From Gibbula magus (taxonomy: Eukaryota > Mollusca > Gastropoda > Trochida > Trochidae): 64,000 nt of DNA. This document shows, one piece after another, positions 1-64,000 of the stretch. The stretch is from assembly GCA_936450465.1 (NCBI GenBank), contig OW388297.1:29282387-29346386 (forward strand), read 5' to 3'. Position numbers and translations under genes: made by a program. A model generated the notes under the pieces. It was given only the letters and a program-made list of their open reading frames with translations. It did no database searches and was not told the origin of the DNA. How positions within the stretch are numbered: position 1 is the stretch's first letter; each line of letters starts with the position of its first letter.

Positions 1-3000
1 TATGCTCCTTGGCAAAATTTGGGGGTCCACTTAAAAAATTGGGTTTCTTCACCAAACCATTATCCATCACAAATGGGTATTGAAAATTACCTAGTTTATA
101 GTTTTCTGCTTGTATTCATCAATTTATAGGTAATTTTAGCAATCTCCTTTTGTATGTGCTCCTTGAAATTGAAGATTATAATTGTACAAGTGTGTCCGCT
201 CCTTGAACAAATATTTACTTTGAGGCCTGTTTCAAGCTTGATCTTAAAGATTTGTTTTTTAAAACTTTTAGCTAAAAGTTAAAATGTTCATAACATGTTG
301 CCACTCAATTATTACAGTGATAACATCTTTTCTCAAACAAGAGATATTGCATTATTCATGTTAAATGTTAATGAAAAGAATTTGAGGAAAATATTATTAG
401 CAACAAGCATTTGGTCATATTTGAAAAGTTGTCGACATTCATTATTGCTGTAAATGGTATATTTAGAGATAGGAAGTTCAGATAAAAGTAATTAATCTTT
501 CATTTGATGACAGTTACGTGGACATCATTATTCTTTGTGGTTGACTTACAAAACAATATTGGCTTGAAAAGTAACAGGAAGATACTGCACCATTCTGAAC
601 AGACTTGTTGACAGGATTCTTTAGGAACAGAAACATTCAGATACTAACGTGTGAGATGTTAAGTTATTGTGAATATTTGAATAAACCTTCTAGTAATACA
701 TTTCCATGGTCATTCAACTAGATGTGATAAAATATATTATATTAGGCTTTATTTAGTCTTTAACAAGAATCTTAGATATGATTTAAATGGTTCTAGGTTT
801 GTCACATTGCACCCTCAATTCGATTCAAAGTGTTTGATTCGATTAAACCTAAGTCGAAGTAAAAATGTTTTCATTCATTTTATCAAACTTGTTAAATTAT
901 AATTGAAAATGAATAAAACCCCTTATGTTTGCAATTGAACTGATAAATGAAATGAAATGAAACAAATAAAATGAATCATCAATATCAATGTCCTGTGTCT
1001 TGTGAAATCTGATTTGCTGCTGCCGGAGGCTGTACACATGCCTGTGTGAGTGATATTGCTGGACTCACTTGGTCTGTCTAGTTCATGTTTTGACCAATCC
1101 ACTGGATATCCAACTCATTTACTCTGAAATTAATTTATCTCTATCTGTTTGTTTGCTGAGTAAGAATACTTGAATAATAAGACACTGACAAATTGCTTGT
1201 AATTCTAGCTGTCCAATGAGAAACCTTGCACTTGTACTCTGTATTGATCTTGTTGCTCTTGGTCATCAAGCTTTCTTCTTGCAAGTGTTGTTGTCAGTTG
1301 GATGTTCTCGTATGATTATCTGACTGGCTGGTCTTGAAATGTTAGAAGCAGTACTACCGTAACTAAATAAGTAAGGAATTCAGTACATAGGAAATGGAAT
1401 AACTGATAAACAGTGAACTATTCACCAGATTCTTCGCTTATATTTCATATTGGTTCTCCACAGTGAGAGTAATGGTCACGTAGAGTTTTGTGATCTTGAA
1501 GTTTATGGTTTCTTTGAATCACTTCTCTACCTAACTGTAAGCAGGACTGAATGAATTCTAGTAACTTGAAATAATTGTTAATTTCTCATGGTCTCATGCA
1601 CCGACACTGTGAAATTGTGGTGAAAACTATTTAGTTTCGTCTTCAACAATAATGAATGCCTGCTGATCTTCAGAGCCCATGGCTCTATTTAATGAACTTG
1701 GGTACATGCACACTATACCAAAGGAGATAAGGAATACTTATATAGAGGTGGCAAGTAATTTTGAATGAAGAAAGCATGCATCACCATAATGACTTTTTTC
1801 AATGGCATTTAGAAGTTGGTTAGATGAAGGAGAAGAGTTTAATTGATATACAACTTCTTTATTGCAGGAGTCAAAATGTACAACTGTGAGTTTCAGTATA
1901 ACATTGTACCCGAACTTGCAAATACATATCCATTTAAAACATATCCATTTCAAAATATAAGTCTTAAATGTCTCTGTGCAGCAGACTGCTGATCCTGCCG
2001 AATGTGTGAGCATAACAGTTATCTATCACTGTGTTGTGTACACCAACCCTGGTATATAGCTAACTAACTGTACATGAAGCTACAACACCTTGTTACATTG
2101 TGCAAGCACTGTACGCTCTTAGTGTTCCTTGGTGTTAAATAGCTCCCCTCATAATCTCACATAGAATGGAGTGTTATGTAATTTCACTTGACCTGCTGAT
2201 ATAATCCATGGGTCACTCATCGGTCAGATCTGTCAGTGTGGTATAAATAGCCCAGCATGAAGGTTGTTAACCCACATATAGCCCACTCACTCTGCTCAAG
2301 TGTTAACTGTGCCTCAAATCGGATTTATTTTAATCACAATATGGGCTTTATGTTTCGTTCATAATTTCATAACTCCCGGAATATACACTGATATCAAGGT
2401 TTGTCTTTTGTTTTTATTTTGGTAATTTTCTTTTCATGACTATGAATATTTTTAAAAAGTTGATCAGTAAATTCGGATTCTTATCAAATGAAATAAAGAT
2501 ATTAAATTCTGATTAATCCAAATAAGATTGTTTCAATTATCTATTCTATAAATTGTATTGTAAGGAGTCAAAACAATTTTACAAATTTACGAATCTGCCA
2601 ATATGAATCTTGGAATATGCCAATAAAAATAGAATGTACAAGAAAGAGTGTCAAATGTTAACAGGATGAAAAACCAAAATCCTGAAATATGAAATGAATT
2701 AAAATTTGGTTTCAAGCTGTTAGTGTAATGAAATAAAATGTGATAATGTTTCATTCCCAACTGTGGATTGATTGATTTGCTCTGTTATTGATTGGGAGAT
2801 TGAGTTATTGTGATCTGTGTGGAGAACAACCTGACACAGCAATCAGTCACACGCACTGACCATTGGAGATGGATGGTCACCAGTCACTGGGGGTTAACGT
2901 ATAGACAGACATATTTCAAGTGAATGTATATGGGTGAATACTTCAGACAGTAAAAGATTTCTGAAGAAAAAAATAGACCAACGAAAAGTTAACTGAAAAA

Positions 3001-5543
3001 GTCGAATTTCTGAAGTGACATGATTTAAGAATAATCAAATGGTTGTGAGAATTTTCTAATTATATTTCCCCCGAGATAATTATTGTGCTAAATAAGAACA
3101 AAAGTTATGAATAAACTATATATGGATAACAACTTAAAATTCGTGATATGGTGTTTATGAATAAAAGAGTTGTTATCCATATAATTTTCTTGATTCTTGT
3201 CGTTCCAACTTCTAAAATGCATTTTAATAAAGCTTGATTAGAAGTTGTTATCTAGACCACTCGTTCATATCTAATTTTCAACTTTTAAATGCCATTCAAA
3301 GAAGTTGTTGTGATAAACTTTGCCACCATTATTCACGAGGGACAGATAATTTGTAATTCTGAGCACCACGTTTTATAGAATTTCATTTCCTAAGACTGTT
3401 TTTGCATAAAAATAAAAGGGTTGAAATATGGACAAACTTTTGCTTTCATACCTTGCATGATAGGAAGATGGCACTGTTTTACATGATGGTTAATGACAGC
3501 ACATCACAAAACCTACTGTCACACTGGTCCAACTAACAATCCTTGCTGCTTTCTCTTTCAAGTTGTGTAAATTTAGCCAAGCAAAAATTGGGGGAGCATT
3601 TATTCCTGTTGCTCATCACACACACACAAGGACTACATGGATAAAGAAACAAACTGATCTTAATAACTTGTTGTTTAAAACTTTATTAAAAAATTATTGA
3701 TTATGAGAGATGATGAGAGGACCCAAATACATTACAGATAATTATATATAGTATTTCTTACTGAATTATTAATGACTTATCCCAGATTTCACAATCTGAT
3801 ATATTGATGTCAGAGCATTGGATTGATTTAGTGGGCGTCGACGATTTGACAAATGTGGAGCATAAAGCTGAATGGACATATAGACAGCATTAGACTTATA
3901 CTTGGGTAATGGATTGACTGAACAGAGGACTGCAGTCGGTTAGAGAGACTGAGTGACAGTGGGAAAACAACCTGGCATGTTGGGCTGCCATTACACGACT
4001 AATCCTTCACAATCAGCATAAACAAGCACATTATTCTCCTTAGTATTGACTGTAACAACAAACATCTTGTCGGCGCTGATCGAAGAATGCTTTCCTATCA
4101 ACTGCTCTTCAAGTGATTCTCTCGACCTTCACAAACAGTTGTGATTGAACTGGGTACATGACAAGGGGAGGTAATGAAATGATCGCCAACACGTTCTGCT
4201 TGTCTTGTCATCTACAGGACACTGTCAGCAACATTTCCATAATAAAACCAAGTTTGGAAAAAAGTTGAAATTACAAAAGCAGAGAAGTTAAAACAGTCTT
4301 CTAGATTAATTGAAATATGAAAGGAAAGGTTGAATTGATATGAAAAATATTAAATGTTTGTTCTTAAAAGAGAAAACCTGTGCTAAAAAAAGGATTTCCT
4401 AATAAGTATTGAACATATATTTGTAATACTTGAGTCAATTTCCGAGACATCTTTGTTTTCTTATGATGTACTATGAAAAAACTAAGATTTTGTTATGTCA
4501 CTAGTGTAAATACATTTATAAATGAAACAACTGATACACAAACTCTGACACTTGACAAACAGGTAGCAGTTTATAAATTCCTTGTTTCAATGATCAAGTG
4601 ATTATATAGGCTAAGAAAGAAATCCATGAAAGCCCTCAAAATATTTCAAGTATCCAACAATATTTGAAACTTCTCTCTATTAGCATTTCTTGTGTGTTCT
4701 CAAAATATATATCTCCCAAAATATTTCCATTAAGGACTGTAAACAAGGTGTGTTTGTCATACCTGAGAGGGAGACTCATTGTGTGCAGCAGATCCTCACA
4801 CAGGGGCCCTCCGGCCCTCTATTGTGGCTTATAATGAGAGGGAACAAGAGGAGTAGAGCAAGACACTAGGCTTATACCTCACATGGAATTCACCTTTCTC
4901 TGTAAATATACCATAATATACTCAGTTTTCAAAGCTCTTATATGTGTTTCTCTGAGGAAAGAATTTGGAAAATTTTGTTCGGTCTTGAAGAATTAAGTAT
5001 AAGCGTATTCTGATACTTACATGAATTGAGGACAGGTGTATTGATACATGGTGTACGTAATGATACACCTCTAAAACTTTAGCATTTGAAAATTAAAAAA
5101 AATAAAAATTTCATGTTCATGTCAACATCAATAAAATGACCTGCAATTTTTCATGACTGAGCATTTGCTTAGACCTTGGTACTCCATTCCTTCGTGCAAA
5201 ATGTAGCTTCTCCTTACAAGTTTATTGCCACCTCTAAGTAAATGATTGTAGTGAATGGTATCTATCTATTGTATAAAGATAGTGTAAAACTTGACCCTGT
5301 ATCTGCTGGTCTAGGATCAGCCAGGAGGATTTAGTATCTCTTGATGACCTATAGTCAGCAATGATTGTAGCCAACATGTAATGTCTAAACATTAGTTAAT
5401 CTAATTTTCCCTCTTTCTTGTTTTAAAAAACATGATGAGTCTTGTGTATCACTTACTTCCCCTCCCCTTAGCGTTTACCATCAGTGATTTCAATGAATCA
5501 TTGGTGTGATTTTCAACTTATCATTTGTCTGTCAATATTGTAG
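1..5543. other. non-coding AT-rich DNA, no gene seen
   Basis: No open frame here shows a recognisable domain, and none has splice signals that fit a neighbour. The longest frames are under 100 codons and are what AT-rich DNA gives by chance. The interval is intergenic or lies within 5' introns of the retinoic acid receptor gene. A 20-bp hairpin tail at 1671-1690 belongs to the repeat family described separately. Confidence 0.6.
1671..1690 (+). repeat. solo hairpin tail of a dispersed element
   Basis: The sequence CAGAGCCCATGGCTCTATTT contains the self-complementary arms AGAGCC and GGCTCT. Near copies occur at 23753-23772, 44748-44769 and 61043-61065, and in the last two they close larger CCGTCCGT-type elements. 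Here only the tail is recognisable, so it is probably an eroded or 5'-truncated copy. Confidence 0.5.
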
Positions 5544-5672
5544 AATAATTTGGACTGAAACAGGATCTTCAATGCAACATCCTTCCTGTTTCAGCTCTAC
5601 ACCACTGCACGACCTTTGCTCTCCACGGATCTTCAATCAGTGTTTGAGTGGCGCCCTCTCTTGGCTTGGCAG
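5544..5672 (+). other. possible non-coding exon
   Basis: The 129-bp stretch is preceded by a pyrimidine-rich tract ending in TTGTAG and followed by GGCAG|GTATGT, a good splice donor. It encodes no recognisable domain. It could be a 5'UTR exon of the retinoic acid receptor gene about 20 kb downstream, or chance splice-like sequence. There is no support beyond the two splice signals. Confidence 0.2.
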
Positions 5673-8600
5673 GTATGTGAACACCAGGCTTGTTTTACCT
5701 TCTAGTATACATGCAAACATACATTTCAGCTGTTTGCTCAGAATTTAGAACAAAACATTTGCTCTTTCTACAAAATATATCTCATTCTTTTTGTGGCCTG
5801 TCTTTGCATTGGTGTAATTCAAGTAATTCTTGAAAATGTTGATTTTAGTAATTCTCTGATAATGATATACAAAGTTCATAAAGCCCATTTAATTTATTTT
5901 AAATATCAAGGACAATGCATCTTTCTTATTGGGACCAAATGATCAACAATTCTTCTACATATCATTTCACAGCAAGAACACAAGCTTTGTAGATATTCTA
6001 ACAATGCAGATACAAATAGATGTCATAATTAAGAAGCAGAGTACTATTCAGATGGAGACAATACCATGTCCAATTCTCTGAAGCAAGGTTAATGTTGCAC
6101 TCCCTACAGAGAATAAACTATTAGATTTACAAACCTGCATGCAATACTGCGGGATGATAAAACTTTATATTGGATATTCATCCATCTGATTAATCCTCAG
6201 CTCGGCAATAAATCTACTGGACATTGTGAATTATCTCATTTAGCCCGAAAACCATTATGGGATATTGAGTTATTCCGCTGATGTAGATTCTCAGTGTATT
6301 TCGGTCAGTGACTAAGATGGCGTCATTCCTATAGATATCATTCCCACATGCAAATAATGATGATGTATGCCATGTATAATGGACATGAATATTTATGCTT
6401 TACACCTGGTGACCCGGGTGATTAAGTCAGCTGTACATATGCAGGTTAATGGTAGTTAGCAAATTGACACAAGCTGCAACTATGTAACACGTGATGTGGT
6501 ATGTACCGGTAATCTATATTGTTTTGTCATCAAACCTTTATTGTCTGATCATTAGTGCACTCACATTGATAAGAAAGGCTTCAATATCAAAACAAAAATA
6601 ATAAACCCAAACAAAATATTTGAATGAATCAATCTCAACCTTTTGTAGATTATAAAATCGTAAATTGAACATCACATATTTCCACACCCACACCCAATTT
6701 ATCAATGTTCAATACAATGACCGATTAACTTTCATTTTGTAGGTAAAAAAAAACATCTCCATCATTCAGCTCATTATGATTTACACTTTTGCTACATCCT
6801 AATTGATACGGACAGTATGTTTTGATCAAGATAATCCTTGTCAGTTGTCCTTCATTTCCTGCCAGGCCCTGATCCTGAATGATAATTTTCTCAAAAGACA
6901 TTATCTGAATACTGAATTCAGCTAAAATACATGCCCTTTTGATCATGAACTATTAAAATGAGCCAAATAAAAAGAATCATAACTGCAAATTAACACTGTA
7001 TTGACCTTGATATTTTTTTTAATGAAAATCAGGAATTGGTTGTGTGATACAAAAAAAGAAATGATTAATTAAGCTGACATCTCAAGAACAGCATGCAGTT
7101 CATATTAAAAGCTGATGAGATTTATTGACAATGTGTTCTCCGATTTTCTTAATTAACTCAATTTATTTGATCAACTCTCACAGACTTCCTTCCATCTGGC
7201 TGTAAGTACAGTACACCTGTGCATGAAATATGGTTCTCCAACACCATGTCTCCTGGAAAATTTACTATGAACAAGTAACATTTTTAGGTGTTGTTTACCT
7301 TTGTCATTTGAATCGTTAAAGTTATCGATTATGCTGTTTTAATTCGAAAAATTTCACAGCTTATTTCATACACTGTGTTCTGATTTTTGACACATGCTGG
7401 ATGAGAGTCTGGTAGTGGAAGGTGAATGTGTATCAGTCCTGTGGGCTCCATTAGTGGAGAAAACTGATACAATGTAAATAGCAAAATTGATCTGCATCAA
7501 CATGGAGTATACACAGAGCAGTGGCTGGACCAGCAGCTGACATGTAGACTTATGGGCACAGAGGTGGGGGGTGAGGGGAGAGGGGAAGGGAGTGGTATGG
7601 GGTAGTTTGATATGGGGGAGGGGGGAGAAGTTGAGTGGTCACTCATTACCACGATAAACAAACATTCTTCAAACCTGTGAGCAACCATTTCAGAGCCTAT
7701 CAGTGAAGCACAGGTACGATGCTTTCTTAGGAAACTCCAGGAGATCAATGTTGTAAACAAGGAAATTGGAAAACTCTGTTTATTGCATGAAATAAAATGA
7801 TTGACAACAAACATGCTCTCTCTGGGTTCAGAAAAAAGTTTTCATCAACATGGAGTGAAAATAAACCAGTAGATTGAGCAGCTGATGGTGTTAGTTTCAT
7901 AGCTTGGACAGAAATCGTGGGGGGAGTAGAGGAATGTTGTGCTGAATGGAGGCGGTTGGTGAAAAAAAAATCAATGAAATTGATCAAAAGAGATTTACTG
8001 CTATTAATTGAAGATGGCTCATTGAAGTCTCCTGGAAGGCATTGTCATTTGAAGTCTGTTTGTGAGGTGATAAAACAACACAATTCTGACTTCTGACTTT
8101 CTGGTTGGTTAGAACAGAACATGTGTTTCTACTGCAGTGGGATCAGCAGGGGGAGGTTGATGGTCTGTGCAGACTAGACCAGGGAACGGACATCAAGATT
8201 GAAGCATTTGAATCCATTGTAAGTTGGACAACAAATCCAAGTCTGAAATGATTTACACATCATTTAGAGAGTGTTAGCAAGTCTAGTTCTGTCTCTATCT
8301 GAAGCTCATCTTCTCACTGGCCAGTCCGTAATTGGAAGGAAGAGGAACTCAATGAACATTCACAAATCTTATCTCGTCCTTTGCTTAAGCAGCTCATCAT
8401 GTACTGCTATCAATTACTTTAATTGAAATCATTCTACTCTGGCTTATTTGGCCCGCAGGAGGATGTTTTGTTTTCCAATGGAATTTGCTGATTTTGTAGA
8501 ATGATTGGATTTGTAGGTTGAACATGCTAAACCTTGGTCTCTGAATTCCTTTGGCTCAGTTGTTGTTAGTGGGAGTTTTATAGGCTTGGTAGACATTTTG

Positions 8601-10460
8601 TTAGTAATCTGTCCACGCTAGTGACGTTAAATCTGAAAATCACTTCCTCTTGGATGTTTGTGGTCATCGTGAAGGTCAGTTTCAATATTCAGTTTTGATG
8701 TATTGATATCAGCTGCATGTATCAAACCTGCCAGTAGGAAACCCTTCTAGTGTGAGAAGATGTGACAGTTATTGTGGAGGATTCCATATATCAAACTTAT
8801 TGGCATATACGTACATGAAGTGAATGTGTGAAGCTGAGAACACCTAGAAGTGCAGGAGACAGTGATAGATTTGATAGATGTGGTAGAATCAGCGTGCCAG
8901 TGTTTGTGTCGTTTATGACAAGCAATCAGACCATGGGTCAGGAGGTTTAATTGGATGTGTTATTGATTAGTGGTGTTTGAACTCGCCTATGTCCCGGCTG
9001 GACTGGACTGGACTGGACAGACAGACAGACAGACAGACAGACAAGGTGTTGGGTCGGTATCGATCAGGTAACATATATATGTTTGTACAGTACATCGGAG
9101 GTAGATGTTGTTTGTGCTCTCTTTCTTTCTTCTATTTCAACCCAGGACATGATGTGTATATGTACTGAGGGATCTTTAATTCATCCACTACTGATAAATG
9201 AGAACCCTTTAAAAGTATAAAAGCATTAAAAGTATAATACTTTCAGATGTTTAGTGTGGCTATCTACGGTGCATTCAGCAGTTTACTTTGAACATTTCAG
9301 AGATGTTGTTTTATCTACAACAGGTGTCATTTGATATTCAATCAGTTTCCAAACAGGGTTCTATAAGACAATCGATGAACTCTGGTTATCATGTCCTCTA
9401 ACAGAGTTGTAATGTAACCCTCTGTGTGCTGTTAGCAATCTAAGTTGTTCCTATCTACCTTCTGGTTGCTCTAGTCAGTTGGAGGTCACACTACTCAGGA
9501 GATCTAGACCTCCCTCTATCTACAAGCTGGCCATATGTTCTCAAGTATAGGGATAGTACCGGTTGTAATCTCACATGGCTGGCGACTGGAAACATGCTGC
9601 CTCAATACATCAACCTGGGTCTCTGCAAAACTTCAATGCATTAGTGAAGGGTTCCTCAAGCCCATTGAAGTAGTTCACTTCTTTGTAAATATTGTTTTCC
9701 TGAACTTACTTGAAACAATATTTTTACTCTTAAATTTGTTTTTGATACTTCGAATGTAAATATAGTTGTCTGTTTCTCATCAATGGCTGTTGTTAATGCA
9801 AGGAAATTATTTTTTTTCAAAATATGTATATTTATTAGATACATAAGTAAAAAAAAAATTCTTTATTTCTAAGGATGTAAAACAGTTAACTGAAGCTTAA
9901 CTAATAACTATATTTAAAGACTGTAGTTTCAAATTTAACTTTAAACACATTGGATTTTTCACCAGGTTAGCTGATTTCCACAGTTTTGGCTTGACCTACA
10001 GTAGATTTTCAGCCGTATGCCTCCACCCTCTGCCTTCAAAACTTGTTGAAATATTAGATGATTCTTAAGGGTTTCTATCCAACCCTGATTTAGTAGAAAA
10101 AGTGATAAATTGGGAGGAAGAGTGCTGATGGCAGCAGTGTAGAGGCATTCCTATATGATGTGTACCAGTTGTAGAGAAGGAGTCACTAATACCACACCAT
10201 CTACCAGCTTCAGACTCTAGCTGCTTCCAATAAGCCACTCATTTCTTACCATCCTTCACTGTTTGTTCAGCCGTGAACCATTACCTCGGTCAGGAGTTAC
10301 CTGCCTTTGGTACTCTCCTGTCTCTTCATACGAGTAGTCATCTAGTCAGATTTTGGTCTAAAAATTAGTTAAATTTACTTTAATTTATTATTTTAAAGAA
10401 GTGAAATAGAAAGTGTTTGATGATGTTTTTGTGTTGTCTGTATCTTATTTCCTTTTCATT
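5673..10460. other. non-coding DNA with simple-sequence patches
   Basis: No gene is recognisable. The interval holds a G-rich patch at about 7561-7635 (many GGGG runs, G-quadruplex-prone) and a microsatellite at about 8996-9044, where GGACT repeats run into GACA repeats. The short frames here are spurious. Confidence 0.6.
8996..9044. repeat. compound microsatellite (GGACT)n then (GACA)n
   Basis: About four pentanucleotide GGACT units pass directly into about seven GACA units. The shared GAC core suggests the second tract grew from the first by slippage. Confidence 0.85.
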
Positions 10461-10929
10461 ATGTCCCCCGAATTTTTTTTCGGGAGACATAATGTTTTCG
10501 CCTCCGTCCGTTATTCCGTCATTCCGTCATTCCGAAATGCTTTCTTTTCCGGGCCATATCTAAAAAAACGTTCAATATTTGTTCAAGAAACTTGGTATGT
10601 TGTTAGACCTAGTGGTGGAGTGGTGCCTTTTGGTGTTTTGGTTATTCTGAATTTTTTAATTTTTTCTGGTTTCCATGGAATCAATTTGAACTTAGTGCAT
10701 ATTGAGGGTAGGGAACTTTTCCGGCCTCTATCTCCAAAACCGTTTAATATTTTTTCACCAAACTTTGTATTTGCTTAGACCTAGTGATAGAGTGGTGCCT
10801 TTTGCTACTTTGGGTATTCTGAATTTTTTATTTCTCGTTATTAATGCAGTATTGAACTTAGTGCTTAGCATAAGTGAAAAATAAGGGTAATATGACTAGG
10901 TTTAGATTGAAATTTGGAGTGGGGGACAT
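10461..10929 (+). mobile_element. non-autonomous element with ATGTCCCCC inverted ends
   Basis: The element begins ATGTCCCCCG and ends GGGGGACAT, a 9-bp terminal inverted repeat. Just inside the left end, TCCCCCGAA and TTCGGGAGA form a short hairpin, followed by a CCGTCCGTTATTCCGTC-rich stretch. Two diverged internal copies sit 172 bp apart; each has AGACCTAGTG followed by GAGTGGTGCCTTTTG. The open frames inside follow this repetition and have no known domain. No transposase is present. No clear target duplication was found, so the class is undetermined. Confidence 0.55.
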
Positions 10930-11195
10930 CACAGTGCATCACATGCACATATTTCTAGTTGAGAATATATTTTGAATTAAAAGGATTACTTGAAGAGGAT
11001 AATGCTCGAAATTTCAATAACATAATCTGGCTGTAGCTTATATGAATAGAACAGCAAGAGAAGATGTTTAAAAGGAGGTGAAAGTGATGAGTGGCTTGTT
11101 AATCCTATGAGCATGTGGTGTCTTCATTTTATCAAGAATTAACTTGAGTATCAACAATGTCCACAGGTGATATAAGATGTAGAATAGAGGACATG

Positions 11196-11396
11196 AATGT
11201 CCCCAGCAGTGGAGCATGCTACATGGTTTTCAGCTCCATGCCTCCGTCCATACATACATACGCATGTCCATCCGTTCCGTTTCCTATTAGCACAATATCT
11301 CATGAACCGCTGCACCTAGAGTCTTCAAATTTGGTACCAGACAATTTGGGTGGCCTCATTTTCAAGGTCACTTCTTGATTGCAGCAAGGGGACATG
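11196..11396 (+). mobile_element. short relative of the element at 10461-10929
   Basis: It starts ATGTCCCC and ends GGGGACAT. It has a CTCCGTCCATAC stretch and then a motif, CTAGAGTCTTCAAATTTGG, that resembles the internal motif of the CCGTCCGT-type elements elsewhere in the window. It is about 200 bp long and non-coding. Confidence 0.45.
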
Positions 11397-14300
11397 GTTA
11401 CGTTTGTGGCATTTACTTGTCTGTCAGCAATTTTACATGCTCTACTTCACTGAACATCCACAGTCCACAGAAATAATCTAGAACACCAGGCAAACAACTC
11501 TCACTGTCAAGCCTATCAGATGTTCAGTACACTGGGCAGTGGTCAAGGCTATTTATGTGCAGATTGGTCTGTCACTAAGACTTGTTTATTACTTCCAGTT
11601 TCATTAATTCTGACTTGGATACAAGCTATTGACTTTTAGTACAAGAACAACAATTAAAGGCTTGTGTACATCTTCTATGAGATTGTTTCTTACCCATGAT
11701 ATTGCTTTTTGATCGATATTGTTTATAAAAGACAAATGGTCTTTTTGTGTTGAACTGAAAATATGAAAACATGGAAAACAAGATGAACGTTAATAAGTTT
11801 CTTATTGTTATTATTAGGACGAATAATGTTTGATGAATACAGAAGATGTAAATCTCAAGGAAGGATCTGAATAATGTAATACGTCTATCAGTTGCTCAAA
11901 AAGAACATAGTGTATTAGATATTGGTGTGTAATTAGAATTAGCAAATAGATAAATACATGTGTAAAGGTGAAAATAAATAAATAAATCTAATTGTCAAAT
12001 TTATATATTTTTTTAAAATAATTAGAAAGTGTTACACATATGAATCATGAGTAAGAATGATGTAACCATTTAATTTTAAGTACACATAGAAATGAAGCTG
12101 TTGTCATGAAGTGATGGATCTATGGTTGATAGTTGCAGAGTGTTGACAGTAGTCACTGACAGATAGCCTGACAGACAGGAGCACATGTACATACCTCACA
12201 TTGTGCACTCTGTCATCACTCATAACCAGTGAGCTGCTGTTATCTTGTAGATACATACAGTTTACTCGTGTATTAAATAAGCCTGGAAGGTTACCGGCCC
12301 AAAAGTGTGATTTTGTCAATTTGTAACTTTAAAGAAGAACCTCAAAAGAAAAGCAGGATTTCACAAGTCTGTACCAAATGTAACGTTACTGGCTGTCGAA
12401 GAGGCCTAATCTCTGGTTTTGCCCTTTACTTACTGTATAATGGCACTTCAGGAAGAATATTCTTCACAAAAGTTTGGTCAAGGGCATATGATGACTATGC
12501 CCAGAATACTACTGTATTTGCTTGTGAAGGTTTAATGTTGGAAGATGGGACAAATCCAATAGAAAGTATTAATGACTCTGAGAACTATCTTAAAATAATT
12601 GTAGAAAACGTGTAGGTTTAGAATTTGTGAACTGTCTGACTACCTCAGTCGATGCAGAGGTCAAAATGTTTGAATAAGTGAGTTTACATTCAGTTGTTAG
12701 CAATCTTCATGTTTATGGTCAAAGAAATATTGTAAGATATTTAGGACAAAACTGTCTCTTGTACTATGTCAAAATACTGTAGTTTTGTTACTGTATGATA
12801 TACAAACATCAACATGTGTTTTTCAAGTTTCTTACACCTCTCCTGTATTCAGGAAGTGATTTTGTCATAAAGATCACATTGTATTGATATCTTTATCAAG
12901 ATTTTCTCCATAATCTAATTCAGATATTTGACAGTAATGAGTGAAAGTGATTAAGACCGGATTTAGAAGAGAAGATACTGCTTGGTGTGCTAACCCATGA
13001 CGACAACCTGTCTAATAAATGTACAGAATAATCTTGGTAACAAACATGATTGATGTTTTTCTAAGAAAAAATGGAAAGTGCAATTTTGTCTGCTGCCATT
13101 TCAATTTAGTGTCAGATTCTAACATTCTAGCATATCACAGCATGTAAACTAGTACCTCATCAACACAGTTCTAACTGTTATTGTATTGATGAGGCATTAA
13201 CTAATAACTGATGTGTATTGCTTGATTTGAAGAGACAGATCTCCTCATTGATCATACCGTAACCCATTACCTGCTGCTGCAGCGATATTTTATGTTTTAC
13301 TATGTTTTATGTTTAACCATCCCAGATTACTACAGCTTTGAATGATTCAGCCTAACAGAAATGGTTGGATATCAATTGATTCATTCAGCCGGTAAAGGGT
13401 TAAACTTTTTCTGTAGAAAAGTACCCAGATAGGAATGGAAGGAACAAAGGGAAGGATCCAGATATTCAGGGGATTGTGAGAGAGAGTGTGAAGTTAGTTG
13501 ACCTTGGACAATCTGTAACATCAAGGTCAGCTTTTCAAAATAATTTTCACAAGTCATATATTTTCCAAATATTTTTCTCATTGTCTGTTATCACACAAAA
13601 TGCAAGTAATGTAATATTTAAGAATGTCAATTATTTGAGTTATGTGCAATATAATAATATATTTGTGTTGCCTGACCAACCCTCATGATAAGACCCAAAG
13701 GTCTGATTAATGACCGGCTGTAGCCGCCATTTGTTCAGTGACATTTTGTAATGAAGTATTTTTCACAACACAGGTTGAATAAATATATCTTACTTTATCA
13801 AGTAACCTTTCATTGTTTTATGTTTAAGGAGTTATCTAATTGTAATGTTTCATAAGGGTTCGACGCTATATAACAATTTAAATTGTTTCCATTGCATGTT
13901 ATTCTTGTCACAACAGTTACAGTTGTTATGTTATGTAATCAGTCATAATGAGAAACCTTCCTGCCGTACTCATTGTTATGATTGCTAACTGAAGGAATGG
14001 CATACTATTTAATTAGTTTATTTGTTAAACAAACTGATTTATATATTTGTTGGTACATGAGGGAGGTACAGCAAAATGTTTTTCATTACCGTTAAAAACT
14101 TTCATCTTCCAATGTCATGAATTGCAGTTTGAATTTTGATGGTAGTTGGTTTATATTCTTAGCCCGTAAGAAGACTTCAATAGTAATATCGTCTTGACCA
14201 TGTCAATTTGAGTGTTAATAGACCTAACAACAACAAATATTTTTAACCCCTGTCCAGTGGTGAGGTAATCAGCTTAAAGATTTTTTTCGTTGAGAGATCT

Positions 14301-16035
14301 TCTGCATGTTGTTCAATACTGTTGTGAAGTTGAACATATTTTTTGTAAACAATCTGTCAATTACTCGAAAAAACTGTAGCACATACTAACACACAATACC
14401 TACACAGGAATGTTAAGACAATAAAGTTCTGTTACATAGTTTATTGCTTGCGTATGGCGTGGTCATCTCTCATCCAGGGGTCACTTGTGATGAGCTGTGG
14501 ACATGTCCTTCTGACAGCATCATAACTCACTTGACATGCATGGACGACTTCACATGTTGGAGGGGACAGGCTCTGTTACTTCACAACATCCAGCAAGCTT
14601 TGGATATCGGACAGTGCTCAAGTTGTTATTTTGGCCTTCAATTATCAAAAGATCGTACTTATCTGTATCATCCTTCGTTATCAGTAAGGTGCCAGATTAA
14701 TGATAGTTTATGATTTTCTTGGTGTTGATTAACATATGTGGTGAAAAAGAGTGCATTTCTCCTAGTAAACCAACTGCTGTGCTGACACAGAAAAGCTGAT
14801 GAATTGCAGCAAGGATTAAATGAGCCAATGAAAGACTGGTGCTAGTTATGCCTTGCGGAGGAAGTGGCCAGTAAACATAGTAATTTGTAAGTTGGTAAAG
14901 TGAGTTCTGTCAGTGTTATTGTGACACCTTCACACCTCCCTCATTGAAGAGTTCCTGTGTCAGTATTCTCACTCCCTAGGTAGCAGTTCTAGGCAGTTTA
15001 ATATTGCAAGGTGTTAAGCTGGTGTGGTGAGAAATATAGATTTTGTCTTTGCTTCTGGGCAGTGTAACATATGGTATCTGCAGCCTTTCGTCCATCAGGA
15101 CCTCTAGGTCTCATCATGTGGGTTGGTCGGATCAGGCAACACAAATATACTTGCATGCATGGATCCCAAGAATTGATTATTAGATTTGTAACCAGGGATG
15201 TGAAGTTTCTGTGTTTTCACTGATTTCTATGTTTTTAAGGCGTGGTAGGAATTTATCTTAGATCCTAGAAAATTATAATGGTGGAGGTGAGTGTGCTTCT
15301 GGTTGTTGGCAATCCCAAGATATCTGATTTTGATCAGTTTTATACAATAAGCATTTACTTTGAAGTTTATATTGAAAAAAATTAAACTCCATGGCATACA
15401 TTTGTGTTATGATTTAATAATTACAAAATGGTTTTGTTACACTAATTTCCGCGTTTCTGATTGGACGAAAGCTCTCAAAAACCTGCTGCCATTTCTCGAT
15501 GAATGCAGATAAAATGTGCTACCATACCTCGTGCATTCGTACCTTGTGACGTCACAATCCATTCGAACAAACAGTCGGGTCTGCCGGTTCTTACAACTGA
15601 GCGTAACGTTTTGATGCAAAATATGAAATACATATGTAGTTTCGTCTTCACACCTACACCTATAACTGGAATATACATTTCTTTTCCGAATGAGACAATT
15701 AACTTCACCGGGAACACTTAATTTTGATAGATACAAGTCCCCGAGCTTGTTCACTCACAGCGCTTCACTAACAGCAGCCATGTTTGAACGTCGCGTGATA
15801 TGCTAATGAGGGTTAATCTAAAAATCCGGAATGTAGAGTAAACGAACTCTGATTGTATGCATGTGAATGTTGGGGAAAACAAAATTAAATCTTCTGCCGT
15901 TTTAGATGAAGAATTCCTCAATTTTGATTCAGCCATGTATCATTGCGTGTAACAAGCCGTTGTTTCTCGTGATAAATTACAAATATATTAGATTTGTGTA
16001 AATATTTAAAGAAAAACCTGTTGATTTTGTAATTA
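11397..16035. other. non-coding DNA, no gene seen
   Basis: No recognisable domain or exon was found. The frame at 12307-12615 (102 codons) and overlapping frames on both strands at 15437-15754 have no recognisable content. The stretch 15440-15830 is richer in CpG than its surroundings. It contains a palindromic CRE (TGACGTCA, 15546-15553), an inverted CCAAT box and an octamer-like ATGCTAAT, so it could be a regulatory patch or part of an unrecognised repeat. Confidence 0.5.
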
Positions 16036-16182
16036 TAAGGATTGTTTTACATGTTTTGTGCCTCTATCGAAGTATAACAGCAACAAATTTTGTATAACAT
16101 CGCTCCGCTACGCTACGCGATGTTATACAATTTTTTGCTGTTATACTTCGATAGAGGCACAAAACATGTAAAACAATCCTTA
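16036..16182. repeat. long near-perfect inverted repeat (hairpin)
   Basis: Two arms of about 65 bp, from TAAGGATTG to the matching CAATCCTTA, are almost exactly complementary; they differ by a two-base length change and one substitution. The loop is short and CG-rich (CTCCGCTACGCTA). This is the structure of a foldback MITE. The flanks are AT-rich and I could not define a target duplication beyond a possible TA. Confidence 0.85.
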
Positions 16183-18119
16183 AATAAATTGACAGTCGAA
16201 AAATCATTCTTGAATATATACGATGATATTAAGTCATACTGGGTTTTTTTTATACTCTAAAGAGTAAACACAAGCAAGATCATTTTATTACAAAAGTATT
16301 TGATTTTAAATATCGAAAAAGGATTAGCTAATGGATTTCTTGAAGCTGTGAGTGTTATCACTCCAGAGTAAAAGGAGTTGGAGGTCTGCAAGCACTAAAC
16401 GTCAATCTACAAGTATTGAATGCATTGATAAGCTCTAACAGGAACGATCTGACTTGAAAGCTCCAGAAACAAAGAACACAGTCAGTACGTTCCACATTCA
16501 GTGAACACAGTCTATAATGTGCTTCTCAGTTGAACACACCATTTCACCTCTTTACAGCCTGAGCGACAAAGGAAAACATGGCCCACAAGAGTCCTGATCA
16601 AGTTTATTTGTCCATGCTCTGATACATGATTACTCCATTCCCTGGTCAATTTGTGTCTGACCAGTGGTCACTTAGAAAGATTCTGGCCAGTTATGGAGAT
16701 TCTGTGTCCAGTGAAGGAAGCCAGATCAAGTTTCCTGTATTTATCAAGGTTTGATTCCCCGGTGTAACCAGACACTGCTCACAGGACCAAATAGCACCAG
16801 GCTAATGTCAGATCGTTGTGAGGGCTTCTATAACATCACTATACTCTTTATAGTCTGGATAATAACAGGGTGGACTATCTATATCAGTCCATATGCTTTA
16901 ATAGCCCCATCTATCCCTCCCACTTTGTCTTCTATGAGTTGGCTGGGATACAATAAGGATATCTGATATACTTACCTAGCTAGTAGATTTAGTGTTGGGG
17001 GCAGAATGGTACTATTCAGTCCAGTAAAAATTCAAATGATGTTATCTGCATTTAGATAAGTACATTTAGCACCTTGATGTTTGATTTCTTGGTGTTTTGT
17101 TGGAACATCCTAACTTAGCTTCTCATACAGTTTCCAGTATTGCATACCTTATCATTAAAAGGTGTATTCCATGTTGAAGGTGATCATGATTAGTCCTATG
17201 GCTGGTTTTAAAGGGGCAGCACTACTTGCTTGCAAACTAGTCCTTAGTGTTTTGATCAGGTATAGTACTACATTCTTCAAATAAACTGAAGGTTTTAACT
17301 GTTTCACTGTTCCTTTGTGATAGTGGGTTAGTTCATTATCTCTCAAAACATGGTTGATTAAACTATCATTTAAAATAAAGTGAATCTTTTTTTTAATGAA
17401 TTCCAGGGCAACTTTCTTTCTCTATGGAAATCACAGTTATTTTCTGTTGACTGCTGTTTTGAGCTTCAAGATAAAGTGTAGAGATAGTCATTGTTCAGGG
17501 GAGTCTGCTTATATAGTACAGTCAATTTAGCCAATTGTTTCAGAGTGATTGGACAAAATTGCAACAGAATTCAGAATTGTTGTTTCAGTGGAGGAGTGGT
17601 TTCTTCTTCTTTACCTTGAAAATGGTCTTACACTTGGAAAGGTTACTGACCTTTAATGTTTTGGGAGTGGTCATGCAAATGCTAAACACAATTCTTCAAT
17701 AGAAAAGAACACTTTGAAAGATAACACCTTATCTCAGAAGGCAGATACAATGAAGACATGAGACAACTTCATTGAGAGGTTCATAGACAGAAATGAAGAT
17801 AATGACAACTGTCATTAAGCTTAGGGGAGTGGTGTGGATACAGCTATGAAACCAACATCTGAATATCAATAGAAAGTGACCTTCAAACTGTAGGGAGTGT
17901 TTTCAGTCTGTTTCAACCAATTCTTGTAATAATGAAGACTAAGCTGGCATCAAGTCTGTAGGAGTGGTGAGTGCAGCTATGTCCCGCCAGCTCACTGACC
18001 AGTACACCATGGGGGTGAGTATGCAGCTCTCAGTGCTGAATTGATTAAGCATTGACTATTCATTCAGACAGTGTTTGTTTGGTGAGTCATGTCCACTGTG
18101 TCCACTCCCATGCTATGCA

Positions 18120-18605
18120 CACACTAACCAGAGGGGGTAAGAGGAAAACTGAAATGAAAAGGGGACAGATTTGAGATAGGGGATATAAATAGGGAAAAAA
18201 GGGTAGGGAAACAAGATACATAAAATCTAAGAAGTTGAATAGGAGAAGGCTAGTATATATTTTATGAGAGTGGATTGTGAAATCTGAGAAGATACCGGTA
18301 AGAGCAGAGGAAGAGAAGAACAAGGGAAGGTGAAGTGGGGAGGAGTAGGGAAGGGTAAGGGATAGTGAAGACATGGAGTAAATTCCTGGAAGAAAAAATT
18401 GGGAATAGAAGGGATCTTTGAGGGAGATGAAAAATAATGAGAGTAGGGTTTGGAGAGAATGAGGGTTGGATGTTGGAAGGTACACTTGAATGAGGGTCTG
18501 ACCAATGAATGGGGGAGGGAGGGAGGGAGGGACTAAGAATGGTGAACTGACAGATGAATGGGGGTGGGGGAGCAACTAAGGAGGGGAAGAGGGAAGAATG
18601 GGTGA
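18120..18605 (+). repeat. purine-rich tract with (GGGA)n run
   Basis: The + strand is strongly purine-biased for nearly 500 bp, with G/A runs such as GGGAGGGAGGGAGGGAGGGA at 18511-18532. The run of five G-triplets meets the usual G-quadruplex pattern, and the homopurine strand could also form triplex DNA. The Pro/Ser/Leu-rich frames on the opposite strand are products of this composition. Confidence 0.7.
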
Positions 18606-19116
18606 CCAATACATGCAGCTGTATGCCTCGCTGGACATCGTCTGTATTAATTGCTGATAATTAACAAGATATTTCTTTCTTCTGCAGATGGCATTTCACA
18701 TGCATTTCTCACCAGTGCAATTGTAGAATTGTGATCTTGATGACAGCTGCTTTGTTTTGCTTGGGGTATTTATGTGGAGAGTAAGCAGCTGATTCATATT
18801 GCTGAGATGATTGTGTTAAATTGCATTATTTAGTGTGTCTGACCAACAAAGATCCATCCATTTACAGTGTCGTGATGAGCAGACATTTGTATCAGTAAGT
18901 ATCTTATTGAATAAGCTTGTGTCTCTGTGTGTATAATGACTTCCATAAGTCCTATACATGTGTGTGTAATTCTGGATAATGGGTAATCACCTCACACCAG
19001 CATTGTAACAAATGAGTGTCACATTCTTCCCTGACGAGTGGAAATAACATATAATAAGAGACTTTGTGTCAATCATGGTAAGTGCGAGAGTGTGTCCAGG
19101 GGAGCAGAGTCAATTA

Positions 19117-19146
19117 TACAGGCGGGGAGGGAGGGAGGGAGGGAGG
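19117..19146 (+). repeat. (GGGA)n run, G-quadruplex-prone
   Basis: Five consecutive GGGA-type units follow GGCGG. This is a second instance of the motif seen at 18511-18532, 0.6 kb away on the same strand. Confidence 0.75.
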
Positions 19147-22100
19147 TTAATCTGCCTGACACTGCCCCACTGCCTCATATATCAGAGCTGGGAGCTGGTC
19201 CGGTATCGGTCAGATGGATACAGGACACCGCCACATACAGTAGTACTCAGACTTCATTGGTATAGCTGTACTGCAGGGATCTACCTCTAGCCTAACACAA
19301 GCTGTATCTGTACTGTATGATTGTATTACTGGATTCTACTTCATGGAACTTGCATCTATGTTACAACATTGTTATTTGTTATAATCCCTCAGATACTTCA
19401 TCTGAAATTCTAAATGCAATGCTGCATTCAGAGTACCTCTGGACTCTAACTGAAAACTGCAGATTGTTCTTTATTACGTGTCTGAACTCCAATGCTGTAT
19501 ATGTATGAGAACTAGCTGTCTCACAAGATCCCTGACTTCATAAGATTCCCCAACCCCCCAGCTGAAGGCCATAGGGCTCAACTGGAAGTTTGTATAGTCA
19601 GTTGTTTGGTCAAGCCTGAGATACCGCTGACTGACCAGACAGGACTGGACTGAGGGAACACAGACAGACCGGCTAAGTTCCACTGCTGGACACTTTGACC
19701 TGCTTCCCGAGCAGAGAGAGAGAGAGTAAGCTCCACATTGCAGAACAGACTGACTGCATGGATTGAGTGACAGACTGACATGGTGTTTGTGTTGTTTGAG
19801 CTGGACTCACAGAGGTAGAAGGATCAATACATGCTAGGCGTGTGCAGCTAGCCAACTGACCGACCAACCGGCCAGCCAGTGTCCAGACTGTGAGTGACCA
19901 GTGGCCGGATTATTGCCTGAGATTGTCTAGCTGAGTAACCACTCTGACTCAACAACAGAGTTATAACATGCAGTGTTGTAACGCACCCTGCCTGCCTGTA
20001 ACCTGTGTGGATACTGCCTTCATGTAAGCTGTTGACTGGTAAGAGTAGATCAGACCAGGTGACCCGTGTAGTTTGTCCAGTAGGTCGGAGTGTGCTCTGT
20101 GTGTATGGAGTCTGGTGCACATGTTGCGATGTCAGATTGGAGGTCACAGTGATCTCAACCTGCACCGGCTTGTGTACAGAACACAGAAAGTGTTAGTGCT
20201 TCTACTCCCTGCTTGGAGTTGTGGATAGAGCTATAGATACTAGTTAGGGATGACTGCTCCACTGTTAAAATATATGGACCTATGTCTTAATCGTATTATT
20301 CCAATCAAGCTTGAATGAATAGTGCTGTGTATTAATAATCTGCTTATAAGATTGTTTGGAATTTCACATCTATTTTGAGAAATGATAAGGAGAACATTAC
20401 TTGAGCTTTGCTATGCAAACCATTGTTTATTCCATCAGCTTGTTAGTATTACAAATGTTCTTTCCAAATATGACAAGAACGTGCTAAGCTCCCAAGTCAT
20501 TAACAGGAATCGTGACAGGAGATTCAGGGCTAATGAAGCTATTATCAAGTTTTAATGCTAATATTCTCTGAGGCACACTTCTGTATGGCAGGGTCTGTGA
20601 GACAGCTGTGACAAGAAGTCATTGTGTGAGGGAAATATTCAATACCAAGTGCTCATAATATTTTCCACATAAATAATGCATAAGATGCTGCCTGACTCGA
20701 GTTGCATGTCCACTAACAGGTAGTAGAATCTTCAGGTCCAGTTTCCTTCATCCAACATTCATACTCAGTGGTCGTGACTTATATTACTGAACTAATCTGA
20801 CCATCACGAGGAAATACTGAACTAAGAATTGCATTGTTAACAATCATGAACTATGTTCACTGCAGTGTTAGTAAGTATTTATTAACAACTCCAGAGGAAA
20901 ATATTCTAACCATCGATTGCAGTATCTAATACAGAACAAAAAATTCGGCATTAGAGCCTAATGTCCGAATTGTTCAGTCAGTAATGGGGAATGAAGGTCA
21001 GTGACCCACACTGCACACCTGACTGACTCCCCCTGTACCTGAGAGTTTGTTAACGAGTGTACAGGTCCACTGTGCCCTGGGGCATATCCTCCATCAAGTC
21101 GCGCAGGTAAACATGGCTAGCAGTGCACGCTATGCAGACATTCTTCATCTGACTGGCTGTGGATATGGATCTCCTCCTAGTGGTCAGTTATAGTGCATTC
21201 TGATGGTATTTCTACTGACACAGGAAACACGGGTTCGTTGTGAGCGTGGTCTACATAATACATACACTTACGTTCTGGATCTCTGGCAAAGGATGTGTTT
21301 GTCTTTCTGGTGATGTGCTGATCTGTCTGACAGGCAATGGATGAGATTCTTCTGCTTGTGGTCAGTGGGAATATCGTGACATGTTTGTGCTGCTATTTGC
21401 AAACATAAATATGGTCCAGCTGTACATGCTGTACACACACATAGACATATTCTTTGTGTCACATGCCATTACAGTTTGTTTGGTAGGCTGTGGATATACT
21501 CTTATTATCTTATTGTCACTGTTGTAGTCATTACCATAATACCACATCCTCAAGATGTTTTCATGAGTAAACATAGACAAGCTGTCTTTTATCTATCTGT
21601 GGACAGTGGATAGATATGAGGCATTACTATGGTTAGAATAGGGAAATGATGAAAAAGGGCTGAAGTTACATACTATGTCTTGAGATTTCTAATAAAGTAA
21701 TCTCTATATACTCATGTGCCGGGTTTGTGAGTATTTATTTTTAAATGAGGATCTTAGTCTTGTGGTCATTATCTATATGATTGTGGTCAGTGGAACAGTG
21801 ATAAATTTGTTTGATAATTGAAAAGAGTGATCAGTGAACTATGTCATCAATGAAAAACATTATTGGTTATTTTCAACCAAATGAGTAAAAAATAGATATT
21901 ATTAACTGAGGAAGTGTGTCATATACCTTTTGCTAAACGTGTGTGAATTTTTTAATTGCGAGACTAAGGATTATACACATAAAAAACACTTATCAATAGA
22001 CAGAAAACACTCCACGTCCCTTGCGATGGCAAGTCCCAATGGTGTAAAAAAAATTCCGGTAATTGTTTTATGATGTCACAAATGTTGAAAAACAGGAACT

Positions 22101-22444
22101 CATGCTTATAAAATGTTTGCTAGGCAAAGGTGATATGTGCACATGTGGTCGTATGAAAATATTGACTTGTTTATTTTCAACCATATGAGTTATAATAGTG
22201 AAGTAAGTCAGCAATGGAAAACAATCAGTGTATGTTTATCAACAGTTTTGTTTGCATACTTTTAGTGTATATATTGAATAAAATAAGAAGTATTGGGCAA
22301 TCATGAAGTGAATGTCGAGGGGAAAGTTTGCAATGTTATGACATTTGGGTCTGGTAAAGAAGGTTCTTAATGGTCAGAAACATTGTGATGATACAATTGT
22401 CCTAAAAATGAAAGTGAACATTTTGACATCTTTCCAGTTAGAAA

Positions 22445-22530
22445 TGGGGTCGGGATAGCACAGTAGTCAGCGCTTTCGGCTTTGGATCGATAGGTCTAGG
22501 GTTCTAATCCTGGGAGGGACTCTGCAGATT
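22445..22530 (+). mobile_element. tRNA-derived SINE head
   Basis: The segment starts GGGTCGGGATAGCACAGTAG, in which TAGCACAGTAG fits the RNA polymerase III A-box consensus. About 35 bp later GGTTCTAATCC fits the B-box with one mismatch. Spacing and order are those of a tRNA gene, but the acceptor stem and anticodon arm do not pair properly, so it is a tRNA-derived SINE and not a tRNA. The tRNA-unrelated body follows; its 3' end is unclear. Confidence 0.6.
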
Positions 22531-22789
22531 TGTTTGCTGTAGAGAAATGTCCTATATGCTGTAAGGTTTGGTTGTAATGCTATACTGAACATATGGGTTG
22601 CTAGATTAACATTTATTCTCAGAAATAGTTTTTTTCTTATCAACATCATTTTACAAACAATTCAAATATTTATACAAAATGGAGCCCTAAAGATGCCTAG
22701 AGCTGAGTAATCTGGCTATAATTATCTAGACTGGGCTGGTCGTGAATTGACTATTTTGCTCTAGGGTCTGAATGACAGACTAATGGTTT

Positions 22790-22925
22790 GCTAGTTCCAG
22801 CCAATGCTCGCAGGTTTCACTGCAATGTATAACCACCATGGGCATTTTAGGCTTTCTCCAGGCAATAATACCAGCAACCATGACATAAGTGAAATACTCT
22901 TGAAAGCAGCATTAAACCCCAACTC
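22790..22925 (+). repeat. dispersed repeat with GCGGCGTTAAAC-type tail, copy 1
   Basis: The sequence runs from GGTTTCACTGCAATG through GGCTTTCTCC and ATAAGTGAAATA to CTTGAAAGCAGCATTAAACC. It matches 28385-28505 over about 120 bp with scattered differences. The shared 3' end is also seen at 42059-42112. This is probably a SINE or the 3' end of a LINE. Confidence 0.65.
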
Positions 22926-23344
22926 TTCACACCTAGTTATAACTCTTTCTATTTGGTTTTGATGTGGGTCAAATGTGACAATCTTGCTGTGGCTATATAT
23001 TTTTGCATTGATCAAAATGGAGAATAAATGGGTTTCAAAATAATTATTATCCAGAGATTGCTATGGATATCTTTATTCCACTCATTTCAGACTGATAATA
23101 TTTGATTTAATTCAACATTACATGAACTGAAGACATAACACTGTGATGTCATGAAGATCGTGACATCAACATTATGACATCATAGCACTGTTTTGATACT
23201 CGTTCACTGTGTATACTTCTACAATGTAAACCTTTTACCTACTGCTATCCCATGATCTCTCCAAAGCCTTTGTGCTGTGTGATTCAGATCTGTTGAATTA
23301 GGTTTTGTTGACAACAATGTCATATGTTTTCTGTCTTGTTGCAG

Positions 23345-23436
23345 ATGGGAGACTGAGTACATAGTGGAGATGACGGATACCACCGAGACACTAGTGTGAT
23401 GGATTACACGACAGCACCTCGTCTTCACTTCTATAG
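23345..23436 (+). other. candidate 5'UTR exon of RAR
   Basis: The 92-bp stretch is preceded by a good acceptor (TTTTCTGTCTTGTTGCAG) and ends at CTATAG|GTACCT. It contains three ATGs at 23345, 23370 and 23399. The first two are closed by stops within the exon; the third overlaps the preceding TGA and would meet a stop soon after splicing to the exon at 25094. That pattern suits a leader exon with upstream ORFs, not a coding exon. Linkage to RAR is inferred from position only. Confidence 0.4.
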
Positions 23437-23752
23437 GTACCTTATCTTGCTCAGTTATCTATCAGTTTTAGGAATAAACTTCCTTCCAGGTTGATGACTG
23501 GAGAGTACGGGGGCTTAAACCATCGATCAGTGAGGGGTTGGGGACTAAACCTTGTAAAAAGTTTTGGTTGTTGGGGAACCATATTTTAAGCTTCTATAAA
23601 TGCTATTTTAGAAATTCTGTACTCTTGTGAGACTGGTCCCATGAATTTGACATACCTCAATGTGGATTATAAATTGTAAATTTGGTGGCATATTATTTGA
23701 TATATTAGTCTTTACCTTATAATAAATGAATACTGCCATACCTGATAATGTA

Positions 23753-23772
23753 CAGAGCCAATGGCTCTATTT
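23753..23772 (+). repeat. solo hairpin tail of a dispersed element
   Basis: CAGAGCCAATGGCTCTATTT is a near copy of the tails at 1671, 44748 and 61043. Only the tail is recognisable. Confidence 0.5.
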
Positions 23773-24056
23773 ATTTTCCATCACTATTGATATTTTTAGT
23801 AATTTGATATTATTTCCAATGATAAAATCTTTCTATAAAATATGATACTCTCCATGTTGACCCAGATCAAAGTCATGAGATATGATTTTGTGGTCTGCCA
23901 CAATGAAACCCAAGTAGACAGACTCACATGGTCGACTACAACTGATTCATACTGGGACAATAGACCCCCATAACAGAGTTAATCTTGAGCCTTCAGTCAA
24001 AATATTCCCCCTTTTGATGTTTGGGGCTGGCTAGGGTTTCACGATGGTCAGTACTG

Positions 24057-24110
24057 TGACCTGACCTAGATTTCTCAGCAGTCAGGCAGGCAGAGAGGTC
24101 AGTCTGACCT
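24057..24110. promoter_or_regulatory. cluster of nuclear-receptor half-sites
   Basis: AGGTCA-GTC-TGACCT at 24096-24110 is a perfect inverted repeat of the AGGTCA half-site with 3-bp spacing, the arrangement of an estrogen response element. Two abutting half-sites on the opposite strand (TGACC TGACCT, 24057-24067) lie 29 bp upstream, and a further TTGACA follows. The cluster lies between two candidate 5' exons and 1 kb before the RAR start codon. Binding is not shown by sequence alone. Confidence 0.4.
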
Positions 24111-24262
24111 TTGACATTGTCTGTGGGAAGGGAGATAACTCTTGTCAATGGAGGACAGAGATGTGAATGAAATAGATTTTATTGAATGAAATAAACTTGA
24201 TTTGTTAAAATCAAAGTTTATTTACTGTTTCTAATCTATTTCTTTATGTTTTCCACTTGCAG

Positions 24263-24336
24263 TTTAATCTGAAGATTTACAATATTCTCTGATTACAGAT
24301 CTGAAAGTTTGCAGACACTATGATATCTTCTAAATG
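24263..24336 (+). other. second candidate 5'UTR exon of RAR
   Basis: A pyrimidine-rich acceptor (TTTTCCACTTGCAG) precedes this 74-bp stretch, and AAATG|GTAGGT follows. It has no open frame joining the RAR start. Assignment rests on splice signals and position only, and it could be chance. Confidence 0.25.
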
Positions 24337-25136
24337 GTAGGTATACATATATTCTTCTGTGGTTGTGCTTCATTTTGCCTATTAACCATTTGAACTTGAT
24401 AATAATGTAACAGATAAATGTCCTCTATGCTTAAACATTTCACTTAATATTAGTAACAGAAACAAACCTCTGTAGAAATGAATCCATTATTCTGTTGTAA
24501 CATTGTCATTGCAAATTTCTTTTTATCATTTTATCAATTTCTGATTTCTTGATCATACAATTATCTCGACTGTTTTCAAATTCATGTCATGTCAGAACTA
24601 ACATGACAGTTCACAACAACGAAGATCTGATGTTAATTGTGATACTTCTACCCCACTTTATTGATCGTTATTAACAATAACTCAAACATCCTTAAGAAAG
24701 TATTCACGATTATGCTAATCATTCCGTACAGTAAGCTTACACCGACATCAACCAATAACTCTTCTTTTAGCAATATCTTCGATTGATCATAACTTTCTAT
24801 AAATGTCAGATAAAGAAAAAGCAAGATGACAACTTTTTTAAAGTGAATATCACAATGTTTCAGAAAATACTTTTAATCACACGACTGAAGTAAGTTACAA
24901 GAGCCAGGTATCTGGATTTTGGGATTAAAAAATGTCAAAAGATACACAAGACCTCACATCAGTTATGTTCTTATCTTTTTGATCATTACCTTGTAATCAC
25001 TGTATATTTCAAATTTCAATGTGGTATATTTATTGACTAATATAGGATGGTTGTGTTGTTGACTAATACAGGATGACATGTTTCTCTATTCAGGCGCTGT
25101 GTGCTGTAGTCCATCTTCCTTGTGAAGAAAGGAACC

Positions 25137-25215
25137 ATGAACCATAACATGGGCACCCACCCCATCAGTGTCGGAAATACATCCTCAGCAGCAAACCATG
25201 TCTCTCAGTCCTCAG
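25137..25215 (+). CDS. RAR: RAR coding exon 1 (A/B region)
   Basis: This exon encodes residues 1-26 plus the first base of codon 27. The transcript exon appears to start at 25094 after TTCTCTATTCAG. The ATG has a favourable context (GGAACCATGA), and an in-frame TAG lies 30 bases upstream. The donor is TCAG|GTAAAT. A 43-bp duplication creates an identical second donor at 25259. The region is Ser/Asn-rich and has no domain. Confidence 0.8.
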
Positions 25216-28200
25216 GTAAATATATCCTCAGCAGCAAACCATGTCTCTCAGTCCTCAGGTAAATATATCCTCAACAGCAAACCTTGTTCATTAGTATGTT
25301 TAACCAATGCCTGGTTTGTATTGCTATTTAGTATCTCTAATAAAGATTTTACCTTACCTTTAAATGTTTTGATTTACATCCTACATATTCAAGGCCGCTA
25401 AGAAACCTCTGAATCTAGAAATTATGTATATTGACATTCCATAAATGTGTGCCTATGTACATTTCCATTAAGTTGTTACCTGTCGTACAACAAGTACTGT
25501 ATTCGCCCACAGTTCTGACGAGCATCCCGAACCAAGCTGCCTACCTCGCCTTCCAGAATGCAGCAGACTCCTACAATGGACAGTTTGCCGTCTTCGATTC
25601 TAAACCGTCCTACATGCCCCATGTCTCCAAAGAGAGTATGTCTGTTTATCTTCATATATCAGCAATTTAACATTTATACTGCTCTTGTCCCTTTGGTCAG
25701 CTGCTTTCTTCATAGTGTTCTATAGCTCAAACATATTTTTATATTAATTTACCAAACTAATGATCAACTGTTATCAACATGATATTGATTTTATTAAATC
25801 AAACATGTATACCCCATTGGGGATTTTCATATCAATTTGAGATTGTTTAGCAATGAAACTTCATATTTATTATGATGTATGAGATACATTTCATTTTGTA
25901 GTAAAATTTATAAAAATGTTTTTATAAAGTCATTAGCATTACATTTTACATTGGCCATAATATAAAAGTACTCACACTTGAGTGTCCTGTGAAATGTAAT
26001 TTTACCTACTTATTTACAGCGCATCTGTACGACAGCCACTGTGGGCTGTACGGGATGCAGAGCTCCCCTAACATGTCACCGTCCCCACCCCCGCCCCCAC
26101 GCATCTACAAACCTTGTGTTGTGTGTAATGACAAGTCGTCCGGCTACCACTACGGGGTCAGCTCCTGTGAGGGCTGCAAGGTACGTTCACTATTTCTATC
26201 ATTCTTTGTAAGGTATTTTACTGACCTTTTGACTGCCAATGATAAAATTGATAAAGTTGTAAACATGTCACTCAATGGATACAAGTGAAGTGCTATTTGA
26301 ATGACAGATGTGAACTCTTATATATAAGAATCTCATAATCAGTGGTATGAATGTTGGTGCTGAGAATACCCCATCCAAGAATGCAGTACGTTTAAATATA
26401 AGATAATGTCATGTTTACTTATCTTGTTAATTTTATGCAAAGTTTCATCTCTGTAATATTCAAATGATACATTGGCATTTGCCTGCACCAATACATGCGG
26501 ATTTTGTGTTATTGTTTAATTGCAAGTGTTTACTGTGTAGAGTTTTACTGCTAATGTTAACTGTGTGCAAGGTTTTACTGCTTGAGAACTTATTGAGGCA
26601 TGAGAACTGTCAAGATGTCATATAGTAACTGTGCTGATACAACTGGTGGTTCTGTGCAGGGTTTCTTCCGGCGGAGTGTCCAGAAGAACATGCAGTACAC
26701 GTGTCACAAGGACAAACACTGCCCCATCAACAAGGTGACACGCAACCGCTGTCAGTACTGCCGTCTTCAGAAGTGCTTTGCTGCCGGCATGTCTAAAGAA
26801 GGTCAGTGGCAGGGTATTTATACTTCTCATTTAGACCCCAGCCTTCTTTGGTGTCTGTCATTCCTTTTCCCAGAATCCATGGGTTGCTGACGTAGAGTTT
26901 CAGATGGTATTGGTTTTACAGAGAACCCATTTTTGACGATGACCTCCTAGTCACACATCACAAGCTCTGTCATAAGTGAATACTGTGCTTCTAACAACCC
27001 ATACTTTTGACATTATTATCCACTTAGCTATCAACATCTCAACATCACTAGCTCTATCATAACTGAATTCTGCAGTTCAAACAACCCATATTTATAACAT
27101 TGAAATCCACTTTGCCATCATCAACTAGACATCACTCTATCATAACTAAATACTATACTAAAATAATCACTAAAAACCTCTTTTCCATCACAGCGGTACG
27201 TAATGACCGGAACAAGAAGCGGAAACCGAAGCCTGAGAGTGCGTCAAGTTCCAGTGAGGACCTGACTGGGGACGACCAGACTCTCATCCAGGATATCCTG
27301 GATGCACACCGCACCACTAGCGTGTCTGAAGAAGCTGACGACGCCTCCTCTTCCTCGGTAATCTTCTCACTTAACTTTCTCCTTTTCTTGAGGATAATGC
27401 TTTCTAAATAACCATTGTAGCAGTGTCACCAGAGTTGGTGTCATATCATGTCAAGGTATATAATATCTATGATAGTGCAACATTTCATGCCCTGATGTTG
27501 TGATGCATGTGCACATGCTCTGTGACAAAATCTTATGCTTAGGTGTTCTATGATGTTACAGTCTGAGCAAGGCACTATAAACGTAGCAATTGAAAGTAGA
27601 TTTAATGTGCTTTATTATACAAATCTTCTCATGTTTCTGTATGTTCTATGCAAGATAGGATGATAAAGAAATGAAAAGAGACTTTAATAAAAACTATGTT
27701 GGCGTTGCAGCGATCCCCTGACGTGAAGGATGAAAAGCAGGAGGGTGGTATACTGTGGGAAAGAATTAGTGAACTCTCCTCCGATGGAGTTGTGAAAATT
27801 GTTGACTTTGCCAAGAAGATTCCTGGATTCTCATCTTTATCCCAGTCAGATCAAATAACATTACTCAAGGCAGCATGCTTAGAAATCATGGTGAGTTCTT
27901 GTGTACCTTACTTCTTATTTACACAGGGAAAATACAGATATTAGACAGCGAACATGTCCAATTAGTTATTTTGTCAATCAAATAGTGTGCATGTATGAAA
28001 ATAATCAGTTGAAAACATTGGGAAAATTAAGTAGTTACAAAAATATCATCTTCTTTTGATGAAGATATTTTTTGATAAACAGAAATATCTTTTCAAAATT
28101 ATTGATACATAAGTGAATGAATAAGTTATTTAAGGCTTTGATAGCATGAATATAATTGCAGAACACATTTGTTTTGGTATACAAGAAAAATTTTATTACT

Positions 28201-31200
28201 TTCAAAGATATTATTTTTTTTATAAAAAAAAAGAAAAGAAAAAAAGGTGAACATTTTCTCAAGAATTTTCAACATGAACTAAAACATTTCTATACAATAT
28301 AAAAACAAATATTATCTAGAAATATTAACAACTTAAATGTACTCACAATGGCTTTTCCTGCATCCTATTTAAGTTATTGATTACCTCTTAACTAGGTTTC
28401 ACCGCAATGCATAACCACATGGCGTTGCAGGCTTTCTCCCTGCCGTAATACAAGCAGCCGCGATATAAGTGAAATAATCTTGAAAGCGGCGTTAAACCCT
28501 ACTTCACCTCACCTTGACTCTTACAGAAACAAAATTTTCTGGATATCAACTTCTTTATTGTATAGATACATTATGTTTCAGAGTGTATCCTTCATCCGGT
28601 GGAAGTTGTTATCCAGAAAATCTTGTTTTGTATACCACTTCTAAATGCCCTTCAAAGACTGGACATTCTGTCAATCACTTACTATTTTTCAATATTTGGT
28701 ATAATACTTTCTTGTTTTAGTGTGAAAAGAATCATGATTGTTGCACTGTATAACGTTTTGTTTTGGTATTCAAGTTCTGTGTCTTGTCCCTATTATGACG
28801 TGACCGTTACATTACATGTTGATATCTCTGTAGATCCTGAGACTGAGTGCGCGGTACGACCTAGACTCAGACAGGATGGTCTTCTCTAACGGTCTTTCAT
28901 TGGACAAGGACCAGTTACAGGAGGGCGGGTTCGGGACATTAACTGGAACTATTTTCAGTTTTGCTGCTTCCCTCAAAGTTATGAACATTGATGAAGCAGA
29001 GTTTGCCATTCTCTCTGCAATTTGTTTAATGAGTGGAGGTAAGTTAGAGTTAGCACTTATATGATATAATTAACCTCAGCTGTGGAGAAGGGCTTTTCGT
29101 TGCAGGTTTCTTGCAAACAATTGTCCTTCGAATTGTTGTAAACCTGATAACTCAGGAGAGATTTCATTCATTTTGTTCCATTTATTTATCCAAGTCTATT
29201 GTTTGATCCCAGACCAATCAATTTAGTTATTGTGAAGTCAAGGTCAAAGCAAAGATTTTGTAACAGTTGTAAGACCATAAATCAAAGAATTTAAGGTTTT
29301 GTTCAAGTTGGTACCAAACTAGCAGTATGAAGTAGCAGTATCTGCTGAAGCCATGCAGTCAAATGTGTTTACCTTCAGATCATTTTCAAGGTCAGGGTTA
29401 GGGTTTTTGTAATAATTTAAGAATAAGTACACTATGGATTCCATATAGACATAAAATTATAGTCATATTGGTGGTAAGTGCTTGTCCATTATCCATCATT
29501 TGTATCGGATTATGTCCCCAGATCGGTCAGGCTTGCAGGACACAGAGAAGATAGAGCAGATGCAGGAACCCCTGCTGGAAGCTCTCAAACACTACACACG
29601 CTCTCGCCGCCAGGACCAGCCTCACATCTTTGCCAAACTACTCATGAAGCTCACAGACCTCCGCAGTATCAGCGTTAAAGGTAGGACCCGATCTAGTCTA
29701 GCTGTCAGCTGTCATATAGTGTATTTAACAGTTTGTACATTTAGCAGCACACAGTGTACTGTAGAGGTTGTCAGTTGTAGGTTTGAATTTAAAAGGTTTA
29801 AGACTTGGTGTAAACAGTTAGCAGTGTCGGTGAGTCACAAGGAAAAGAAAGGATATTGTGTCGAAGTGTAGAGAGGAATTTCATTACAGATAGAATGGTA
29901 ATTTGCATAATGTTCCGCAAATTAATCTTGTCGTTGATAAATCTAATTTCATTGGCTTAGATTGATTTTAATGCCAGGCTTGATTTGTGGAACGTCATCC
30001 TAGCTGGACATCGATGAAGGAGAAATAATGACCAATAGAAAACATCTATAGAGCAATGATTGTAATATGTATCATGCAAATCTACAAGCATTACCTTCAG
30101 TTCAAATCAATGTTATTCAACCAGAGTGTGTTTAGGATGGTAGCTTTTCTAAGTTTTATTCACAAATTTATCATAAAAAAAACAGATGTATCATTGACCA
30201 AGAGCAGTATTAGACCTTAGGTAAGACACAGGGTTGAACTGTCCACATCACATACACAAGAGCAGTATTAGACCTTAGGTAAGTCACAGGGTTGAGCTGT
30301 CCACATCACGTACACAAGAGCAGTATTAGACCTTAGGTAAGTCACAGGGTTAAGCTGTCCACATCACATACACAAGAGCAGTATTAGACCTTAGGTAAGT
30401 CACAGGGTTGAGCTGTCCACATCACGTACACAAGAGCAGTATTAGACCTTAGGTAAGTCACAGGGTTAAGCTGTCCACATAACATACACAAGAGCAGTAT
30501 TAGACCTTAGGTAAGTCACAGGGTTGAACTGTCCACATCACATACACAAGAGCAGTATTAGACCTTATGTAAGTCACAGGGTTGAACTGTCCACATAAAA
30601 TACACAAGAGCAGTATTAGACCTTAGGTAAGTCACAGGGTTGAGCTGTCCACATCACATACACAAGAGCAGTATTAGACCTTAGGTAAGTCACAGGGTTG
30701 AGCTGTCCACATAACATACACAAGAGCAGTGTTAGACCTTAGGTAAGTCATAGGGTTGAGCTGTCCACATCACGTACACAAGAGTAGTATAAGACCTTAG
30801 GTAAGTCACAGGGTTGAGCTGTCCACATCATGTACACAAGAGCAGTATTAGACCTTAGGTAAGTCACAGGGTTAAGCTGTCCACATAACATACACAAGAG
30901 CAGTATTAGACCTTAGGTAAGTCACTGGGTTGAGCTGTCCACATCACGTACACAAGAGCAGTATTAGACCTTAGGTAAGTCACAGGGTTAAGCTGTCCAC
31001 ATAACATACACAAGAGCAGTATTAGACCTTAGGTAAGTCACAGGGTTGAGCTGTCCACATCACGTACACAAGAGCAGTATTAGACCTTAGGTAAGTCACA
31101 GGGTTAAGCTGTCCACATAACATACATAAGAGCAGTATTAGACCTTAGGTAAGTCACAGGGTTGAACTGTCCACATCACATACACAAGAGCAGTGTTAGA

Positions 31201-34200
31201 CCTTAGGTAAGTCACAGGGTTGAGCTGTCCACATCACGTACACAAGAGCAGTATTAGACCTTAGGTAAGTCACAGGGTTGAGCTGTCCACATCACATACA
31301 CAAGAGCAGTATTAGACCTTAGGTAAGTCACAGGGTTGAACTGTCCACATCACATACACAAGAGCAGTATTAGACCTTAGGTAAGTCACAGGGTTGAGCG
31401 GTCCACATCACCTACACAAGAGCAGTATTAGACCTTAGGTAAGTCACAGGGTTGAGCGGTCCACATCACATACACAAGAGCAGTATTAGACCTTAGGTAA
31501 GTCAGGTTGAGTAGTTGCGCATTACATAAATGCTCGTGCGTTCATTTCCCTGCATAGACATCATTTAATTATATATTCATTTTTAACCCTTGCTTCACAA
31601 TTCAGAGCATGGAAATAGAATTTGATGGAACTGATTTGATTCTGTTAAAACATACCATTGTGTTGGATGTATTGACATGTCAAGGATGTGTAATCATGTT
31701 GGAACATCTCACATTGTTGTGCTTTAACAGGACGTATTCACCGTCTGAACCCACTCAGTGCATCTTGTGTCATAGCTTGCTTTATATGCAGTTTAGCTTT
31801 GCTTTCAAATAATAGCTAAGCTTTTTTTCGCATTTTGTTATCATGTTATGTTTTGTGGCTATATATATCTTGCTTTTAGTACAGTTTTGTGATTTTGGTT
31901 TAATCATTCATTATGGGTTTGAGCTCACTACCATAGTTGGTTTGGTACACTGGCATTAATGTACATCACATCTCAACTTGAGAATGAACATGTTTATAAA
32001 TAACAAATCATACACTGAGAAACTCTTTTTTGACATCTACAGGGACATAAGGTTTTGAATCAGTTTTTCAATCGATGGAAAAAAAGAACCGACATTTTCA
32101 TAATGAGAAAGACAACATTATTTGAAGATGACATGATTATTGTAAGAACTTTAGTTGCCACATACATATTGCTAAGTGTGTCCTCCCTGAGTGAGTGAAA
32201 ATTCTCAGAAGCATTCTGGTCCTAACAACAATCAAGTTAACGTCAGTAAATCTTGCTCCCATTTCAAGTTTCCTCCTCAAGTTGAGATGTGAAACACCAT
32301 GTACCCATGTATCGCTTTGCTTGTTTGCTACCTACATGCATACTTACCTACCTACCTCATACCTACATACCTAGCCATCTATCTGCATTGCTCCATATAT
32401 ACATACTGGCTGTTGCCCTCCCTCATCGTCATCTGTCTGTCTCTTCCCATGCTCTAGGTGAAAAGCAGACGCTTCGTTTTGCACTAGACCACTTGGCTAA
32501 TGCCCTCTCTCTCCTGGAGGCACCAGTCTCCACCCCTGAGATCAGCCACATCAAGACTGAGCCCTACTCACATCCACTAGACGAACCCTCCTGCAGTGGA
32601 ATTTCATCCACAGTTAACTTGCCAAACTATGACCCGCATGCCAAGTCGTTGTCACAGCAACAGGGAGGGATGGAGAGACCGGGCCCGTCAGGGTCGATGG
32701 ATTATGGACGACAGCTCTCCACGGAGTACCTGGCGTCATCAAGCTCGCTGGGTCCTCTGCCAGACTCATCCATCCCCTCACCTTTAGGGATGGGACTTCC
32801 TCCTATGCAGCTCAGTCCAAACCAAATCTCTTCCGTCATGGCGTCCATCGAGTCCCCGTCGCCCTCCAGTCTTCCCTCATACCCGAATGCACCATCTCCC
32901 AGCATGCCAAGCTACTTGACTGGACTATCGCCAACTCTGTCTCCAAACTTCACTTTAGCTCCGTCAACTGTAAGCTCCATACTGACATCACCGATTCCAT
33001 CCCCAGGAGTGGACCACAATGTCCTGGCTAATATCCACACTACAATGTCGGACAGGAATGGACAAGCCTCCAACACTGTAAACAGGCAGATGGCAATGAC
33101 TTCCCAGGTCAACACAAGCCAAGCTGACATCATGTTACGCAACGGTCATATGATGGCAAGTTCCCAAATGTCGCGAGCTTCTGATGCCGAGAACTACAAG
33201 CAGTCATACAATGGCGACCGTAACAACAGCAACAGCTACAGCAACAACTGTCTATCCTTTATGGGTCTCCCCACGAATCTGAGTGCCACACCGTTCTCTC
33301 TGGGGGATGCAGTGGCCTCCAGCACCTCTGATCATCACACCCCACTCAGCAAGATCATAGCAGGGGCCATGACAGACACCATGCAGATCTAGATATATAG
33401 TCAGCACTTGGAAAACTCAATGATCAAACATTTACTTTGAGAACAAGTGTTACTGCCATGCAGATATCAGATTAGCCAAATGAAAGTGTGACGATCACTG
33501 GAGACAGAGTTTGGTGCCTCCATGTTGGGAGAGGGGCGGTTGGGTCAACATTGGGCAGGGGTCAAAGGTCACTGGATCTACCTCCCCATCCTTGCTTTAT
33601 TTGCGCTGCAAGATAACCTGCTCTAGTGCCTCATTAATTTTTGGTTGCTTTTTGCCTTTATCATGCTTTGTTATGCTTTCCCTGTAGTTGCATTGAACAA
33701 TTGCATTCTTTGAACTAAATGGCATATGTTATCCAGAGTTATTTATTGTACTGGGTCAATTTGATCTTTTTATGTTTGGGGTTATTTTAGTTGCTGTTTA
33801 ATTTTATTCTTTAATGAATTAATGCTTCATTCTTATTGATACAGATTTGATGAAATTATAATTTATGTCATAACCAAGCAATATATAAAGGTATGCAAAA
33901 CGATTTTAGCCTATACAAAACCATATTTATTTTGCATTTTTTCATTTTTCTTAAATAACAATTTTATTCATCAAATTTGTTTTTGTTTTATCCTTACATT
34001 TGCTAACCAACATAACAACTACTCACTTTCAACAACTTACATAATAACATGACTGAATTTATCAGCATCCAGAATAAAACTACTGTAAAAGTGGACAAGA
34101 TTACGACCCTCTGCCAAATCATTTAATGCAGTTGAGAATATAGATGTTTATATGACATGATAAAGTTATGAAATGATCATTGCATAATTTTATCGGGTGT

Positions 34201-36615
34201 ACATATATCCCCAACCTTGATATATTTACTATGTTGTTTGTAGATGACTATACATGTACATATACAGCATGTTATGGTAGAGTAGTGTTTGCACCTGTTA
34301 AAATGTTTCTTTATTTTACATGTATCTTCAGATTTATATGAAATATTTAGTTTATAACGTAGTTGTATTCTTTAGTATTCAAACTGTTACTTCTGGTCCA
34401 ATTTATTGTTTTATGTTTCATACCGGTGTTCAATATCTTATATTGTTTTAAATTCTTATATTTAACTTAGTGTATGCATTTTCTTCAAATATCTGTAAAT
34501 AATGTTGACCATATTGATTTACGCTTCACAACTTAACATCAACAACTTTCAATGATTTTTCAAGCTCTTGAATTTAAAAGAGAGATGAAAAAGTATTATA
34601 TATCCCAACTTGTATAGTTTTTATAACATGTGTATAAACATCTGGTGTCGGATATGTTTACTTTTATATTCTCTTACTATTTGTTAAGTTTCATGTATAC
34701 ACAATTAACTGGTTTGAAGATTTATCATTTGAAACAAAGAATGTCAAACAACAGAGGAATAGTGGATATTCAAGATATATCTGATTTATATACACTGAAT
34801 TAGATCAAATCATATTCTGATATAAATATATTTAAATTTGTTACGTCACTGTTCCAACTGAAGTGGAGTCCATGCTTTATATAGATCCTGATAATCTGGT
34901 ATAGGATGTTAAATTAATCCTCCAACAATATAAAGATACTGTAATGAAGGTTATTTTGGTCAAATTTCTGTAAAAAAGAAGTTAAACTTGACATGCTGAA
35001 TAATAATAGAGTAGCCTAACCATCAATTGTCTTGCAAATAAGTACTGTTTTGTCATGAACTATTGTAAATTTTCAATTTGACTTCAGCCTCATACTTTCA
35101 GTGTGGTAGTTCAGGGCAAAACTTTACTAATTTGCAGGACACATGATTGTTGAGACTTCTAGAAGTTGAATTCTTCAGAAAAGCAAGACTTTTGTTAACA
35201 GATTCTTTATTTTGGAAAGCACATGTGGGAAGACTAAAGTCTGTACTGTAGATGAGCTAGTAAATACTCACGTTTCTATTCATAAATCTTGCTTTTCTTA
35301 CTGACAAACATCACTATGTGAGAATAAACTGTTATCAGAGATGTTGATACATGATGTATTAATTGACATGAACTCCATATAATAGATGTAATTTATGTAG
35401 GGAAATAAAAGTTGACTATGAAAATTTGGTTTATGTGTTATTCATCATCCATTCGTTCTTCATCTTGACAGTAAGTAATATTTGTGTTGATTGAATTGTA
35501 TTAAGAATCGAATAAATTTTATTTATTTAATCAACCCTTTTGATAAAGATGATATGAAAGTAGTAAAAGTGCATGGAGAGTTATATAACTAGTTTCTTAT
35601 AAAGATGGAACCAATCTGTCACTAGCATATAGTATAGTATACACAGTGTTTGATGGGAATGTACAGCTTCTTTGATATGAATCTTCAGGAAGTAGCGATG
35701 GTATGACGTATCTGTACATGTATACCCATGATATGGTGTTATATTCTCCCAGTTGTGTTTGCCAGCACAAGCCATACAAATCAGAGAATAATAAAGTGCT
35801 GCCTCAATGGTTGAGTTACCTCCCCTTCATGATTCTTTCATTGTTAATTTAGGTGTTGAAGAGATGAAGAATGAGAACTATTTTATGGATAAACCTCTTT
35901 TTTCTGTTACTTACTTTCACCTTAAATACTTTGCAAAGACGTTGGCGCTATGTCATCATCTCTACCCCATTAAGACAGATATTGTCTTAATTTTCCCTTC
36001 CTCTAGTCTAGTTGATCATTTCTAGAGCAATACGAATACGCTTCAATATAAACATCCTATAAAATTAATATATTTAATATATTCATGATTGGCTAAATAT
36101 TAATATGTTATTGAGTTCTTGATAGCAATTTTAGCTTTGTAGATTCTGTAATTGTTTGAATCCTAACCTTGATTATGGTTTCTTTGGATTGGACTATATT
36201 CCTCTCTGATAGTGCTGTATATCCAAGTGGCACATGCTGGTAATACGCAACTCCATGGCTCTATGACTATGAACATACCCTCAGTTGATCCTGACATGAA
36301 AGATGAGAATGATATGGAAAGTAGATTAATACTCTATGAAACAGGGACTTGTAGAACAATTGAATAAGTTGACCAATTATTGGTGTAAGGTAAGTATCAG
36401 AAAATGGTGGACAAAGAAAAACTTTGCTAATCTATGTTGAAAGGTAAGTAATTGCATTTAAAACTGAATATGAAAGCTGTTGATATCACTTGTTTTATTT
36501 ACTTCTGATTTCAGGAGCAGAACGAGTGTTGCATTTACGTCTGGAGATGCCTGGAGAGTTGCCTCCCTTGATATTGGAAATGTTGGACAGAGCAGAGAAT
36601 GTGTGTATACCTTGA
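25137..36615 (+). CDS. RAR: retinoic acid receptor (NR1B), canonical isoform, spliced
   Basis: This is a ligand-regulated-type nuclear receptor that, in this family, binds AGGTCA repeats as a heterodimer with RXR. The coding exons are 25137-25215, 25513-25635, 26020-26180, 26660-26801, 27194-27357, 27711-27890, 28834-29038, 29522-29680 and 36515-36615, together 1314 bases and 437 residues, near the usual RAR length of about 450. Residues 1-97 are the variable A/B region. The zinc-finger domain follows, with C100/C103/C117/C120 and C136/C142/C152/C155 and P-box CEGCK. A Ser/Lys-rich hinge leads to the ligand-binding domain from about residue 224. The AF-2 core is at residues 423-428. All introns have GT-AG ends and consistent phases. 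A TAG in frame at 25107 fixes the start if the exon at 25094 is used. Residues equivalent to the retinoate carboxylate contacts (Lys in [10 protein letters not shown]286, R290, S301) are kept. An alternative last exon is listed separately. Confidence 0.95.
25181..25287 (+). repeat. 43-bp tandem duplication spanning the exon 1 donor
   Basis: Units 25181-25223 and 25224-25266 are identical, and a third, partial and diverged copy follows to about 25287. Each full unit contains the end of coding exon 1 and its GTAAAT donor, so the exon has two identical donors 43 bases apart. Because 43 is not a multiple of three, the distal donor changes the frame of the main ATG but gives an open frame for the ATG at 25198. 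Confidence 0.95.
25513..25635 (+). CDS. RAR: RAR coding exon 2 (A/B region)
   Basis: The acceptor is TATTCGCCCACAG and the donor is AAAGAGA|GTATGT. With the phase-1 base from exon 1 the frame reads [20 protein letters not shown] and onwards without interruption. It encodes residues 27-68 of the N-terminal A/B region. No domain is recognised in this part. Confidence 0.85.
26020..26180 (+). CDS. RAR: RAR coding exon 3 (first zinc finger)
   Basis: A proline-rich stretch (SPSPPPPPR) precedes the first zinc module with C100, C103, C117 and C120. The exon ends at the P-box lysine (CEGCK), the conserved intron position between the two fingers of RAR-type receptors. The acceptor is CTTATTTACAG and the donor is GCAAG|GTACGT. 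Confidence 0.97.
26660..26801 (+). CDS. RAR: RAR coding exon 4 (second zinc finger)
   Basis: The exon starts [10 protein letters not shown] and carries C136, C142, C152 and C155 of the second zinc module. It ends with the C-terminal extension AAGMSKE. The sequence is very close to vertebrate RAR, including the [17 protein letters not shown] core. The acceptor is TTCTGTGCAG and the donor is GAAG|GTCAGT. Confidence 0.97.
27194..27357 (+). CDS. RAR: RAR coding exon 5 (hinge)
   Basis: It begins [15 protein letters not shown], the basic RAR hinge with a probable nuclear localisation signal, and continues with an acidic Ser-rich stretch into the first helix of the ligand-binding domain ([12 protein letters not shown]). 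Residues 169-223. The acceptor is TTTCCATCACAG and the donor is TCCTCG|GTAATC. Confidence 0.95.
27711..27890 (+). CDS. RAR: RAR coding exon 6 (ligand-binding domain, helices 3-5)
   Basis: Residues 224-283 include [20 protein letters not shown], the nuclear-receptor signature of helices 3-4, with the lysine that forms one half of the coactivator charge clamp. [11 protein letters not shown] keeps the lysine that contacts retinoate in vertebrate RAR. The acceptor is TTGGCGTTGCAG and the donor is CATG|GTGAGT. Confidence 0.96.
28385..28505 (+). repeat. dispersed repeat with GCGGCGTTAAAC-type tail, copy 2
   Basis: This copy lies in intron 6 of RAR. It matches 22790-22925 and ends AAAGCGGCGTTAAACCC followed by a short ACTTCACCTCACC-type tail. 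It looks like a SINE or LINE 3' end inserted in the sense orientation. Confidence 0.65.
28834..29038 (+). CDS. RAR: RAR coding exon 7 (ligand-binding domain, helices 5-8)
   Basis: Residues 284-351. [20 protein letters not shown] aligns with the vertebrate helix 5 and beta-turn; both arginines (R286, R290) and the serine (S301) that hold the retinoate carboxylate are kept. The exon ends in ICLMSG followed by a split aspartate codon. The acceptor is ATATCTCTGTAG and the donor is GGAG|GTAAGT. Confidence 0.96.
29522..29680 (+). CDS. RAR: RAR coding exon 8 (ligand-binding domain, helices 9-11)
   Basis: Residues 352-405 include [15 protein letters not shown], the RAR helix 9, and end in [10 protein letters not shown] plus the first base of a glycine codon. 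The donor AAAG|GTAGGA is phase 1 and can join either last exon in frame (32458 or 36515). It lies 0.5 kb before the minisatellite of intron 8. Confidence 0.96.
30201..31510 (+). repeat. 58-bp minisatellite in RAR intron 8
   Basis: About 23 head-to-tail copies of a 58-bp unit are present, with few substitutions between units. Nearly every unit includes CCTTAGGTAAGTCACAGGG, in which TTAG|GTAAGT matches the splice-donor consensus; one unit has TATGTAAGT instead. The array sits between exon 8 and the first alternative last exon, in the sense orientation. It is non-coding. Confidence 0.97.
32458..33392 (+). CDS. RAR: RAR alternative last exon, Ser/Pro-rich tail without AF-2
   Basis: A strong acceptor (TCTTCCCATGCTCTAG) opens a frame of 310 codons ending in TAG, in the phase that exon 8 supplies. 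Joined to exons 1-8 it gives 715 residues. After Gly405 the sequence becomes [20 protein letters not shown] instead of the canonical AERVL... and no AF-2 of the form hydrophobic-hydrophobic-x-Glu-hydrophobic-hydrophobic follows. The rest is rich in Ser, Pro, Asn and Met, probably disordered, with a sumoylation consensus IKTE at residues 436-439. Base composition is coding-like, with GC higher than the flanks. I do not recognise a homologous domain. The isoform would bind DNA but lack the usual coactivator surface. It could instead be the main form, or an exon joined otherwise; transcripts would decide. Confidence 0.85.
33393..35440 (+). other. probable 3'UTR of the long RAR isoform
   Basis: AT-rich non-coding sequence follows the stop of the alternative exon. 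A direct repeat of nuclear-receptor half-sites with 1-bp spacing (GGGTCA-A-AGGTCA) occurs at 33559-33571. AATAAA at 35404-35409 followed by TTGGTTTATGTGTTA is a plausible poly(A) site; earlier AATAAA copies occur near 34074 and 35323. Confidence 0.45.
35404..35409 (+). terminator. candidate poly(A) signal, long RAR isoform
   Basis: AATAAA is followed within 30 bases by a GT-rich stretch (TTTGGTTTATGTGTTA), the usual layout of a cleavage and polyadenylation site. It would end a 2-kb 3'UTR. Confidence 0.4.
36515..36615 (+). CDS. RAR: RAR canonical last exon (helix 11 end and AF-2 helix 12)
   Basis: The acceptor TTACTTCTGATTTCAG opens a 33-codon frame. With exon 8 it reads [20 protein letters not shown] and continues LEMLD, matching the end of vertebrate RAR almost residue for residue. 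L423-I424-x-E426-M427-L428 is the AF-2 core that binds coactivators when helix 12 closes. The protein ends nine residues later, so this isoform has almost no F domain. The exon is too short for ordinary ORF calling and lies 3.1 kb beyond the stop of the alternative last exon. Confidence 0.95.
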
Positions 36616-39600
36616 CAGACATCTAGGACAATAAATAGAGACTGGTAAAATGTCTTGGACTTTGAATAAACACAGAGACACCAGACTCTTGGACACTAGA
36701 TAAAACAACATCTGACTGGCGGCAAGTCTGGGAAGATAGATACAAGAGGCTGGCGGCAAGTCTAGACTAGTACCAGTCAGAGATATAGCTTACAGAACTT
36801 GTGCCAGCGACGAAAAGTTCGGATGCACCGTTGACATTGTTGCAAGAAACTGATTACGGAATGTACTTCACTGATTTGTGGAACTCGAGTGATTATCTGC
36901 TGGTGATTTGATAAGCCTGGTGAAATTGTTGGACAATTGTGATTATAAGATTATTTTCCTGTTGAAGTAGTATGTTGGACATTCATTTCCTCTTTCACTA
37001 TAAAGCCTTCCAGCACATGCTGACATGAATAGTTAACCACTTCTGTTGATAACTGACAGTGTGGATTCAGTCATTCCGGTTCTTTCTTACACTATCGATT
37101 TATAGTTAAGGAACTTGATGATGAACTAACTGGTTACAGAATTAGTTGTTAAGCTTCTACCTTTTACCTGCTGGCCCAGGATTCAGGTAACTCATCTATG
37201 CTTTCAGCAGTTCCTGGATTCTCCAGTTGCTTTGAGATACGTCTTTACTTTAAACTGTTTCAGTCTTCATGAAGCTATTGACTCCGATAAAATTAGCAGG
37301 TTATACTTAACTGAAAAATGATGTATATATTTTTATAAACAATTTGCATATAAGTGCTAGTAAATTTTGAGTATTTGAGTGTTTCCCAACAAAGCATGAG
37401 CGTTTAATTTACAGGGGTTTGATCATGTGTTAGAGTCCGATATAGAGCAGTGCGTATAGTCTACAGTCTCAGGGGAGAGTCGTTATGCAACTTATAGGGC
37501 AGTGAGATGTATTACGGAAGGGTGAGAGTCATATATAATCTATCCATCAGCTCACTCAATCATACATAACTATTCAAATAAAGCATTTTGCTCCGAGCTA
37601 ATGGCTCAAATTTCAGCAAAGCCATTGATATGCAAATGTTTGACAAAAATGTACTCCTTAACTTCTAGTATCACTTCATCTATCATCTGTTTCACAAAGA
37701 AATTTCTTGGAATCACTACCTCTTATAGAAGACAAGGGCTATTAAACATTTTTCTTACTCCTAGCTTCATGAATTAAATGCCATTAACAGACAATAGATT
37801 TTATGTAGATCATATTTATCATGACAAAATATTTATTTATAGATTTGATGCTGTTTTTTCACTGAAGCCCGGTATTGTACAGACTTAGCATCTTGAATAT
37901 GTCATAATTTATTTAATTGCTCTTGTTGAATTTTTAACAAACCCCAAATTACATTAAGAATTTGAAAACCAAATTGTTGATATTTCCGATGTTGAAAGGT
38001 TAAAGTATTGTACTGCCATATCCTTAACCATGTTAAACTATAATGAATCCAATATGTGCTGCCCTTTCAACCTTGTCAGTGTCATCTACATTCAATGTGT
38101 CTTTTGTTAAGAAAAAAAACAAATGTTCAAATGGATCATTGGTGATTTTAATTGGAACAATTCAGAGCAATTTTTAACTTCACGGTTATATTTGATTGTC
38201 TTATATATATTCTAATCTATATGTCTAATATTATTTGTATTTCTACCCAAAATTGAATTCAATCATTTCAACCATCTCCTGCTGTCTGTACATGTACCAT
38301 GTTGTCTACTAGCTAGTAAGACCATCTTCTTACACTCAAAAGTAACAGCACATTTTGGAATCTTTATACATTTGACCTGACTCGAAGGATAAGTGGCAGT
38401 ACATTCAAGTAGTGCATCTAAACCAAACCAGATCCTGACCATTATACCATTGATAACTTTATACCATTGAGTTCAGCTGGGATCTGACAACCAGTTTGAC
38501 CCCCAATTCCATTGGTACATGTCCATTGTTGATTAGCAATACAGTTCATACCTGTGAGTTGATTGTTACTTCATTGATTACTCATTACTGATTACTTAGT
38601 TATAGAATCAACATATATATATATCATAGTCATGTTATTGTTTTATATAATGTTGAGATGAATATATGGCTGTGTGAAACAGCAGAGCTATTAAGTTTGT
38701 TGTGGTATTGAGTTGTACATAGACTTCATGAACAGATTGTGAGAACAGATTGATCATATTCTTGCTTCTTACCATCTACTGGCCAGTAACCATCTTCATT
38801 TTGTTTGATGATTTGTCTCGTCTCTTCATTTTCATCAGCTATTATTCAATCCTCCATTTAACTGATATTATTACTGAACTACAGTTTTACAAGAACTAAT
38901 CAGATAAAGAACTGATGATCTTCTTTCCGTCTCATCATTGTGTAACTCTAAAATTGAAAATGTCCAATTATCAAAAAAACGGAAATCATCAAAACTAATA
39001 TAAAAGATAAGATCAATTTTCTGTTACAATTTTGTCCATACCATTCTCATTCTGTTTCCTCACACCCATAACTGTCGATCTCAACTGACTGTTCTGTCCA
39101 GTACAAAGATTTTGAGCTTGTACAGTACATTGTACATTTCAGATGTATATGATTTGTTGTGGAACTTGTCACTAGTCATAATTGCGTGGGCAGCATCTGT
39201 CTGTCTGTCCATATATCGGTCCACACCGTAACTACCTCAAGTGTTATCTATGCAAACATTGGGCATTTATAGTTTCAGCTGTATTGTGTTCACATTGACT
39301 TCAGTGAGAGAACCAGGGTCTCCACTTGTTTCATTCAACTCTGTTCGCTGTCAGGGGATGCCAATAAGTAGGGAATAGTATAAAATGAACTATGAAGATT
39401 TTGTTTCATTTTCGTCAATGACAACCATTATTTCGTAGGATACCAATAGGATATGTGGTATAATGTACTGAGCTGAGTCTCCATCTCACCTGTTTTCTTT
39501 CTGGGCTTTTTGTACGTTTTGGATTTGTTATCAAAGATAAAATTCAGGATTCCTTTCTTTTTCTTTATGAAAGGCAAGGTTTATGTGTTTCATCTTACTG

Positions 39601-41345
39601 CCCTTCAAAGACTTGACCAAGATGAGAGCCAAAGTAAAGTGTGACTTTCATGAAGTAAAATTTTCAAGAGGGTTTTCTTTTTTGGATCAATGATAAAGGT
39701 TCAGTAAAGTAAAGATAAAAAAAAAAAAATTTTTGGTTAACAAGAGACAAGTTTTTAGGGTGTTTGAAAAAGAAGACTTAGTTTTGACTGACATCTAAAT
39801 AGTGTTATTTCTGGTTAATATCAAAGTTTGCGAGTTTGTTTTAAGATGATTCCATGTCTTATTTATTTTCTTAAAAACTTTTATTGCTAAACATTTTGTA
39901 AAGTAAAGTTAATTGTTAAATGATATTTCCGATAAAATGTTTCATGGTTTAAAAATAAAGTTTGAATGTTGATTTGTTTTTAAAGAATAACATTTTTCTG
40001 TAAGGTACTTGTTCAAGTAACAAATGCCAAGTTTTACTTTCAAGTGACAAAATCATTAAGTTTCTTCAAAAGACAAAGTTTGTTGTAGTAATATCTGAAA
40101 TGACAAGGTTTGTACTTAAATGATTAGAGAAAAGTTTGGTAGTACAGAGAAGAGAAGGAAAGCTATTTGTATATGATCCATTGCTTATTGCAAAGATTGG
40201 GCCAACTATTTATAGATATATAATGCAAGATCAACTTGTTTTCTTATCTATTCAAGAGGGTTTATTTTGTAACACCCTCAACATCTCATGCATTGTTATT
40301 ATGTAATAAGAAGGCAAACAACCAGAGTTTATATCTGAAATGTTGGTTGGCTTTAACAAAACACTTCATGTCAAAACCATTGCATTGGTAAATTTCAGTT
40401 AAGTAAGTCTGGTTAAATTATTTACAATCATGGCAAACTTTTATTCACTTACGGGTTTCGGTTAAAGAGGTCTGGTAGAATTATTTGCAACTATGTTATA
40501 TTTTTATTCATATAAAATTCATGTAAATTACCAGGTGAAATCATAACAGAATGTTCATCTTTCATCTTTTAGAAACAACTTTCAAGAGATGTTAAAAACA
40601 TTGAACTGGAATTATTGTCATCTGTGTATAAGGAGAGCCTAGAGAAATTTCATTTAAAAATTCAAATATTGCTTATCAAGATGATATTTACAAACTTTTA
40701 AGTTATTTAGATATGAGGAAATTCTTTATAATTACACCCTTTCATATTTATAGATCCTTAATAAGGTGTTTAAAGTTTTCAAGTTGAAGAGATTTTCTGT
40801 TATTTACAAACATGAAAAATACTTCAGGTGTGATACCTATTTTATTTCATTGCTAGTAATTCAATTGTAGTAAACAAATCTGATGAGTCAGCATTCTACA
40901 ACTGTTCTAATGTAACAATGTGTCGCTTCCTTCCTATGGAGTATTTACAACTTTATAGAAGTTCGAAGCCGACATTTCCACTAGCTTATCAATTACTTTA
41001 GTTTATTTAAGGCACACACTGAATCCTTACTAATGTTAAACAACAATGGAATGTAAGTGAAATATTCATTTGGCTTTGATCATAGAATATACTATTGTTA
41101 CTGAATCATAAGGAGTAAAACATGAGTTCAACGCTAACTTGATGTTTTTTAAAGTGACTGAGTATAACTTCTTTGTGGAAACCATGAAGAAACATCTATG
41201 AACTATTTACATGTGACAAGTTTTGCCCGTGTTGTCATGACAACAGCAACTACTCAGGAAGATTTTACAAGAAGTTCTTGTTGCCATATTTGGCGTTATG
41301 AATAACCTGTAGTCAAATGTACATAATAAAATGATTCGCAGCACC
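36616..41345 (+). other. probable 3'UTR and flank of the canonical RAR isoform
   Basis: This is AT-rich non-coding DNA with no recognisable exon or repeat family. Many short frames occur by chance. AATAAA at 41325-41330 followed by TCTTGTGTTTTCTTT is the best poly(A) candidate and would imply a 3'UTR of about 4.7 kb. An earlier site is equally possible. Confidence 0.4.
41325..41330 (+). terminator. candidate poly(A) signal, canonical RAR isoform
   Basis: AATAAA is followed 20-30 bases later by a GT/T-rich element (TTGTCTTGTGTTTTCTTTCT). The spacing and composition fit a vertebrate-type cleavage site. Confidence 0.4.
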
Positions 41346-41524
41346 TTGTCTTGTGTTTTCTTTCTGCGCCAGTTTCTTATTCTTCTCTATGATTTGTCAA
41401 AATTCAAGTTAAAGGAACGTCAAAGACAACTGCAATTGACGGAGGAGGGCGCACTGGCCACTGATGCCTGATGATTACTATCATGGGAAGACATTCTAAT
41501 GAAGTTAAATACAAACCTATTTTA

Positions 41525-41830
41525 AAAAATAAAACTCCATTAACCTGCCTTCCATTCATACGATTCCAACACTGCTCCTTTGATAAATAAATACATAACT
41601 ATTTAAAGAAAAAAAACAATGATTCTGCCTTCAATTCATACGATTCCATCACTGCTCCTTCAGTAAATAAATACGTAACTACATGTATTTAAAGAATAAA
41701 ACACCATGATCCTGTCTTCTATCCCTCACTGCTCCTTTAGGAAATAAATACGTAACTCTTTAAAGAATAAAACACTACAATCCTGCCTTCCATTCACACG
41801 ATTCCAACACTGATCATTTTGAAGTTAAAT
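41525..41830. repeat. tandem repeat of about 80-95 bp, 3-4 copies
   Basis: Units contain CCTGCCTTCCATTCATACGATTCCAACACTGCTCC-like blocks (variants differ) followed by AAATAAATACGTAACT and AAAGAATAAAACAC. A further diverged copy appears at 41981-42045 after about 150 bp of other sequence. Non-coding. Confidence 0.8.
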
Positions 41831-42046
41831 ATATCGACTGTTTGAAAGGCATTCTAGAAGTTGGTGTGATGAAGAAGCATACTTGATAGCGGTATAAGGA
41901 TCTAAACCGAAACGTCGCTATTGTTGATAAAGAGGTTGGTCATGCATAAACTCTTTGTCTTCTAAATATATCACAATTTAAAGAATAAAAAAATACCACA
42001 ATCCGGCGTTTTATTCAAAGGATTTCTAACACTTCTTCTGTAGTAT

Positions 42047-42124
42047 CTATACAATGCCTCGCCGCTAATGGCTGCAATACTGCCGAAGCGGCGTTAAACA
42101 ATAACTCACTCACTATACAATGCC
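42047..42124 (+). mobile_element. 5'-truncated retroelement tail with 12-bp target duplication
   Basis: A 54-bp insert (42059-42112) ends in GAAGCGGCGTTAAACAATAACTCACTCA-type sequence. It is flanked by identical 12-bp copies of CTATACAATGCC at 42047-42058 and 42113-42124. The tail is shared with the repeats at 22790 and 28385. A clean duplication of this length is typical of LINE-driven retroposition, so this is a very short 5'-truncated copy. Confidence 0.8.
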
Positions 42125-42179
42125 AATCTGAAATAAACAAATAAACAAGCCTGGTTTCAAGGGTTGATCTAATATATAT

Positions 42180-43520
42180 TAAACTACAGGCTTTGTGGTA
42201 AAATATTAAAGGCATTAACATGTATTTAGATGTCAAAGCCAATGTACGTTTCAATTCAAATACAACAGACTATTTTGAATGACCATTTGGTTGAAGACAA
42301 GGATGTATGCTAACTCCGATGATATTTTCATTATTCAACAATGAATTTTCTATAGAGATAGTACAGTTATCTGATATGATATACATATCAATGGTGTTTT
42401 TCGCTGACGATGTCATTGTAATTACAGACACATAGTGTGGTCTCCAATGTCAGTTTTAGTCTCCTCCAACGGGAATTTGGGGATAAACTGTGAAGATGGA
42501 TAAATCAAATGTAGCAGTCTGTAGGAGGGGTGGTAGATTATCAAGGAATGATGTAACACTGTATGCTTTCTCATTAAAGCAAGAATGAAAATTGTGAATA
42601 GCTATAAATATTTGGGATTTCTGTTTACTTGTCATTTTAGTATGATAAAACTGCTTGGTGATCTTTCCCTAAGGGCCAAAAATAAATGTTGATCTCAGAA
42701 ATTACTTCGCCGTACATTTACACATATTTATAGTATAATTTATACACAAAAATATGAATACAACCAATACTCATGTATGGGGTTTTAAGAGGTATGAGAA
42801 TGTTAAAGAATGTACCTTACTGCGTGTAAATTATTTTTAAATGTCTGTCCATAAACACCACATGCGATTGTGTATACCCACTGTATATCAACTCTACTGT
42901 TAGAATAATGAATTATTGGATGAAAATATTGTCAATGCATGAAATCGAAACCGTTTACCAAAGTAAGCTTATAATACGTCACTCGATATGTATTATATGG
43001 GTCATAACATTTGGGACTCTGAAAGTAGAAACCTGCTTTTCACCCATGGATTTGGTATTGGCTATCACAATGTATAGGAAATAGAGTATTGTTTGTAAAC
43101 GTTTTTAAAACTAGGGCTAGAGATATGTTCTGCCAATACTGGAATTCAACACGAAATTAATAGTAATAGACACGATATATGGAGATAATTTTAGAAGTCT
43201 GCTTGCACCAGAAAGAGATTGTTGATTTGAAATTTCACAAAATCCTCGTTACAAATTTCGATCGGGCCTGCTACGTTTAAGAATTAAAAATATTATAGGT
43301 CATTAAGAATTTGCCCTGTTTGTAAGAAGACGAGTTTCACTTTCTTATTATATGTCCATTTTACAACGATTTAAGAAAATGTACATTCCGAAAATTGTAA
43401 ATGGAAACATACATGTAATTAAATTATTCTTACTACCGATGATCAATCTTATGTTTAAAAAGTTAAATAATTTTATTTTTTACCCACACAACAAAAGATG
43501 TAAAAAGCTAAATGAATCGT
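42180..43520 (+). pseudogene. decayed non-LTR retrotransposon (LINE) reverse transcriptase
   Basis: Translation in shifting + frames gives pieces of a LINE reverse transcriptase in the right order: GINMYLDVKANV, then RQGCMLTPMIFSLFN, then the catalytic FADDV box (about 42402), then NSYKYLGFLFT. Towards the end comes a C-terminal zinc-knuckle-like stretch (about 43300-43400) that resembles CPVCKK...FLL...H. Stops interrupt it (for example TGA at 42281 and 42293, and TAG just after the FADD box) and frameshifts occur, so it is inactive. The endonuclease and the upstream half are missing. The clade was not determined. Confidence 0.75.
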
Positions 43521-43639
43521 GATGTTATTGATTGTATATTTCCATGTCATAAACCTCTTGTAAGGTTGTAAACTTGATGCCTCCTTTATTGTATATGAAA
43601 TGTATACGCCTGTGTTTGGGCCCAGGGGTCTATATACTT

Positions 43640-43735
43640 GAATAATGATGATGAAGATGATGATGATGATGATGATAATGTATCTGATGATGCTGATGAT
43701 GATGAATCTAATGATGATGATTATGATGAACATGA
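43640..43735 (+). repeat. imperfect (GAT)n microsatellite
   Basis: About 30 GAT/GAA-type triplets follow the 3' end of the decayed LINE, just after GGGCCCAGGGGTCTATATAC. It may descend from the simple tail of that element. The Ile-rich frame on the opposite strand comes from this repeat. Confidence 0.85.
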
Positions 43736-44045
43736 AGAAACATAGATCGATGCTAAAGAAGCGCACATAAAATCTTCAGCTGCCCTTCTAACCTCGCTGT
43801 TCAGGAAATCATACATGCGTTGTAACTTTATTGAAATTATTTACCGCAAAACACACAAATGTCTGCCAAATCGAATTCCAATTTTGTTGTTGCATTTTCC
43901 ATGATGATAATTCATTCGGAGCTGGCCTGTATGACTTTAAATTCTGGAGGTTAACGTTTTCTCATATGTCATCCATTTTTATGTAGCGTCCATTTTAAAT
44001 GCCTATGGTGTGGATTCATATTCGTATCCTGCTCTTTTACCAGAA

Positions 44046-44088
44046 GACTGACGTTTCAGCTAATCATTCTTCGCTGAAACGTTCAGTC
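44046..44088. repeat. short hairpin around GAAACGTT
   Basis: GACTGACGTTTCAGC and GCTGAAACGTTCAGTC form arms of about 15 bp around a 12-bp loop, with one bulged base. Related GAAACGTC-type motifs occur at about 41909 and 46243. The origin is unknown. Confidence 0.6.
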
Positions 44089-44626
44089 CAACATACAATT
44101 TAGAAAGAAAATAAAAAGCAAAATGTGGTGTTATATTTAGAGATTTCTGTTAACGGTGAATGTATTCTAACTAACTTTTTAACATTTTAAACTGCGAGAG
44201 AGCTGTATATATCGATTTGATGTCAACATATGAATTTTAACATTCATCAGGTCCAACGCGTCAAGAGGCAAGGCGTGTAAAGTGTTGGTTGTCTCAGCCT
44301 TTCGTCAAAATAGATGTGTCGATGCATAAACGGATATATATTTTTATAACACAATACACAATGATAGACAACATTACTTCACTACACACTCTCCAGACAA
44401 AAACAGGGATAAAAGCATCGGGGACATTAGAATTCAAATTTAGTCCATAAATATTTTTTTGAATTACGTTTTGTTATTTTTCTTCTAAACACATAGAGAG
44501 AAAACACCACATGTGACAGTCAACACAGCAAATAAGATTTACACCAATATAATTATAAGATAATGAGATTTACACGTGCCGCTGACCCAGTGATGACGTC
44601 ATTGATTGAGAGCCCTATTATAACAT

Positions 44627-44769
44627 TTTAGCTCATCAGATGGACTTATATATGTAGCATGGGCCTGCCGCCCGTCCGTCGTCCAGAGAATGTTCACATT
44701 AATTGGCTTTGGATGTTACTCAAGGAGAACACGTTTAAGAGGAGTTGCAGAGCCAGTGGCTCCATTTTA
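44627..44769 (+). repeat. short copy of the TAGCTCATCAG ... AGAGCC-hairpin element
   Basis: It begins TTTTAGCTCATCAGATGG, has a CCGCCCGTCCGTCGTCC stretch, and ends CAGAGCCAGTGGCTCCATTTTA. These are the same ends as the 3-kb element at 57921-61065, with most of the interior missing. Non-coding. Confidence 0.6.
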
Positions 44770-45410
44770 GGCAATTTCATAGTCTCCCAATACATTTAAT
44801 AATAAACTAAAAGAGATTTTTGGTGGACAGATGGGTTATTGGTTTAGCGACAAATAAAAAGACCGGTGTGCCTATGTCCGGAAACACGTTTTATGTTGCA
44901 TAATGAAATATTATTTTCACTCTGTGTCAGAAAGATAAATATTTGCTGACAGGTTAGTATAGTCTGAGGACATCGTGGTGTAAAATATCACCTTAACCAA
45001 CAAAGGTGAACATATCACTGAAAATGAGATTTAATTGAATAAGGTAAATTTATATCGGACTAATGTTGGTATCAATAACACTTCATATAGTTATTTTACC
45101 CATTAATAATTGATAGTTGATACCAAGATAATGCTTCAGCGTGCCCCCGTTAGCCATTACTAGGCATGTCTCATCACGGTCCTGAGTAAGTGAGAGGCAA
45201 GGATTTGTCAGTTGGTATGAATGGGCTTATAGTAATTGGAGTTTGCTCCGTGGAAGTTATTGGACACAGGGGACTGATACTACATTTACATGTGACAAGA
45301 CGTTAATTCAAAACAGGAACTCTCTATATAGAGTCCCTGATTAAAACAACACAAAGGTTGGTCTGTCTCTTATGATACTAAATCACGATCAGCAGTCACG
45401 ACACAGACTC

Positions 45411-45470
45411 ATTCCTTCCTTCATTCATTCCTTCATTCATTCCTTCATTCCTTCATTCATTCATTCTTCA
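45411..45470. repeat. (ATTC)n/(CTTC)n microsatellite
   Basis: Mixed CATT and CCTT tetranucleotides repeat for about 55 bp, roughly 180 bp upstream of the receptor start codon. The position is in the probable promoter or 5'UTR of the ErbB gene. Confidence 0.85.
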
Positions 45471-45562
45471 AAAGCCATCAGTGCATGTTTGATTACAATT
45501 CGTTGAGAAAGTTTGGTTGCTATGGAGATCCAACTTTTCTGAAGAAAAGCATAGAAGAGCAG

Positions 45563-45572
45563 GTCACGTGAC
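45563..45572. promoter_or_regulatory. palindromic E-box GTCACGTGAC
   Basis: The perfect 10-bp palindrome contains CACGTG, the core bound by bHLH-zipper factors of the USF, MITF/TFEB and Myc type. It lies 74 bp upstream of the receptor ATG, so it is in the core promoter or the 5'UTR. No TATA box is evident nearby. Confidence 0.4.
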
Positions 45573-45645
45573 GAAGTTCCACGACCAGCGAGAAGGCAGA
45601 TCACGGCACTGAAACTTCTGTGGAAGTAAAGTTGTCTCGCTCATC

Positions 45646-45739
45646 ATGAAAGTTGTCTTCTTCCTGGTGGGTATCTTACAATACGTGGCCGGTATCGAGC
45701 TGGTAAAGAGGGTGGACGAGAGTATCTTCGACAAAACAG
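45646..45739 (+). CDS. EGFR: ErbB receptor exon 1 (signal peptide)
   Basis: The first 31 residues start MKVVFFLVGILQYVAGIELV, a hydrophobic signal peptide with likely cleavage near residue 16. The exon ends AAAACAG|GTAGGT in phase 1 and joins the exon at 61866 to give KTGCHGTEVG, where the cysteine aligns with the first cysteine of EGFR. No upstream in-frame ATG competes. The transcript start was not determined. Confidence 0.85.
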
Positions 45740-48700
45740 GTAGGTGGGAGGGGGGTGGGAGGGGGAGGGGAGGGCTAGGGGAGCCACGCAGGTAATCCCC
45801 CATGTGTTTTAAACTACCCACTGTGTATATCCAAGACACCTTGAAGCTGTATGTTCCTCGTTGTAACGCGAGTTGTTATTGTTGTTGCTACAACGTGTAA
45901 GATGGTCCAGTACAAAATGTATGTAAGGGAGATGTAATTGTGTTATATGTTGACCACCTTTCAGCAGTGCTACTGTCTGAGTGTGTGTTTTTCTGAGTTT
46001 TGAGTTTGTATAAACAGTGGTTCAACTGCCAAACTCTTCATTTCCTCTTCAGCATTTACTGACAAGAATTGAGAAATATGACCCGGGTATAGACACGTTT
46101 CGACAAAAATTCTTGCGTCGTTATGATAACGTTTGATCTGTTTGATAACGACACAGTATCTAGTTAAAACTAGCTGACATGTTATACGTCCCCTAAGTCA
46201 TTAATGACATAACTTGATTGAACGACACAAGAACATGCATCGAAACGTCGTATATCATTAGTAAAGAATTTGTTATCCATACATTTCTCAATTCTTGTGA
46301 TCCCAGCTTCTTATATGTCTCTCAAAGAAGTATTTACTGATTTACTGCGTTCAGGTATCATGTAGACAACTTACTGTATGTAGATGAACCTTTGTCATAT
46401 GCATATAAACTTCTTTATTGCAATGAGTTATAACCTTCAGCTTATCGGTCGTTACGGCATTTACTCATAACTGGTCATTTACATCTTGTGTACTATTAGC
46501 GGAGGACGATATTTGCGGTCATATGAAATAAACTGCCGTGCAAAAGAGGTGATACCACTAAATGCAAGATAGTTTAATCCACGAGACCAATACACAGTTA
46601 CACGATGTACCCAACAGAAGCTATTTATACAAGTCCGAGAGAGAAAAAATGTGTCGGCAGCATCTATAATTATGAACTTTCTTTTCAATGCCAAACATTA
46701 AGTCCAGAACCACTTCGAAGCAGCTGTTTAATTACGTAAGTGTGTTTGAACAGCCATAAGAAAAACATGTGTGAGCTTGTTTACAGAACGTACGATTATC
46801 CACGTGACGTGAACATTCGGTGTTGTTTCTTTTGCCCGGGAGGAAAGTACACGATCCGCCATTCTTCCCATTAAAGTGGAAAACTGGATCTGCTGTAATG
46901 TAACAATCGACATATCAGTGATATGAACTGCCTTCTTCTCTCCGCATTCAAACTGAGAAAAAGTGTATTTGTAAAAACGTTATCTCAAGCTATTATCAAA
47001 ATAAAAATTGGTAAATTTAGGAGTACTTTGTCTTCCTCTAAAATAAGATGTCAGGATGGGGAGAGCAATAATCTCTTGAGTGTATTTAGTGTAAAGTTTG
47101 AGCAACTCTTGTGTGCTTGTTCGATGAATTAAGAGTTCCCCAATATTAAGAGGGGTAATAAACAAGTCAAATGGCTCCAAATTGATTTCCTAGCGCAGTT
47201 AAAAGACGACTTTATGTCTTAAAATGAGAAGATTCTCTCCATGCGAGAAAACCGGATCGATGTGTGTAATTGAAGGAGAAAACAGTAGCCAAACCTCTAA
47301 TCGGACTTGTGGAGTGGGAATATAGGAGATTATTGATTTATTAATATTTAGTTAATTTTTAACCGACTCCTATGTTTTCAACGTTTAAAGTCAATATATT
47401 TTAGAAATGATAATTAAAATGAAAAATAGTCAATTGTTTTTAATTAACTTTTTTACCAGCGTTCAAAAGTATTTACATAATATACTATTAAATTGAAAAA
47501 TATCAATACATGTTGTGTTTAGAAATTACCAAACAAAGAAAATATAACACATTAGTTTATTAACGAGGTTCGAATTCACCGAGGTGTATAGGACCGAGAG
47601 TCACTTTACTGATACATCCCAATATTGCATGGCACATTCTACAATAAGTAGTTTAGTTGGATATGTGGGGTGGGTTGTCATGCATAAGTGAGTCATCATT
47701 GGCTCACAATACTTTCATGTTTATGTATTTGATTTTGTAGATTATATCAAACATGTCTTAGATTAATTCCATATATTATATTTCACAATATATTAATTTT
47801 ACTTTCTGATTCATAATTAAATTATATTCAATCTTATTTCCATGTGACATCGTGTAATGGCACCACTTTCTAATCGAAATTAAATGGGTTTTCATGAAAT
47901 CCCCATTTTAAAATATTGAAACATTTAAAATCCAATCTTTAATTTATTGCTTCCAGTTCAATAGTTTATACTTATAGCCAAACATGAATACACCTGTATC
48001 GTTAAAGTTTGTTCACATACTTGGGTATTTCAGTGCAAATGTCACTTGACTATATAGTCTCCGAAGTATCGTATAATTTAGCATTTGTGCATAATAAGAA
48101 GACAGTTGAGTGTTCCATAACATAATCTGATGTTGCTGCTCTTTGAGGTGACCGGGGTTCAGTCTTTTCAAAGCTATACAGTTTTTATTTTCTTCTGTGA
48201 AATATTAAGTAAGTGATCAGCTTGGTCAAACATTTACACCATCATATATTTAATCTTACACGGATTCACTATATGTGTGATGAAATTGTTCTCATTAAGT
48301 CGATAGGAAAACTTTTATTCGAAAATTCATAAAATTTGAATTTTCAAAATTTTACACCTTCTGTCTGTTTCATAATGCCAAATTTCATAAACATGCACCA
48401 CTGACGATAACAGAACGATTTGAGAATAATCATTTTACTCATGGATAATGATGAGTCATTGTCATTGTATGTTATGTAATTTTATTGACGTTACAATGAA
48501 CCGCAATTTACATGATTTTTGCACTAATATACACATGTAGATGAACAAACTTTCGGCATGCAGCTGTATTCCATTCTAGCAGTCACAACTATACGTATGT
48601 TTGTGTTCTCTTGTTCGCAGGCTGGATTACCCACAGTGAGTATACCAGTTATTCCTTCCCCCGACCCCTCTATCCTCACTAACGTCGAGATTTGTTATTG

Positions 48701-51700
48701 GGGGGATCACTTTTCATTAACCCCCCGATGTGTAAGGGGAACCAGACGGCGTTCTGCCCAGGAAGGAGGGGGTACATACAGTCTGTTTCGAAATTCTCTC
48801 AGTCCAACATTCTTACTTGAACTTTTATATTCACATGTAGTCAATGACATCAACTGTTTGTAATGCATAATATTATAATTGTATATTCGTTTTTCCATAT
48901 TCATTATGGAATTCGTATTAGGATTCATACCGAAATCCGCCATTGTTTAGATTAAGAGGTTTACCATCCATACATATTATTGTCCTCTCTCGTCTATGAA
49001 ATGTTTTTATTTTCATTTTATTTAATGTGCATCTACGTTTTAGACTTTGTATTGTCCTGATTTGCAATATGTAATATACTATTGAAATAAGTGTCTGGAT
49101 ATACATCGTGTGCAAGGTCTTTTATTCTGATGCTCGTTGATATATGAATCGCGATTAACTCTTACTTATAACGGTATTCCTGTATTGTGGAAGTTATAGA
49201 TCCATGCAAGTAAAATGCTTTGTTGATGTTAAACTTCTTTATTATATGAAAGGTGACATTTCAGTATCCTGTTAAAATATAATATTGATCAATAATATAG
49301 AAGTGATTGTAATAGGTTAGCAGTCCATACCATAATGTCCCATGTTATGAGGTAAATACATTAATCATCTCCGTTTTGTGACTTTCAGTTCGTAAAGTCT
49401 GGATTCTAATTCAAAGTAAATGAATTAAGATTCGTAAGATGTTATTGGTTTTTTTTTGTTCATTCTGTCAGTTAATTAAACATATATATTCTCACCACGG
49501 ATCTTTGAGGGCAGTTTGTCATATGCTTTATACATGACGTATACATGTTCTTGGTTTACTACCGTTCTCTAGCCTGTTATTACGTATGTCTCTGGGATAT
49601 GTGAATTTATACCCAACTGAAAATTTTCAATGATAAATCATGTTTCGAGATGAAGTTAAGGTCAGGATGTTATGAAGCATCTTTGAGTACAACTAAAGAT
49701 GATGGCACGCTGTCAATAAGGAAGCTTTCTTTAGAGAAGAGCCTTTGTATCCGACATCAACCCCGCACTGCATGGTTGATACGTGTTCCTGAATGTTCTC
49801 TGGTTAACTAGTCCCTGTGTGGAGCTGTGCTGAGTACGTGGCATGTCAGCATTGAAAACCATCAACTTTTGAAACATTTAACATTCGAACTCCTTGTTGC
49901 ATTATATAGTTAAGAACTATTTCCTAAAATGTTCTACACAGAAAGTAGGTCATCCGAACGAAGATTCTTTCTTTTAAAATGTATTGTCTGAGATCAACGT
50001 TTTATCTTTTTTCCTTTTCTTAGATCGACAGAGAATAGTAATTTCATTTTTTGCTGTCTTGAGTAAATTCTCTTTGCTTCTCCTAAACGAACCACGACAG
50101 TAATCGTGTAACTGTGTTATGTCTTAGCAAAAAGAACTATTGATAACATGCAGGCAATGTCCACCTTTTTACAAAGTTTTAACAGAATTTAAGATTGATC
50201 CAAACAGCTAGTAGTGGTCTAAATTGCATTTGATACAAAACTGTAAAAGCAGCTTGCATTTTGTAACAATTGCTTTGAAAAAAATGTGAATTCAGTTTTA
50301 AACACAAAAAACAACGCCTCAACACGCCAATATTGGAATTGAAACGGAATCTAATTTACTCCAGCGCAATATGCATTATTTCTTAGTGGAATTGATACAC
50401 TACTTCCAGTACAGTATTCGCGGAGTACGCGTTAGTCGAATTGACCCAAGGAAATACCTTTCAGTCTCATATATAGTGACTGAAGTAATGGTGTTAATTG
50501 AAAATGAAAAGACTAATTTAAAGGAGCTGTGGTGTTTTTGTAGGACGATCTTCCCACAGAGGGTACGCAAGTCAAATCTTCTCACAGAGAGTACGCAAGT
50601 CATATTTTCTCACAGAGGGTACGCAAGTGATATCTCTCCACAGAGGGTACGCAAGTCAAATCTTCCCACAGAGAGTACGCAAGTCATATCTTCCCACAGA
50701 GAGTAAGCAAGTCATATCTTCCCACAGCGAGTACGCAAGTCATATCTTCTCACAGAGGGTAAGCAAGTCATATCTTCCCACAGAGAGTACGCAAGTCAAA
50801 TCTTCCCACAGAGGGTACGCAAGTCATATCTTCCCAAAGAGGGTACGCAAGTCAAATCTTTCCACACAGGGTACGCAAGTCATATCTTCCCACAGAGGGT
50901 ACGCAAGTCAAAACTTCCCACAGAGAGTAAGCAAGTCATATCTTCCCACAGAGGGTACGCAAGTGATATCTCTCCACAGAGGGTACGCAAGTCAAATCTT
51001 CCCACAGAGAGTACGCAAGTCATATCTTCCCACAGAGAGTAAGCAAGTCATATTTCCCACAGAGAGTACGCAAGTCATATCTTCTCACAGAGGGTAAGCA
51101 AGTCATATCTTCCCACAGAGAGAACGCAAGTCAAATCTTCCCACAGAGGGTACGCAAGTCATATCTTCCCACAGAGGGTACGCAAGTCAAATCTTCCCAC
51201 AGACGGTACGCAAGTCAAATCTTCCAACAGAGGGTACGCAAGTCATATCTTCCAACAGAGGGTACGCAAGTCAAATCTCTTCCCACAGAGAGTACGCAAG
51301 TCATATCTTCTCACAGAGGGTAAGCAAGTCATATATTACCACAGAGGGTACGCAAGTCAAATCTTCAAACAGAGGGTAAGCAAGACATATCTTCCAACAG
51401 AGGGTACGCAAGTCATATCTTCCCACAGAGAGTACGCAAGTCATATCTTCTCACAGAGAGTCCGCAAGTCAAATCTTCCCACAGAGGGTACGCAAGTCAT
51501 ATCTTCCCACAGAGAGTACGCAAGTCAAATCTTCTCACAGAGAGTACGCAAGTCATATCTTCTCACAGAGGGTACGCAAGTCATATGTTCCCACAGAGAG
51601 TACGCAAGTCATATCTTCCCACATAGGGTACGCAAGTCAAATCTTCCCACAGAGGGTACGCAAGTCAAATCTTCCCACAAAGGGTACGCAAGTCATATCT

Positions 51701-54700
51701 TCCCACAGAGGGTACGCAAGTCATATCTTCCTGAAGAGGGTACGCAAGTCAAATCTTCCCACAGAGGGTACGCAAGTCAAATCTTCTCACAGAGAGTACG
51801 CAAGTCATATCTTCTCACAGAGAGTACGCAAGTCATATGTTCCCACAGATAGTACGCAAGTCATATCTTCCCACAGAGAGTACGCAAGTCATATCTTCCC
51901 ACAGAGAGTACGCAAGTCATATCTTCTCACAGAGAGTACGCAAGTCATATGTTCCCACAGAGGGTACGCAAGACATATCTTCCCACAGAGAGTACGCAAG
52001 TCAAATCTTCCCACAGAGAGGACGCAAGTCAAATCTTCCCACAAAGGGTACGCAAGTCATATCTTCCCACAGAGGGTACGCAAGTCATATCTTCCCACAG
52101 CGGGTACGCAAGTCAAAACTTCCCACAGAGGGTACGCAAGTCAAATCTTCCCACAGAGGGTACGCAAGTGATATCTCTCCACAGAGGGTACGCAAGTCAT
52201 ATCTCCCCACAGAGGGTACGCAAGTCATATCTCCCAACAGAGGGTACGCAGGTCATATCCCCCCACAGAGGGCACGCAAGTCATATCTTCCCAGAGAGAG
52301 TAAGCAAGTCAAATCTTCCCACAGAGGGTACGCAAGTGATATCTCTCCACAGAGGGTACGCAAGTCATATCTCCCCACAGAGGGTACGCAAGTCATATCT
52401 TCCCACATAGGGTACACAAGTCAAATCTTCCCACAGCGGGTACGCAAGTCAAATCTTCCCACAAAGGGTACGCAAGTCATATCTTCCCACAGAGGGTACG
52501 CAAGTCATATCTTCCTACAGAGGGTACGCAAGTCAAATCTTCCCACAGAGGGTACGCAAGTCAAATCTTCTCACAGAGAGTACGCAAGTCATATCTTCTC
52601 ACAGAGAGTACGCAAGTCATATGTTCCCACAGATAGTACGCAAGTCATATCTTCCCACAGAGAGTACGCAAGTCATATGTTCCCACAGATAGTACGCAAG
52701 TCATATCTTCCCACAGAGAGTACGCAAGTCATATCTTCCCACAGAGAGTACGCAAGTCATATCTTCTCACAGAGAGTACGCAAGTCATATCTTCCCACAG
52801 AGGGTACGCAAGACATATCTTCCCACAGAGAGTACGCAAGTCAAATCTTCCCACAGAGAGGACGCAAGTCAAATCTTCCCACAAAGGGTACGCAAGTCAT
52901 ATCTTCCCACAGAGGGTACGCAAGTCATATCTTCCCACAGCGGGTACGCAAGTCAAAACTTCCCACATAGGGTACGCAAGTCAAATCTTCCCACAGAGGG
53001 TACGCAAGTGATATCTCTCCACAGAGGGTACGCAAGTCATATCTCCCCACAGAGGGTACGCAAGTCATATCTCCCCACAGAGGGTACGCAAGTCATATCT
53101 CCCCACAGAGGGCACGCAAGTCATATCTTCCCAGAGAGAGTAAGCAAGTCATATCTTCTCACAGAGAGTACGCAAGTCATATCTTCCCACAGAGGGAAAG
53201 CAAGTCAAATCTTCCCACAGAGAGTACGCAAGTCAAATCTTCAAACAGAGGGTAAGCAAGACATATCTTCCAACAGAGGGTACGCAAGTCATATCTTCCC
53301 ACAGAGAGTACGCAAGTCATATCTTCTCACCGAGAGTACGCAAGTCAAATCTTCCCACAGAGGGTACGCAAGTCATATCTTCCCACAGAGAGTACGCAAG
53401 TCAAATCTTCTCACAGAGAGTACGCAAGTCATATCTTCTCACAGAGGGTACGCAAGTCATATGTTCCCACAGAGAGTACGCAAGTCATATCTTCCCACAT
53501 AGGGTACGCAAGTCAAATCTTCCCACAGAGGGTACGTAAGTCATATCTTCCCACAGAGGGTACGCAAGTCATATCTTCCGACAGAGGGTACGCATGTCAA
53601 ATCTTCCCACAGAGGGTACGCAAGCCAAATCTTCTCACAGAGAGTACGCAAGTCATATCTTCTCACAGAGAGTACGCAAGTCATATCTTCCGACAGAGGG
53701 TACGCATGTCAAATCTTCCCACAGAGGGTACGCAAGTCATATCTTCCCACAGAGAGTACGCAAGTCATATCTTCTCACAGAGAGTACGCAAGTCATATGT
53801 TCCCACAGAGGGTACGCAAGACATATATTCCCACAGAGAGTACGCAAGTCAAATCTTCCCACAGAGAGGACGCAAGTCAAATCTTCCCACAAAGGGTACG
53901 CAAGTCATATCTTCCCACAGAGGGTACGCAAGTCATATCTCCCCACAGAGGGTACGCAAGTCATATCTCCCCACAGAGGGCACGCAAGTCATATCTTCCC
54001 AGAGAGAGTAAGCAAGTCATATCTTCTCACAGAGAGTACGCAAGTCATATCTTCCCACAGAGGGAAAGCAAGTCAAATCTTCCCACAGAGAGTACGCAAG
54101 TCAAATCTTCAAACAGAGGGTAAGCAAGACATATCTTCCAACAGAGGGTACGCAAGTCATATCTTCCCACAGAGAGTACGCAAGTCATATCTTCTCACCG
54201 AGAGTACGCAAGTCAAATCTTCCCACAGAGGGTACGCAAGTCATATCTTCCCACAGAGAGTACGCAAGTCAAATCTTCTCACAGAGAGTACGCAAGTCAT
54301 ATCTTCTCACAGAGGGTACGCAAGTCATATGTTCCCACAGAGAGTACGCAAGTCATATCTTCCCACATAGGGTACGCAAGTCAAATCTTCCCACAGAGGG
54401 TACGTAAGTCATATCTTCCCACAGAGGGTACGCAAGTCATATCTTCCGACAGAGGGTACGCATGTCAAATCTTCCCACAGAGGGTACGCAAGCCAAATCT
54501 TCTCACAGAGAGTACGCAAGTCATATCTTCTCACAGAGAGTACGCAAGTCATATCTTCCGACAGAGGGTACGCATGTCAAATCTTCCCACAGAGGGTACG
54601 CAAGTCATATCTTCCCACAGAGAGTACGCAAGTCATATCTTCTCACAGAGAGTACGCAAGTCATATGTTCCCACAGAGGGTACGCAAGACATATATTCCC

Positions 54701-57700
54701 ACAGAGAGTACGCAAGTCAAATCTTCCCACAGAGAGGACGCAAGTCAAATCTTCCCACAAAGGGTACGCAAGTCATATCTTCCCACAGAGGGTACGCTAG
54801 TCATATCTCCCCACAGAGGGTACGCAAGTCATATCTACCCACAGAGGGTACGCAAGTCGTATCTTCCCACAGAGAGTAAGCAAGTCATATCTTTTCACAG
54901 AGAGTACGCAAGTCATATCTCCCCACAGAGGGTACGCAAGTCATATCTTCCCACAGAGGGTACGCAAGTCATATCTCCCCACAGAGGGTAAGCAAGTCAT
55001 ATCTTTTCACAGAGAGTACGCAAGTTATATCTCCCCACAGAGGGTACGCAAGTCATATCTCCCCACAGAGGGTACGCAAGTCATATCTTCCCACAGAGGG
55101 TACGCAAGTCATATCTCCCCACAGAGGGTACGCAAGTCATATCTCCCCACAGTGGGTACGCAAGACATATCTTCCCAGAGAGAGTAAGCAAGTCATATCT
55201 TCTCACAGAGAGTACGCAAGTCATATCTTCTCACAGAGAGTACGCAAGTCATATCTTCCAACAGAGGGTACGCAAGTCATATCTCCCCACAGAGGGTACG
55301 CAAGTCATATCTACCCACAGAGGGTACGCAAGTCGTATCTTCCAACAGAGAGTAAGCAAGTCATATCTTTTCACAGAGAGTACGCAAGTCATATCTCCCC
55401 ACAGAGGGTACGCAAGTCATATCTTCCCACAGAGGGTACGCAAGTCATATCTCCCCACAGAGGGTACGCAAGTCATATCTTCCCAGAGAGAGTAAGCAAG
55501 TCATATCTTCTCACAGAGAGTACGCAAGTCATATCTTCTCACAGAGAGTACGCAAGTCATATCTTCCAACAGAGGGTACGCAAGTCATATCTTCCCACAG
55601 AGGGTACGCAAGTCATATCTCCCCACAGACCGTTCGTCAAAATCGCTTTTTTCGCAAAAAAACAATATAGTAATTACTAATTCCTGGGACTTTTTATTAG
55701 GAAAAGGCGGATACTTTTAGCCTTTATATATTAATCCATGAAATATCGTTATATAACATGACGGAAACATGTTTCTTGGCATGAGGTGGTTAAACTAGTC
55801 ATCTAATTGACCTGAGATTTTGATAGCAAGCAGAAGTCATTGGAAATTGATCAAAACTAGTTGTAAATCGCCACTTCCGTGGTTTCGCAGGGGCAATAGA
55901 CGGAGCAGTCTCTTTGGCTACACCATTGACAGGGGAGTTATAATGGTACATAGTTTCCTGAGGAAACACCCCAGGGGTAATATATATATTGAGTGTCCGA
56001 ACATTCAGCCTGGGTGATCGAGGATAGTCTCCCCACTGTTACAGGAATACTCCGTGTAAAACTAAATTTGATTGAAAAAGATGAGATATTACTATTAAAC
56101 ACAGTAAAAGTGATAGAGAATGTCAAGTACAATACATGAAAATATATTCCCTAAAATCAGTGTTTTTCGTCTTGTCGACCACCATATAAAATACTTCAAA
56201 AGACGTCCAAATATTCAAACACTTCCATATAGATGAAAAGACAACTTATGAAGTACGTTCCAATCACATATGTATAAATGTAATATTTCTGGAGGAGTAT
56301 TGATCCCGTTCGTGTGTTCAGCTCACGTCTTCTATGTTGCATTCTGTCGTGTTGCTGGGCGAGTTGGGGGGCTTTCCATAAACTGACGGCAGAAAATCAA
56401 ATAAGAAATTATGAGAATTCACATCTCATGTACTTAAGATTTAAAATATAGTTCCATAGTGCACATGAGTTTCAAAAATCAAATGGTGAATCTGGACGCA
56501 ACAAATAGCTGTTTTTACCTTAACAGTAAATTCAGAACAATCAAAATAGCTGTTATTTGCAGTAAATTCTTAATAAAAAACATTGTTTTCTCTATATTAA
56601 ATGATATAAAGTACCCTGCATTTTGTGGAGAAATTTGGTCAAAAGTGACAGACGCCGAGAAAGAGGATAATCGCTTAAGAATGAAAAATATAAAGACAAG
56701 ATGTTTGGAAACAACTTCCTTATTGCCGATAACACAACGTTAATTAATGAGTCTAAGACACAGGCGCCAGCCCCTTAATATACACCTATGTATATCTACC
56801 TAGTACCTACCTATGTAACATATAAAGAAGGTATGACACTGCCGCCATTTTGAATGCTGGCATAGGACCGGAACTGGTTTGCTGGGTCAAATACGCCTTT
56901 AAACATTCGTAGACTGATCCAAGTTTACATTTCCGGTCCTATGCCAGGATTCAAAATGGCGGCAATGTCATACCTTCTTTATATGTTACATAGGTAGGTA
57001 GATATACGTAGGTGTATATTTAGGGTCTGGCGCCTGTGGTCTAAGACTGTTCCTTTACCAGGAAGCACCTTGCTGCAGAGGACTGTACAAACATATACTC
57101 CTAAACATAATCTTCAAAGACATTGTTATCCCGAAATCTAGGCTTCCATTAGAAAGGATTTTCACAAATTTAAAATCATTTTTGTTACTCTTTGTTATAC
57201 ATTCACATGATTGTCCATAACCAAGGTAGAAATCCTTCGGCTCCGAGATTAGCGGAACCATATTCTCCTGCATAAAGTCGAACCCCATATTCTTGTCTCA
57301 AGTCAAAACCAAATCTTCCTGCATGGGGTCTGTATATGATAATTCTTTTAGTATCGGCACAGTCAACTGCAATTTTAAGAAATCAAACAGTCAAATGTGT
57401 CTATGCACAAGCAATAACTGGCCCCAGACTGACCTCACGTGCCCAGTGGTCAGGTGAAGAGAGGACACGAGTGGTCACATCAAAGTGTCCGAACCAGAGA
57501 CCGGGGCAGGATCCCTCAATCAATACTAGTCACGTGACGGGCATCGACTCCACTTTCCTTATAACGTATATGATTGAGTCGCACTTTCATTATGAAATTA
57601 ATCCCTAAACGACAAGAACGCACTGTCGTTCAGTCCAAGACTATATTTCTCCTGATTGGAGACCTCATGGCGTGAAGATAAATCGGAACAGTTCGAGAGG

Positions 57701-60700
57701 GTTTCAATCGATCGTTACCTTTATCTGTCTGTCACGGTGCATGAGTATATCGCTCGGCACTTCCCTACACTTCCCTACACTTCCCTACACTTCCCTACAC
57801 TTCTTGCTATTGTGGACCGAACTGAAACCTTCCCTGGTCTAGACCAATTTGAGGGAATCGTTCAGTCGTTTTGTATCGGGTCTTTTTTCTACATGTTACC
57901 ATTTTATTATTTCACATTTTTTAGCTCATCAGGCCTGAAAGGCCCGATGGGCTTATGGCATGGGATGTCGTCCGTCCGTCCGTCCGTCCGTCCGTCCGTA
58001 AACTTTTCACTTTTTCGACTTCTTCTCCAGAACCAATGAATCGAGAGAACTGAAATTTTATGTACAGAGTCTTTGGCCCATGGGGATTCTAAATTGTAGA
58101 TTTGGTGACCCTGTGACCCCAAATACGGGCCCCAGGGGTCATAACCTATAAAGCTATTTTCATCTTCTTCTCCAGAACCAATGACTCCAGAGATCTGAAA
58201 TTTTATGTACAGACTCCTTGGCCAATGGGGATTCTAAATTGTAGATTTGGTGACCCTGTGACCCCAAATAAGGGCCCCAGGGGTCATAACCTAAAAAGCT
58301 ATTTTCATCTTCTTCTCTAGAACCAATGACTCCAGAGAGCTGAAATTATATGTACAGACTCCTTGGCCAATGGGGATTCTAAATTGTAGATTTGGTGACC
58401 CTGTGACCCCAAATAAGGGCCTCACAGGCCATTACCTAAAATCCTGTTTTCATCTTTTTCTCCGGAACAAAAAGACCTAGAAGGCTGTGATATTGTATGC
58501 AAACTCTTTAGCCAATGGGGATTCTAACTTGTAAATTTGGTGACCCTGTGACCCCAAATATGGGCCACAGCCTAAAAAACCTGTCGAAATTGAAGTTTGA
58601 ACTGATATTTTATGTGCACTTCTTTCACTTTATTTGAAATGTATGTCGACTTGAAAGAACAACCACATTGTGGACATGTTTGTCAAATTGATGTAATCAA
58701 TGTGAAATGAGAACTGTTGAATAGCCTATGAAATGAAAATTGTGACAAGTCATAAAGGACTAAATTGAAGAGGAGTTAAGAATTCTTTTATTTTACATGA
58801 GATATGTGAACTGCATATGACTGGTGATGAAATGATAAGATAAGATTATTTTCATCTTTTTCTCCAGAACGAAAAGACCTAGAAGGTTGTCATGTTGTGT
58901 AAAGAGTCTTTAGCTAATGGAGATTCTAAATTATAGATTTGGTGACCCTGTGACCCCAAATAAGGGCCTCACAGGCCATAACCTAAAATCTTGTTTTCAT
59001 CTTTTTCTCCAGAACAAAAAGATCTAGAAGGCTGTAATATTGTATGCAAACTCTTTAGCCAATGGGGATTCAAACTTGTAAATTTGGTGACCCTGTGACC
59101 CCAAATATGGGCCACAGCCTGAAAAAAACCTTTGAAAATGAATTTTGAACTGATATTTTATGACACTTCAACCACTTTATTTGAAATGTATGTCGACTTT
59201 AGATAACAATCTACATTGTGGACATGTTTGTCAAATTTGATGTAATCAATGTGAAATGAGAACTATTGAATAGCCTATGAACTGAAAATTCTGACAAGGC
59301 ATAAAGGACTAAATTGAAGAGGAGTTAAGAATTCTTTTATTTTACATGAGATATGTGAACTGCATATGACTGGTGATGAAATGATAAGATAAGATTATTT
59401 TCATCTTCTCCAGAACGAAAAGACCTAGAAGGTTGTCATGTTGTGTAATGAATCTTTAGCCAATGAAGATTCTAAATTGTAGATTTGGTGACCCTGTGGC
59501 CCCAAATAAGGGCCTCACAGGCCATTACCTAAAATCCTGTTTTCATCTTTTTCTCCGGAACAAAAAGATCTAGAAGGCTGTAATATTGTATGCAAACTCT
59601 TTAGCCAATGCGGATTCAAACTTGTAAATTTGGTGACCCTGTGACCCCAAATATGGGCCACAGCCTAAAAAAAACCTTTGAAAATGAATTTTGAACTGAT
59701 ATTTTATGACACTTCAGCCACTTTATTTGAAATGTATGTCGACTTTAGATAACAATCTACATTGTGGACATGTTTGTCAAATTGATGTAATCAATGTGAA
59801 ATGAGAACTTTTGAATAGCCTATGAACTGAAAATTCTGACAAGGCATAAAGGACTAAATTGAAGAGGAGTTAAGAATTCTTTTATTTTACATGAGATATG
59901 TGAACTACATATGACTGGTGATGAAATGATAAGATAAGATTATTTTCATCTTCTCCAGAACGAAAAGACCTAGAAGGTTGTCATGTTGTGTAATGAGTCT
60001 TTAGCCAATGAAGATTCTAAATTGTAGATTTGGTGACCCTATGGCCCCAAATAAGGGCCTCACAGGCCATTACCTAAAATCCTGTTTTCATCTTTTTCTC
60101 CGGAACAAAAAGATCTAGAAGGCTGTAATATTGTATGCAAACTCTTTAGCCAATGGGGATTCAAACTTGTAAATTTGGTGACCCTGTGACCCCAAATATG
60201 GGCCACAGCCTAAAAAAACCTTTGAAAATGAATTTTGAACTGATATTTTATGACACTTCAGCCACTTTATTTGAAATGTATGTCGACTTTAGATAACAAT
60301 CTACATTGTGGACATGTTTGTCAAATTGATGTAATCAATGTGAAATGAGAACTTTTGAATAGCCTATGAACTGAAAATTCTGACAAGGCATAAAGGACTA
60401 AATTGAAGAGGAGTTAAGAATTCTTTTATTTTACATGAGATATGTGAACTGCATATGACTGGTGATGAAATGATAAGATAAGATTATTTTCATCTTCTCC
60501 AGAACGAAAAGACCTAGAAGGTTGTCATGTTGTGTAAAGAGTCTTTAGCCAATGGAGATTCTAAATTGTAGATTTGGTGACCCAGTGGCCCCAAATAAGA
60601 GCCCCGTAGGCCATTACCTAAAATCCTGTTTTCATCCAGAACAAACTAGAAGGAATATTTTGTTCAGAATGTTTAGATGTTTGGATGACAAGGCTTAGAA

Positions 60701-63323
60701 CCGAGATTGTTTAGCCAAGGTGATTCAAAATTGTACTATGTACCATGAGATTCATCACATTGCCTGTTCTCTTTAAGCCTTATACAGTTAGATCAGTGCT
60801 GCCAGTGTTTAGTGCAAGCAAAAGTCTATTACATAATTTGGCGGTAAAACACAAAAAACACAGCTGGCTTGTAACCAGAGCCAAGGGGTCAGAATATTGC
60901 ATAATCTCCTGTGTGTTGACCTTGCTGAGTGCTCTCTCTCTCAATTTCAAGACTAAGATTTGTCAGGGTTAGGGATTGTGCATTATATTGAGACAACATA
61001 TTTCTGTCTTCATCATCAAACAAAATAAACTCTGATGAGCTACAGAGCCCATGGCTCTATTTTTTACGAACCGAAAGCTTCCCTAGTCTTGACCATTTTG
61101 GAGAAACCATTTAATCGTTTTTTTTGGTGGCCTCGTACTTGCTATCATGTTAAGTTATATCAGTTGTGCCTGAGACTAGTTGTGTATGTGCATGTTCAAT
61201 GTAGTCACACACAAGCGTTACTGCGTTATTATATTACACGTTGTGTTACATTACATTAGACCTAGGTGCATGTTGTACACCAGCGCTGGATGTATGAGCA
61301 AGCTACAGACAACACGGATGTTAACCATTTAACGATCTCGACCTCTGACCTCACTACGCGATAGGTCGTCTTCAGATGATAACCTCAGTTCATAATGAGC
61401 ACATCGCATGTGATAATGTCCCACGTACCCTCCCTTTATTGTGATTAAAACAACCTCTCCAGTGCTTGGGTTAACGTACATAGACTACACAGTCTCTCCT
61501 CTTCTTGAAATTATACTATGTATCCTGCACTCATAATTGAATTCTAGTTTTTGATTGACTTCAGAATTTCCCTGAAACGTTCTTCATTTATCATTTTCCA
61601 TTATGACTACATAAACACTTAATAGGGCTTACGGAAATTATTTTTTGGGCTGGGGATATCTCTATGAAATTCATTTTCTGTAACCCTCACCCATTTCACT
61701 GTGTACATGAAAGGGAGGGAACATGCCCTGTGACGTTATGAGTCGACAAAACCTGATACCAGATGAAACAAAATACTATCTAAACAAACTCTGCAATACT
61801 TTAGCTTATCGCGCCCTGCACAAGATGTGTATGAACAATATGTATAAAACGTGCCCTCTTCCCAGGATGCCACGGGACGGAGGTCGGGTTCGGCTACTCG
61901 GGGACACTTGATCTCCACTACCAGAACCTCAAGAACCGCTACCAGGACTGCACGTATGTCCATGGCAACCTCGAGATCACCAACCTCGACGATCCAAAAA
62001 TAGACTATGACCTCAGCTTCCTGTCCAAGATCCGCTACGTCAGTGGCTACGTTTTGATTGGTCTGGTGACGGAGGTTGAGAAAATCCCGCTCTGGGAGTT
62101 GGAGGTTGTCAGGGGCAACAACACGTACCGCGTGAAGGGCGAGGAGTACAGCTTCATTGTGGCTCTGACGTCACGATTCCCTGACGTCAACATCGGTTTA
62201 CGGGAACTGCACCTTCCGTCTCTGAGAGGTAAGGAGCTTTTGTTCTTGGAGGAGGGTCATCCAGTTGAGACATTTGAAAATAGTACACATTCAAATTGAA
62301 ACAACTGATACATGTTGTATATACTTCCTCTAATTGTTTCGATAGTTTAAGAAGTCCTTGAGAGGCGTTGTATTCTCTCTCCACACATGTTTCTCTACTC
62401 AGTTCATCCGTAATGGTGATTAAACTAGTATCTAAGGAAAAGGATTGGACTCTGTGATACATTGACAGTAATCCGCGAGACACCTTTCAGTATTATTTAT
62501 ACATTTCTACTGGTATATTGTATTGTTTATCAACTGTTTATGTGTGTATTATACAACCCACCCCTCTCCACTGTACAGAGGTGTCCCACGGGAAGGTGAT
62601 GTTCTCTCAGAACCCGACTCTGTTGTACGTGGACAGTATCCAGTGGGATGGCATCACCATGGGCAGACCCAACTCCGTCTCATTTGGGGAGGACGCTTTC
62701 TCTTCCAGCAGTGAGCTTTTAGATCTTATCTTAACCTCTATCTTTCATACTACCAGATCTGCATTTAAAGCTTTTATGCTTCATATACTACAGAGAGTTG
62801 TCATCAGCTGCAAAGAAGTTGACGGTTTATCTACCTTCACCTACATGTTTATTAATGCAGTTATATATCTATCACTCGTAACGAAATCCCATATAGATGT
62901 TTCAAATATTAGCCAGTCAAAATAGCATAAAGGCATCACGAATACAAGGGCCGTCGTGACGCTAGATCATATACAAACTGGTATATTATAGACTATACTG
63001 AAAATGGCTTGAAAATTAGCTGGGAGTTATTGCAGCTGTAGTGTGAAAATGACGTCCTTGTCAGATAACCCAGTGCAGTCGTTATTCAATATATTCATAC
63101 CAGCTGAGCTTGTCAGCCAAACTTGTGACCAAAATACGTACATATTAAGAAACAATATATATACTAGTTTCACTAAGCGTGTTTGTTATTATACAATGTT
63201 AAATAGCACTTCAGTGACATTTAGTGCTTATGTATCTACATGTATCGCCAGGGGAGAACTGCTCGGCGGACTGCATTGTGGACGGAGTGGCTAGATGCTG
63301 GGCACAGGATATCTGCCAAAACC
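45646..63323 (+). CDS. EGFR: EGFR/ErbB-type receptor tyrosine kinase, 5' part, spliced and partial
   Basis: This is the N-terminal part of a growth-factor receptor tyrosine kinase of the plasma membrane. The exons in the window are 45646-45739, 61866-62228, 62579-62710 and 63252-63323, about 220 residues; all introns are phase 1. Residues 1 to about 16 are a signal peptide. Residues from about 33 (Cys33) to 190 form receptor L domain 1. GNLEITNL, YDLSFLSKIRYVSGYVLIGL, IPLWELEVVRGNNTY and FSQNPTLLYVDSIQW follow the EGFR order exactly. Cysteines from 200 onwards begin the furin-like Cys-rich domain. Later extracellular domains, transmembrane segment and kinase must lie beyond 64000. Mollusc genomes usually have one such gene, so a finer ErbB subtype is not meaningful. 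The first intron is 16.1 kb. Confidence 0.92.
45741..45785 (+). promoter_or_regulatory. G-run cluster directly after the exon 1 donor
   Basis: At least seven runs of three or more G within 45 bp begin at the splice donor itself (GGTGGGAGGGGGGTGGGAGG and onward). This meets the G-quadruplex pattern. G-runs near donors are known intronic splicing enhancers, and G-rich DNA just after a first exon is also common near promoters. Confidence 0.5.
45786..50549. other. ErbB intron 1, 5' part, no exon seen
   Basis: No recognisable coding exon was found. Short frames on both strands are unsupported. A CpG-rich patch at 46790-46870 contains CCACGTGACGTGAAC (E-box and CRE-like) and a GCCAT motif and might be a regulatory element. 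A dispersed GTTATCCATACATTT...CAATTCTTGTGATCCC-type sequence at about 46270 has relatives near 3172. The rest is AT-rich. Confidence 0.5.
50550..55629 (+). repeat. 5-kb tandem array of a 28-bp unit
   Basis: About 180 head-to-tail copies of CTTCCCACAGAGGGTACGCA followed by AGTCATAT fill the interval. Variation is concentrated at a few positions (TCATAT/TCAAAT, TCCCAC/TCTCAC, AGAGGG/AGAGAG, GTACGC/GTAAGC). Rare 1-2 base length changes occur, for example near 51050 and 51275. The unit has no stop codon in any + frame, and 28 bases rotate the frame, so long frames arise automatically with a 28-residue period. The opposite strand is stopped once per period. Each unit holds a 3'-splice-site-like CTTCCCACAG and a GTACGC or GTAAGC. 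The array lies inside ErbB intron 1. Confidence 0.98.
53040..54830 (+). repeat. 868-bp higher-order duplication inside the 28-bp array
   Basis: Distinctive variant units recur exactly 868 bp apart (31 units): AGGGAAAGCAAG at 53193 and 54061, and CGCATGTCAAATC at about 53592 and 54460. The two blocks are nearly identical, which points to recent unequal exchange or slippage of a 31-unit block. Edges are approximate. A partial older copy of the same order of variants occurs near 51363 (1876 bp, 67 units, upstream). Confidence 0.9.
55630..56758. other. ErbB intron 1, middle part, no exon seen
   Basis: AT-rich DNA without recognisable repeats or coding content. The frame at 56459-56743 has no recognisable domain. 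Confidence 0.5.
56759..57038. mobile_element. foldback hAT-like MITE with 8-bp target duplication
   Basis: The element is 280 bp long with inverted arms of about 110 bp that differ at a handful of positions. The ends are CACAGGCGCCAG and CTGGCGCCTGTG. It is flanked by GTCTAAGA at 56751-56758 and again at 57039-57046, a perfect 8-bp target duplication as made by hAT transposases. It has no coding capacity, so it was mobilised by an enzyme encoded elsewhere. It shares the end CACAGG(G)GCG with the element at 63639-63780. Confidence 0.9.
57758..57803 (+). repeat. 10-bp tandem repeat CACTTCCCTA
   Basis: Four full copies and a partial one lie head to tail without differences, 120 bp before the large repeat complex that starts at 57921. 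Confidence 0.9.
57921..61065 (+). repeat. 3.1-kb hierarchical repeat element with TAGCTCATCAG inverted ends
   Basis: The left end TAGCTCATCAG (57922-57932) is matched by CTGATGAGCTA (61032-61042), followed by an AGAGCC/GGCTCT hairpin. A (CCGT)n tract lies at 57969-57999. Then come three modules of 145 bp that begin TCTTCTCCAGAACCAATGA and include TTTGGTGACCCTGTGACCCC. After these, four larger units of 544-547 bp start at 58441, 58988, 59534 and 60079. Each large unit consists of one 145-bp-type module, about 270 bp of unrelated sequence and another 145-bp-type module. There is no significant coding frame. Confidence 0.9.
58441..60622 (+). repeat. four tandem copies of a ~545-bp unit
   Basis: Unit lengths are 547, 546, 545 and 544 bp. 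Copies 2-4 are more alike than copy 1, which suggests stepwise growth. The central 270-bp part (from about AACTGATATTTTATG to GATAAGATAAGATTATTTTC) is not found elsewhere in the window. Confidence 0.95.
61866..62228 (+). CDS. EGFR: ErbB receptor exon 2 (receptor L domain 1)
   Basis: The acceptor CTCTTCCCAG opens 121 codons in phase 1 and the donor is CTGAGAG|GTAAGG. Residues 32-152 align with the N-terminal half of EGFR L domain 1: GNLEITNL, DYDLSFLSKIRYVSGYVLIG, EKIPLWELEVVRGNNTY. NNT is a potential N-glycosylation site. GC content is clearly higher than in the surrounding introns. Confidence 0.96.
62579..62710 (+). CDS. EGFR: ErbB receptor exon 3 (end of L domain 1)
   Basis: The acceptor CTCCACTGTACAG and donor TCCAGCA|GTGAGC bound 43 full codons. 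EVSHGKVMFSQNPTLLYVDS followed by IQWDGI matches the EGFR segment that ends with the SIQW motif. The remainder (residues 182-196) is Ser-rich and variable. Confidence 0.95.
63252..63323 (+). CDS. EGFR: ErbB receptor exon 4 (start of furin-like Cys-rich domain)
   Basis: The short exon of 72 bases has a weak-looking but usable acceptor (TACATGTATCGCCAG) and a good donor (AACC|GTGAGT). It reads ENCSADCIVDGVARCWAQDI then CQN, with four cysteines and a CW pair spaced as at the start of the EGFR Cys-rich domain. The phase fits exon 3. The next exon is outside the window. Confidence 0.85.
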
Positions 63324-64000
63324 GTGAGTTCTTGTTTGTATATCGTTTGTCATTTAATATTCTCACATAATCTCTTAAAGTATTGTAAATATTAAGGGAA
63401 TTGTGTCCCATCTTTGAAGGGCATATATATGTAAATACCACATGATTATGTATACAATTAGAGCCTTTAAAATAATCTAGTTCCTTATTCACCAAGTGCA
63501 GGCAAACTGAATACACATGGAATGTAGAACTGAAAGGTTAAAGAAATAAAATCGTAGGAGTGAAGGTACCAGTAATAATTAACATTTCATAGACTACATT
63601 TTAGTCCAGAGTGAAATACAAAAGTACTTATAAATTACCACAGGGGCGTGTATCGCTTAGAAACAGCGTTTGAAAGACACATACCATATACAAAGACCCT
63701 CCTTTTATATAGTAATAGGGTAGGATCTATAAAGGTATATGGCTTTCAAACGCTGTTTCTAAGCGATACACGCCCCTGTGTAAATTACCAACAGCAGCAT
63801 GTTTTTGAAGCGTTTATAAAATCTCCAACTTCGAGTAGAGTGGAATCGTTCTTGCCCCCTTCATCCAAGGACGTATATGACATCTAATGTCTTGCTTCAT
63901 CGGAGTGGTTTTTGATTTTGACAACAATTCGACGTGATTACTTGAAGCATGCTCAATATTAGCGTAAATGAATCAAATTATGTCTTCATACCAGAGCGCC
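63324..64000. other. ErbB intron 4, partial
   Basis: AT-rich intronic sequence that contains the foldback element at 63639-63780. No further exon is seen before the window ends. Confidence 0.7.
63639..63780. mobile_element. 142-bp foldback hAT-like MITE with 8-bp target duplication
   Basis: Inverted arms of 38 bp or more start CACAGGGGCGTGTATCGCTT and end with its complement. The element is flanked by TAAATTAC at 63631-63638 and 63781-63788, a perfect 8-bp duplication. The arms look identical, which suggests a recent insertion. Short frames inside are meaningless. Confidence 0.92.

What the first reader, a model, noticed from the sequence alone, without database searches (positions are those of the whole stretch)
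29522..36615. Retinoic acid receptor with two alternative last exons, one keeping and one removing AF-2
Exon 8 ends in phase 1 and can be joined in frame to 32458 (310 codons) or to 36515 (canonical helix 11/12, 32 residues). Both acceptors are good. The upstream choice deletes helix 12 and its AF-2 and adds a long Ser/Pro-rich tail. Such a product should still bind DNA and probably RXR but not recruit coactivators in the usual way, so it could act as a built-in repressor or use a different activation surface. I know of no described RAR with this arrangement.
Basis: partly seen in the sequence, partly recalled or inferred. Interest (0 to 1): 0.9.

Follow-up and report, generated by a model that had tools for sequence, protein, structure and literature searches.

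The report
Snail retinoid receptor with two endings
A retinoic acid receptor gene, likely from a sea snail, carries two alternative last exons, one encoding the usual activation helix and one that swaps it for a 310-residue tail also found in other snails' receptors; the tailed form is predicted to keep DNA binding and would likely act as a built-in repressor.

Summary
Confirmed. The window holds a complete retinoic acid receptor (RAR) gene: eight shared coding exons (25137-29680), then exon 9' (32458-33392, 310 residues, candidate poly(A) signal at 35404) or the canonical last exon (36515-36615, helix 11/12 with AF-2). Exon 9' is coding: 0 of 1000 shuffles reached its open length, and two abalone (Haliotis) RAR records carry the same tail at 49% identity, first 23 residues identical. 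Diverged versions, starting at the same residue, occur in four heterobranch snail records. The tail was seen in 6 of 57 retrieved proteins, all gastropod; my paper searches found no description. The junction lies just after the complete dimerisation heptad (LLMKLTDL), which mammalian TRalpha2, the nearest precedent, breaks. AlphaFold puts an exon 9' helix where helix 12 normally sits, with modest confidence; the strict AF-2 motif is in 0 of 7 tails. Most likely the long form is an AF-2-less, RXR-competent repressor isoform. Repression, RXR binding and splicing in this species are untested: no RNA was available.

The parts
25137..25215 (+). RAR coding exon 1 ([13 protein letters not shown]...)
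   Evidence: tblastn match to Haliotis N-terminus; joined in frame with donor
25513..25635 (+). RAR coding exon 2 (A/B region)
   Evidence: tblastn match to P0002
26020..26180 (+). RAR exon 3, first zinc finger of the DBD (P-box CEGCK|G)
26660..26801 (+). RAR exon 4, second zinc finger of the DBD
27194..27357 (+). RAR exon 5, hinge
27711..27890 (+). RAR exon 6, start of ligand-binding domain
28834..29038 (+). RAR exon 7, ligand-binding domain
29522..29680 (+). RAR exon 8, to the end of the dimerisation heptad LLMKLTDL and RSISVK; ends in phase 1
   Evidence: heptad by comparison with TRalpha in PMC9266318
30199..31504 (+). 58-bp minisatellite (22.5 copies) in intron 8 holding 21 copies of AGGTAAGT, a 5' splice-site-like word
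   Evidence: effect on splicing untested
32458..33392 (+). alternative last exon 9' (coding part), 310-residue tail and stop
33393..35425 (+). predicted 3' UTR of exon 9'; candidate poly(A) signal AATAAA at 35404 (other candidates 34073, 35323, 35511, 35790); the end is approximate
   Evidence: prediction only
36515..36615 (+). canonical last exon 9: helix 11/12, AF-2 PPLILEML, stop; candidate poly(A) signals 36630 and 36665
   Evidence: 74% identity to Gigantopelta P0005

Best explanation
This is a retinoic acid receptor gene with two alternative last exons, and the upstream one, whose tail is also present in other gastropod RARs, is predicted to be spliced on to make a receptor that keeps its DNA-binding domain and likely its RXR pairing but has the activation helix replaced, so that it would act as a built-in repressor of the canonical form. 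Shown by sequence: exons 1-8, two in-frame phase-1 acceptors, loss of the strict AF-2 motif, the homologous tail as RAR C-terminus in two Haliotis and four heterobranch records, and the whole heptad LLMKLTDL kept before the junction. Predicted: the choice is between ending at exon 9', with its own poly(A) signal, and skipping it to reach exon 9; a helix encoded by exon 9' sits at the helix 12 site without the AF-2 glutamate motif. Inferred: the long form occupies RAR/RXR sites, cannot recruit coactivators through AF-2 and holds corepressor, perhaps helped by a SUMO-type motif and the conserved C-terminal motif.
For: Coding and conserved. Same attachment residue in 6 retrieved RARs and similar start and end blocks in heterobranchs (shuffles at least as good: 0, 4, 77, 143 of 20000 for the start; 3, 24, 11 of 10000 for the end). 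No strict AF-2 motif in 0 of 7 tails examined has been found, i.e. it is absent from all seven. Heptad intact, whereas in TRalpha2 it is split and its restoration raises RXR and corepressor binding and the dominant-negative effect (PMC9266318, passages). Model: LBD confident, exon 9' helix 366-380 at the helix 12 site (control with canonical P0005). PsiK-x-E motif in 7 of 7 tails, 87 of 2000 shuffled window tails.
Against: No RNA evidence in this species; isoform labels in Haliotis and Biomphalaria are annotators' names, and I did not see the canonical ending of those genes. The exon 9' helix has pLDDT only 65-66 and the C-terminal motif is not docked (pLDDT about 30-40). The strict CoRNR pattern fits 0 of 7 tails and the relaxed one occurs in 399 of 2000 shuffles; eh1 fits 1 of 7. 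The PsiK-x-E sites lie at different places in the two lineages, so they are not one aligned site. An acidic residue near the clamp position is conserved, so a weak activation helix is not excluded. The tail was not recovered from caenogastropods, limpets or bivalves. Nothing here measures repression.
Confidence: 0.6

Rival explanations
1. The tail is an activation domain: the long isoform is a ligand-independent, perhaps phosphorylation-controlled activator that trades AF-2 for a Ser/Pro-rich surface.
For: Tail is Ser/Pro-rich and mostly disordered with conserved SP-containing blocks [15 protein letters not shown] and [11 protein letters not shown]; disordered S/P/Q-rich regions often activate (recalled).
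Against: The most conserved pieces are the two ends, not the Ser/Pro middle; PsiK-x-E motifs in 7 of 7 tails are more usual in damping (recalled).
Confidence: 0.25
2. Exon 9' encodes a swapped helix 12 that still works with a different set of coregulators, so both isoforms activate but on different targets.
For: Exon 9' helix modelled at the helix 12 site; an acidic residue (Asp or Glu) is conserved in 7 of 7 tails within LDH/LDC/LEC.
Against: No strict AF-2 motif in any of 7 tails; read without gaps, the structural alignment places His (Cys in heterobranchs), not the acidic residue, at the glutamate position, though the register is good to about one residue only.
Confidence: 0.1
3. Exon 9' is rarely or never used in this species: a decayed or cryptic last exon.
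For: No reads available; many terminal exons in gene models are unsupported (general knowledge).
Against: Open frame, third-position GC, strong acceptor and whole-length conservation with Haliotis argue for selection on the protein.
Confidence: 0.05
4. The 32458 exon belongs to a separate gene and is not part of the RAR.
For: None found beyond the absence of RNA data.
Against: In 6 of 57 retrieved proteins a homologous tail is fused to an RAR at the same residue.
Confidence: 0.02

Closest known systems
TRalpha2 (mammalian THRA splice isoform)
   Same: Alternative C-terminus by RNA processing that removes helix 12 and its AF-2 motif and adds about 120 residues; a weak dominant-negative receptor (PMC9266318, passages).
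   Different: TRalpha2 uses a splice site inside exon 9 and a downstream exon, breaks the ninth heptad (LLMK/VTDL), is described as mammalian and overlaps Rev-erbalpha. Here it is an RAR, the extra last exon lies upstream of the canonical one, the heptad is whole, the tail is 310 residues and it occurs in vetigastropod and heterobranch snails.
GRbeta and ERbeta2/cx (recalled, no call)
   Same: Alternative last exon alters helix 12 and gives inhibitory isoforms.
   Different: Short replacement tails, steroid receptors, vertebrate.
Canonical mollusc RARs (oyster CgRAR, Nucella, Reishia, Patella)
   Same: Same gene and the same 33-residue canonical ending; nine coding exons in oyster too (PMC5398557, passages).
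   Different: No tailed form is reported in the passages I read; oyster cloning found no confirmed isoform except a possible T-box one.

Membership tests
Retinoic acid receptor (NR1B) | C4 zinc-finger DBD with P-box CEGCKG plus nuclear receptor LBD | tested here: met
   Pfam zf-C4 1.6e-32 and Hormone_recep 1.1e-30; CEGCKG in the translation
Retinoic acid receptor (NR1B) | Closer to RARs than to other nuclear receptors | tested here: met
   Best solved-structure sequences are RARgamma, RARbeta and Platynereis RAR, 1e-134 to 8e-90, ahead of TR, RXR and LXR; no tree was built
Retinoic acid receptor (NR1B) | Binds retinoic acid | not testable with these tools
   Mollusc RARs are reported not to (PMC6947571, PMC4388693, PMC12965858; passages)
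TRalpha2-type AF-2-less isoform | Alternative in-frame C-terminus without the helix 12 AF-2 motif | tested here: met
   (sequence level; transcript not seen)
TRalpha2-type AF-2-less isoform | Ninth heptad broken by the splice | tested here: not met
   LLMKLTDL lies whole in exon 8; TRalpha2 breaks LLMK/VTDL. So it is not filed as a TRalpha2 orthologue
TRalpha2-type AF-2-less isoform | Dominant-negative activity | not testable with these tools
   needs reporter assays
AF-2 core in the long form | Hydrophobic pair, any residue, Glu, hydrophobic pair | tested here: not met
   strict pattern in 0 of 7 tails
CoRNR box (corepressor motif) | L/I-x-x-I/H-I-x-x-x-I/L (PMC4554918) | tested here: not met
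   0 of 7 tails; LSKIIAGAM differs at the last position, heterobranchs also at the fourth; a relaxed pattern fits 6 of 7 but also 399 of 2000 shuffles
eh1 (Groucho/TLE-binding) motif | [FYH]-x-[IVM]-x-x-[ILM]-[ILMV] (pattern recalled) | tested here: not met
   not in the window; 1 of 7 tails (Biomphalaria FSIGQLI)

The most novel reading that the evidence does not exclude
In gastropods, whose RAR is reported not to bind retinoids, the receptor's on/off switch has moved from hormone to RNA processing: choosing between two last exons swaps the coactivator-binding helix 12 for a conserved non-activating helix plus a tail with SUMO-type and corepressor-like motifs, and in this species the choice is tuned by an intron minisatellite carrying 21 strong 5' splice-site decoys.
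Probability: 0.2. Interest if true: 0.85.

Novelty: new variant of a known kind. Interest (0 to 1): 0.62.

Why it matters
How mollusc RARs work without binding retinoids is open (PMC4388693 says more work is needed; passage). A conserved AF-2-less isoform gives a testable answer: output set by isoform ratio. It would be an invertebrate counterpart of TRalpha2, apparently independent of it, that keeps the dimerisation heptad TRalpha2 lacks, and so should be a cleaner repressor. It also means that reporter tests made on one cloned mollusc RAR form may have missed part of the gene's output.

Tried and rejected
Chance frame or separate gene: rejected. C-terminal motif as a self-docking corepressor box: the model does not dock it and the strict pattern fails, so it stays a lead. 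eh1/Groucho motif: fits Biomphalaria only. LxxLL in the first helix: Bulinus only (LRDLL), and 403 of 2000 shuffles hold one; dropped. AF-2 in disguise (FALDHL, FALDCL): unresolved, kept as a rival. The tail against solved structures (best E 0.11, unrelated protein) and Pfam (0 families at E up to 1): nothing. Other endings: none of the caenogastropod, limpet, bivalve, chiton or annelid records retrieved has the tail; candidate lists were capped at about 8000 per search and records are clustered at 90%, so this may be real absence or missing annotation. Exon duplication as the origin of 9': weak likeness by eye only, not tested. Literature: ten searches, seen as listings; passages read in seven papers. 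None describes an RAR with an alternative last exon. Key mollusc RAR papers were not read: PMC4197984 is not held; Andre 2019 and Urushitani 2013 were not looked up. Oyster work reports that all-trans retinoic acid raises RAR and RXR expression (PMC8060629, abstract), which is not binding but does not favour a wholly ligand-blind receptor.

Full report
Observation. The window contains a whole RAR coding region on the + strand. Eight shared coding exons run from the ATG at 25137 to 29680; exon 8 (29522-29680) ends in phase 1. Two acceptors join in frame: 32458, giving 310 further codons and a stop at 33390-33392, and 36515, giving 32 further codons with helix 11/12. The joined canonical protein is 437 residues and the long one 715. 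The best solved-structure relatives of the canonical form are RARgamma, RARbeta and the Platynereis RAR.

The upstream exon is coding. Its frame is far longer than shuffles give and has the core's third-position GC, while the flanking DNA is AT-rich. A protein search with exon 8 plus tail returned Haliotis rubra 'isoform X2' (P0001) and Haliotis rufescens 'isoform X1' (P0002), covering the entire query at 53% identity. In the tail alone identity is 49%, concentrated in blocks: the first 23 residues (23 of 23), [26 protein letters not shown] and the C-terminal [12 protein letters not shown]. tblastn places the P0001 tail on 32457-33389 of the window at E 2e-67, 45% identity with gaps counted.

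Depth. Four heterobranch RAR records (Bulinus P0003, Elysia marginata P0004, Biomphalaria pfeifferi 'isoform X1, partial' P0006, Bradybaena P0052) have long tails starting at the same residue, with GEKQ in three of these four (CETL in Bradybaena), then an L-D/E-C-L/I helix-like stretch, and, in the three that are complete, an end with IxQLIGGAMKIEP. Shuffles of their tails matched the window's start block as well in 0, 4, 77 and 143 of 20000 trials, and the end block in 3, 24 and 11 of 10000 (P0006 was not tested for the end, being cut off there). So the exon is most simply one inherited exon, present before vetigastropods and heterobranchs split; Biomphalaria and Bradybaena are weak for the start block taken alone. 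Of the 57 proteins retrieved in three searches (endings), 6 have the tail, all gastropod; 14 named gastropod records have the canonical ending; one (Batillaria P0011) has a third, short ending; none of the other 36, five of them unnamed, has the tail. Both endings occur within the genus Elysia (marginata long, chlorotica canonical). I did not see the canonical ending of the Haliotis genes; the isoform labels only suggest it. All of these are database models; I saw no reads.

What the swap does. Exon 8 encodes LLMKLTDL, the equivalent of the TR ninth heptad, so this part of the dimer surface is retained. In TRalpha2 the splice breaks this heptad; RXR and corepressor binding fall, and restoring it raises both and the dominant-negative effect (PMC9266318, passages). 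By analogy the gastropod long form is predicted to be a stronger inhibitor than TRalpha2. The strict AF-2 motif is absent from all 7 tails examined. An AlphaFold model of P0001 (alignment of 38 of the 57 proteins) has a confident LBD, a helix at 366-380 encoded by exon 9' (blocks at pLDDT 65 and 66) and an otherwise mostly disordered tail. VIA-align carries that helix on to the helix 12 end of solved receptors (375 to RARalpha 415 in 3kmr and others); 47 of the 50 listed rows reach model residue 374 or beyond. The control, canonical Gigantopelta P0005, gives helix 12 at 428-434 (blocks at 60 and 54), aligned in the expected register, 435 to 415. So helix 12 is probably replaced rather than just lost. 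This is a prediction of modest confidence; I had no coordinates to check contacts.

Motifs. A PsiK-x-E motif occurs in 7 of 7 tails (IKTEP in the window, IKKEP in both Haliotis, MKIEP in three heterobranchs, IKGEN in Biomphalaria), at different places in the two lineages; 87 of 2000 shuffled window tails hold one. In nuclear receptors such sites are often SUMO sites that damp activation (recalled). The C-terminal LSKIIAGAM resembles the CoRNR box (consensus seen in PMC4554918, passages) but fails it at the last position, and a relaxed version is common by chance (399 of 2000). These are leads, not evidence.

Splice control. Exon 9' has candidate poly(A) signals of its own (five AATAAA between 33392 and 36514; the one at 35404 is followed by a T- and GT-rich stretch), so the likely choice is between ending at 9' and skipping it. 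Intron 8, upstream of 9', holds a 58-bp minisatellite with 21 copies of AGGTAAGT, 21 of the 24 on the window's + strand. Such decoys could bias the choice; whether they do is untested, and whether the array is conserved is unknown.

Known or new. Mollusc RARs are reported not to bind or respond to retinoids (PMC6947571, PMC4388693, PMC12965858; passages), although oyster RAR and RXR expression responds to retinoic acid (PMC8060629, abstract and passages). Oyster RAR cloning reported nine exons and no confirmed isoform except a possible T-box one (PMC5398557, passages). No paper found describes an alternative last exon in an RAR, with the limit that several key papers are not in the library. 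I rate this a new variant of a known kind: nuclear receptors that lose AF-2 through an alternative C-terminus, best known from TRalpha2.

Noticed in passing
window 30199-31504: 58-bp minisatellite, 22.5 copies, in intron 8; each unit bears a near-perfect 5' splice-site word, 21 AGGTAAGT in all.
   Followed up: partly
window 50548-55629: 28-bp tandem satellite, about 181 copies, whose + strand frames hold long open stretches; the many listed ORFs are a repeat effect, not genes.
   Followed up: partly
window 61835-62296: + strand open frame with a Receptor L domain (Pfam PF01030, E 7.5e-13), as in EGF- and insulin-type receptors; start of a neighbouring gene's exon.
   Followed up: partly
window 25175-25287: 43-bp tandem duplication (2.6 copies) that copies the end of RAR exon 1 together with its splice donor; use of the second donor would add 43 bases and shift the frame.
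   Followed up: no
P0011 (Batillaria attramentaria RAR record): A third, short ending after the same junction, GRDSVSRESIASVVVKSELPSAHS..., with a PsiK-x-E motif; could be a caenogastropod relic of the tail or a gene-model artefact.
   Followed up: no
P0052 (Bradybaena similaris RAR record): Diverged LBD with a long tail and a Ser-Met-Gln repeat; possibly a lineage-specific paralogue.
   Followed up: no
window 58012-58570 and 58849-59113: 145-bp tandem repeat family in two nearby arrays.
   Followed up: no
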